Source of the DNA: Chloroflexota bacterium
Lineage (GTDB): Bacteria > Chloroflexota > Anaerolineae > Caldilineales > Caldilineaceae
Length of the DNA stretch: 42,966 bases
Assembly: GCA_026389895.1 (NCBI GenBank)
Contig: JAPLGZ010000835.1
Span: 1-42,966 of the forward strand
Direction: 5' to 3'
The notes beneath the pieces were generated by a model. The model searched no databases and was not told the DNA's origin. It saw nothing but the letters and a program-made list of their open reading frames with translations. The position numbers and the translations under genes are program-made. Within the stretch, counting starts at the first letter, position 1, and the number at the start of each line of letters is the position of its first letter. Positions 1 to 42,966 of this stretch are shown piece after piece.

Positions 1-397
1 GGTTCAGTTGTTCTTGGCTCTGGCTTGCCGTCGTATCTGAAACGGTGTCAGTAGCAGCCACATTGGCATTCGCCGGGGGATCATTAGCCAGTGACGCCAA
101 CGCCGAAAGCAGTGGCGGGGCAATCACCTCGTCAACCTGACCATAGGCTTCGACGGCATGGCGCTGCACTGAATAGCTGAGCGTATCTCCCGTGCTCAAC
201 GAGCTAACAATAATGATCGTGCTCAAGGTCAAGCCGAGTACAATCAAAACCGATTGGGCTGGCCGCCGTGGAATGTTACGAATGCCCAACTTCGCCAGCA
301 CCGGTTTGCGCAACGAAAGGAAAAGTAAATAGAGCAGCAGGGCGATTACAACGATCACCAGCCCGGTTGTGATGTTGGTATTGATGTTTTGCAGCAT
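1..397 (-). CDS. ABC transporter permease, FtsX/MacB type (3' part outside window)
   Basis: The reading frame opens with ATG at 395-397 (minus strand) and stays open to the window edge, giving the first 132 residues. It begins with a hydrophobic segment (about residues 10-30, rich in V, I, A and L), then a basic stretch ([18 protein letters not shown]), then a second hydrophobic segment ([18 protein letters not shown]). An extracytoplasmic region starts after that. This order, with the NIPRRP...S(V)LIVLGL motif before a membrane helix, is typical of FtsX-like permeases that pair with LolD/MacB ATPases and move lipids, peptides or lipoproteins outward. It lies 62 bp downstream of the ATPase gene on the same strand, so the two form a transporter operon. 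The substrate cannot be told from this fragment. The family call is good; the exact role is inference. Confidence 0.75.
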
Positions 398-459
398 AAG
401 TGGTCCTTTTGATGGAGCGTGGAGCGTGATACTCGTCTCTCACGTATCATGCTTCACAG

Positions 460-1191
460 TTACGCCGCTACTAAGGCCGCGGGTTCAGTTTCAGGTGCGA
501 GGTGCGCTTGGCCATCGTCGATAATCTGCCCATCCTGCATGCGCACGATGCGATCACACAAATTACCAATTTGCGCATCATGCGTCACGATGACCAGGGT
601 CTGTCCGCGTTCCTGATTTAGTTGGCGCATCAGTTGCAAGATATCATCCGCAGATTTGCTATCCAGGTTGCCCGTTGGCTCGTCTGCCCAGACGATGGCC
701 GGGTTGTTGACCAGGGCGCGCGCAATCGTCACTCGTTGTCGCTGACCACCGGAAAGCTCCGCCGGGCGATGATGCGAACGATCCGTTAAGCCAACCTGCG
801 CGAGGGCGGCCAGGGCGCGTTTGCGGGCCTCGGCTGGTTTCACACCGCTGACCAGCAGTGGCAATTCTACATTTTCAACCGCCGTGATCACTGGCAGCAA
901 ATTGAACGTTTGAAAGACAAAACCCATCCGCTGGGCGCGATAAGTCGTGCGCGTTCGGTCGTTCATCGTGCGCAAATCTGTCCCTTCAATCATCACTTCG
1001 CCCGAATCAAAATCATCCAGGCCAGAAATACAGTTGAGCAATGTAGTCTTACCACAGCCCGACGGTCCCATAATGGCGACCATTTCGCCGCGTGCGACCA
1101 TCAGATCAACACCGCGCAAAGCGTGTACTTGGATCTGACCATTACGAAAAGTTTTGTGCAGCTGGTGCGCAGAGATAATCGGTTGTTCCAT
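460..1191 (-). CDS. ABC transporter ATP-binding protein, LolD/MacB family
   Basis: This is a 243-residue ATPase with all the motifs of an active ABC subunit: Walker [10 protein letters not shown] (about 42-50), Q-loop in VFQTFNLLP, signature LSGGQRQR, Walker [14 protein letters not shown], and the switch histidine in IVTHD. The TFNLLP and EPTGNLDS forms are typical of the LolD/MacB/FtsE group, which drives FtsX-type permeases by mechanotransmission. It energises the permease encoded immediately downstream. An AAGGAG Shine-Dalgarno lies about 9 bases before the ATG, which supports the start at 1191. A sigma-70-like promoter lies about 190 bp upstream, giving a long untranslated leader. Confidence 0.93.
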
Positions 1192-1364
1192 TGCTTCTGT
1201 TCTCCTTTATACAATCGCCTATCAATAAGTTCAATGATGTCAATAATCTTACGCATGCAAAAATGAGTAGTTGCAAGATTCAATCAACCAATCATCAACT
1301 TGCCGGCCATCGCGATGGCAAGCCACTTTCGCAAAATGATGAGGTTGGCCAAAATTGTCGTGAG

Positions 1365-1423
1365 AAAATAAAATCTTCTCCTCAGTCTAAGGCGTAGTAA
1401 GCGTTTTAGCAACATTTTTTTGT
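1365..1423 (-). promoter_or_regulatory. Promoter repeat copy 1 (TTGCTA-17-TAGACT) upstream of the ABC exporter
   Basis: On the minus strand TTGCTA (1407-1412) and TAGACT (1384-1389) are separated by exactly 17 bases. The surrounding 59 bases match the segment at 10282-10340 at about 50 of 59 positions with no gaps, from an A-rich run (ACAAAAAAATG) through the -10 and about 20 bases beyond. Conservation past the -10 suggests the initially transcribed region also matters. The nearest downstream gene is the ABC ATPase. The rest of the 1192-1710 gap holds this promoter, its leader and the inverted-repeat element at 1578-1681. No gene was seen in it. Confidence 0.6.
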
Positions 1424-1577
1424 CTAGAAGAAAAGTACTACGTTCCAATCCAATTGAGCACCAGATTTTTTGATGCCGGTTTGGGTATAACGAGATGCGC
1501 ACAGCCATCTAAGCAAGGGAGGTCACTGGTGCCTCTTTATCAGATTTAGTACAGTGTAAACAAAGGACCTCGGTATC

Positions 1578-1681
1578 TCGTAGGTCCGGTTTTCAACCGG
1601 ACAAATGCCGTTTACTCAGTCTATTGCCAGCGCATTGATCCGCCTTGGCGCGGCTTGTCACGCTTGCAGCGTGACCTACGA
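1578..1681. repeat. Composite inverted-repeat element (nested hairpins)
   Basis: The outer arms TCGTAGGTC (1578-1586) and GACCTACGA (1673-1681) pair perfectly. Inside are two further perfect hairpins: GTCCGGTT-ttc-AACCGGAC (1584-1602) and GTCACGC-ttgca-GCGTGAC (1657-1675). The inner hairpins overlap the outer arms, so alternative folds or a cruciform are possible. It lies just downstream of the alcohol dehydrogenase gene on the minus strand and could act as a terminator, or be a dispersed REP-like element. Confidence 0.55.
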
Positions 1682-1710
1682 ATGACCACACAACTGAATG
1701 AACACTGTAT

Positions 1711-2598
1711 TTAGTTGGTATGTTCCACCGTGATGACGACTTTTCCTTGGGCGTGGCCTGCTTCGAGATAACGGATTGCGTCAGGAACCTCAAACAATGG
1801 ATAACAGCGGTCGATGACCGGTGTCACTTTGCCGGCGTCGATCAGTTCTTTTATCAACATTAGATCCTTTTGGTCGGGTCTTGCCAGCATGTTACCCATT
1901 TTCTGACCGCCCTTCTTGGAGCGCCAGGGGCCGAGGAGCATGGCTTCGAACATTTGCGCCGTGGCGCCGCCGCTCATCACATAAATGCCCTGAGGACGTA
2001 AGGCCCGCTGGTACGCGGCAATGGGCTGATAGCCGTTCGCCGCCAGAATCAGGTCATACTGCTGGCCATTTTGGGTAAAGTCTTCTTTGGTGTAATCAAT
2101 CACATGGTCGGCCCCAAGCGAGCGCACCATTTTCATTTTTGTCGTGCTACAGACGGCAGTGACTTCCGCGCCCAGTGCTTTGGCAATCTGCACTGCAAAG
2201 GTCCCCACACCGCCCGACGCCCCATTGATCAGCACCTTCTGCCCGGCCTGAATTTGGCCGGCGCGCAGACCTTGCAGGGCGGTGACCGCCGACACCGGTA
2301 CGGTGGCGGCTTGCTCGAAGGTCAAGTTGGTCGGTTTCAGCGCAAAGGCATTTTCGGCAGCAGCAACATACTCGGCAAAAGCGCCAAAGCCACACACGGA
2401 TAAGTCCCCGAATACCGCATCACCGGGCTTAAACTGCGTTACATGGCGACCCACCGCTTCAACTCGCCCCGCCACTGAAGCACCGATGATCTTGTATTTG
2501 GGGGTTAGCAACCCAAACATGAAGCGCATCAAGAACGGGTCGGCGCGCAGCAGATGCCAGTCGCCCGCCGCGACGGAGGCCGCAACCACTTTGATCAA
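1711..2598 (-). CDS. NAD(P)-dependent alcohol dehydrogenase (zinc-less, quinone-oxidoreductase-like), 5' end damaged, probable pseudogene
   Basis: The 295 readable residues belong to the zinc-independent medium-chain dehydrogenase/reductase family. A GroES-like part (AASVAAGDWHLLR) precedes a Rossmann domain with the NADPH-binding motif INGASGGVGTFAVQIAK (about 125-141). Family members normally start about 30 residues earlier. The expected start is still present: AGGA followed by ATG at 2619-2621, encoding Met-Gln-Ala. After five more codons that frame hits TGA at 2595-2597, and the dehydrogenase frame continues in another phase (DDQVLIKVVAAS). A deletion of roughly 70 bases just after codon 3 explains both the missing residues and the shift. 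The only in-frame start left is TTG at 2596-2598, overlapping that TGA. The gene follows the DUF4386 gene at 2674 by 52 bp. The product probably cannot fold its first strands, so loss of function is likely. Confidence 0.8.
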   Translation of the reverse strand: MIKVVAASVAAGDWHLLRADPFLMRFMFGLLTPKYKIIGASVAGRVEAVGRHVTQFKPGDAVFGDLSVCGFGAFAEYVAAAENAFALKPTNLTFEQAATVPVSAVTALQGLRAGQIQAGQKVLINGASGGVGTFAVQIAKALGAEVTAVCSTTKMKMVRSLGADHVIDYTKEDFTQNGQQYDLILAANGYQPIAAYQRALRPQGIYVMSGGATAQMFEAMLLGPWRSKKGGQKMGNMLARPDQKDLMLIKELIDAGKVTPVIDRCYPLFEVPDAIRYLEAGHAQGKVVITVEHTN

Positions 2599-2673
2599 GA
2601 CTTGATCGTCCTGGCTTGCATAAGGTTTTCTCCTGAGATTTTTCTGATTTGGTCATGTTCAGCATGGGTCATG

Positions 2674-3378
2674 TTAGGTAACTGCCAACGCCCGTTTTTT
2701 CCACTGTTCAATGTTGACCCCTTTCATCAACAGCCACAAAGGTAAGGCAATTTCAACAATCGAAAGCAAACCAATCGAGGTGAATAGCGCTTTGGCGTGG
2801 GGAAAAAGCACGGTTCCAAAACTTTGGACGAAATAGCAGAAAGCAGCCACCATCAACAAGCCGCCGACCATTTTGGGCAGGTAGCCCGACTGATAAACCA
2901 AATAACCAAGCACCACGAGATGCAGACCAAACGCTACTCCCCAAATCAGCACCACTGCTTCATGCGCATTGAGAAAGAGTAATCCGAGCGCCGGCAACTG
3001 ATCAGGGGCGAAGACGGCCAAGTACCCGGCGCCGCTCAAAAGCAGCAAAACAAAAAAATGATTCAGCAGATTGATGCCCTGCAGAATGGTCATAGCCAGC
3101 CGAGCAAACGCGGCCACCAGCGCCAGCGTTTTGTTGACGGGTTTGAGTAAACTGTAGAGCAGTGCGCACAGCCCAATTTCGATCAAAAAGACGATTGTGT
3201 CGCTCACAATACCGAGGCGGAAGAGCCCTTCAGAAGCCCTGATATGATTGGCCGTTGTTACGGCATCGCCCGGTACAATCCGCGTGGCAGGAAGATAGAT
3301 AATGCCAAATGGTGCGATGACAGCCATGATTAGAATCAGGATCCCTGTAATTCTGGCGGTCTTTTGGATTGAATTCAT
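2674..3378 (-). CDS. DUF4386 family membrane protein
   Basis: A 234-residue integral membrane protein with about six hydrophobic helices, starting MNSIQKTARITGILILIMAV. The N-terminal pattern (MNS..K.ARI.G) and the final LLMKGVN-type motif are those of DUF4386 proteins, whose function is unknown. A frame extends back to TTG at 3402, but ATG at 3376-3378 is preferred because a purine-rich AGAAAGGGG site precedes it and family members begin at this MNS motif. It is the last of three DUF4386 genes here, separated from the next one upstream by a strong hairpin, and it precedes the damaged dehydrogenase. Confidence 0.85.
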   Translation of the reverse strand: MNSIQKTARITGILILIMAVIAPFGIIYLPATRIVPGDAVTTANHIRASEGLFRLGIVSDTIVFLIEIGLCALLYSLLKPVNKTLALVAAFARLAMTILQGINLLNHFFVLLLLSGAGYLAVFAPDQLPALGLLFLNAHEAVVLIWGVAFGLHLVVLGYLVYQSGYLPKMVGGLLMVAAFCYFVQSFGTVLFPHAKALFTSIGLLSIVEIALPLWLLMKGVNIEQWKKRALAVT

Positions 3379-3427
3379 TTTTATACCCCTTTCTCTGAGC
3401 AAATCGGCTGAATTTCATTGATTCAAC

Positions 3428-3492
3428 ATGACTTGTCGCTAATGTGGCCGACCCTAGATTATTAGGGTCGGCCACATTAGCGACCGGGTCAT
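3428..3492. terminator. Long perfect hairpin between two DUF4386 genes
   Basis: Arms at 3435-3456 and 3463-3484 pair over 22 bp without a mismatch around a 6-base loop (GATTAT). A further ATGAC/GTCAT pair (3428-3432 and 3488-3492) extends the stem beyond a small bulge. It starts just past the stop codon of the gene at 3494, so it most likely ends that transcript. There is no long T tract. Confidence 0.65.
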
Positions 3493-3493
3493 C

Positions 3494-4231
3494 TTAGGCG
3501 GCGGACAAACTCGCTTTATCGGCGTTGATCTCTGTTTTCGCCGACTCGACAGCGATCGCCGGTGAATTGAAGCCCTTAACGATCAGCCACACCCCGATGA
3601 ACACCTCCCAGAGGCCGCCTGGATACGAGAGGAGATCACCCAGACCGGACCCCATGATGGCCGACACCATCCCACCCAAAATAGTCGCGTAGCCAACAAG
3701 ACCCCAGACGGCCAGCCAGCGCGGCACTAAGTTTGCCTTATACAACGTGGTGCAAAGCATCAAACCAGAGACCCCCAGCGTACACATGGCGATCGAGTAG
3801 GCATAAAGTTGCCCCTGTGTGAGCAGCGTGCTCAAGGCTTGCAGATAGGCAGCGTTGGGTGCCACAGCTTTCAAATACTCACTGCCTAGTGGGATTTGTA
3901 GCAGAATGAAAAGCACCATGATGGTAATGAAGACGGCATCCATGATCCGGGCCGCCAGGTAGCCAACAGCCATGCGTTCGCGGTGTGGCTTCAGCACAGG
4001 AAACATCAATACCCCATGAGCGGCGTCGCCAGCGGCGGCCAGCAACCAGAGCACCGCGCCGATGGCTAGCGTCAGGCTGTTGGTGGAAAGCGTGGCCAGA
4101 TGATTCGGCGCACCCAGAACGGATTGGATGAGCATCATCCCGCCAATGCCGACTACGAACCCGGCGATATATACCACCCCCACAACAGTTGCGGTCGTTC
4201 GGTATGGTTTCATTTCTTTTGTAGTAATCAT
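3494..4231 (-). CDS. DUF4386 family membrane protein
   Basis: A 245-residue membrane protein with about six helices. Visible features are an N-terminal TTATVVGVVYIAGFVVGIGG segment and a C-terminal GGLWEVFIGVWLIVKGFN segment, both typical of DUF4386. ATG at 4229-4231 is chosen because AGGAGA lies about 7 bases upstream; the longer frame back to 4300 adds residues unlike the family. It lies 80 bp downstream of the third DUF4386 gene and is closed by the hairpin at 3428-3492. The function is unknown. It is the most divergent of the three copies. Confidence 0.83.
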   Translation of the reverse strand: MITTKEMKPYRTTATVVGVVYIAGFVVGIGGMMLIQSVLGAPNHLATLSTNSLTLAIGAVLWLLAAAGDAAHGVLMFPVLKPHRERMAVGYLAARIMDAVFITIMVLFILLQIPLGSEYLKAVAPNAAYLQALSTLLTQGQLYAYSIAMCTLGVSGLMLCTTLYKANLVPRWLAVWGLVGYATILGGMVSAIMGSGLGDLLSYPGGLWEVFIGVWLIVKGFNSPAIAVESAKTEINADKASLSAA

Positions 4232-4311
4232 CCTGTTTTCTCCTTTTTGTCGGTATCGAAAATAAATATAGCTGACGCATCTGCCTGGTGGTTCTAGCAA
4301 ATGTTTGGATG

Positions 4312-5055
4312 TTACGATAGCTTCTCGCCCAAAACGAGACCTGTTTTCCCGGTTCGTACGGTGGGAGCGCCAGCAGCGGTCTCTCTCACCCCTTTCACGA
4401 GCAGGTAGCCGAGCATCCAGACCTCGGCGATCGTGGGTGGGATTGCCAAGAAACCGTGGATGGTTGCGCCAAAGTCAGGGGCCAGGAACGCCGCGAGCAG
4501 GTCCACAAGATAGGCGACAGACGCAACGATGAGCACGACGCCCAGCGCCTTGGGAAAGAGCCCAGACTTGTAGGCGAGATAGCCGAGCGGCGCCAACCAC
4601 AGGCCAAAGAAGACCTGTGCGGCGAAGGTGCCATAGTGCTGGATGTCGAGCAGAAGCAGCACGATGGCATTTGAACCCGCAATGCCGAAGGCAGTCGCAT
4701 AGGCGCTGTCAGTTGCGACTCGCAAGCCCTCAAACTGGAAGACGGCATTCAGAGAAATGATGCCGGCTGCGAGTACGACAAAGACGAGCATTGTCCGCGC
4801 CACGATCTTGTTTACATGCTGGAGCAGGCTGTAGAGGGTCATGGCCACGAGGACAAAGAATGTCGCATCCACCAGGTGGGCGACGACGCCAAAGCGCATA
4901 AGCCCGGCGTTTGCCACAACGTTCCCAACCGTAGCCGCCGCATTGCCGGCTACATACAGCTTGGGGTCCAGAAATCCTTCGGCAAAGCCACCGAAGATGC
5001 CGACGAACAGATAGAAAACGCCGGCGATTCTGGCGAGGCGCTTGGGTGAATTCAT
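4312..5055 (-). CDS. DUF4386 family membrane protein
   Basis: A 247-residue membrane protein beginning MNSPKRLARIAGVFYLFVGI, a near-textbook DUF4386 start. About six hydrophobic helices follow, with the conserved PPTIAEVWMLGYLLVKGV near the C-terminus. ATG at 5053-5055 has GAAGGAGC about 8 bases upstream. A second in-frame ATG at 5137-5139, also with an AAGGAG site, would add 28 polar residues (MASHERLQPAEKST...) with no family counterpart, so the shorter start is preferred. It heads the DUF4386 cluster and probably arose by duplication. Confidence 0.83.
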   Translation of the reverse strand: MNSPKRLARIAGVFYLFVGIFGGFAEGFLDPKLYVAGNAAATVGNVVANAGLMRFGVVAHLVDATFFVLVAMTLYSLLQHVNKIVARTMLVFVVLAAGIISLNAVFQFEGLRVATDSAYATAFGIAGSNAIVLLLLDIQHYGTFAAQVFFGLWLAPLGYLAYKSGLFPKALGVVLIVASVAYLVDLLAAFLAPDFGATIHGFLAIPPTIAEVWMLGYLLVKGVRETAAGAPTVRTGKTGLVLGEKLS

Positions 5056-5170
5056 GGTAGATGCTCCTTCATCTTTATGGGATGCGTTGCTGGTAAAAGT
5101 GGATTTCTCCGCTGGTTGTAAACGTTCATGGCTAGCCATCGTTTTTCTCCTTTTAATGAACCATACTGCT

Positions 5171-5443
5171 TCACTGTTTGTTCGCTGACGCATCTGCCTG
5201 GTCGGGCTGTAGGCGATTGACCGAGATCAATGGCATACCTAAATCACGCACTTTTCTGAGCAAGCCATACAACGCCGCCTGATCGACTACTGAGCCGGTT
5301 AAACACGTAGTTCCGTTCTCTCCCGGCGTAATGATCAGACCTTCAAACCAATTGACCCACCGATCAGTCAAGCGTCCCATGATGCGAATTTCATATAGTC
5401 CTGGCTCGTCATAATCCTCAGTCGCTCTCTCTGTTTCACACAT
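5171..5443 (-). CDS. Small conserved protein of unknown function
   Basis: A 90-residue soluble protein. The core EIRIMGRLTDRWVNWFEGL, followed by TCLTGSVVDQAALYGLLRK and VRDLGMPLISVNRL, is a pattern often met in small uncharacterised proteins of Chloroflexota and Actinobacteria. I know of no assigned activity. There is no signal peptide or membrane segment. ATG at 5441-5443 is chosen over the longer frame to 5521 because the conserved core starts about 20 residues downstream of it. The region upstream carries the 12-bp tandem repeat at 5549-5618. Confidence 0.7.
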   Translation of the reverse strand: MCETERATEDYDEPGLYEIRIMGRLTDRWVNWFEGLIITPGENGTTCLTGSVVDQAALYGLLRKVRDLGMPLISVNRLQPDQADASANKQ

Positions 5444-5548
5444 GCTCGGCCTCGTGCATCTTCCCCCTATGGATAAAGCTCTTCGTTGTCTTCGTTCCTT
5501 GCTTCGATTCAAGGATACCAATCAATGGGGTGAGGCGTCATCACCATA

Positions 5549-5618
5549 TGTGATGATTCATGTGGTGATTGATGTGGTGATGGATGGGGTAATTGATGGG
5601 GCCGAATGTGGTGAGGGA
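5549..5618. repeat. Tandem 12-bp repeat array upstream of the small conserved gene
   Basis: On the plus strand the units read TGTGATGATTCA, TGTGGTGATTGA, TGTGGTGATGGA, TGGGGTAATTGA, then a 10-base variant TGGGGCCGAA, then TGTGGTGAGGGA. The period is about one helical turn. The array lies between the terminator of the ankyrin gene and the start of the minus-strand small conserved gene. It could be a multi-site operator or a simple slippage repeat. Confidence 0.6.
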
Positions 5619-5621
5619 GAT

Positions 5622-5661
5622 AAAAAGCCCTGGCAGATTTGTCAATAAACCTACCAGGGCT
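5622..5661 (-). terminator. Rho-independent terminator after the globin-ankyrin gene
   Basis: Read on the minus strand, AGCCCTGG (5654-5661) pairs with CCAGGGCT (5626-5633) and is followed by a run of T (plus-strand A at 5622-5626). The loop is about 20 bases. It lies 48 bp past the stop of the gene at 5709. Confidence 0.6.
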
Positions 5662-5708
5662 GGGGTTGAGCGTGGGTGACCGATGATGCGCTTATACCGA
5701 GTATGCGC

Positions 5709-7226
5709 TTATTCCGGGGCTTCGTGCTTGCTTCGCCGAGCCTGGTGGGCGATCAGGAGACGCCGCATTGGCGCTCTGTCGATGCTCCGACCCGCATTCT
5801 CCACCTCGTCCAGCGGTGTCTGCCCGCGCTCGTTGAGTGCGTTCACGTCGCTTCCGTGCTCGAGCAACGCTTCGACCACATTGACAAAACCAGCTTTCGC
5901 GGCGCAGTGCAACGCCGTGCGCCCCTTATACGGTGCGGTCACGTCGGCGCCGCACCGGAGCATCGCCCAGGCGAGTGCGGCGTTCTCCTTGTGGCCGCTG
6001 TTACCCGTGCAGCAGAGGCCGACCCAAGCCCCCGGCTCCTGGTTGACGTTCGCCCCCCGCGCCAGGAGTTTGTCGGCGATGGCGGGAACCATCACCCACT
6101 CGCCAGCGCCGATCGAAGCGGGATTCGCGCCGTGCGCAAGCAGGAGATCGGTCAACGCTTCATCACCTCGGTTGGCCGCAGCCCGCACCAGCCGCACGCT
6201 GTTCACGCCAACTGTCGCCCCTCGTTGCAACAAGAGTTGTGCGACTTCGAACTGGCCGGCGAAAACCGCGTGCAGCAACGGGGTGACCTGGGCAACGTCG
6301 CACCCAGGATCGGGCGCATCTGCGAGATCAGGGGCCAAATCCAGCAGCGCCTCTACAGCCTCAAGATCGCCGACATACGCGGCGGTAAAGATATCATACT
6401 GCGCGCCATGCTCGACAAGCAGGTTCACGAGCGAGGCGCGATGGTTGGCGAGCGCGCCACAGAGCGGGGTAATCCGCAGCATGGGGAGGCCATAGGTCTT
6501 CGCATCGCTCCCTGGCAGCATCGCCACCGCGTTGACATCCACACCCTGGCGCAAGAGTTCCTCGGCGATCCTGCTCTTGCCGCGTGCAGCCGCGATTAGC
6601 AAGAGCTTCGGCCCATGCAACATGAAGACCTGTGGCTGTGCGGCAGTGATCGCCGCGAGGCCTACGGAGTCGTCGCGCTGGACAGCGCGCAGAAAGCGCG
6701 GGTCGGAAACATCGCGGAGCCGCTCGCCTGGCACAGGCTCGTCCGTCCGGTTGACGAGCGCCAGTGCGAGGCGGAAAATGAGTGGTCGGATTTCGGTAAT
6801 GAGGGCCGGGTCTTTAACCACTGCGGCCAAGGAGTCGAGGAAGTGGCTGAGCCAGTGGCCCGCCATGCCGCGGCTGATCGAAACAGACCCGTGCGCCGCC
6901 TTAAGCCCCGGTGGCCACATCGCGTCGAAATACGTCGGCGCGCCACCGAACCACGCCTCAAAAAAGAGCTTCTGCCGGGCGCGTTCTCGCGCCAGATCAC
7001 GATTAAACGCGGGGCGGAGAACGGTGTCCATTTCGATACGGTCGTAAAGCCCATCGACGAGCCCGGCAACAGCCGCCCGCCCACCGAGCGCCTCGAACGT
7101 TCCAGCAGGGGGGAACAGCGGCGCGCGGGCGCCCTCTGGGCGCGAACCGAATACGCCGCGATGATCGAGGCCGGGCTGAAGTTGGAGCGGGATTGCCCCA
7201 ATTTGTTGCTTTCCTCCTTCGTTCAT
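5709..7226 (-). CDS. Truncated haemoglobin (group II-like) fused to ankyrin repeats
   Basis: A 505-residue protein with two parts. Residues about 40-165 resemble a group II truncated globin: FEALGGRAAVAGLVDGLYDR (helix A/B with a B10 tyrosine), QKLFFEAWFGGAPTYFD, a probable proximal histidine in LKAAHGSVSIS, and GHWLSHFLDSL with the conserved G8 tryptophan. The rest, from about residue 185, is a run of ankyrin repeats (for example TPLLHAVFAGQFEVAQLLLQRGA and TALHCAAKAGFVNVVEALLEHG), which bind proteins. Globin-ankyrin fusion is unusual and suggests a haem-based gas or redox sensor that signals through protein contacts; that role is inference. ATG at 7224-7226 has AAGGAG about 8 bases upstream. 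The next genes upstream are a MalT-like regulator and a free globin. Confidence 0.8.
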   Translation of the reverse strand: MNEGGKQQIGAIPLQLQPGLDHRGVFGSRPEGARAPLFPPAGTFEALGGRAAVAGLVDGLYDRIEMDTVLRPAFNRDLARERARQKLFFEAWFGGAPTYFDAMWPPGLKAAHGSVSISRGMAGHWLSHFLDSLAAVVKDPALITEIRPLIFRLALALVNRTDEPVPGERLRDVSDPRFLRAVQRDDSVGLAAITAAQPQVFMLHGPKLLLIAAARGKSRIAEELLRQGVDVNAVAMLPGSDAKTYGLPMLRITPLCGALANHRASLVNLLVEHGAQYDIFTAAYVGDLEAVEALLDLAPDLADAPDPGCDVAQVTPLLHAVFAGQFEVAQLLLQRGATVGVNSVRLVRAAANRGDEALTDLLLAHGANPASIGAGEWVMVPAIADKLLARGANVNQEPGAWVGLCCTGNSGHKENAALAWAMLRCGADVTAPYKGRTALHCAAKAGFVNVVEALLEHGSDVNALNERGQTPLDEVENAGRSIDRAPMRRLLIAHQARRSKHEAPE

Positions 7227-7359
7227 TGAATGGTCTCCTTGAATTCGTTGGTTCATCACTCAGTGAGCATGAGACGAAGCAGCAAACGGCAGCAAGTGCT
7301 TGGCATACTTTCTCGTTCGACTGGCCTTTAAGAAGCTGTTTAAACAGGCGCTAAGTCCC

Positions 7360-10233
7360 TCAGTACAAACCGAGCTCCTCGGCGCGGCGGGTGGCGGCGC
7401 GCCGATCATTCACCCCAAGCTTGTTGTAAATGTTTTTGGTGTGCGTGCGCATGGTGTTCAGGGAGACCATGAGTCTGCGGGCAATTTCCGGGCCGTTCAA
7501 TTCGGTGCCGAGCAGTTTGAGCACTTCAAGTTCACGGTCGCTCAGTGGCTCGACCAACGACGCAGGGCGAAGAACGAAGGAAGCAGGCGAAGGTTCCGGC
7601 GTTGGTCCTCCGTCCATCGTAGCATCTTCAAAGGCAGCCAGCAACTTCTTGATATAGCCGGACCTGATTCTATCGGCCAGCATCCCTTGCGCAGCGGCAG
7701 CCAAGAGGCGCGCCATCGGCAACCCTTCATCCACAAAGAGGCGGACGTAACCCTCCGGCTCGGCCAGGGTCAAGGCGCGTTTCAGCGGTGCGAGCGCAAA
7801 GGGGAGATTGCCCTGCGCCTCGTGAGCGAGCGCCTGCAGCACCAGGATTTCGAGCACACTGCCTGTCCTCCCGCCGGCTTCAGCCGCTGGCAAGAGTCGA
7901 GCTAGTAATTTCATGGCGGCGTGAATTGAACCATCTGTCTGGTCGCGTTGATGCTGGGCGATAAGCACCCTCGCGAGGGTGATATGTTCAAACTCGCGCA
8001 AAAAGCTGAGTTCGTCGTCAACCGACAAACCCTGTTCCTGCGCCCAACGCAGGGCTTCGCTCAACCGGCCCTGCGCCACCCACACCCGCGCTTTCAAGGC
8101 GGCGAGGGGGCGCAAGTCGGGTACGGGCGTCCTGCGGTGGTGGCGTTCTGCCGCATCGATCCGGTCGAGCGCACCGCTCAAGTCGCCCTCGGCCTCTTTG
8201 AAGCGCGCTTGGGTGCGATACAAACGATAGCGCCAATCCGGCAACCCAGCTTGATCGCCCAGTTCCTCGCTGTGTAACAGGTGCTGGATGGCGACTTCCT
8301 GATTCCCCTGCTCATGGTATAACTCGCTCAACCCCAAATAAAGGTTAGCCGTGCCCCGGATCAACGGTTCGCCCTGGGCGAGTACAAGTTGCAATGCCTT
8401 GGCATAGCACTCGATGGCCTCACGGAGACGACCTTGCACCGTCCTGATATCGGCCAGGCCAGAGGTGACACTGGTGGCGAAATGTAGGTTGCCGATCTTC
8501 TGAAAACCAGTCATGGCAGCAGCCAGCGCGTGGTAGGCCGCCTCTAGATCGCCGCTGGCCCACTGGGCGAGACCGAGGAGCGCAGCCGCCGGTCCGCGCC
8601 GGAGATAATCGCCCTCGGGTAAGAGATTGAGCGCCCGGCGACCATACTTTACAGAGCCAGGGAGATCACCGCTCGCTTGGGCAATGTAGGCACGAGCCGT
8701 GGCGATCGACGCAGGTAGATTCCGAAACTGCTCTTCGTCCACAATAACCGGATAGCCCCTGGGCGCGGCAACTATCTGGGCCGAAGGGGCGCCCGGTTGC
8801 GCAGGCCGCGCGGCCTCAGGGTCAAGCCCAGCGTCCAGCCATCGTTCGGCATCCTCAAACCGAGCCGCGGCGGCCTCTAGATCGCCACCATTTAGCAACG
8901 CCCAGGCATAGGCAACGCTGAGGACGGGCCTGGTGCGGATCAACTCGTCGGGGAGCGCCCCCGCCCAGCCCAGCCATGTGGCAGTCTGGAAACGTCCATC
9001 CATGGCCGGCCAAGCCTGTTCGATCAGGCCCGCCGCACACGCAAAATCCTTGGCCGCCAACGCGTGACGAATCGCATCGGCGGGCAAACCATTGGCCGCA
9101 TACCACGCGCTGGCCCGCTGATGCAGGATCGGGACTTGGGCGGGCTGTTCCTGCAACGCATGGGCGGCAAGCACATCGGCAAAGAGGTGGTGGTAACGAA
9201 ACCAGTGACGTGTATCATCCAGCGGCACGACAAATAGATTACCGCGCTCCAGGGCATCCAACAGCACCAGGCCATCGTTCTGGCCTGTGACGGCATCGCA
9301 CAGCCCGCCACTCAACCGGTCAAGCATGGCGGTCTGGAGTAAGAAGCTTCGCACCCGTTCGGGCTGACGCTGGAGGACCTCTTCGACCAGATAATCCACG
9401 ATGTACCGATTGTCACCGGCGAAAGCCTTTACGAAGTGGGCAACGCCAGGCGTTCCCTGCTTCGACGTGAGCGACTCGACTGAGCTCGCCGAAATCTCAG
9501 CCGAACTGACACGCCCTTGCATCGAGAGCGCCGCCAATTGGAGACCGGCAATCCAGCCCTCGGTGCGCGCCTCCAAGATGGTCACTTCCGCCGACGAGAG
9601 GCCTAGTCCCATCACCTGGTTCAGAAATCCGGCGGCTTCGGCCGGCGTAAAACGCAAATCGGTGGCCCGCAGTTCGGTCATTTGGCCGCGGGCGCGTAAA
9701 CGGGCCAGCGGGAGCTGTGGATCCTCACGGGTGGTGATGACCAGATGCATCTGCGGCGGCAGGTGCTCGAGCAGAAAGGCAAGGGCCTGATCAACGGGTT
9801 TGGCATCAATGACATGGTAGTCGTCTAGCACGAGCAAAAAATTATCGGGAATGGCAGTAATTTCATTGAGCAGAATCGTCAGTGCCGTTTCGGTTGGCAG
9901 TTGAGGGGATTGGCGCAGGCCCATGATGCCTGCACCAATCTGCGGCGTAACCTTCTGCAATGTCGCAACGAGGTAAGCCAGAAAGCGTGCCGGATCATTA
10001 TCCCCTTCGTCCAGTGACAGCCAGGCCACAGCGGGCGAGGGAGTTGATTCTTGTCTAAACGTTTGAATCCATTCGCTGACCAGGCTGGTTTTACCGAAAC
10101 CAGCTGGGGCCGAGATAAGCGTCAGCTTACGGTGCAGACCCTCACTCAGGCGGTCAATCAAGCGCGGCCGCAGGACGACTTTCGGCCGCGGTGAGGGAAC
10201 ATACAGTTTAGTGGCTAAAATTGACGTAGACAT
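7360..10233 (-). CDS. MalT-like LuxR-family transcriptional regulator (STAND ATPase)
   Basis: A 957-residue regulator with the MalT layout. It starts MSTSILATKLYVPSPRPK, typical of the family, then a STAND ATPase with Walker A SAPAGFGKTS (about 41-50) and Walker B FLLVLDDYHVID. A long TPR-like helical region follows, then a C-terminal LuxR helix-turn-helix (LSDRELEVLKLLGTELNGPEIARRL, VSLNTMRTHTKNIYNKLGV). Such proteins bind a small inducer through the TPR region, hydrolyse ATP and activate transcription as oligomers; the inducer here is unknown. The open frame runs on to 10419, but that extension covers the promoter repeat and a terminator hairpin, so ATG at 10231-10233 is taken although no clear Shine-Dalgarno precedes it. 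Between 7227 and 7359 only a short palindrome (CTGTTTAAACAG) was noticed. Confidence 0.9.
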   Translation of the reverse strand: MSTSILATKLYVPSPRPKVVLRPRLIDRLSEGLHRKLTLISAPAGFGKTSLVSEWIQTFRQESTPSPAVAWLSLDEGDNDPARFLAYLVATLQKVTPQIGAGIMGLRQSPQLPTETALTILLNEITAIPDNFLLVLDDYHVIDAKPVDQALAFLLEHLPPQMHLVITTREDPQLPLARLRARGQMTELRATDLRFTPAEAAGFLNQVMGLGLSSAEVTILEARTEGWIAGLQLAALSMQGRVSSAEISASSVESLTSKQGTPGVAHFVKAFAGDNRYIVDYLVEEVLQRQPERVRSFLLQTAMLDRLSGGLCDAVTGQNDGLVLLDALERGNLFVVPLDDTRHWFRYHHLFADVLAAHALQEQPAQVPILHQRASAWYAANGLPADAIRHALAAKDFACAAGLIEQAWPAMDGRFQTATWLGWAGALPDELIRTRPVLSVAYAWALLNGGDLEAAAARFEDAERWLDAGLDPEAARPAQPGAPSAQIVAAPRGYPVIVDEEQFRNLPASIATARAYIAQASGDLPGSVKYGRRALNLLPEGDYLRRGPAAALLGLAQWASGDLEAAYHALAAAMTGFQKIGNLHFATSVTSGLADIRTVQGRLREAIECYAKALQLVLAQGEPLIRGTANLYLGLSELYHEQGNQEVAIQHLLHSEELGDQAGLPDWRYRLYRTQARFKEAEGDLSGALDRIDAAERHHRRTPVPDLRPLAALKARVWVAQGRLSEALRWAQEQGLSVDDELSFLREFEHITLARVLIAQHQRDQTDGSIHAAMKLLARLLPAAEAGGRTGSVLEILVLQALAHEAQGNLPFALAPLKRALTLAEPEGYVRLFVDEGLPMARLLAAAAQGMLADRIRSGYIKKLLAAFEDATMDGGPTPEPSPASFVLRPASLVEPLSDRELEVLKLLGTELNGPEIARRLMVSLNTMRTHTKNIYNKLGVNDRRAATRRAEELGLY

Positions 10234-10281
10234 AGAGCAAGCATTGTCCCAGAGTCTGTGCAGTTCTGAAGCCTGGCGAAC

Positions 10282-10340
10282 AAAATAGAAGCTGCTCATC
10301 AGTCTAAGACTTAGCGAGCGTTTTGGCAACATTTTTTTGT
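10282..10340 (-). promoter_or_regulatory. Promoter repeat copy 2 (TTGCCA-17-TAGACT) upstream of the MalT-like regulator
   Basis: The minus strand has TTGCCA (10324-10329) and TAGACT (10301-10306) with a 17-base spacer, about 65 bp before the regulator's ATG. It is an ungapped match (about 50 of 59 bases) to 1365-1423 ahead of the ABC exporter. The two genes may share a regulator or the same sigma factor. Confidence 0.65.
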
Positions 10341-10356
10341 TTAGGAGAGGGGAACG

Positions 10357-10415
10357 AAAGCGAACAGGGAGGGTGTAACGGCGTGGTATGCCGTTACACC
10401 CTCCCTGTTCGCTTT
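10357..10415. terminator. Very long perfect hairpin between the globin gene and the MalT-like regulator
   Basis: Arms at 10357-10382 and 10390-10415 pair over 26 bp with no mismatch around a 7-base loop. It lies 54 bp past the stop of the globin gene at 10470 and just before the regulator's promoter. The probable role is to end the globin transcript. No strong T tract follows on the minus strand. Confidence 0.65.
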
Positions 10416-10469
10416 GCAAACGTCACGATTATTTTCGTGCGAAGAATAGTATGCAGCTATTTGGATAGC

Positions 10470-10898
10470 TTAGTGGCTATAAGCGAGGGCAACTTTAGAA
10501 GCAGCCTCTTTGGTCAATTTGACGAGCAGATCAAAGGCAGCACTCCAGGCAGCTTGTACTTCTGGGGTAAATTCATCCCCTAGTTCCTGCGCCAATGTGC
10601 GAACCAAAGCCTTGCACAGGGCCTGGTACTGCTCATCTTGCATCCCATAACCAAGATGGCGGCGGCCTAATTGATCAGTAATTACCACGGTCATTTCTGG
10701 ACGAACCAGACCAGTCGCCAGCATGCGCAAGATATGCATGAAATGAGCATTCTGCGTACCCATAAAGCCCTTGAAGAGCGGATAAAGCTTTGGATCCAAT
10801 TCGCGCAGGCGTATATAGAAAATATCATCCATCGTGTGGGCAATTGGATGTAGCCGCGCGAAGCTCTTTTGTACAAGTTCGATCTGTTCACTATCCAT
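10470..10898 (-). CDS. Single-domain globin (bacterial haemoglobin)
   Basis: A 142-residue globin of the classical three-over-three type. MDSEQIELVQKSFARLHP is the usual A-helix start, LYPLFKGF carries the CD1 phenylalanine, and the probable proximal histidine is in RRHLGYG, followed by DEQYQALCKALVRTL and EVQAAWSAAFDLLVKL. It lacks the FAD/NAD reductase domain of flavohaemoglobins, so it would need a separate reductase for nitric oxide or oxygen chemistry. ATG at 10896-10898 is chosen because GGAAG precedes it and family members start at this point; an ATG at 10916 would add MEKEVE. A second, globin-ankyrin gene lies on the same strand about 3.2 kb downstream. Confidence 0.88.
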   Translation of the reverse strand: MDSEQIELVQKSFARLHPIAHTMDDIFYIRLRELDPKLYPLFKGFMGTQNAHFMHILRMLATGLVRPEMTVVITDQLGRRHLGYGMQDEQYQALCKALVRTLAQELGDEFTPEVQAAWSAAFDLLVKLTKEAASKVALAYSH

Positions 10899-11072
10899 TT
10901 CAACTTCCTTTTCCATGCCTTATCATTGCTTGGTACTTGCACAAGCGACCAAACATAGACAATTCTCTCATGTTTATCTAATTTGTCTATTAAACCTTAG
11001 TACTACTCTCCAATGTTTATACCGTGCATAGGTTAAATTTAGGTACTAGCTTCGCTTACAAAACGCTTTCAA

Positions 11073-11138
11073 TTGGCCTTCGGGTCCGCGTCAAGGCCAT
11101 TTTTGTGGTGATCGACGCCAGTGGCAGGCGATCACCAC
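11073..11138. other. Structured intergenic segment with two hairpins
   Basis: TGGCCTT (11074-11080) pairs with AAGGCCA (11093-11099). GTGGTGATCG (11105-11114) pairs perfectly with CGATCACCAC (11129-11138). Together with the terminator hairpin at 11210-11256, which has a plus-strand T tract, this could be a small plus-strand RNA, but no convincing promoter was found. The 10899-11282 gap otherwise holds the globin promoter region and nothing that looks coding. Confidence 0.3.
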
Positions 11139-11209
11139 CCAGTTAAGGTAACCGTAGATCACGGAATTTGCTATAAAAGGATTGATTTTTGCGCCTTGTC
11201 GTTGCGAGG

Positions 11210-11262
11210 AAAGACCCAACCGCCCACCATTCGAAATGGTAGGCGGTTGGGTCTTTTTTAAT
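11210..11262. terminator. Strong terminator hairpin after the 1572-residue exported protein gene
   Basis: Arms at 11210-11231 and 11235-11256 pair over 22 bp with one C/A mismatch and a 3-base loop (CGA). The better T tract (TCTTTTTTAATTTT) follows on the plus strand; the minus strand has a weaker TCTTT. It lies 21 bp past the stop of the gene at 11283. Confidence 0.8.
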
Positions 11263-11282
11263 TTTCCCTGCAGGGGAGGGGT

Positions 11283-14200
11283 CTAGCCTTGCACCAGCGG
11301 CAGATAGATCCCATACCCAAAGATCGTAAACATCTGCGGGTCGGAGACGCCGCCGCCAGGGGGCGGATTGAGCACACTCAAAGCGCCGGTTCCGTCTGCG
11401 GCGACATCAGTGGCCAGTAAAGTCACTTCAAGTTGGGTGCTATCGATGAACTTGGAGGGGCGGAGCACACCATTCCAATAGACCTGCGAACCCGGCATAA
11501 AATTACTGCCTACCACCGTTACCACCACGGGAACGCTGACGGCGCCATGCGCCAACGTATTGGCCGGCGCGATCTGGGTTAAGGCGGGCGCTGGGTTTTG
11601 GGCTGGTGCTACGACGGTGAAGTTGAGCACGTTGGACGAACCACCGCCCGGCGCGGGATTGACAACACTGAGGCCGCCACTGCCCACCACGCCCACATCC
11701 CCCGCCGTCAACGTGACCTCCAGTGCTTGGTCGTTGATGAATTTTGTCGCCCGCGGCGCACCATTCCAAGCCGCTTGCGCGCCTTCGATAAAATTGGCCC
11801 CGGTGATCTTCACAACGAACGAAGTAGCGGCGGCACCTTGCGTCACCAACATCGCCGGCTGTAATTGGGTCAAGGATGGCGCCGGATTCTGACCGGCTTC
11901 CAACACCGTGAATAAGACCGCATTGGACGATCCACCGCCCGGCGTGGGATTAAAGACGGTGATCCCAGCCGGCTGATTGGCATCAACGGACGCGGCGTTC
12001 ACTTCATTATCGTCGGCCAGCAGTGCCGCGGCCACGGCCACATCCGCCGCGCCAATCGTGGCCTGCAACTCGCTGGGGCTGACAAACTGCGTGGGCCGGT
12101 CGGCGCCATTCATCCGCACCGTCGCCCCTGGCACAAAATTAGCCCCATGAACACTCAGGGTAAACTGTTGCACATCCGACGGCACCGACTGAGGGTTAAT
12201 AAAGTCAATCGAAGGCAAGGGATTATCACCGGGCGCGCTGATGGTGAAGGCCACTTGATTATTGGAATCACCGCCACCAGGGGCCGGATTGATCACTTTG
12301 ATCGGAGCTACACCCGCCGCGCCGACATCGGCGGCGGCGATCTCGGCGTGTAGTTCACCAGGGCTGACAAATGTGGTTGGGCGGGCGCTGCCATTCCATT
12401 GCACCTGTGAGCCGCCCACAAAATTCTTGCCTTTGATCACTAACGTGAAATTGTTTGCGCCTTGCGGCACAGAGGCAGGCAACAACGTGTCGATCGTCGC
12501 TTTGGGATTGGCAACGGCGAAGGCCACCACCGCGTCGTCGATGCCAGACACCGCATAGACAGTCGAGCCATCGGGACTGACAACAACCTCGTTGGCGCCG
12601 TTGAGCGCGGGCAACCCTGTATTGGCATCACGATGGAACGCTTCAACAAAGTCGACCAAGCCAGTGGTCGGGTCACGGTCAAACACCCCTAGCGCCTGAT
12701 CGTTGAGGGCGGTTGTGAACAGGTGATTGCCATCTGGGCTGATCACCACACCGGTTGTGCCGCCCAAGCCATCAAAATTAGCCACGCCATCCTTGTAGGT
12801 TTTGAGATAACCCAAGGCGCCCGTGAGTAAATTCCGCTTAAAGACGACGAGCGAATTGTCATGCAGCCCAGCGACATAGAGATAATTGCCATCGCCACTC
12901 ACCGTCACCGCATGGGCGCCGGCCAGCCCATCCATAAAACGCGGCTGCGGAAACAAGGTGATTAATTGACCTTCGCGCCAGGTTTGCACATGCGTAAGCG
13001 AACCATCGGTCGCATTACGGCTATAGGTGGCCAACGTGCCGCTCATGTTACTGGTATAGCTAACGACATAGACATTTTTGCCATCGGGGCTGACCGTCAC
13101 ACCGTGGGCGCCATTCAAATCGGGAATCGAGGTGATCACGTCCTCAAAACCGACGAAATCATCGTTGTCGCGGCTAAAGGTGACGAGCGCATCTTCATCT
13201 ACACTGGCAACATAGATGTTTTTACCATCAGGGCTGACCGCGACCCCGTGCGCACCAGTAAGACCTTTGACGATGGCATTATTGGTGTAGGCATCCTTTA
13301 GGGTAAGCTGGCCGCTGTTTTTGTCGCGATCATAGATCACAAAGCTGTTGGCGCTACTGGCGGTCACATAGACTTGTTTACCATCGGGGCTGACCACCAC
13401 TTTGCGCGCGCCTTTGACTTCGTTGCTGGCATAGGTGTTGACGAGGGTCAACTGGCCGTTGACCAAATCGCGATTAAAATAGCTTACGCTGCCCGCATAA
13501 TAGCTGGTGACATAGACTTGTCGGCTATCGGGGCTAACCGTCACGCCATAAGCGCCGTCCAAACTGTTGACGCTTACGCCTGGCGCACTCAAGAAAGGCG
13601 TCGGTATGGGGCTGCCGGCGCAAGTCAGATCAAAGCTGACGGCTGGGTTGTTGGGGTCATCCGTTGTCAAGTTGAGCGTGGCGGTGCGGATACCCAAGGC
13701 GGCAGGCGTACAACGGACAGTGACAATCGCACCGGCGGCGTTGCCATCTGTCACCACGGCCGGCAGCCCGCTCATCACCTGAAAATCACCGGGGTTCAGC
13801 CCATTAATCGCTTGAAAGTTGACATGCAAACTGGTGTTGCCAATTTCATAAATTTTCAAGGATTGGTCCATTGGCGTGTTGATAATGCCGCTGCCAAAAT
13901 CCAGCGGGCCTGGCTTGAGCGGCGTGGAACTGAACCCTGGCGTCTGGGCCACAGTGCCATGACAGATCAGATCATAATCGACCTTCAAGTGAAAAGGATC
14001 GTCAGTCACCAATGTCAGTGAGGCCGTGCGCAGCCCTTCGGCACTGGGTGTGCAGCGTAAAGTCACGTTTTGCGCGGGGGCGCCATTGGGGATGATCATG
14101 GGAAAGCTAGTCAAAATCTGAAAGTCAGCGGCGTTCGGTCCGTCCAGGGCAACGGATTGGACAGCCAAAGGCAGTTTGCCCGTTTCAAAGACACTAAAAC

Positions 14201-16001
14201 CGGCATCAATCGACGTATTGATCAAGGCATTGCCAAAGTCGATCGGGCCAGGCTGGGCCGGATCAGCGCCAAAGCCGGGTAGCCCGCGCCCTGTCTCCAC
14301 CGCACCAATGTCACAGATCGCCAGCCCATCATTGTTGCTGTCTTTGGGGCGCTCGCTGCCCGTCTGATCCTCTTTGTTGACCGGCACAGCCTCGCACACA
14401 GCGTTGTCACCCGCATCAACGGCTGGACTTTCATCCTTGGGCGACATGGTCAGCAGATTAGGGAAATTGGGGCCGGGTTTGGGCAGATCGAGTTTCGGGT
14501 CAATGGTTTGAATGGTCGCCCCGCAACTGGCGCCGGGATTCTGCAGATTATGGCCGTTGTCCGTCACCGGCTTGAGACCAGCACAATTCTCACCCACACC
14601 AATCGCACCCTGCTCGACAATGGTGTTCCAGAGCGCCACCGCTTCTTCGTTATAGATCGCGCCGCCAATTTGGGCGCTGTTGCTGGACAAGGTGACGTTG
14701 CGCAACTCAATCATCGAATCTGAGCTGACAGGATACGGATTGTCGATATTGGCGAGTGCGCCCCCTTTGCCGTCCACCGTGAGATTGGCAAAAAACGTGG
14801 TATTGGTCACCTTGAGCAGCGCCGCTTTATTATTGAGAATCGCGCCGCCCAGGCCATCCTTCGTGGCAATGTTGGCGTTGAAGGTCGAACGGGTGATATT
14901 CATATCCTCTTCGGTATAAATGGCGCCGCCTTGCCCTTTGGTCGCCAGATCGCCAGAGATATTCCCGTTAAAAAGCGTGTCACTGATAATCGTCGTGGCG
15001 GCGCTCAAATTGTTGTAAATGGCGCCGCCACTACCTTTGGGCGTCAGATTGCCATTAAAGATCGTGCGCACCATGCTAAAGGCACTGTTACTCCCGTTAA
15101 AAATCGCGCCGCCACCTTGGCTATCACCGATGGCGTAGGCGATATTGCCATTGAAGGCCGTGTCGGAAAGTTCAAGCGTCGCGCCTTGATTGACCAGCGC
15201 ACCACCACCCTTGCTGGCAATGTTGCCGCTAAAGTTGGTCAATGACACCTTCAGTTTGTCCGATCCGCTGATCGCAATGGCGCCGCCATAGCCTTTACCG
15301 GGCTCGTCCGTGCCATCCTTTGTGATCCCTAAGGCCTTGTTGCCGCTAAACGTGCTCTGTAAAATATTCAGCGCGCCCGCGGTGGCGATCGCGCCGCCAT
15401 TGCCCTGGGCCTGGTTATCCACCATCGCCACTTGGGTCAAATTGATCGTGGTGTTGCTGTTCTGGCTGAAGATCGCGCCGCCATAGCCACTGCTATAGCC
15501 ATCTTTCAACGTCAGGGCGGTCAGGGTCAAATTGCCGCCATCGGCCAACCAGAAGAGCCGGCTATCATAGGCTTTGTCATCGGGCAATTGGGCCGGTGCA
15601 CCGCTGCCACTGATGGTCACCGGGCCGATGATCAGCACTTCCTTATTGATCATGGGCAACGGATAGCGGTCGGGGGTAATTTTGATCGTGCCACCGGTCG
15701 CGTTGCCGCCAAAGGTGATCGTGGTCGGGCCAGCGTTGGCCGTGCATTCGTGATAAGGCTGCACCGCCAGGCCATTCGTCTGCTGTAAAAAGGCGGCCTC
15801 GAGCGCTTCATACAAACTACACGCGCCATCATTCGCGTCATCGGCCAGGGAAGTGGTCGTAACCACGATGCCGCCCACGGCCTGCACAGGGCGCGCCAAC
15901 GAGGGCAACAGTAAGCTGGCACAAACGAGGAGCAGGCAGAGCAGACCGTTGAGAGGCAGGCTTTGCGCGCGCCGGGTTGAGCAAAATGCGAGAGAAAACA
16001 T
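11283..16001 (-). CDS. Large secreted surface protein: beta-helix, ASH-like domains, lactonase-type beta-propeller, Ig/TIG-like repeats
   Basis: A 1572-residue exported protein with a signal peptide (about 1-42, PLNGLLCLLLVCASLLLPSLARPVQA region). From about 45 to 560 lies a right-handed beta-helix of the 'choice-of-anchor Q' kind, with repeated GGAI(F/Y)N and STFSGN-type rungs. Two ASH/choice-of-anchor D-like domains follow (GPIDFGNALINTS and GPLDFGSGIINTP). Next is a YVTN/lactonase-like propeller with many GVTVSPDGKNVYV-type blades. Four TIG/Ig-like repeats follow, each with an (N/G)FVPGA..(R/Q)(M/W)NG..R core. It ends with YGIYLPLVQG, the same terminal motif seen in other exported proteins here. 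AAGGAG lies 6 bases before the ATG. It probably acts at the cell surface in adhesion or scaffolding; no catalytic residues are evident. Confidence 0.87.
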   Translation of the reverse strand: MFSLAFCSTRRAQSLPLNGLLCLLLVCASLLLPSLARPVQAVGGIVVTTTSLADDANDGACSLYEALEAAFLQQTNGLAVQPYHECTANAGPTTITFGGNATGGTIKITPDRYPLPMINKEVLIIGPVTISGSGAPAQLPDDKAYDSRLFWLADGGNLTLTALTLKDGYSSGYGGAIFSQNSNTTINLTQVAMVDNQAQGNGGAIATAGALNILQSTFSGNKALGITKDGTDEPGKGYGGAIAISGSDKLKVSLTNFSGNIASKGGGALVNQGATLELSDTAFNGNIAYAIGDSQGGGAIFNGSNSAFSMVRTIFNGNLTPKGSGGAIYNNLSAATTIISDTLFNGNISGDLATKGQGGAIYTEEDMNITRSTFNANIATKDGLGGAILNNKAALLKVTNTTFFANLTVDGKGGALANIDNPYPVSSDSMIELRNVTLSSNSAQIGGAIYNEEAVALWNTIVEQGAIGVGENCAGLKPVTDNGHNLQNPGASCGATIQTIDPKLDLPKPGPNFPNLLTMSPKDESPAVDAGDNAVCEAVPVNKEDQTGSERPKDSNNDGLAICDIGAVETGRGLPGFGADPAQPGPIDFGNALINTSIDAGFSVFETGKLPLAVQSVALDGPNAADFQILTSFPMIIPNGAPAQNVTLRCTPSAEGLRTASLTLVTDDPFHLKVDYDLICHGTVAQTPGFSSTPLKPGPLDFGSGIINTPMDQSLKIYEIGNTSLHVNFQAINGLNPGDFQVMSGLPAVVTDGNAAGAIVTVRCTPAALGIRTATLNLTTDDPNNPAVSFDLTCAGSPIPTPFLSAPGVSVNSLDGAYGVTVSPDSRQVYVTSYYAGSVSYFNRDLVNGQLTLVNTYASNEVKGARKVVVSPDGKQVYVTASSANSFVIYDRDKNSGQLTLKDAYTNNAIVKGLTGAHGVAVSPDGKNIYVASVDEDALVTFSRDNDDFVGFEDVITSIPDLNGAHGVTVSPDGKNVYVVSYTSNMSGTLATYSRNATDGSLTHVQTWREGQLITLFPQPRFMDGLAGAHAVTVSGDGNYLYVAGLHDNSLVVFKRNLLTGALGYLKTYKDGVANFDGLGGTTGVVISPDGNHLFTTALNDQALGVFDRDPTTGLVDFVEAFHRDANTGLPALNGANEVVVSPDGSTVYAVSGIDDAVVAFAVANPKATIDTLLPASVPQGANNFTLVIKGKNFVGGSQVQWNGSARPTTFVSPGELHAEIAAADVGAAGVAPIKVINPAPGGGDSNNQVAFTISAPGDNPLPSIDFINPQSVPSDVQQFTLSVHGANFVPGATVRMNGADRPTQFVSPSELQATIGAADVAVAAALLADDNEVNAASVDANQPAGITVFNPTPGGGSSNAVLFTVLEAGQNPAPSLTQLQPAMLVTQGAAATSFVVKITGANFIEGAQAAWNGAPRATKFINDQALEVTLTAGDVGVVGSGGLSVVNPAPGGGSSNVLNFTVVAPAQNPAPALTQIAPANTLAHGAVSVPVVVTVVGSNFMPGSQVYWNGVLRPSKFIDSTQLEVTLLATDVAADGTGALSVLNPPPGGGVSDPQMFTIFGYGIYLPLVQG

Positions 16002-16078
16002 GTGACTCCTTGAATAATCTTGATGAGTGCTCTAGTGACCCGACCCTTTGGCCGGGAACATTAAAATGCTAAATTCTC

Positions 16079-16124
16079 AGTCGCTGAGGCGACTTGCTAT
16101 TGTCAGCACAGGGTTTTAACCCTG
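16079..16124. repeat. Two small perfect hairpins in the leader region of the 1572-residue gene
   Basis: AGTCGC-tgag-GCGACT (16079-16094) and CAGGGTT-tt-AACCCTG (16109-16124) lie between 16002 and 16198, close to a CTAGTGACCCGACCCTTT segment that resembles the arm of the element at 37587. This may be a degraded copy of the composite inverted-repeat family. Confidence 0.4.
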
Positions 16125-16144
16125 CTCGTTTCAGAATAGTGATC

Positions 16145-16194
16145 AATCAACCCGCGTGGAACCATCGAAAGAGATATGCGCGGGTTGATTTTTG
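16145..16194. terminator. Hairpin after the WD40 lipoprotein gene
   Basis: AATCAACCCGCG (16145-16156) pairs perfectly with CGCGGGTTGATT (16179-16190), loop 22 bases. The T run lies on the plus-strand side. It starts 9 bp past the stop codon of the gene at 16199 and so probably ends that transcript. Confidence 0.55.
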
Positions 16195-16198
16195 TCAA

Positions 16199-17551
16199 TT
16201 ATTCGGCACTGGCGCGGAAGCCGATCACCGCGCCGGTTGCCTTATCGATGATGGCAATGTCGCCCATGTGGCAACAATTGAGAAAGACCCAGAGCACCGG
16301 TTTGCCATCCTGGGTGCGTTCTTCGATGTTGCGAATCGCATAACGTCCTGGATCACCCGGCGTCACGTCGATGCCGTTTGTCACCAGATACGTGCAGATT
16401 TTTTGCAGATAGCCATCCGCATCGGCCTGCTGCGTGGGGCATTGATCTGCGGCGATTTTCGTTAACCAATCTGGAAAGGAGGTCAGATGCACGTCGCCAG
16501 CATTCTTTGTAAAAAGCGCCAATGCTTGACCATTGGGGCTGATGGCCAGGCGTTCATAAATCTGGCCGGTGACTACATCAAAGCGCCCAAGGGCTTGCCC
16601 ATCGCGCACCCGCCAGAGGCTAAGCGTGGTGATGGGCAATTCGCCTGTGCCATTGCCACCCGCGCCATGCACCCCAATCGCAGCGAGAAATTTACCATCG
16701 GGACTAAAGGTTATGTCCCACGTCGCGTTTGGATCATTGGCAAGCGTCTGAAGCACTTTCCCATCTGGCATATGCAGGAGTTGGATGCGGCCATTACGTA
16801 AACAGGTGGCCAGCACCGCATCGATTGGGCTAAAGGCCAACCCACATAGACCAGGGTCGGCGGCAGGGAACGTGGCAACGGACTTACCATCGGCCACGCG
16901 CCAGAGCGTGATCGTGGCGTTGTGACGGACCGCCACTAACTCACTATCCGGGCTGAAAGCCAGGGCATCGGCTTCGCCTGCCACCGGTAACTGGGCGGGC
17001 AATGTCTGCAACAGGCGCGCCGTTTTCACTTCCCAGATCCACAATGTAGGCCCATTTTCTGCGGCGAGCAATTGCCCATTTGGGCTAAAGGCCAATGTCC
17101 CAAAAGCCGAACTCGCAGTTGTGTCTGCAGCAGCGGGCAGGCTTAGCGATGTCGGTTCTGCGTCCAAAGCTAAATTCCACAAAGTCACGTTGAGATCACC
17201 GCCAGCAGAAGCCAACCACCGGCCATCTGGGCTAAAGGCGAGACTGCCGATTGATTGGCTGGTCGCGGCCAATGTCTGGCTGATCTGCTGGCTAGCGGTG
17301 GTCCAGATTTCAATCAATGAATGGCCGTGCGCATCCTCATTGCCGGCGGCCAGGGCCAACATTTGGCCATCCGGGCGAAAGGCCAATGCCGTGATGTGGG
17401 CGCCAGTGGTTTGTAAGTGATGAAAGGTGGGGGGAATCAACGTCTGTGAACCAAGGTTGGTGGTTGTATGCCCCTGCGAGGAAGGATGGCAAGCGGTTAC
17501 CGTCAACAGGATCAATAGGGTGAGCAGAATAAAAAAGCTTTTCGTTTTCAT
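16199..17551 (-). CDS. WD40-repeat lipoprotein
   Basis: A 450-residue protein with a lipoprotein signal peptide: MKTKSF, a hydrophobic stretch, and the lipobox LTVTAC with Cys at about 21. Repeats with the hallmark LAFSPDGRWLAS/AFSPNGQLLAA...LW pattern follow, making a seven-bladed WD40-type propeller outside the membrane. The last 90 residues (PTQQADADGYLQKICTYLV, then VLWVFLNCCHMGDIAIIDK) form a separate small domain not recognised. It would act as an extracytoplasmic protein-interaction scaffold. A possible -10 (TATACT near 17636) lies upstream, without a good -35. Confidence 0.88.
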   Translation of the reverse strand: MKTKSFFILLTLLILLTVTACHPSSQGHTTTNLGSQTLIPPTFHHLQTTGAHITALAFRPDGQMLALAAGNEDAHGHSLIEIWTTASQQISQTLAATSQSIGSLAFSPDGRWLASAGGDLNVTLWNLALDAEPTSLSLPAAADTTASSAFGTLAFSPNGQLLAAENGPTLWIWEVKTARLLQTLPAQLPVAGEADALAFSPDSELVAVRHNATITLWRVADGKSVATFPAADPGLCGLAFSPIDAVLATCLRNGRIQLLHMPDGKVLQTLANDPNATWDITFSPDGKFLAAIGVHGAGGNGTGELPITTLSLWRVRDGQALGRFDVVTGQIYERLAISPNGQALALFTKNAGDVHLTSFPDWLTKIAADQCPTQQADADGYLQKICTYLVTNGIDVTPGDPGRYAIRNIEERTQDGKPVLWVFLNCCHMGDIAIIDKATGAVIGFRASAE

Positions 17552-17750
17552 AAACCTTGCCGCCTTCTAGGGGGTGCATTGTGATTGAGTAACAACTTTG
17601 GTTAGCTTGAGCGATAGCCGAGCCGCTCGTCATTAAGTATAGCGTGTTGCCGCTTTACCGGCTGTGTCGCATGCCACACCAGATCCGTGTCACACTTTGC
17701 CAGCATTTTTTCAATGCTGCTGAAAAATGGCGGGTTGCTAGACACAAAAT

Positions 17751-17782
17751 AAAACGCTCGCCGGATATCCGGCGAGCGTTTT
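17751..17782. terminator. Perfect 32-bp palindrome after the lipoprotein gene at 17857
   Basis: AAAACGCTCGCCGGAT is followed directly by its reverse complement, making a stem with flanking A and T runs on both strands. It lies 74 bp past the stop of the gene at 17857 and would work as a terminator in either direction. The rest of 17552-17856 contains a small AGCATT/AATGCT hairpin near 17704 and no gene. Confidence 0.75.
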
Positions 17783-17856
17783 ATTCGAGTAAATTATAGG
17801 GCCAAGTTCGGCGTATCGTTCCGTGTAGGTACCAGGCCCCTACCTGGAACGATAGA

Positions 17857-19101
17857 TTAGTCTACAAAGCGAAATGAGTCGATCACACCTTGGTAAAATG
17901 TTTCCAACTTGGCGCGGGTCGCATCGGTTTCGCCGAGCGGGGTAAAGAAGAAGCTATAGAGTTGACCGTTATGGATCGCAACAACGCGCCGGTTAAAATC
18001 TTGGCCGGTTAAATTGTCCAGCATCATGGCTTCGGTGCCATCCAGTTGGATCGACACTGGCTCAACCTTGGTGTCGGGCGCGGCATCATTGGCGGCCACT
18101 TGGTCAGCTACTTGCGCTAATGTACGCCCCGCTGCGTCTTCGACGGTAATCGAGAAACGCGGGTCAACATGGTTCATAAGCGAGCCGAGCACCACGTTGA
18201 TCGTATCCGGCACAGTCTGCACCGTGGTATACGTAGCGGCGTAGAGCAGACAGTACCCCTGCGCTGGATTGACCAACACCTTGGTATCCGCTGTGGCAAC
18301 AGGACATTCCGCTGGCGGCGCGCTGCTGGCGGTCGTGACGGCGGTCTGCAAGAGGCGCGTATAGACATCGGTCGCCCATTGGGTGGCCTCGGTTATCTCG
18401 GTCTCACTCATCGCCTGCGTGCCCTTGCCGTCGATGTAGTTATCATCTTGATAGAGCGCCGCCCGCTGATAGCTCCACAAATCTAGCTTTGTCAACTCCT
18501 CGGTCGTCAACCAACCGCCCACCGGTTCAAGCACCTCGCCGCCCTCACAGGTGACGGTCTCGGCGTAGGCATACCCATAATTCAGCACAGTGAGATGTTT
18601 GCATTGCGCTTGGTTATCCGGCAATGGACCAAAGTTCCAACTCAGCACGGTGCGTCCGGCGGCAACGGCTTTACCGGTCGCCAATTCGGCGTGCGTCATG
18701 CGCGCCCAGGCCAGGATCGCCCGTTGCCAATCCGCCCCTTCAATCGTTCCCGTGCCGGTGAAGGTGAGGGTTTCGGTGGGCGTTTCGTAGGTGAAGCTGG
18801 CAAAACGTGTTTGAATATCCCCCCAGTCGAGCGCAAACCGCTTGCCCAGATTCTGCGTCTGCGTTGTGCCGTCACAGGCGCCCAATAGCGCTTGTTGGTT
18901 GCTGCTCAGCGTCAGCGTGCTACACTTTGAAGGGTCATCGCTGCCGAATTCTTTGGGCCCTTGATAGACCAACGCAACCGAGTTTGCGCTAGCCGTTGGC
19001 TCAGTTGGCGTGGGTGGCCGAATACAGGCAGCGAACACAAAGGCCAATAAACTGATCAGGCTTACAATCATTAATTTAGAATAGAACGTAAACTGCCGCA
19101 C
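17857..19101 (-). CDS. Exported lipoprotein of unknown function
   Basis: A 414-residue protein that I do not recognise. It starts with GTG at 19099-19101, six bases after a strong AAGGAG site. The N-terminus is a lipoprotein signal (FYSKLMIVSLISLLAFVFAAC, Cys about 25), followed by a Pro/Thr-rich linker (IRPPTPTEPTAS). Two Cys-containing parts follow; the C-terminal part (VAIHNGQLYSFFFTPLGE...FYQGVIDSFRF) resembles the end of PsbP/lipoprotein-like domains that finish with a 'F..ii.SF.f' strand. No enzyme motif is visible. It lies between the WD40 lipoprotein and the GGDF propeller protein on the same strand but has its own terminator. Confidence 0.75.
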   Translation of the reverse strand: MRQFTFYSKLMIVSLISLLAFVFAACIRPPTPTEPTASANSVALVYQGPKEFGSDDPSKCSTLTLSSNQQALLGACDGTTQTQNLGKRFALDWGDIQTRFASFTYETPTETLTFTGTGTIEGADWQRAILAWARMTHAELATGKAVAAGRTVLSWNFGPLPDNQAQCKHLTVLNYGYAYAETVTCEGGEVLEPVGGWLTTEELTKLDLWSYQRAALYQDDNYIDGKGTQAMSETEITEATQWATDVYTRLLQTAVTTASSAPPAECPVATADTKVLVNPAQGYCLLYAATYTTVQTVPDTINVVLGSLMNHVDPRFSITVEDAAGRTLAQVADQVAANDAAPDTKVEPVSIQLDGTEAMMLDNLTGQDFNRRVVAIHNGQLYSFFFTPLGETDATRAKLETFYQGVIDSFRFVD

Positions 19102-19223
19102 TTTATACTCCTTGTCTCCGATGAAATGTGTTAAAAAAAGCAACGCTTCAAGCGCCCACCGCGATCCACCCCTAACCCTCCTCCGCTAAGACGCGACTGA
19201 TGAGGGGCAAAGATGGGGCTCGT

Positions 19224-19278
19224 TTTATCCGACCAACGGCGGCCTCCCTTTCTAGGAGGCCGCCGTTGGTCGGATAAA
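19224..19278. terminator. Long perfect hairpin after the GGDF propeller gene
   Basis: Arms at 19224-19247 and 19255-19278 pair over 24 bp without a mismatch around a 7-base loop (CTTTCTA). It lies about 50 bp past the stop of the gene at 19331, with the next minus-strand gene starting at 19101. Confidence 0.7.
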
Positions 19279-19330
19279 CTCTTACTGGCTAATTTGACGT
19301 TGCCGTCTGCCTGATTGTTCCGCATCGACC

Positions 19331-22207
19331 TTAGCGCTTTACAAGCGGCAGGAAGATCTGTTGCCCGCTGGGTTGTTCCGATGGTTTCCCCACCTGACCG
19401 ACCAGGGCAAAATCCGTAAAATGATCGGCGACAATGGTGATAAGCTTATTCGTCGTGTCGATACTGCATCCGGCGCAGGGTAACAGCGGCGTCCAGACGT
19501 CACCTTTCCAAAATCCCACATTCAACTTAGCCGGATCGGTGATGCCAACAGCGGCCAGTTGTGCATCGGTATAAGGCACCTGCAACGTATAGGGCTTCGC
19601 AAACTGCGTCACAGCCTGCCCCGTCAACGTAGTGGCCGTGCCACGAAAGGTATAGAGTGCGCGTTGGTCTTCTGGCAACGGTTGGGTTGGACCGGGCAGG
19701 GCCGTCAGGGTAACCAGGCTATCCTGGGCGACCGCGCCTGCCGGAAAATTAATCTGCACCCCGTCGGCGTTTTTAAGCGTGCCACCGTTGGCAGGCGTTA
19801 CATTGGTGCCACCTTTCAAGGTTGCGTGCCAGTAAGCAAAACCCGAAGCCGCCAGACCACCAGCTTTATCAAAATCCCCCCCGACATAGAGACCTTGCGA
19901 TGTGGCCGCCAGACTATAGACGGCGGTAAAGCGGTCGTTATACCATTTCAACCCATCCCCCAACGCCGACCAGAGATCGGTCTGGGTGTCCAACTGGGCC
20001 ACAAAATTGGCGGTGGTGTTGCCGGCGCTTGTGAATTTGCCCCCAACAAACAAATTTGGCCCAAAGGTCGCCAGTGCGTTGACGGCCAGTTCATCAACAC
20101 CGCCCAGGCTCGCATTGAGCGAGACCCAGCGTTCGGCGGTTCGATCCCAACGCGCCAGGTTCGAGGCGGCCAGATCACCCGCTTGGTTAAACTTGCCGCC
20201 CACATAGAGCTTGTCACCGATGAAGGCCAGGGTATTCACATCAATACTAAAACCACTATAACCATTGTAGGTGGCCCCGCGGTGAAGATTATCGCCCAGC
20301 CAAGACCAGGTATCCGTGCGGCTGTTCCATTCGACAATATTGTGCACCACCACAAAGCTGCTCAGATCGGCGGTATTCGTGCCATTCTCAATGGTCTGGA
20401 AATGACCACCGATAAAGACACTGTCGCCAGCCACGGCCAATGCATTGACATAGGTGCCCACTTCGCTACCTTGATCACCCACTTCAAAGATGCGCGATTT
20501 AGCGCCAAACGCATGCCATTGCGCGCCGTCCCAAGAAGCGACATCTTCGGCAATGACACCACCAGCAGCCTTGAAAGCGCCACCCGCATATAAAATGCCA
20601 TCGCTGTAGGCCAAGGCATAGACATCGCCGTTAATCCCACTCCCCAAATTCGACCATTGGCCCGTCGTCCGATTCCACCGGGCAATATGGCTGGCGCCGA
20701 TGCCGCCAATTTGGGTAAATTCGCCAGCGACATAGAGGTCATCGCCAGCCAGGGCAAGCGCCCGCACACGTGCATTCGCACCACCAATATTGTGCCAACG
20801 CTCATTCTCCCACAGCGCCAAATTATTCACCTTGACGCCGCCCGCAATCGCAAACTCACCGCCGGCATAGATGCGACCCGCCTCATCCACGACAATCGCA
20901 TAGGGTTTGGCCGGGCTATCACCATACTCACTAGCCATGAGCCCACCGCCCAGGGCGCGCCAATCGGCGCCATTCCATTGGGCAATGTTATCCACCCGCT
21001 GATTGCCAATAATGCGAAAATTGCCACCCGTATAAAGGGTATCATTCGCGCCCGCGGCCAGGACAGAGACATAATCATACCCATCGTTGCTGATACCGCC
21101 GCCAACGCCTGACCAAGTAGCGCCATCCCACCGGGCGATCAAGGCAATGGCTTGATTGCCAGCGTTGACAAAACGACCGCCGACATAAAGCGCACCGTTG
21201 CTAATGGCCAACGCGCTGATCGGCGCTTCCGAGAAAAATGGCTCGGGTCTAACCCCTACGCCCAATGCGGACCACGCATTGCCATCCCAACTGGCGATAT
21301 AGTTGGCCGCGCTGCCACCGGCTTTGGTAAACCAGCCACCAGCATAGAGCAGACCATTGTTGACCACAAGCGCACTGACAATCCCACTTTCCGGTGTGCT
21401 ATTCCCATCCAGGCGCGTTACACCGCCCGCCAACGCTGACCAACTGGCGCCATCCCAGGCAGCAACCCCATTGGCAGTCGCCTCACCGGCCAAGACAAAG
21501 TCACCACCGGCGTAGAGCGTAGCACCGTCTAAGGCTAACGTTTTAACTTCGCCTTCGGGCGTGAATTTTTCCTCGAAGTCCAATTTACCCATGCCGCGGT
21601 CCAAGGCAGACCAGGTATTGCCATCCCACTCGGCCACATTGTTCGCTGGCACCTGGTCGATGCGGACAAAGTTGCCACCGATGAAGAGCTTGCCATCGGC
21701 GATCACCAACGTGTTGATCTTGCCTGTCGCTGGCGAACCAAAATAATCATCCTGCGCCCCACTGCCATCACCGACATTGGACCAAGCCGCGCCATCCCAA
21801 CGGGCGATCTGATTCGCCGTCAACGCACCAGCCGCCGTAAATTCGCCAACCACATAAACGTCATTGCCGTCAAAGGCAATCTGATATGGCAGGCCATTCA
21901 GCCCATCACCCAGGGCATGCCAACTGCGCCCATCCCAGCGGGCAATATGATTTATTGCCAAACCGCCGGCTTTGGTGAAATCGCCCCCCACATACACGTC
22001 GCCGTTGGGTGCTTCAGCAATGGCCGTGATGCGTCCAACCGCCCCAACATAACCAAAACGGTCATCCCAGGCGGCATCGCCTTCGGCTTGTGGTGAAGCC
22101 TCCCCTTGGCTATGCGAAAATTCCGCAAAAGCAGTGGAAGGCCCTAAAAGCGTGATGAGCAGGTAAGTGATGAATAAATACCGCAGCGAAAAGGTAAAAT
22201 TTTTCAT
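19331..22207 (-). CDS. Secreted multi-blade beta-propeller protein with GGDF repeats
   Basis: A 958-residue exported protein. The signal peptide (MKNFTFSLRYLFITYLLITLL...AFA) is followed by about 14 copies of a module with the core L(Y)VGGDF..AGG..ANHIARWDG..W.ALG.G, each about 50-60 residues and predicted to form propeller blades. From about 825 a ZU5-like beta domain follows (GGTLKNADGVQINFPAGAV...ADHFTDFALVG), and the chain ends GQQIFLPLVKR. ATG at 22205-22207 is chosen over a longer frame to 22315 because GGAG lies about 10 bases upstream and a signal peptide starts there. It probably acts at the surface in binding. The function is inferred only from fold. Confidence 0.85.
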   Translation of the reverse strand: MKNFTFSLRYLFITYLLITLLGPSTAFAEFSHSQGEASPQAEGDAAWDDRFGYVGAVGRITAIAEAPNGDVYVGGDFTKAGGLAINHIARWDGRSWHALGDGLNGLPYQIAFDGNDVYVVGEFTAAGALTANQIARWDGAAWSNVGDGSGAQDDYFGSPATGKINTLVIADGKLFIGGNFVRIDQVPANNVAEWDGNTWSALDRGMGKLDFEEKFTPEGEVKTLALDGATLYAGGDFVLAGEATANGVAAWDGASWSALAGGVTRLDGNSTPESGIVSALVVNNGLLYAGGWFTKAGGSAANYIASWDGNAWSALGVGVRPEPFFSEAPISALAISNGALYVGGRFVNAGNQAIALIARWDGATWSGVGGGISNDGYDYVSVLAAGANDTLYTGGNFRIIGNQRVDNIAQWNGADWRALGGGLMASEYGDSPAKPYAIVVDEAGRIYAGGEFAIAGGVKVNNLALWENERWHNIGGANARVRALALAGDDLYVAGEFTQIGGIGASHIARWNRTTGQWSNLGSGINGDVYALAYSDGILYAGGAFKAAGGVIAEDVASWDGAQWHAFGAKSRIFEVGDQGSEVGTYVNALAVAGDSVFIGGHFQTIENGTNTADLSSFVVVHNIVEWNSRTDTWSWLGDNLHRGATYNGYSGFSIDVNTLAFIGDKLYVGGKFNQAGDLAASNLARWDRTAERWVSLNASLGGVDELAVNALATFGPNLFVGGKFTSAGNTTANFVAQLDTQTDLWSALGDGLKWYNDRFTAVYSLAATSQGLYVGGDFDKAGGLAASGFAYWHATLKGGTNVTPANGGTLKNADGVQINFPAGAVAQDSLVTLTALPGPTQPLPEDQRALYTFRGTATTLTGQAVTQFAKPYTLQVPYTDAQLAAVGITDPAKLNVGFWKGDVWTPLLPCAGCSIDTTNKLITIVADHFTDFALVGQVGKPSEQPSGQQIFLPLVKR

Positions 22208-22339
22208 TTTTCGAAACTCCAACTCTAAATTTTTCTTGAGATGGCAGGCAACATCATCAGATGTGCGTGCCAAGCTAAGGTGCACAGGGAGCTGTGGCGA
22301 GCGGGGAATCCTCACCGAGCTCTGGTCATCAGTTGATTG

Positions 22340-23224
22340 TTACGACTGAACTTTGAAAGGCATCATCATGCCTAATGCGGCATGTTCCTTGCCGCTGGCC
22401 GCGTCTGGCACATGACAGATGGCAATATAATCGCCCGCCGTCAAATTCAAGTGCAGATAACCGCTATCACCAGGCATCATCGCTTGCATGCCGCCGACGT
22501 TGCTAAAGGGTGGCGCCCCCACGGGTTGTTGCATCCAGGCCATTACATCCATCATCGTCTTACCCTCGGCCAGTTTGACCAGGGCCATCTCGTGCGGTTG
22601 TTTACTGGCCGCCGTAATTTTCCAGGTCTGTGCGCCCGGTTTGATCGTTGCCGGCAGCGCAAAGGAGAAATCGACGAGCTTGACCTCGGCATCAGCTTGC
22701 GGCTCGGTGGCGGTCTGATGGCTGTTGGCAGTGACCTCTAAGGGGGCGATCATGCCGTGGGCTAAATGGGGCATGCCTTTTTCGTCTGGCACCAGACAGA
22801 TTAAGAAATAGTGCCCCGGTTTCAGGTAGATGGTCGTTTCTTGGCTATTATTACTATCGACCACACCCGGCCCGCCTGGCATCGTAATCAGCGGCATGAC
22901 GGCCTCGATGCCCTTGGGCAGAGCCGCCTGAAATTGCGCGGCCGTCACATCGTCGTTTAGACGAACGAGTTGGGCGTGGTGGGGTTGTTTGCCTTCATTC
23001 TTAAACGCCACAGTCACCCAGCCGCCGGCAATTTCCTTAGGCGCCTCAAAGCTGTAATCTTTGGCAACGATGCCCAATACAACGGGCGCCACAGGGGCCG
23101 CGACGGCGGTTGGTGCGACAGGCACGCTGGGTGCAGTTGGCGCAAGACAGGCATTCAAGGTAAAAACGGTCAACGCGGTGGCGGCGGCCATGGCGAGATG
23201 TTGTTGAAAGGTTCGAGTAAACAT
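22340..23224 (-). CDS. Lipoprotein with two cupredoxin-like domains
   Basis: A 294-residue protein with a lipobox (FTLNAC, Cys about 26) and an Ala/Pro/Val linker. Two related domains follow. Domain 1 has KQPHHAQLVRL...HYFLICLVPDEKGMPHLAHGM; domain 2 has KQPHEMALVKL...DYIAICHVPD...KEHAALGMM. The His...Cys...His...Met spacing is that of type 1 copper sites, so each domain could hold a blue copper centre and carry electrons outside the membrane. The gene sits 172 bp downstream of a dihaem cytochrome c gene on the same strand, and both are preceded by the same 12-bp direct-repeat promoter, supporting a joint electron-transfer role (inference). MFTRTF start retained; no better start was seen. Confidence 0.82.
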   Translation of the reverse strand: MFTRTFQQHLAMAAATALTVFTLNACLAPTAPSVPVAPTAVAAPVAPVVLGIVAKDYSFEAPKEIAGGWVTVAFKNEGKQPHHAQLVRLNDDVTAAQFQAALPKGIEAVMPLITMPGGPGVVDSNNSQETTIYLKPGHYFLICLVPDEKGMPHLAHGMIAPLEVTANSHQTATEPQADAEVKLVDFSFALPATIKPGAQTWKITAASKQPHEMALVKLAEGKTMMDVMAWMQQPVGAPPFSNVGGMQAMMPGDSGYLHLNLTAGDYIAICHVPDAASGKEHAALGMMMPFKVQS

Positions 23225-23308
23225 AGTTGGTTGCTCCTCATCATCAAAAATTTGAATTTAGTTCGTCAGTTTATCTAGCTGCGTAGTGGTTTATTCGTTT
23301 AGCTGTGC

Positions 23309-23386
23309 TGGCTCTATTTCACCACGAATTTTTCGACCGTAACAGCAGCAAAACGGGACAAGTTTCGCGACAAAAAGTGATACAAA
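23309..23386 (-). promoter_or_regulatory. Direct-repeat promoter module, copy A (before the cupredoxin lipoprotein)
   Basis: Read on the minus strand: GTATC (23379-23383), GTCGC (23367-23371) and GTCCC (23355-23359), each 12 bp apart, then TTGCTGCTGTT, 19 bases, and the -10-like TGAAAT (23316-23321) followed by AGAGCCA. The expected transcript start is about 85 bp before the ATG. This is the most divergent of four copies (others at 24367, 34208, 37491). Confidence 0.65.
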
Positions 23387-23396
23387 CCCGGCATGG

Positions 23397-24311
23397 TTAC
23401 CGATTGCCATAGGTTTTGGCGGGCACGGTGCCAAGATAGAGCCATAAAGCGCGCAGCTCTTCATCCGTCATCACCTTGAACGCCTGCCAAGGCATCGCTG
23501 TCGAAAGCGTTGTGCCATCTGGCCGTTTGCCTTCGCGGATCGCCTGGAAGAAGTCTGCCTCAGTCCAGGAACCCAGCCCGGTGGCGACATCTGGCGTCAA
23601 ATTTCGTGGATAAGGTGGATCGGCTGGCATGCCGGGTATGGGGCCACCCGAAAGGCCCTGGCCATGACAGCCAGCACAGGTCTTAGCCAGATATTCACCA
23701 TAGGCCGCGGTTGCCCCTTTGGTCACCACTTGCGGGCGCGGGGCTGTGTGATTGATATGCTCGGCCGGCAGTACGGGCACTAATTCACCAACCAACAGGA
23801 TACGCCCCAAAGGGCCAACCTGGCGCGGCCGGGGTGCGCTATCGACGGGGGGCAAGGATTTGATATAGGCGACCAACGTGGCCAGATCATCGTCGCTGAT
23901 GGGATAGAATTCCTGGGACGGCATCACGATTAGTGGCTTACCATCGGGGGCAACACCGTGGCGAATCGAGCGTTCCCAATCGGCGGCGCGATACTGCTGG
24001 CCAATGCCGTTTTTGCCGGCCGTTAAATTGCTGGCAACAATCCGGCCTACCACTGGGTCGTCAATGACCGGCTTGCCAGCACCGTTGTCACCGTGGCAAT
24101 CGACACAACCGCGCGTCATAAATTGGCGTTTACCCTCCGCAATCACCGAGGTATCCGTGGGAATGGTCAATGCGACCGCTGGAATCGTGTAGCTTTTGTT
24201 CAGGCGCGCATTGCTCAGAACATAGACGATGATGAGGGCTAAGCAAATCAGGCCGAGCAAACTGCCCAGCACAAGGCCAATCCACTTAAAGAGCTTGCTT
24301 GTTCGCTTCAT
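23397..24311 (-). CDS. Membrane-anchored dihaem cytochrome c
   Basis: A 304-residue protein with one N-terminal membrane anchor (about 10-33) and two cytochrome c domains facing outward. The haem sites are CVDCH (69-73) and CAGCH (212-216). Candidate axial methionines lie in IVMPSQEF (about 130) and TAMPWQAF near the end, both followed by D/E-rich (S/T)D(D/E) and a 'L..L..Y(I/L)' helix as in class I cytochromes. It would pass electrons between membrane dehydrogenases and periplasmic or surface acceptors, possibly the cupredoxin lipoprotein encoded next. The start has AAAGGAT before ATG. The promoter is the direct-repeat module at 24367-24441. Confidence 0.9.
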   Translation of the reverse strand: MKRTSKLFKWIGLVLGSLLGLICLALIIVYVLSNARLNKSYTIPAVALTIPTDTSVIAEGKRQFMTRGCVDCHGDNGAGKPVIDDPVVGRIVASNLTAGKNGIGQQYRAADWERSIRHGVAPDGKPLIVMPSQEFYPISDDDLATLVAYIKSLPPVDSAPRPRQVGPLGRILLVGELVPVLPAEHINHTAPRPQVVTKGATAAYGEYLAKTCAGCHGQGLSGGPIPGMPADPPYPRNLTPDVATGLGSWTEADFFQAIREGKRPDGTTLSTAMPWQAFKVMTDEELRALWLYLGTVPAKTYGNR

Positions 24312-24366
24312 GATGCAGATCCTTTCTAAACCGTAGATTTCACTTACTTATTGGTTTGTTGCGCTG

Positions 24367-24441
24367 CCTTTATTCAATCAGAAATCACGGGGCGCGAACA
24401 GCAGCAAGCGCGACAGCAGCTGATACGCGCAGTGATACAAA
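24367..24441 (-). promoter_or_regulatory. Direct-repeat promoter module, copy B (before cytochrome c)
   Basis: On the minus strand: GTATC (24434-24438), GTATC (24422-24426) and GTCGC (24410-24414), exact 12-bp period, then GCTTGCTGCTGTT, 19 bases, and TTGAAT (24372-24377) followed by AAAGGCAG. The predicted start site is about 53 bp before the cytochrome ATG. The remainder of 24312-24613, towards the divergent gene at 24614, shows no gene and no clear plus-strand promoter. Confidence 0.72.
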
Positions 24442-24613
24442 TAGGTAGACGCGGTTTGCAAGCACCCTTTGGCCAGGATTTAATGGCGTCGAGGTTTGTC
24501 TATCCGGTGCGGAATGCATTCATGAAGGTTGCAGAATTGCTTTTTTTAGCGCAACTGCGTAACGTTATGTCAATAAAGCGTAATGAGTTAATCTTTATTG
24601 TAAGGTATGCACG

Positions 24614-26662
24614 ATGGGAATAAACGTGTCCATGATGAAAAGACAAATGCTGTTCCTCACTTTAATTGTCTGTTTACTAGCGCTAATCATCGACACGCGG
24701 CCAGCCCGCGCGGATGACGCGGTAGTGGGCGCGGGTACACCCGCCAGTTGCACCGAAGCGGCGCTAGACTATGCGCTGGCCCAGTTGAATCCAGGCGCGA
24801 CGACACCAGGTGGTTCGCTGACCTTCAACTGTGGTCCTAATCCCCACACCATTGTGCTCACCAGCCCAAAGGTGCTGAATGATGCAACCATGATTGATGG
24901 GGGAGATTTGATGAGCCTTTCTGGCGGCAGCACGACGCGGATCTTTGATATTGCCACCGGAGCCAGTGTCGAAATTCGCCAGCTCATCCTCCAGAATGGC
25001 TTTGCAGACGATGCCGGCGGGGCGATTCGTGTGGTGGGCGATCCTGCACCTGGCGCAAAACCCACCCTGTTACGCTTGCGCAGCGTCGATCTGGTTGACA
25101 ATGGCACAGGGACTTCTGGCGGCGCGCTGCGCGGCGAGGATGCAAATTTAGTGCTGCTTGATAGTACGGTTCGGCTGAACACGGCACTCGATGGTGGTGG
25201 TGGCGTCTCTTGGATTGGCGGCAGGATCGCGCTGACCAATACGATCATCGCCGATAACACGGCAACTTTAGGCGGCGGCATGGAGATCTGGCATGCCGTT
25301 ATCGATCTTCAACAGACCACGTTTCGGTCTAATACGGCAACCAGCGCCAACACGGGTCTAGACAATTTTGGCGATGGGGGTGGGTTATTCTTAAAAGAGA
25401 GCGGCGGCGCCATTCATCAGAGTTGGTTTTATGACAATTCGGCGCTGTGGGGTGGCGGGTTGATGATTCAAGCTGGGTTTGTGGGTTTGACGGAGAGCAA
25501 CATCTCTTATAACAACAGCCAAAGTTATGGCGGTGGTTTGGCAGTTTCGGACGCCGTTGACCCGATCAGCCAAATGAAGGTGACGCTGCGCAACACCCTT
25601 GTCCAGCAGAATACGGCGGGAAGCGGCGGTGGCATTTTTAGCTATGCGGGCAGTATCAGCCTCTACGACTCTTGGGTGTTGGAAAATAAAGCGTTGAATA
25701 ACGGAGGGGGTCTGTTTAGCTTTTATACGCGGATAGGCAGCACGTACTGGCCTTCTTATGTTTATGGTTCGCGGACAATTTTTTACAATAATCAAGCGAA
25801 TGACGACGGTGGCGGCATTTACAATACAGGCAGTCTAAGCCTGGTGAACACGTTGCTGCAAGCCAATAAGGCTGGGCAAAACGGTGGCGGCCTTGCGATG
25901 ACCAGCAGCCCGGATTTCCCAACCGCGGGCGCCAGCCTTGTTTACAATACTTTTGCGAGCAATCAAGCCGCCGTGGGTGGCGCCATTTATAATGCGGGAC
26001 TCCAGCATACCACCTTAAAAAGTGACCGCAGCTTGTATATGAATAACGCACCAGATAGCTGCGCCGGGCTGTTCAACACATCCACAGGTTACAACTTGAC
26101 CAACGACGCAAGCTGTAGTGATTCGTTTACCAACCAAACCGACGCCAACCAGCTTGTCTTACCCCTCGTCGAGCAAATGTATCGGCATCAATTGCAGGCT
26201 GGTTCATCAGTGTTCGAATTCCCCGTACAATGGCCGGCCCCAGACAGTCCAGCCATCAATCGAGTCCCCGCAGCCGAATGCAAGCTGGATCACGACCTAT
26301 TTTCCCAGCCCCGCCCCATTGCGACAAACTGTGATGTCGGTGCCATGGAACGCACGATCAGTGGTAAGCTATCGCAGACGATCAACTTCGCAGCGCTTGG
26401 CAACAGGACCCTGAGCGACGCCCCATTCAAGGTCAATGCGACAGCTTCATCGGGCCTGACAGTCACCTTCACCACGACGACGCCGACTGTTTGTACACTG
26501 CTAGAGAGAACGGTGACAGCAATGGCGACAGGTCTTTGCACGATCATCGCCAGCCAAGCGGGCGACGCGACCTATGAGCCTGCCGCAGAAGTGGCGCAAA
26601 GTTTCCAGATCACAGCGCAGCGCGAGCAGGCGGTCTATCTACCGTTCATTCAGCACGAGTAG
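24614..26662 (+). CDS. Secreted beta-helix (polymorphic outer-membrane-like) protein with Ig-like C-terminal domain
   Basis: A 682-residue exported protein. The signal peptide is MKRQMLFLTLIVCLLALIIDTRPARA. A parallel beta-helix follows with many GGG(I/L)..(Y/S)..(G)SISL and N(N/T)(T/S)A..GGG rungs (about 50-540), as in the pectate-lyase-like and chlamydial-type repeats. After RPIATNCDVGAMERT comes a bacterial Ig-like domain (QTINFAALGNRTLSDAPF...CTIIASQAGDATYEPA), and the chain ends VYLPFIQHE, a variant of the terminal motif found in neighbouring exported proteins. The frame starts at ATG 24614 (weak AAGGT site); ATG 24632 or 24635 would also leave an intact signal peptide. It is the first plus-strand gene and is divergent from the cytochrome gene. 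Confidence 0.85.
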   Translation: MGINVSMMKRQMLFLTLIVCLLALIIDTRPARADDAVVGAGTPASCTEAALDYALAQLNPGATTPGGSLTFNCGPNPHTIVLTSPKVLNDATMIDGGDLMSLSGGSTTRIFDIATGASVEIRQLILQNGFADDAGGAIRVVGDPAPGAKPTLLRLRSVDLVDNGTGTSGGALRGEDANLVLLDSTVRLNTALDGGGGVSWIGGRIALTNTIIADNTATLGGGMEIWHAVIDLQQTTFRSNTATSANTGLDNFGDGGGLFLKESGGAIHQSWFYDNSALWGGGLMIQAGFVGLTESNISYNNSQSYGGGLAVSDAVDPISQMKVTLRNTLVQQNTAGSGGGIFSYAGSISLYDSWVLENKALNNGGGLFSFYTRIGSTYWPSYVYGSRTIFYNNQANDDGGGIYNTGSLSLVNTLLQANKAGQNGGGLAMTSSPDFPTAGASLVYNTFASNQAAVGGAIYNAGLQHTTLKSDRSLYMNNAPDSCAGLFNTSTGYNLTNDASCSDSFTNQTDANQLVLPLVEQMYRHQLQAGSSVFEFPVQWPAPDSPAINRVPAAECKLDHDLFSQPRPIATNCDVGAMERTISGKLSQTINFAALGNRTLSDAPFKVNATASSGLTVTFTTTTPTVCTLLERTVTAMATGLCTIIASQAGDATYEPAAEVAQSFQITAQREQAVYLPFIQHE

Positions 26663-26689
26663 GAATAACTATCATAGATTGAGTTTCGC

Positions 26690-26823
26690 GCAGCAAAGAG
26701 GAACGCCGAGGAATATAGGTGTTTTGCCAACGGTTATGGCCTTAAGGTAAAAGACTTTATTCGCCTAATTGCGTTGCAAAACGCGCGCGGCTCAACTATA
26801 ATAAGATCGCCGACGCGCTTGGG
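26690..26823 (+). pseudogene. Decayed helix-turn-helix 5' end of the STAND gene
   Basis: The neighbouring paralogue begins with TATCATAGATT before its start, then encodes an XRE domain ending ...FEGGKRRPSRALAEHIA. Here the same TATCATAGATT occurs at about 26672, followed by CGCAGCAAAGAGGA, which matches the paralogue's CGCAGCGAACAGGA. The frame then breaks: LPTVMALR (cf. TPTLRSFE) is in one phase, and GKR...ARLNYNKIADALGV continues in the ATPase phase after a TAA. The segment is about 24 bases shorter than in the paralogue. This is best read as a deleted and frameshifted DNA-binding domain. The alignment is by eye. Confidence 0.45.
26774..26802 (+). promoter_or_regulatory. Sigma-70-like promoter inside the decayed HTH region
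   Basis: TTGCAA (26774-26779) and TATAAT (26797-26802) are separated by exactly 17 bases, placing a start site about 15 bases before the GTG at 26824. It could drive a transcript with almost no leader for the HTH-less ATPase. Confidence 0.5.
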
Positions 26824-29130
26824 GTGGCTGCGAATCAACGGGCCGAGTTTTTGCGGCTGGCGCGTCTACCCCTAGAAACAACGCCAGAGGCAGTGCTTGA
26901 AGACAAATTGCCCCACGCGCCCCCAACGCCGCGCCCCGAAAACCAAGAAATTGTCCGCCGGCCACCGCTTGCCCAAGCGATGAATGCGCTCATCGGGCGC
27001 GAAGCCGAGCGCAACATCTTATTGCGCTTACTCGGTGAGGATCGCCATCGCTTGGTCACTGTGCTCGGCGCCGGCGGCAGTGGCAAGACGCGGCTCGCCC
27101 AACAGATCGCCTTCGACATGCAAACGCAATTTCGAGATGGCGCCGCCTTTGTATCTTTGACATCGGTGGCCGAAGGGCGCCATCTGCCCATGAGCATTGC
27201 AGAGGCGCTCGGTCTCCCACTGCCTCAGGGCATTAATGCCCAGGATCGTCTGCTGCAACTATTGGCCGAGCGTCAGTTGCTGCTCGTGCTCGACAATTTT
27301 GAACATCTGCTTGTCTCTGCGACGCCAGAAGATGATACACTCGCCTTGCTGCAAGCGGTGTTACGCGGCGCGCCGGGTCTACAATTGCTGATCACTTCAC
27401 GCGAGCGTTTGCGCATTCTGAGTGAACGCACCTTCGAGTTGGCGGGGCTATCCACCCCGCGCCAGGCCGCTAGTATCGAACAATCGGATGCTGTGATGCT
27501 CTTTATTGAGCGCGCCCAACAGGTAACCGGCCACTTTAGTCTGACCCCCGCCAATCGCGAGGCGATTGCCCGCATCTGCAATTTGCTCGAAGGCATTCCC
27601 CTGGCGCTTGAGTTGGCGGCGGCTTGGGTGCGGGTGCTCACTTGCGAAGAGATTGCGGATGAAATTCAGCGTAATATCGATTTTCTGGCCCTGGCCGATC
27701 GCGATACTGCACCACGCCATCGCAGTATGCGGGCCGTCTTCGACCATTCCTGGGCGCTGCTAGATGAAAAAGAGCGGGATGTGTTGATGAAGCTGGCCAT
27801 TTTTCAAGGAGGCTGTCGCCGCGATGCCGCCGAAGCCGTGGCCGGGGCCACGTTGCCAGTGCTAGCCTCGCTGATCGACAAATCGCTCTTACGCCGAACC
27901 ACCAATGGGCGCTATGATCTGCATGAGTTGATCCGCCAATATGCCCAGGTGCACCTGGTGCAAACGGGTCAGCTCGCCGCGGTGCAACAGCGACACGCCC
28001 AGACTTTTCTAAACTATGCCGAAGGGGTGGAAAGACGTTTTTACAGTGCAGAATGCCGGCGTCTACGCGATCAGCTGGAACCGGATATCGACAACTTTCG
28101 CAGTGCGTTTGAGTGGGGCTTAAGCAGTGAGGGGCTGGCGACGATGCCCGATTTGGCCTTGCGCCTGGCCACCACATTACCTCGTTTCTGGTATGTATTG
28201 CCCAATTGGCGCGAAGGCAAACAATGGTTACAGCGGGCGTTGGCGCATAGCCAGAACCTATCACCAGCCATGCAGGCGCGCATCCAACTAGGGTTTGGGA
28301 TCTTTGAACATGCTTGGAGCCACTATTCGGTCGCGCTAAAACATTTTGAAGCAGCCAAACCACTCTTCGAACAACGGACAGACCCGAGGTATAGCGCTTG
28401 GATCTATAATCAAACCGCCCAATGTTATTTTGCCGTGGGGCGGCTCGATGAAGCCGACGCCGCAACCCAAGAGAGCCTGGCGCGGTTTCGGAGCGTCGGC
28501 GACAAGTGGACCACGGGCGTTGCGACCTGGCTGCTCGGTTGCATCGCCAAGGCCAGGCAGGATTATGCGGGGGCGTTGACACTCGCGCAGGAATGCCTAA
28601 ACATTTTTCGCAGTTTAGATGATAGCGATTGTATGGTGCTGGCGCTCAACTTACAAGGCGAATTGGCGCTGTTGCAAAATGATTTTGTCCAAGCCGAACG
28701 CCACTATCGCGCCAGCCTAACGTTATGCGAAAAAACCAATAACCAACATGGCAAGGCCTGGGTCGACTTTGAATTGGGTGAGACCATGCTGGGTCAAGGG
28801 CAGATGGACCAGGCCGTCGTCTTCTTTTGTGCAGCCTTGGCCTTTCGTCTGGCCATTGGCGATCAGGAAACAGCGTGTACGGCCTTCCAAGGATTGGCTG
28901 TGGCTGCCGCCCAATCTGGCCAGACAAAACTAGCAGCCCGCCTATTCAGCGCGGCGACCCGCAGCACTCGCGGTGATGGATTTTTCTTGATGCGCACGCT
29001 TGAACCATTATACCAGGCCAGTCGCACGCAAACCCAAACGGCGCTCAACGACCAAACCTGGGCAGCCGAATGGACAGCCGGCCAATTAATCCCAGCGAAG
29101 GAATTGTTAGAAGCAGCCGCGGCAATGTAG
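26824..29130 (+). CDS. NB-ARC/TPR STAND ATPase lacking its DNA-binding domain
   Basis: A 768-residue protein starting with GTG. It opens with NQRAEFLRLARLPLE, which in its two paralogues lies just after the XRE helix-turn-helix, so the DNA-binding part is missing. It keeps the sensor motif ALIGREAERNILLRLL, Walker A GAGGSGKTR (about 82-90), Walker B LLLVLDNFEHLL, the ITSRERLR motif, LPLALELAAAWVRVL, and the winged-helix/MHD-like end (YDLHELIRQYAQ). A TPR array follows to the C-terminus. STAND proteins switch between ADP and ATP forms upon ligand binding to the repeats. Without the HTH it could work through protein contacts or be a decaying copy. The next two STAND genes are close paralogues. 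Confidence 0.83.
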   Translation: MAANQRAEFLRLARLPLETTPEAVLEDKLPHAPPTPRPENQEIVRRPPLAQAMNALIGREAERNILLRLLGEDRHRLVTVLGAGGSGKTRLAQQIAFDMQTQFRDGAAFVSLTSVAEGRHLPMSIAEALGLPLPQGINAQDRLLQLLAERQLLLVLDNFEHLLVSATPEDDTLALLQAVLRGAPGLQLLITSRERLRILSERTFELAGLSTPRQAASIEQSDAVMLFIERAQQVTGHFSLTPANREAIARICNLLEGIPLALELAAAWVRVLTCEEIADEIQRNIDFLALADRDTAPRHRSMRAVFDHSWALLDEKERDVLMKLAIFQGGCRRDAAEAVAGATLPVLASLIDKSLLRRTTNGRYDLHELIRQYAQVHLVQTGQLAAVQQRHAQTFLNYAEGVERRFYSAECRRLRDQLEPDIDNFRSAFEWGLSSEGLATMPDLALRLATTLPRFWYVLPNWREGKQWLQRALAHSQNLSPAMQARIQLGFGIFEHAWSHYSVALKHFEAAKPLFEQRTDPRYSAWIYNQTAQCYFAVGRLDEADAATQESLARFRSVGDKWTTGVATWLLGCIAKARQDYAGALTLAQECLNIFRSLDDSDCMVLALNLQGELALLQNDFVQAERHYRASLTLCEKTNNQHGKAWVDFELGETMLGQGQMDQAVVFFCAALAFRLAIGDQETACTAFQGLAVAAAQSGQTKLAARLFSAATRSTRGDGFFLMRTLEPLYQASRTQTQTALNDQTWAAEWTAGQLIPAKELLEAAAAM

Positions 29131-29144
29131 GAGACAGGGAGTTA

Positions 29145-29189
29145 GGGAGACAGGGGGACAGGGAAGCTCTCCTTGTCCCCCTGTCTCCC
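29145..29189. terminator. Hairpin after the HTH-less STAND gene
   Basis: GGGAGACAGGGGGACA (29145-29160) pairs perfectly with TGTCCCCCTGTCTCCC (29174-29189), 16 bp. It begins 15 bp past the stop codon. Confidence 0.65.
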
Positions 29190-29375
29190 GCTCTACTCCA
29201 ATGGCAACGCCATCATCGGCCAAATCCAGAGCGCCGTATTTGTGTAATCTCCCCGTGTGAAACAGATCCATATTTCTCCCCAGAATTTTGGTGCAAAATG
29301 ACCAGGCGGTGAAAAACGCGCCCAATGGGCTCCCGCTGGTACAGCAAGTCCGCTGATGGTATGTACCCGATAAAT

Positions 29376-29444
29376 GGTAACGGAACAGCCAACCTGCTTT
29401 GCGCCTAACGGGCACCCGCCCTTGGGCGCAAAGCGGCTGTTACC
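29376..29444. repeat. Composite inverted-repeat element upstream of the second STAND gene
   Basis: GGTAAC-gga-ACAGCC (29376-29390) pairs, around a 3-base bulge, with GGCTGTTACC (29435-29444). Inside, GCTTTGCGCC (29396-29405) pairs perfectly with GGCGCAAAGC (29425-29434). It lies in the 29131-29522 gap together with TTGACT at 29481 (a possible -35, no good -10 at the right distance). No gene was found in the gap. Confidence 0.5.
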
Positions 29445-29522
29445 AAACCAGCAAACATGAGCTAGGAAAATTGTTGATTGTTGACTATAATTATCGCTGG
29501 TTATCATAGATTAGGGGGATGC

Positions 29523-32387
29523 ATGCAACCACTCACTTTTGGCCAGTGGCTCAAACGCCTGCGCAGCGAACAGGATTTGACCCAAGAGATGTTGGCAGAG
29601 AAGATCGGCTGTGCCACACCCACCCTGCGTTCTTTTGAAGGGGGTAAACGCCGCCCCTCCCGGGCGTTGGCCGAACACATTGCCATTATCTTGCAGGTGC
29701 CCGTAGAACAACAGGCGGAATTTCTGCGCTTGGCGCGGCTACCTTTGGAATCGCCATCTAATCGGGAGGAGGCCGCCGATGATCACACACCGGCGCCAGT
29801 TGTCAAAGCCGTGGTGCAGCAGCCCCGTTTGCCCCAAGCCATCAACGCGCTGATTGGCCGCGAAGCCGAAGGCAATGTCCTGCTCCGCTTACTCCGGGAA
29901 GATCGCTGTCGTTTGGTGACCATTGTCGGCGCGGGCGGCATGGGGAAGACGCGTCTGGCGCTTGATTGCGCCAACGCATTAACCACCCATTTTGCCGATG
30001 GCGCGGGTTTTGTGGCGCTGGCTGCGCTCGACCAAGCCCACCAACTGCCCATTGCGGTCGCCCACGCCCTCAACCTAGAGTTGCAAGGCACGCGCGATCC
30101 AGGGGAACAGGTGATCCGGGCACTGGCACAGCGAAATCTGTTGCTGGTGCTCGATAACTTTGAACATCTGCTCAGCTTTCCTGAAGCAGTGGCGTGGGTA
30201 AAGGCGCTGGTCGAACGTGCGCCAGGTGTGCAGCTGTTGATCACCTCGCGCGAACGGCTCCGTGTGCGCGAGGAACATAGCTTTGTCTTGAGCGGACTCG
30301 CGCTACCCACCAGTTCGCTGGTGGCAGAACAGTCTGATGCCGTGCTACTTTTTCTGGCACGCGCCCAACAAGCCACCGGCGATTTTAAGCTAGACGAGCA
30401 GAATAAGCCCGCAATCATCCGCATTTGTGAACTAGTGGACGGGATGCCCTTGGCGCTTGAACTGGCCGCAGCTTGGGTGCGGGTGCTCAGTTGTGACGAA
30501 ATTGCCGACGAAATTCAACGCAGCAGTGATTTTCTGGCCCTGGCCAATCGCGATATGACGCCGCGCCATCGCAGCATGCGGGCGGTCTTTGATTATTCCT
30601 GGGGCTTGCTGACCGCACAAGAACGCCAGGTGATGGTGCAGTTGACCGTCTTTCGTGGCGGCTGCCGGCGCGAGGCAGCGCAAGCCGTCGCCCAGGCCAG
30701 TTTGCCCGTGCTTGCCGCGCTGATCGATAAATCGCTGATACGGCGTCTCGCAGATCCCGACCAACAAGGGCGCTATGATCTGCATGAATTGACGCGCCAA
30801 TATGTGGCGCAACGTCTGGCCGAAGACCCGACGCAGCAACAGGCGGTGCAACGCCGCCACTGTGATTTTTATGCTCGCTTTGTCGAGGAACAGCAAGCCG
30901 AGTTTGCCGGGCCAACGCAGATGGCGGCGTTGGCGCGCATCGAGCAGGAATTCGATAATATCCGCGCCGCTTGGACGCTGGCGTTTGAACAGCCACGCCT
31001 TGAACCTTTATTAAAGATGGTTAATGGCCTGGGTGACGCGCTCTACTGGCAGGATCGGTATCACGAGGGCGTAGCGCTCTTTCAAGCAGCAACCGTTCAG
31101 CTTGCGCGGCAAAACGAACAGGCGCCAGCGCTTGACTTGCAATGTGCGCTCTGTCAAACACGCACTTGGCTGGGCTGTTTTCTGACACAAGTGGGCAACG
31201 TGACCGAGATCCACGCGCTCTTTGACGAGGTGCTCGCCCAACTCAGCAATCTGGCGACGGTGGGTTATGATGTGCGCGCCAGCCAAGCGCGGGCCTACAA
31301 CCATTATGCGTATGTCCATGTCGCGTTCTTTGGTGACTATCACAAAGCCTATACCCTTCACGCGCAAAGCATCGACCTCTATCGCCAACTGGGCAACCAA
31401 CATGAACTCGCCAGGATGCTGACGCGCCAAAGTCGCACGCTCCATTTTCTGGGGCGCTATAACGAATCGATCAATTTGGCGCAAGAAGCGATCAGCATTA
31501 GCCAGCGCCAGCAAGATCAACTGATCCTGGTAGGCGCGGTCGAAGGGTTGGCCCTCAGTTTAGCCTATTTGGGGAGATTCAGTGCGGCAGAACCTTATTT
31601 TCGCACGGCGTTGGCGGCAGCAGAAGCCACCCAGCAACGGGGCAAAATGGCGGGCGTCTGCCTCAATTTAGGCGTTTCTCTGACCTTTGCAGGGCAGTTT
31701 CATGAAGGTCAACACGCCTGGGAACGGGCTTTGGCGATCAGCGTCGAATTAGGTGAACGTAATTATGTGGCCCATGTGACGATTTTGCTAGGCTTTTCGG
31801 CCTTGCACTTGGGCCACGATGCACAGGCTGTTGAGCTAGCCCACCAGGCCATTGGCAAGGCCGACGAGGTGCAATTTGTGCGCGGTGTGGCATTGGCCAA
31901 AATTCTCCTGGGCAGCGCCCAATTGGCCCAGGGCAAACTGGCCGAGGCCCGCACAACTTTGGCACAAGCCATTCAGAGTTACCAAGCGATTTCACATCCC
32001 GATGAACTGGGGTGGGCGCTGGCAATCCAGGCCTATGTGCTGCGGGCGCTGGGGTTACAAAGCGAGGCCCAAAAAGTTGCAACCGAAGCGATTCAATATA
32101 CACGCAAGGCTGAGTCGTTTATCGCGGTTTATTCATTGCTCCCCCTGTTGGCGCTTATGCTCTTTGAACAAGAGCAGATTGAGCTTGCCACCACCACCCT
32201 CAGCACAGCCTGGCAAAGTGCCTTTGTACGGCATTCGCTTTGGTTCACCAAGGTGATTGGCATGGAACTCGAGGCAAAACGACGAACACTGCCAGCCGCC
32301 AGCCGGGCCCATCTGGCCGCGCAAACCGTTATCCGTGATCCACAAAACGGCATAGAGATCCTCAAACGGATTGCCTTGCTCACCTAG
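29523..32387 (+). CDS. XRE-family HTH / NB-ARC / TPR STAND regulator
   Basis: A 954-residue regulator. Residues 1-65 form an XRE helix-turn-helix (FGQWLKRLRSEQDLTQEMLAEKIGCATPTLRSFEGGKR). NB-ARC follows with Walker A GAGGMGKTR (about 136-144), Walker B LLLVLDNFEHLL, ITSRERLR, the MPLALELAAAWVRVL motif and YDLHELTRQYVAQ. About 500 residues of TPR repeats (e.g. YLGRFSAAEPYFRTALAAAEATQQRG) make the ligand or partner sensor. Such proteins are probably ATP-switched transcription factors; inducer and targets are unknown. ATG at 29523 is chosen because GGGGG lies 4 bases upstream and the domain starts there; a longer frame begins at 29478. It is the longest of three paralogues in this window and converges with the secreted protein gene at 32475. 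Confidence 0.9.
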   Translation: MQPLTFGQWLKRLRSEQDLTQEMLAEKIGCATPTLRSFEGGKRRPSRALAEHIAIILQVPVEQQAEFLRLARLPLESPSNREEAADDHTPAPVVKAVVQQPRLPQAINALIGREAEGNVLLRLLREDRCRLVTIVGAGGMGKTRLALDCANALTTHFADGAGFVALAALDQAHQLPIAVAHALNLELQGTRDPGEQVIRALAQRNLLLVLDNFEHLLSFPEAVAWVKALVERAPGVQLLITSRERLRVREEHSFVLSGLALPTSSLVAEQSDAVLLFLARAQQATGDFKLDEQNKPAIIRICELVDGMPLALELAAAWVRVLSCDEIADEIQRSSDFLALANRDMTPRHRSMRAVFDYSWGLLTAQERQVMVQLTVFRGGCRREAAQAVAQASLPVLAALIDKSLIRRLADPDQQGRYDLHELTRQYVAQRLAEDPTQQQAVQRRHCDFYARFVEEQQAEFAGPTQMAALARIEQEFDNIRAAWTLAFEQPRLEPLLKMVNGLGDALYWQDRYHEGVALFQAATVQLARQNEQAPALDLQCALCQTRTWLGCFLTQVGNVTEIHALFDEVLAQLSNLATVGYDVRASQARAYNHYAYVHVAFFGDYHKAYTLHAQSIDLYRQLGNQHELARMLTRQSRTLHFLGRYNESINLAQEAISISQRQQDQLILVGAVEGLALSLAYLGRFSAAEPYFRTALAAAEATQQRGKMAGVCLNLGVSLTFAGQFHEGQHAWERALAISVELGERNYVAHVTILLGFSALHLGHDAQAVELAHQAIGKADEVQFVRGVALAKILLGSAQLAQGKLAEARTTLAQAIQSYQAISHPDELGWALAIQAYVLRALGLQSEAQKVATEAIQYTRKAESFIAVYSLLPLLALMLFEQEQIELATTTLSTAWQSAFVRHSLWFTKVIGMELEAKRRTLPAASRAHLAAQTVIRDPQNGIEILKRIALLT

Positions 32388-32410
32388 GTGCAACAGCAAT
32401 GTCACGATGA

Positions 32411-32446
32411 AGAGGCCCCGTGGATTATCAAATCCACGGGGCCTCT
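32411..32446. terminator. Bidirectional terminator between convergent genes
   Basis: AGAGGCCCCGTGGATT (32411-32426) and its perfect complement (32431-32446) surround a 4-base loop. It lies 24 bp past the stop of the plus-strand STAND gene and 29 bp past the stop of the minus-strand gene at 32475. Confidence 0.8.
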
Positions 32447-32474
32447 GCGTTTGTTAAAGCGAAAGCTGCAAATT

Positions 32475-34127
32475 TTACGGCAGGGCAAAGACAATGGCGC
32501 GCACCGCACGGATGATCAGGTGAAAGGCGGAGACCGGCGGCTGACCATCGCTGGGGTCATCATAAAGACAATGGGCATGATAGGTCGTGTCATAGGCCAC
32601 ATGCGGTTGGTCCGCGCCATCTAGGGCCAGGATGGGGGTGAGACCATGCCATAAACCACCATCACAATGGGGCGGAATCGCGACCGGCCAAACGGACTGC
32701 AACAGCTCGGCGGATTCAATCGTCTTGTTATGATAGGTCGGGTTGTCCGTTTCACAATCTGCGCTGCACCAGACATAACCCAGCCCACCATTCGTGGTAT
32801 CGACATAGGCCATGTGCGGTCGCCCCTGGGTGTCCAGTTCCAGATCCGGATGTTTGCCATCGGGTGTCGGGACGCCTGGTTCATTATAAGACCACTGCTC
32901 GCCCAGTTTGGTCGCATCAAAACAATTCTCATTGCACCAGAGATAAAAGAGTTTCTCACCGGCCAGTTGGGCTTGCCCTTTGTAGAAGGCGACGCGCGGG
33001 CGATCTTGGCTGTCTAGTTCCAGATCCCAAGAGGGATTTGTACCGGCGCCACGGTCGATCAGGTAAATCCGCTGCCAATTCTCCCGTTGATCACAGGCGT
33101 TATCACAGCCAAAGTAGAAAAGACCCGCTGATTGGCCGCTCTGATTGGTCGGATAGAAATTGGCGATAAAACGCGGTCCACCCTGGCTGGTAAAGGTAAG
33201 TGAAGGATAGTCGACAATCTCATATTCATATTGAAAGCCACCCCGATATTCATCGGTGATGCGGGTGCGCGCCCAAGTTGGGTTGTCGGGCGTGCCCGCC
33301 GTACAATCGGTGTCACAACTGGCATAGTAAGCACCATACAGATCCGGCTCGGCATGCGAATAGTTGCGATCCTGAAAGATCAGGCGCGGACGATCTTGTG
33401 GATCAAGGGCAAAGGAATGCTGCGGCGCATTGTCGTCGTAGACATCAAAGATATCGGTGCCGTCGGTTGTCGCCACATAGCCCACCTGCCAACTGTTGGC
33501 ATCAACGCAATTCTGATCACAGGCCGCATAGAGATAATCTTTGGCGCCAGCATAAACCGTCGAGGCGGCGCGAATCAACAGGCGCGGTTGGCCGGCTTGG
33601 GTGAGTGCGAGTTGCACTTCGAGCACGTCGCGATCTTGCACCAGATTCACCCGTTGCCACGCTTCACTCTTTTCACAAGCGGTGGCGCAATAGGCATAGA
33701 CGGCCCAGTTCGGCGCGTTGTCGTGCATCCCTTCGTAATAATAATAGCCCACATGCATGCCGCCGTTTTTGTCCACCTTCATGCTGGCGCTACTCGTGCG
33801 CCACTGGGTTTCCAAGAAAAGCCCCGTGTTGGTCGGCTCAGCCGTTGGGGCATCCGTGGGGCTGGCGGTAGGGGTTGGTTGATTCGGTTGTGTCGTAGCC
33901 GTGGCGGTAGGTTGATCTGGCCGCGTTGTGGCCGTCGCGGTGGACGATGCTGGCGGCCGTCCTGCTTCACCGTTCGTAATCAGGGGCAGAAAGATATGCT
34001 GGTTGGCAAGCGGCATTTGTGCGGGCTCCGCCTGTGCCATAGCGGCGCCGGTTCGCCAGATGCCGATCAACAAACTAATAAAGAGTAGACCCGCCGTCAC
34101 TTTGCGCAGGTACGATTGGTGGTTCAT
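32475..34127 (-). CDS. Secreted protein with N-terminal FLPL motif, Thr/Pro linker and Cys-rich repeat domain
   Basis: A 550-residue exported protein. After the signal peptide (LRKVTAGLLFISLLIGIWRTGAAMAQA region) comes HIFLPLITNG, the motif that ends other surface proteins here but placed N-terminally. A Thr/Pro/Ala-rich linker (about 55-100, e.g. TATATTRPDQPTATATTQ) follows. The rest is a propeller-like array of repeats about 55-65 residues long, each with a C(D/N)..C pair (YAYCATACEK, YAACDQNCVD, YASCDTDCTA, YFGCDNACDQ, YLWCNENCFD, YVWCSADCET) and (D/L)(S/T)(Q)(G/D)RP(R/H) turns. The paired cysteines suggest a disulfide in each blade. The gene is preceded by the direct-repeat promoter module C. 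I do not recognise a family. Confidence 0.82.
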   Translation of the reverse strand: MNHQSYLRKVTAGLLFISLLIGIWRTGAAMAQAEPAQMPLANQHIFLPLITNGEAGRPPASSTATATTRPDQPTATATTQPNQPTPTASPTDAPTAEPTNTGLFLETQWRTSSASMKVDKNGGMHVGYYYYEGMHDNAPNWAVYAYCATACEKSEAWQRVNLVQDRDVLEVQLALTQAGQPRLLIRAASTVYAGAKDYLYAACDQNCVDANSWQVGYVATTDGTDIFDVYDDNAPQHSFALDPQDRPRLIFQDRNYSHAEPDLYGAYYASCDTDCTAGTPDNPTWARTRITDEYRGGFQYEYEIVDYPSLTFTSQGGPRFIANFYPTNQSGQSAGLFYFGCDNACDQRENWQRIYLIDRGAGTNPSWDLELDSQDRPRVAFYKGQAQLAGEKLFYLWCNENCFDATKLGEQWSYNEPGVPTPDGKHPDLELDTQGRPHMAYVDTTNGGLGYVWCSADCETDNPTYHNKTIESAELLQSVWPVAIPPHCDGGLWHGLTPILALDGADQPHVAYDTTYHAHCLYDDPSDGQPPVSAFHLIIRAVRAIVFALP

Positions 34128-34207
34128 GAGGACTCCTTGTTGAATGCAATCCTGATTAAATTTACGCTAGGTTTTCTAGCTTTATTCCAAAATTTGTTGG
34201 CATAACT

Positions 34208-34284
34208 TGGCTCTATTTAACCAGCCATTGGGCGGCATCAACAGAAGCAAGCGCGACATGACCTGATACAAGCAGCTATACAAA
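34208..34284 (-). promoter_or_regulatory. Direct-repeat promoter module, copy C (before the Cys-rich secreted protein)
   Basis: Minus strand: GTATA (34277-34281), GTATC (34265-34269) and GTCGC (34253-34257) at exact 12-bp steps, then GCTTGCTTCTGTT, 19 bases, and TTAAAT (34215-34220) followed by AGAGCCA. The predicted start is about 80 bp before the ATG at 34127. It lies in the divergent gap shared with the STAND regulator at 34393. Confidence 0.72.
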
Positions 34285-34314
34285 TTGAGCAGCAAGGCAA
34301 CCAATTTCACAAGG

Positions 34315-34343
34315 TTGCGCAAGTCGGTGCAATTCGCTATAGT
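34315..34343 (+). promoter_or_regulatory. Sigma-70-like promoter of the third STAND regulator
   Basis: TTGCGC (34315-34320) and TATAGT (34338-34343) are spaced by 17 bases, about 50 bp before the ATG at 34393. It is divergent from the module C promoter, so a regulator bound at the direct repeats could affect both genes. Confidence 0.5.
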
Positions 34344-34392
34344 GTGAATAGAAGAGCGAGTGGGTAGGAGATCTGAAGCAATGGGAGAATCA

Positions 34393-36711
34393 ATGACCTT
34401 TGTACAGTGGCTTAAGCGTTTGCGCGCCGAACAAGATTTGACGCAAGAGATGCTAGCGGAGAAGGTGGGCTGCGCCACGCCGACGTTGCGATCGTTTGAG
34501 ATCGGCAAGCGCCGGCCGTCGCGCGAGATGGCCGAGCGCCTCGCCGATGTCTTAGGCGTCCCTGGCGAGCAACGGGCGGAATTTCTACGTTTGGCCCGGT
34601 TGCCGGTAGAGGCACAACCCGATCTAACGGAAGCTCATCACACGGAACTGGCGTCTGCAGCTGTGCGCCAGACCAGCCAGCTTCCCTTGCCCAAGACGGC
34701 CAAAACCTTGATCGGGCGCGAAGCCGAACGAAATGTATTGATACAGCTGTTACACGACGAGCACTGCCGGCTGGTGACAGTGCTGGGCGCGGGCGGCATG
34801 GGCAAGACCCAATTAGCACTCGACGTTGCCCACGCTTTGGCCCCGCACTTCCCAGAGGGGGCCGTCTTTGTCGCGCTGGCACCGATCCAGACGGCGCAAC
34901 ACTTGCCCAGCGCCGTGATCGAAGCGTTAGGGCTTGCTTTGTTAGGGGCCAGCGATCCCAATGCCCAACTACTTGCCTGGCTGGAAAAACGCCAGATCTT
35001 GCTTGTGCTCGATAACTTTGAACATTTATTGGGGGATGCGAATGCGGTTGCTTGGATTGCCGAACTATTGCATGGCGCGCCCGCGCTGCAACTGCTGATC
35101 ACCTCGCGCGAACGGCTACGCCTGCGCGGCGAACGCACCTTCGACTTAGGCGGCCTGACCCTGCCAGGCGCCATGCTACCGCCGGAACAGGCCGATGCGG
35201 TGCTGCTCTTTCTGGAACGGGCGCGCCAGGTGACCGGGGATTTTGCCCTCGACACCCAAAACAGATTGGTGATTGGGCGCATTTGTCAATTGCTGGGCGG
35301 CATGCCACTTGGCATTGAATTGGCAGCGGCCTGGGTGCGTGTATTAGAACCGGCCGAAATCGCCAGCGAGATTGAAAAGAACATGGATTTCCTGGCGTTG
35401 GCCGACCGCGATGCGTTGCCCCGCCATCGCAGCATGCGGGCGGTCTTTGATCATTCGTGGCGCTTGCTCAGCGACGAAGAGCGCGCCGTATTGATGAAGT
35501 TGGCGGTCTTTCGCGGTGGCTCTCTGCGCGAGGCGGCGGAAGCGGTCGCCCAGGCCACGTTGCCGGTATTGGCCAGTTTAATTGACAAATCGCTGGTGCG
35601 CCGGCTGGATGATCGACGCTTCGATTTACATGAGCTGATTCGTCAATTTGCCGCCCAACAATTGGCGGAGCGAGCAGAGACGCAGGTCACGAAGGATCGC
35701 CATCTGGCCTACTTTCGCCAATTTGCGCTGAAAGCCGAGGAGGGCATGAACCAGGCGGACCAGGCAACGTGGCTGGCGCGAGTGGAACGCGAACAGGATA
35801 ATCTGCGCGCCGCATTGGCTTGGGCCTTCGAGGAAGGGGCGGCGATGCCACAACGCGTGGCGCAAGGGTTGACGTTGGTCGCCGCCCTCTATCGTTTTTG
35901 GCAGGGCCGGGGCTATCTGACAGAAGGTCGCCAATGGATGGAACGGGGGCTGGCGCAAGGGCAAGGCGTAGCCCCAGCAACCATCGCCCACACCTTGAAT
36001 ATGCTGGGCTGGTTGGCCCACCAACAGGGTGAGTCGCACTACGCGCATCGTTTGCTCGAACAGAGCCTGGCCCTCTTCCGCCAACTGAACGACGAGCCTG
36101 GGCTGGCGGAGGTATTAGATACATTGGGCGATCTAACTTGGGGTCAGGGTGATCTGGGGCGTGGCGTGGCCTATTATGAGGAAAGCCTGGCCCTGCGGCG
36201 TCGGCTGGGCCAACCAGGCTCTGTAGCCATGTCACTGTATAGCTTGGGGCGACTTTATGTGGATCACAACGAGAATCAGGCCGCGGCCACTTGCTTTGCC
36301 GAGGCCATGACCATTCTCGAAGCCGTTCATGATCGGCGCGGGCTGGCGCTGACCATTAATGGGTTGGGACGCCTGGCCCTGAATGAACAAGCCTACACTC
36401 TGGCTGGGGAACACTTCCGCCGCGCTTTAGATTTATTTCATCAATTGGGCAATAAAGTTGATATTGCCGAATGTTTTGAAGAGCTGGCCCTGGTGGCCCA
36501 CGCAGCCGGCCAGCCCCAACGCGCCGCGACACTTTGGGCCGCGGGCGAGGCCCTGCGCCAAGAGATTAACATTCATGCCTTACGCTACAACCAGGTGCTG
36601 GCCGCCCCCATGCTGGCGCAAATCGATGCGCCAACCATCGCCGCCGGGCGGGCTGCGGCCCGCCAATGCAGCCTTGATGTAGCCGTAGCCTATGCCTTGG
36701 GGACAACATGA
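34393..36711 (+). CDS. XRE-family HTH / NB-ARC / TPR STAND regulator
   Basis: A 772-residue paralogue of the previous two. It has an XRE helix-turn-helix (FVQWLKRLRAEQDLTQEMLAEKVG, about 3-26, through about 65), NB-ARC with Walker A GAGGMGKTQ (about 132-140), Walker B ILLVLDNFEHLL, ITSRERLR, MPLGIELAAAWVRVL and FDLHELIRQFAAQ, then about 330 residues of TPR repeats (e.g. DLGRGVAYYEESLALRRRLGQPG). ATG at 34393 has GGGAG five bases upstream and places the HTH at the very N-terminus; ATG at 34381 would add MGES. The promoter at 34315 is divergent from the secreted protein gene, making this STAND protein a candidate regulator of it (inference). The next gene is convergent. Confidence 0.9.
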   Translation: MTFVQWLKRLRAEQDLTQEMLAEKVGCATPTLRSFEIGKRRPSREMAERLADVLGVPGEQRAEFLRLARLPVEAQPDLTEAHHTELASAAVRQTSQLPLPKTAKTLIGREAERNVLIQLLHDEHCRLVTVLGAGGMGKTQLALDVAHALAPHFPEGAVFVALAPIQTAQHLPSAVIEALGLALLGASDPNAQLLAWLEKRQILLVLDNFEHLLGDANAVAWIAELLHGAPALQLLITSRERLRLRGERTFDLGGLTLPGAMLPPEQADAVLLFLERARQVTGDFALDTQNRLVIGRICQLLGGMPLGIELAAAWVRVLEPAEIASEIEKNMDFLALADRDALPRHRSMRAVFDHSWRLLSDEERAVLMKLAVFRGGSLREAAEAVAQATLPVLASLIDKSLVRRLDDRRFDLHELIRQFAAQQLAERAETQVTKDRHLAYFRQFALKAEEGMNQADQATWLARVEREQDNLRAALAWAFEEGAAMPQRVAQGLTLVAALYRFWQGRGYLTEGRQWMERGLAQGQGVAPATIAHTLNMLGWLAHQQGESHYAHRLLEQSLALFRQLNDEPGLAEVLDTLGDLTWGQGDLGRGVAYYEESLALRRRLGQPGSVAMSLYSLGRLYVDHNENQAAATCFAEAMTILEAVHDRRGLALTINGLGRLALNEQAYTLAGEHFRRALDLFHQLGNKVDIAECFEELALVAHAAGQPQRAATLWAAGEALRQEINIHALRYNQVLAAPMLAQIDAPTIAAGRAAARQCSLDVAVAYALGTT

Positions 36712-36733
36712 CGGGTGTAGGGTCCGCCATCTT

Positions 36734-37231
36734 CTACGCAGGCGCGCGATGGGCCTCGGCTGGCCCAACCGGCGGGGCAAATTGATCATGTTTTGCCGCA
36801 ATCGCCAGCATCTGTTCGAGGTCGAACGGGGCCGTCGCAAAAGTGGCCGCGAGTTCGATAAAGCAGGCTTCAAAACCGCCGGGGCTAAAAAAATTGAGCA
36901 ACGTGACCGGCGCGGAGGTTGGATTCCACAGATGATGCACAGTGCGAGGCGGCGCCAACACAAAACCACCGCGCGTGACGGTAAAAGTTTGCTCTTCCAG
37001 CGTGAAGGCCAGGGTCCCATTGAGCACGTAAAAAGTTTCTGTCGTCTGGGCGTGCCAATGGGGCGCGCCATAGCGGAAGTGCGGCGGCAGGGTGATTTCG
37101 ATCAGGCTGAAACTGCCGTTGGTGTCAGCAGCCCCGGCCTTGATCGCCCCAATGGCGCCAAAGAGCGACCATGTCTTAAGATGATCAGACGAGTAGTCAG
37201 TGAAATTTGCGGTGTTGTGCAGCATCGTCAT
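36734..37231 (-). CDS. Cupin-domain protein (quercetin 2,3-dioxygenase-like)
   Basis: A 165-residue protein with one cupin fold. The first motif APHWHAQTTETFYVLNG supplies two His and one Glu; the second, PPRTVHHLWN, supplies the remaining His. These would hold a metal such as Fe, Mn or Ni. Proteins of this size are often annotated as cupin or quercetin dioxygenase-like; the substrate cannot be told. AAGGAG precedes the ATG at 37229-37231. It ends 22 bp from the end of the convergent STAND gene. Upstream are two palindromes (37284, 37448) and the direct-repeat module D. Confidence 0.85.
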   Translation of the reverse strand: MTMLHNTANFTDYSSDHLKTWSLFGAIGAIKAGAADTNGSFSLIEITLPPHFRYGAPHWHAQTTETFYVLNGTLAFTLEEQTFTVTRGGFVLAPPRTVHHLWNPTSAPVTLLNFFSPGGFEACFIELAATFATAPFDLEQMLAIAAKHDQFAPPVGPAEAHRAPA

Positions 37232-37283
37232 GTTGATTCTCCTTCGTTATCGAGCGTTGCGGCCCCAGGATCGCAACGAATTT

Positions 37284-37321
37284 CATGAATTGCCCGAACC
37301 AGGTGCCTCGCGCAATTCATG
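37284..37321. promoter_or_regulatory. Inverted repeat upstream of the cupin gene
   Basis: CATGAATTGC (37284-37293) pairs perfectly with GCAATTCATG (37312-37321) across 18 bases. At 53-90 bp before the cupin ATG it could be an operator or a leader hairpin. Confidence 0.4.
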
Positions 37322-37447
37322 GGGGTGACCGTTGGGTATCTTGTAAAATTTTCTGATTCAAAAAGCCAATCTATTGCGCCGTGGCCAATCATTCACTTTG
37401 CTGCTGCGTAGCAAGCAAGCTAGGCAGCGGTTATTCACGAGCAATCC

Positions 37448-37465
37448 ATCATTCATGTGAATGAT
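37448..37465. promoter_or_regulatory. Palindrome ATCATTCA-TG-TGAATGAT upstream of the cupin gene
   Basis: A perfect 8-bp palindrome with a 2-base centre. Its ATTCA/TGAAT half sites resemble those of the TetR operator at 39625, so it may be a weaker site for that repressor or for a relative. Confidence 0.35.
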
Positions 37466-37490
37466 CCACCACGGACGATTTAGTTTTATC

Positions 37491-37567
37491 TGGCTTTATT
37501 AAATCAGAGATCATCAAACGTTAACAGAAGCAAGCGCGACAGAGGTTAATACAAAGAGCGATACAAA
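37491..37567 (-). promoter_or_regulatory. Direct-repeat promoter module, copy D (before the cupin gene)
   Basis: Minus strand: GTATC (37560-37564), GTATT (37548-37552) and GTCGC (37536-37540) with exact 12-bp steps, then GCTTGCTTCTGTT, 19 bases, and TTTAAT (37498-37503) followed by AAAGCCAG. The next minus-strand gene is the cupin, which would have a leader of about 260 bases containing both palindromes. Confidence 0.68.
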
Positions 37568-37586
37568 ACGAAGAATATGACGTGGG

Positions 37587-37678
37587 CTAGCGACCCGCCA
37601 CTTTGGTGTGGACCATCATAATGGTCAGCCAACGGTGCAGGTTTCAACCCTGCGACTGGAAAAGTGGCGGGTCGCTAG
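37587..37678. repeat. Composite inverted-repeat element with two inner hairpins
   Basis: CTAGCGACCCGCCACTTT (37587-37604) and its perfect complement (37661-37678) enclose two more hairpins: GACCAT-cata-ATGGTC (37611-37626) and GCAGG...CCTGC around TTTCAAC (about 37637-37653). This gives a cloverleaf-like fold. It lies 52 bp past the stop of the P450 gene, so it may terminate that operon or be a dispersed element. Confidence 0.6.
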
Positions 37679-37729
37679 TTACGTGATCACAGAGGGTGAC
37701 GGAGGGGCATGCCCTTACGGTCTGTCCAC

Positions 37730-38974
37730 CTACCAAATCACTGGTAGTTTTTCCAGACCACGCACGGTCGGCGTGGCACGCCAACGCAGTTGATCGGGCG
37801 CAACAGCAAGCCGTAAATTTGGGAAGCGCTGCACCAGGGTATTGATGGCGATCTGACCTTCCAGACGTGCCAATGGCGCGCCCAGGCAGAAGTGAATTCC
37901 ATGCCCAAAGGCCAGATGGCGATTCTTGTCGCGCGTCAGATCCAATTCATCGGGGCGCTCGAAAATGTGTTCATCGCGATTGGCCGAAGCCAGCACGGCC
38001 AATGTCAAGGCGCCGCGCGGAATAGTGACGCCGTGCAAACTCACCTCTTCGCGAGCATAGCGTTCAGTGGCTTGTTCGACGGGACTGGTAAAGCGCAGTA
38101 GTTCTTCTACAGCCGGGCGAATCAGATCCGGATGGCGCCGCAACAAATCAAATTGGTCGGGGTGTTGTAGCAAGGCCAGGGTACCAGATGCGATCAGGTT
38201 GACGGTGGTTTCATGCCCAGCGATGAGCAGCAAAAATGCCATCGCCAGTAATTCATCTTCACTCAAATGATCACCAGCCTCTTCAGCCTGCACCAACGCT
38301 GTGAGCAGATCGTCGCGTGGGTCGATTCGTCGTTGCGCCAACAATTGCCGCAAGTAACGCATAAACGCAGCGATTGATGGCATCGCCAATAGGATATTCA
38401 GTGGCGACGGCGTTTTTACAATGGCCTTCGTCCAACGATGAAACCGATGACGATCTGCAGTAGGGATGCCTAAAAGCTCTGAAATCACAATCAGCGGCAA
38501 GGGCAAGGCAAAGGAGTGGAGCAGATCCACGGGAGCCTTATCCTGGGTGGCATCGAGCAATTGATCAGCAACCGTCTGGATGCGCCCCCGGAGTTGTTCG
38601 ATGCGGCCTGGTGTAAAGGCTTTGTGCACCAAGCCCCGCAAGCGGGCATGGTCGGGCTCATCGAGATCAAGCATATTGCGCTGGAGTGGCTTGACAAAGG
38701 CAGGAACCCAGGGTTCGTTCGCCGCCTGCGAACTTGAACGGGCAATTGCTGGGTTCTTCGCAAAGCGTTCGTCCTTTAATAGCGCCAATACATCATCATA
38801 ACGCGTCACCAACCAGGCATTCTGGCGACCTAATCTGGCCGGATAGACAGGTTGCTCTGTTCGTAAACGAGCATAAAAGGGAAAAGGGTTGGCTTTAAAG
38901 GCAGCTTTGGTGACATCGATGCGCGGCCCCATTTGGATTGGTGGTTTGGGGTCAACGGTCAAAATTGTGGTCAT
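37730..38974 (-). CDS. Cytochrome P450
   Basis: A 414-residue soluble P450 of the bacterial class. It has the I-helix oxygen-activation motif LLIAGHETTVN, the K-helix ExxR in VEELLRFTSP, and the haem loop FGHGIHFCLGAPLARLE with the thiolate Cys at 363. There is no membrane anchor and no fused reductase, so it needs separate ferredoxin and reductase partners, which are not in the window. It oxidises an unknown small substrate. CAGGAGAAG precedes the ATG. It is the second gene of a TetR-P450 operon (13 bp gap), so its expression probably follows the operator at 39625; the TetR ligand may be the P450 substrate or product (inference). Confidence 0.94.
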   Translation of the reverse strand: MTTILTVDPKPPIQMGPRIDVTKAAFKANPFPFYARLRTEQPVYPARLGRQNAWLVTRYDDVLALLKDERFAKNPAIARSSSQAANEPWVPAFVKPLQRNMLDLDEPDHARLRGLVHKAFTPGRIEQLRGRIQTVADQLLDATQDKAPVDLLHSFALPLPLIVISELLGIPTADRHRFHRWTKAIVKTPSPLNILLAMPSIAAFMRYLRQLLAQRRIDPRDDLLTALVQAEEAGDHLSEDELLAMAFLLLIAGHETTVNLIASGTLALLQHPDQFDLLRRHPDLIRPAVEELLRFTSPVEQATERYAREEVSLHGVTIPRGALTLAVLASANRDEHIFERPDELDLTRDKNRHLAFGHGIHFCLGAPLARLEGQIAINTLVQRFPNLRLAVAPDQLRWRATPTVRGLEKLPVIW

Positions 38975-38987
38975 CTTCTTCTCCTGC

Positions 38988-39599
38988 TTACTTGGCTAAA
39001 CCATGCAAAATTAATGCTGTCATTACTTCGGGAAATTGTGCCCATTGCTCAATTGCGACCCTGTCGCCCAACATGCGCAACACAAGCAGACCCATCACCA
39101 TCGCGGTGATCGTGCGTATTGTCACAGCCAGATTGACCGGCTTGATCAAACCCTGCGCAATCCAAGTTTGAAAAATGGGCTCAGTTAGTGAAAATGTTGG
39201 CTCGATTACCTGAGTGTAGTAGTGGTTGCGTAATTCTGGTGTACGCAGAATATCGGGCAGAATCGCCTGAAACGCCTGAAAATCGGCATCGATTACTTGC
39301 AAACGATGCCGCAGATAAGTGCAAAAAAAGCTAGCAAAATCTCCGCCTACTTCTTGCGTCATATCCTCTTTGCGCCGCTCACTCTCGTTGAGCCGGTTGA
39401 GAATACCAAGCAATAGATCAGTCTTTGTTTTGAAGTAGATGTAGATCGTGCCATCGGCGATCTCAGCCTGTTGCGCGATCTGGCGAATCGTCGCGCCATG
39501 AAAACCTTTTGTAGCAAAGACTTGCGTTGCGGCATCAAGGATCTGGTTGCGCCGCGCTTTAATCAGTTGCGCCTGGATCGGCTCTGGTTGTTCTGCCAT
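38988..39599 (-). CDS. TetR/AcrR-family transcriptional repressor
   Basis: A 203-residue repressor with an N-terminal TetR helix-turn-helix: ILDAATQVFATKGFHGATIRQIAQQAEIADGTIYIYFKTK (about 20-60). An all-helical ligand and dimer domain follows. ATG at 39597-39599 is chosen because GAGG lies about 7 bases upstream; an ATG two codons earlier is only one base from that site. A 32-bp perfect palindrome overlaps its own -10 region, so it most likely represses itself and the P450. Confidence 0.92.
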   Translation of the reverse strand: MAEQPEPIQAQLIKARRNQILDAATQVFATKGFHGATIRQIAQQAEIADGTIYIYFKTKTDLLLGILNRLNESERRKEDMTQEVGGDFASFFCTYLRHRLQVIDADFQAFQAILPDILRTPELRNHYYTQVIEPTFSLTEPIFQTWIAQGLIKPVNLAVTIRTITAMVMGLLVLRMLGDRVAIEQWAQFPEVMTALILHGLAK

Positions 39600-39624
39600 G
39601 CTCATCCTCTATGAACAATAATTC

Positions 39625-39656
39625 ATAATTATGAATGAATATTCATTCATAATTAT
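39625..39656. promoter_or_regulatory. TetR operator, perfect 32-bp palindrome
   Basis: Sixteen bases (ATAATTATGAATGAAT) are followed directly by their exact reverse complement, centred between 39640 and 39641. The centre is about 40 bp before the repressor's start codon and the palindrome reaches the -10 hexamer. Confidence 0.82.
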
Positions 39657-39683
39657 AATATAAGAAAATCTATTGTTTGTCAA
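39655..39683 (-). promoter_or_regulatory. Promoter of the tetR-P450 operon
   Basis: On the minus strand a consensus TTGACA (39678-39683) and TATTAT (39655-39660) are 17 bases apart. A second inverted repeat, AAATCTATTG/CAATAGATTT (39666-39690), overlaps the -35. The -10 overlaps the 32-bp operator by two bases. Confidence 0.8.
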
Positions 39684-39831
39684 TAGATTTGCACCGATTA
39701 GGCAACTATTCATCCATGCCATGCCGGCATAGATGAGCATGTGATTGAGGGCGCTCGCCATAAGGGTAGCCCCATTACCAGACTTCGCCCTAGATTGCGG
39801 AGCTGTAGTGCGATTGTTTCCCTTGAGGAAG

Positions 39832-39904
39832 GCGGGCATGCAATCGGAAGAAACGTAAAACCAATGCCTGATGCCATTGGCCTCCTACCCGATTGCATGC
39901 CTGC
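39832..39904. terminator. Composite hairpin after the uricase gene
   Basis: GGCATGCAATCGG (39835-39847) pairs perfectly with 39889-39901, and an inner CCAATG/CATTGG hairpin sits at 39861-39880. It lies 66 bp past the stop of the uricase gene and probably ends the urate operon. No gene is seen in 39691-39969. Confidence 0.5.
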
Positions 39905-39969
39905 GCGATCCACACTATGAATGAAGACTATAGAGGCTGGAGGAGTTTTGTTCTGCTCTATCTGTGGTT

Positions 39970-40818
39970 TTATTCGGCCTCTAAGCGGCCTTCAATCATG
40001 CCAAATGGTTCGTCGATTGGCATAAAAATCTGATTGGGGTTTTCAAGATGAAAGGGGCTAAAATCGACCAAGAGGTTATGTTTATTCGGCATAAAGAGAT
40101 GAATATCGGCCAGATTTGGCATCTTCTCCAAGGCAGCTTTGCCCATTTCATAGAGCGTGTTTTGCAACGAGTTACTGGGGTGAGTGGCGAAAATCTCAAG
40201 CAAGATCTGGCGTAACTGCGTGCGCAGTGCGGCGAAGTTCACATTATCTTGTTTGTAATGCCATTGCACCAATAAATTGGTGCCAAGTAAGCGGTCGTCG
40301 GTCTCTTTTAACGTGGTGTATTCATCTTGCAAAAACTGCGAGAAACCGGACCCACTTGTCTTGAGGATCAACAGATCACGGATACTTGATTGGATTTTTA
40401 CGGCTGCGGCTGTGCGTGTAATGGTGCAGCAGTTTTTCTCTGTATTGGTCCCTGTAAAGGCATAAGGATGCAATTTACCAGCAATCACCATGCGCTGCCA
40501 ACTGGTTTCGACAATATCCACATAAACCTCGTCCACATTCGCTAAACGCTCCTGAAAATGACGGCTCAGATCGACGCCAAATTCTTCAATTGAAGGAATG
40601 GGATGATCTTTGGCTAACACATACACCGTGTTCTTGATCGTATCCGTGGGCAGGACGGCTCGGTTATCACCGGTTAGATAGGTATCGCTAAAATTGCCAG
40701 ACAAGATTACCTTAACGGTTAACTCTTGCATGTGGTGCTCTTGGCCATTACGTGTCACTTTTACCAGGCGAACATCACTTTTTCCATAGCTGTTGTGGCT
40801 GAGTTTGATTGTCATCAT
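39970..40818 (-). CDS. Urate oxidase (uricase, factor-independent)
   Basis: A 282-residue cofactor-free urate oxidase that turns urate into 5-hydroxyisourate. Visible family marks are HNSYGKSDVRLVKV with the catalytic Lys at 13, TDTIKNTVYVLAKD with the partner Thr, TSGSGFSQFLQDEYTTL, and NKHNLLVDFSPF with the active-site His. The length is close to the usual 290-300. It is the last gene of uraD-uraH-uricase, 99 bp after uraH. Starts at 40818 and 40815 are both possible (two adjacent ATGs). Confidence 0.95.
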   Translation of the reverse strand: MMTIKLSHNSYGKSDVRLVKVTRNGQEHHMQELTVKVILSGNFSDTYLTGDNRAVLPTDTIKNTVYVLAKDHPIPSIEEFGVDLSRHFQERLANVDEVYVDIVETSWQRMVIAGKLHPYAFTGTNTEKNCCTITRTAAAVKIQSSIRDLLILKTSGSGFSQFLQDEYTTLKETDDRLLGTNLLVQWHYKQDNVNFAALRTQLRQILLEIFATHPSNSLQNTLYEMGKAALEKMPNLADIHLFMPNKHNLLVDFSPFHLENPNQIFMPIDEPFGMIEGRLEAE

Positions 40819-40917
40819 TGATTCTCTTACGCTGGATCATGGCGGGTTAATGAGGAAGATCGGGTTGCGTTTGTATAGGCGGTGGCAATAGCGACCAGGC
40901 AAACAGCGCATTGAGGA

Positions 40918-41262
40918 TTAGCTGCCGCGATAGGTGGTATAGCCAAAGGGATTCAAGAGCAACGGCACGTGATAATGTTGTTGTGCCTGTTGGATCGCAA
41001 AGACGATTGGAATATAAGGATAAAAAGTCGGAACATTCTGTTGTTGAAAGTAAGTGCGTGTATCAAAGGTCAGGCGATAGATGCCAACAAGGAGCGGCGC
41101 ATCAGCCGGCAACAGATCACCAATCCGGCCATCTGGATTGGTGATGCCAGTAGCCACCACCTGCCAGCCCTGGCCTTCCTGATCAAACTCCAACTGAACT
41201 TTGATGCCACTGGCTGGCTGGCCGCGGCTGCTGTCAAGGACATGGGTTGTTATCAGGCTCAT
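40918..41262 (-). CDS. uraH: 5-hydroxyisourate hydrolase (transthyretin-like)
   Basis: A 114-residue transthyretin-like enzyme that opens 5-hydroxyisourate to OHCU. It starts with the active-site pattern LITTHVLDSSRGQPA (catalytic His), has GRIGDLL, and ends with the diagnostic YRGS. It lacks a signal peptide, so it acts in the cytoplasm next to uricase. It begins 7 bp after the stop of uraD, consistent with one transcript. Confidence 0.96.
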   Translation of the reverse strand: MSLITTHVLDSSRGQPASGIKVQLEFDQEGQGWQVVATGITNPDGRIGDLLPADAPLLVGIYRLTFDTRTYFQQQNVPTFYPYIPIVFAIQQAQQHYHVPLLLNPFGYTTYRGS

Positions 41263-41269
41263 AAATTGC

Positions 41270-41803
41270 CTATTTCTCCTGTGGTAACAAGGCTAGATCG
41301 TCCATGAGTTTACCCAGACGAATTTGTGTGATCTTGCGCTGTTCTTCGGCGGCAATTTTCAACTCAATGGCGGGATCATGGGGTAGGCGTTGCTCGAGGA
41401 GCGCTAACATGGCTGGCGCGCTTTTACCAGTTGCGCAGACGATAAAGATATAGCCAAACTTTCGCTCATAGGCCGCATTGCCTTGCGCCAACCCAGCCAA
41501 AATGGCGTCCGAAGCTTCACTTACACCGGCCTGTTCACCAGCAGCCCAATTTGTCGTGCTGGCAAACTTCGTGCGTAGGCTCGCTATGTCACCAATCTTT
41601 GGATGATGGGTGAAAGCCTCGCGCCAATCAGCGGCATCAAGCGCCCACCAAATTTCATCGGCCGCTTGTCGCAATTGTTCCATGTTGGCAAACGGGCGCC
41701 GTTCTAACAGGCGCATCACCCAGCGTTCTGCGCCACAGCAGCGCGTCAGCCGGGCCTGCGCGTCAGAGGGCTCTAGCTGGTTGAACAGTTTCATCACATT
41801 CAT
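41270..41803 (-). CDS. uraD: OHCU decarboxylase (2-oxo-4-hydroxy-4-carboxy-5-ureidoimidazoline decarboxylase)
   Basis: A 177-residue enzyme making S-allantoin from OHCU, the third step of urate breakdown. Family marks are FTHHPKIGD with the catalytic His, then NAAYERKFGYIFIVCATGKSA and IRLGKLMDDL. ATG at 41801-41803 is kept, though the Shine-Dalgarno (AAGGAG) is about 13 bases away; ATG at 41794 would also fit. That site is better placed for an overlapping 16-codon frame (ATG 41813, MKPNECDETVQPARAL), which could be a leader peptide. It is first in the operon uraD-uraH-uricase. Confidence 0.95.
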   Translation of the reverse strand: MNVMKLFNQLEPSDAQARLTRCCGAERWVMRLLERRPFANMEQLRQAADEIWWALDAADWREAFTHHPKIGDIASLRTKFASTTNWAAGEQAGVSEASDAILAGLAQGNAAYERKFGYIFIVCATGKSAPAMLALLEQRLPHDPAIELKIAAEEQRKITQIRLGKLMDDLALLPQEK

Positions 41804-41945
41804 TCGGTTTCATTAGCTCCTTCTTTGCGGAACAGATCGCGCGGGATAAAGGGCAGGCGTAGAGGGTGGTGGATCAGGATCTTGGTTTGAGAATGGTGGA
41901 TAGCCGATGCGCTTTCGTAGCGTGGAGCGGCGTTGCTCTGTTCAC

Positions 41946-41954
41946 ATTATACCA
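41946..41954 (-). promoter_or_regulatory. Extended -10 promoter of the urate operon
   Basis: The minus strand reads TGGTATAAT, an extended -10 with a perfect TATAAT (41946-41951) but no good -35. It would start transcription near 41938, about 135 bases before uraD. Confidence 0.55.
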
Positions 41955-42025
41955 GCAGCGCGCTTTCGAGAAAAATCGCTCTCATTTAGACTGTCTTATG
42001 CCATACCCCGCATAACGCCCCATAT

Positions 42026-42052
42026 AAAAAGCCCACCAGATTCGGTGGGCTT
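42026..42052 (-). terminator. Rho-independent terminator of the binding-protein gene
   Basis: On the minus strand AAGCCCACC pairs with GGTGGGCTT around a 6-base loop and is followed by TTTTTAT. It lies about 48 bp past the stop at 42100. Confidence 0.85.
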
Positions 42053-42099
42053 AATAGACAGGTAGATTTAATTTTTACGAGCAACGCTCACAGTTTACT

Positions 42100-42966
42100 T
42101 TACTGAGCCAACGGTGGCGGCGTGACAATGGGTAATGTTTCAATCGCATCTTGGCGTGCCAATATAGCGGCGGTAAAGATCCAGGCGCTGCGGCCATTCG
42201 TCAATGTCACCTCCAACCAAGTGCCATCGGCCGTGCGCCCCGTGGCCCGCAACAGATTACCCCGCGGCAAGAGCTGAACAATTGGCGCATCCGTACTGGC
42301 CGTCGCGCGCGCATTTACACCGTAGGCGCCAGGCGTACTGATCAATACACCATCCGTAATACCAACAGTGGCCGTAACCGATGGTGTGGCGAGAGCCACC
42401 ACGCTGGTCGTCATCACTGCCGTGGCAACCGCCTCGGTGGGCTCGGTGGCACTGGTGGACGAGAGCGGCTCTGTGGGGGCTCTTGTGTCCGTTACCGTTT
42501 CGGTCGCCGTCACCGCTTTTGTGGGGGCGATTGGCGCGGGTCCGGTCACCGGTTCGGTGGCGGAGATGTTTACGGAGGTAGTTACCGCTTGATTAGCCTT
42601 GATGGCGGCCGCACCAGTGGTGCTTAAACTGGATGGGGTTGTTTCCGTTAGTGAAGTCGAGGCCAAAATCACTCGGTTTTTGAGCAGGAAATCCTGTGCG
42701 ACAGCTTCAGGGGTCTCTTCATCACCGGTGCCGGCGATACCATCGGCGCCGATATCGACGCGGGCATTCAGTTGGCTCATGGTGGTGTCATCGAGTAACC
42801 CGATAAAGCTGTTCAAGGCGGTCTTCAACTCCGGATTCGCATCAATCACCGCCTTGCGCACCACCGGTGCGGGGTTGTAGAACGGGAAAAAGTTCAAGGT
42901 GTCCGCCAAGTTGTGAAAACCCCAGGCAATGCCACGACCATCGGTGCTAAAGCCCTCGGCAATGTC
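42100..42966 (-). CDS. Osmoprotectant-type ABC substrate-binding protein with C-terminal SH3-like domain (N-terminal part outside window)
   Basis: The frame is open to the window edge, giving the last 288 residues. The first part (FSTDGRGIAWGFHNLADTL, FFPFYNPAPVVRKAV, LNSFIGLLDDTTMSQLNARVDI...PEAVAQDFL) matches the C-terminal lobe of OpuAC/OsmF-like glycine betaine/choline binding proteins. A long Thr/Ala/Val/Glu-Pro linker follows (about 95-210). An SH3b-like domain comes next (GVNARATASTDAPIVQLLPRG...WLEVTLTNGRSAWIFTAAI), as found in proteins that bind the cell wall. The fusion suggests a binding protein tethered to the envelope through its SH3 part (inference). A terminator lies at 42026-42052. 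Confidence 0.8.
   Translation of the reverse strand, partial: DIAEGFSTDGRGIAWGFHNLADTLNFFPFYNPAPVVRKAVIDANPELKTALNSFIGLLDDTTMSQLNARVDIGADGIAGTGDEETPEAVAQDFLLKNRVILASTSLTETTPSSLSTTGAAAIKANQAVTTSVNISATEPVTGPAPIAPTKAVTATETVTDTRAPTEPLSSTSATEPTEAVATAVMTTSVVALATPSVTATVGITDGVLISTPGAYGVNARATASTDAPIVQLLPRGNLLRATGRTADGTWLEVTLTNGRSAWIFTAAILARQDAIETLPIVTPPPLAQ

Follow-up and report, generated by a model that had tools for sequence, protein, structure and literature searches.

STAND proteins are related to the immune receptors of animals and plants. The ADP-bound STAND monomer is inactive, and inducer together with ATP opens its NOD, which assembles head-to-tail. Some large bacterial genomes have dozens of STANDs, most of them without a known target. 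MalT of E. coli carries a C-terminal LuxR-type HTH, its inducer is maltotriose and the arrangement of its boxes is unlike the 12-bp array described here. The binding site of GutR of Bacillus subtilis is described as an imperfect inverted repeat. With inducer and ATP, MalT forms multimers that bind repeated boxes cooperatively at target promoters (PMC4381067). According to its citation in PMC10936776, GutR, composed of an HTH, a nucleotide-binding domain and repeats, is an inducer- and ATP-dependent activator. AfsR has two repeats 11 bp apart that overlap the -35/-10 spacer, the 3' repeat lying 8 bp from the -10 (PMC10936776). The operator of PimR in Streptomyces consists of three direct repeats with an 11-bp step; it lies in the region divergent to the target, on the upstream side of the -35, and is bound cooperatively with one monomer per repeat (PMC5930380).

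The window analysed here, a stretch of 42,966 nucleotides, is one contig (C509) of an 8.77 Mb genome in 908 contigs (G000), probably of the Chloroflexota to judge by its genes and by some named matches. The window contains four modules of about 77 bp (Table 1), which agree over 41-43 columns, with no such agreement expected by chance. The repeat half alone matches four times in the window against 0.16 expected, and the TTGCTKCTGTT-N19-TKNAATARAGSCA half alone also four times, against 0.00 expected. A sequence-only reading had described four minus-strand modules at these places, each with three repeats at 12-bp steps and each ahead of a minus-strand gene (for a cupredoxin lipoprotein, a dihaem cytochrome c, a Cys-rich secreted protein and a cupin). 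All of this is confirmed, except that module 2 ends at 24365 and not at 24367. The cupin start lies 260 bp from its module and the other targets lie at 54-115 bp. The cupredoxin-like product of module 1 has no significant match among solved structures.

Table 1. Modules, their target genes and the STAND genes of the window
Feature	Position	Strand	Repeats 1, 2, 3	Block after repeats	-10-like hexamer	Following motif	Remarks
Module 1	23309..23386	-	23386-23375, 23374-23363, 23362-23351	TGCTGCTGTT 23350-23341	TGAAAT 23321-23316	AGAGCCA 23315-23309	19-bp spacer 23340-23322, last bases TGG
Module 2	24365..24441	-	24441-24430, 24429-24418, 24417-24406	GCTGCTGTT 24405-24397	TTGAAT 24377-24372	AAAGGCA 24371-24365	
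Module 3	34208..34284	-	34284-34273, 34272-34261, 34260-34249	GCTTCTGTT 34248-34240	TTAAAT 34220-34215		within divergent promoter region of STAND gene 34360-36711
Module 4	37491..37567	-	37567-37556, 37555-37544, 37543-37532	GCTTCTGTT 37531-37523	TTTAAT 37503-37498	AAAGCCA 37497-37491	
Module 1 target	22340..23224	-					secreted lipoprotein-like, two cupredoxin-like halves; no Pfam match
Module 2 target	23397..24311	-					membrane-anchored dihaem cytochrome c; two Cytochrom_C domains
Module 3 target	32475..34127	-					secreted Cys-rich repeat protein
Module 4 target	36734..37231	-					cupin (Cupin_2)
Candidate regulator	34360..36711	+					HTH_31/XRE - NB-ARC/NACHT - TPR STAND, between modules 3 and 4
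Second candidate regulator	29478..32387	+					tandem STAND paralogue, 56% identity, recognition helix almost identical
Third tandem STAND paralogue	26824..29130	+					N-terminal HTH missing

Two other features of the window were noticed. An 18-bp perfect inverted repeat, CTAGCGACCCGCCACTTT, seen by eye at 37587-37604 and 37661-37678 (about 56 bp apart), lies just upstream of module 4 and may be a hairpin or terminator that follows the P450 gene. Consecutive genes for uricase, HIU hydrolase and OHCU decarboxylase (39970-41803) make up a urate-to-allantoin pathway beside the P450 gene and a TetR regulator.

A model built from the sequences of the four window copies only (R1) was searched across the rest of the genome. 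Beyond the window it gave three strong matches, on C297 (E-value = 9.8e-13), C30 (7.5e-11) and C471 (2.5e-10), and a weak one on C459 (E-value = 0.016) that aligns over the whole length. The C297 copy is followed by a co-oriented gene for a large secreted protein, the C30 copy by one for a sigma factor of the ECF type, the C471 copy by one for a secreted protein that has a Rot1-like match in Pfam, and the C459 copy by one for a paralogue of the Cys-rich protein of module 3 (40% identity). Four more weak matches (C805, C565, C579 and C14) aligned poorly and were set aside as chance. With a pattern of the repeats only, matches in this genome beyond the module copies were not above the reversed-pattern control. 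All eight copies are intergenic, each with a co-oriented gene 54-260 bp downstream of it. By eye, a signal sequence or a membrane anchor is recognisable in most target products, though not in the cupin or the sigma factor. One control sequence is common to the four window genes and to at least three or four genes elsewhere in the genome. With an ECF sigma-factor gene among its targets, the regulon may include a second tier. The ECF-type gene under the C30 copy (L034, 10512-11312) has no obvious adjacent anti-sigma gene.

The alignment of the eight copies resolves the module into two parts. Units 1 and 2 of the array are TTGTATC-like and unit 3 is TGTCGC-like; the first repeat reads TTGTAT in seven of the eight copies and TTGTAA in the other. 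The following CTGTT is invariant, and its distance to the hexamer is 19 in every copy. The spacer between them had been called fixed in length and unconserved. The former holds and the latter does not, since TG at three and two bases before the hexamer is invariant in all eight copies and an AT inside the spacer is nearly so. Likewise, the fixed spacing claimed for the module applies to CTGTT-N19-hexamer but not to the gap that separates CTGTT from the third repeat, which is 1 bp longer in two of the eight copies (module 1 and C30). The constant spacing on one side and the 1-bp drift on the other suggest a core promoter plus an upstream array for which a shift by 1 bp is tolerable. The hexamer reads T[TG]nA[AC]T, in its extended form TGn-T[T/G]nA[A/C]T, and its second position is never A, which is unusual for a promoter of the main sigma factor. 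As in activator-dependent extended -10 promoters, TGn directly precedes the hexamer and no good -35 is found at 16-18 bp, the CTGTTn at 18 bp being a poor match to TTGACA. These features suggest a core promoter composed of a poor -35 (CTGTTn), an 18-bp spacer and an extended -10. No inverted repeat within the array is consistent across the module copies.

The STAND gene that modules 3 and 4 flank probably starts with the ATG at 34381 and encodes a Walker A motif, GAGGMGKT. Its product matches NACHT, AAA_22, TPR_12 and HTH_31 above the Pfam cut-offs and NB-ARC just below (22.7 vs 23.5 bits), and its NOD region aligns to the AfsR structures 8k60/8jke. A SARP domain (Trans_reg_C + BTAD) is absent by Pfam from this protein and from its relatives in the genomes G004, G022 and G003, which have HTH_31/HTH_3 only. 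XRE-type HTHs usually bind palindromes. No convincing array was seen in the own divergent region of the 29478-32387 paralogue. In the third paralogue the in-frame remnant begins after the helix region (IADALGVAANQRAEFLRLARLP); its product is possibly a modulator or a decaying copy, and could still co-assemble with the HTH-bearing paralogues. The module-linked STANDs of G004 and G022 and the relative in G003 all combine HTH_31, NB-ARC/NACHT and TPR, and a tree of the HTH and NTPase regions unites the three window STANDs with G022:C28, G004:C484 and G003:C411 in one clade (support 1.0). Four of the eight module copies, on short contigs, are not near a STAND gene. A search for a plasmid with a STAND gene gave no match.

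The strict R1 model had no strong match in 60 relatives; among the 61 genomes searched, the strict sequence occurs in its own genome only. Footprinting of homologous genes was therefore required, and this revealed diverged versions in another genus. In G004 (same family, other genus) drifted modules stand upstream of homologues of the Cys-rich secreted protein, with the three 12-bp steps kept and a 39-bp distance to the -10. A second model (R2; ten sequences, no protein information used) found two further modules in G004 and one in G022, a third genus (E-value = 5.8e-7, 1.5e-3 and 9.7e-6, respectively). At G004:C484 an HTH-STAND gene has a module on either side, of which one belongs to the gene for the secreted protein and one to a cupin-cupredoxin operon. 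At G004:C259 and G022:C28 the module lies between its target, a cupin gene in G022, and a divergent HTH-STAND gene. The window is arranged alike, with the STAND gene 34360-36711 between two modules. The module at G004:C595 has no STAND gene in the 9.5 kb read, which indicates that unlinked targets exist in G004 too. The identity of the module-bearing homologues is 38-47% for the secreted protein, 43% for the cupin (window vs G004) and 52% for the cupredoxin protein (22340..23224 vs the G004 module cluster). In the G004:C484 operon (L132) the cupredoxin lipoprotein gene is present twice, near tandem (10648-11544 and 12118-13014).

With four copies falling within 14 kb, the modules might be taken for a mobile or dispersed repeat. 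This is hardly conceivable given the rest of the pattern: conserved blocks surround a variable spacer of fixed length while the flanks are not conserved, and the half-sites drift between genera with the spacing retained. The sequence-only reading, which favoured a promoter, had named copies inside genes or in random orientation as the observation that would speak against it. In fact all 13 copies in the three genomes (eight here, five in the two relatives) are intergenic and ahead of co-oriented genes. This orientation, together with conservation of the module at orthologous genes of G004 and G022, is the pattern of a co-regulated regulon.

The array also recurs at STANDs of the same HTH class. 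For a family set of 39 STANDs, three-fold repeats at lags 7-17 in the divergent upstream regions were scored relative to dinucleotide-shuffled sequences. Lag 12 reached p<=0.05 at 12 of the 19 STANDs with the HTH type of 34360-36711, vs 2 of the 20 other STANDs (Fisher 0.0007). Other lags were mostly near expectation, the next being lags 8 and 14 (5/19 each). An array with a -10 at the expected distance was present at 11 of the 19 in-family STANDs of the HTH_31-type class. In an independent class-wide set of 32 STANDs found with an HTH profile, seven had array and -10 at p<=0.05 (binomial 0.0009), against none of 11 XRE controls. A second STAND HTH type gave 0/9, and a third gave two matches, closely similar to each other and resembling coding DNA. 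Lag 11 was as frequent as lag 12 in the class-wide set (7/32), so that the step there may be 11-12 bp. Full modules occur in other families, e.g. at G151:C258, G047:C12 and G047:C78. In most, read by eye, 38-39 bp separate the start of the last repeat from the hexamer; at G014:C35 (50) and G005:C39b (27) this distance is shifted by about one step. The extended -10 is lacking at G016:C297, and many STANDs of the class are without a detectable array. The divergent region of G005:C39 (L141), upstream of a cupin-like gene, has a 14-bp step (TTTTGTGCCGCATA/TTTTGTACCGCATA/TTTTGTGC), which might reflect another assembly geometry. The earlier proposal that the STANDs nearby are candidate regulators is thus strengthened twice, by modules that flank related HTH-STAND genes in two other genera and by the enrichment of 12-bp arrays at this HTH class.

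Half-sites differ between regulators: TTGTATC in G000, TTGTAGCAC in G022, G004:C484 and G016, and CTATCAC in G047. The half-site TGTATGG belongs to two STANDs of different genera, G030 and G004:C186, with the common helix CAEVTIQKIE. These two loci (L195, G030:C294; L167, G004:C186), with the same recognition helix and the same half-site TGTATGGC, are a natural pair for the study of helix-site specificity. When 43 HTH columns were scanned against the presence of a TAT core, two recognition-helix columns, 30 and 28, covaried with it; the max-corrected p values, 0.0017 and 0.0047 respectively, are uncorrected for relatedness and concern a trait chosen after inspecting sites picked by eye, which partly follows one clade. 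Overall, similarity of recognition helix and similarity of half-site showed no significant correlation (Mantel r 0.10, p 0.15).

Could the STAND genes merely accompany the targets of an unlinked regulator that binds the repeats? Half of the copies here are unlinked to STAND genes, and the non-significant overall helix-site correlation agrees with such a reading. We consider it unlikely, as 12-bp arrays are enriched at HTH_31-type STANDs in many families where the divergent genes are unrelated, are absent at most STANDs with other HTH types (2/20 in the family set), and covary with recognition-helix columns. It is also rather improbable that the module is the promoter of the C30 ECF sigma factor, with that factor reading CTGTT-N19-TTTAAT at its own gene and the repeats being accessory. 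The sigma gene does lie directly 3' of a strong copy, ECF genes are commonly autoregulated, and a -10 never A at the second position would suit it. However, a PWM scan that scored the STAND-linked loci found no module upstream of the ECF homologues in relatives. The modules of G004, of G022 and of genomes beyond these neighbour STAND genes (G004:C595 having none in the 9.5 kb read), and none neighbours an ECF gene; at STANDs of other families the -10 and the array recur with other half-sites.

We think it probable, on the strength of these comparisons, that the modules are activator-dependent promoters driven by an HTH_31-NB-ARC-TPR STAND acting on the 12-bp direct repeats. The regulator would be the 34360-36711 STAND, possibly together with its paralogue 29478-32387. 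Its TPR domain would sense an inducer, whereupon the protein would exchange ADP for ATP and oligomerise head-to-tail; such an assembly would give direct repeats. The oligomer would set three HTH domains on the three repeats at 12-bp steps, at about -76 to -46 relative to the presumed transcription start, and would recruit RNA polymerase to a promoter whose -35 is poor (CTGTTn) and whose -10 is of the extended form (TGn-T[T/G]nA[A/C]T). The predicted regulon consists mostly of genes for exported or redox proteins and also includes one gene for an ECF sigma factor. Direct binding, activation as opposed to repression, the oligomer geometry, the transcription start and the inducer are all inferred here. 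That the STAND binds the repeats as a repressor, or that the array mainly autoregulates the divergent STAND gene, would fit its place in the common intergenic region 34127-34360 and at several relatives' loci. We give this little credence: most of the eight copies have no STAND start next to them, the array, with its fixed distance of 38-39 bp upstream of the -10 and a poor -35, occupies the usual place of an activator, and MalT, GutR, AfsR and PimR are all activators (PMC4381067, PMC10936776, PMC5930380).

An activating STAND of this kind might be one member of a large, so far undescribed class of regulators, frequent in the taxonomic class of the host bacteria, that reads a common grammar: three direct half-sites in steps of 12 bp, of which the last lies 38-39 bp away from an extended -10, with letters set by recognition-helix residues. 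We regard this generalisation as evenly poised. If it is true, the operators and regulons of hundreds of uncharacterised STANDs would be predictable from sequence, and a rule leading from HTH class to operator to targets would give each such STAND testable target genes. The 12-bp step would then reflect the geometry of the active oligomer: with three of its HTHs fixed on DNA at that step, the architecture of an active STAND complex would leave a readable footprint.

The sequence-only reading had likened the repeats to sites for SARP/OmpR-type activators. As a statement of membership this is not supported: the HTH is HTH_31/XRE and not SARP/BTAD, the step is 12 and not 11 bp, and the array lies about 38 bp from the -10 and not 8. 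SARP sites have an 11- or 22-bp step with the 3' repeat 8 bp from the -10 (PMC10936776), a spacing that the module does not show. AfsR shares with the candidate the order of N-terminal DBD, NOD and TPR, the direct repeats and the poor -35 (PMC10936776), but its DBD is of the SARP type with BTAD. MalT is likewise a STAND activator with a TPR-like sensor (PMC4381067), and GutR differs in serving one sugar operon. In operator design there is a close likeness to PimR and the SARP-LAL regulators, large ATP-binding proteins with three direct repeats that lie in the region common with the target and do not overlap the -35 (PMC5930380). PimR has a SARP domain, an 11-bp step, CGGCAAG heptamers and one target, whereas the system described here has an HTH_31/XRE domain, a 12-bp step, TTGTATC half-sites, at least seven or eight targets and Chloroflexota-like hosts. 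No 12-bp HTH-STAND operator and no Chloroflexi STAND regulators were found in the openly accessible literature. By analogy, the module fits the PimR/AfsR/MalT mode, but with a different DNA-binding domain and with steps of 12 bp. STAND activators that use direct repeats are a known kind; new, within the reach of the checks made, are the HTH_31 class, the step and position of the array, and how widely such systems appear to be spread.
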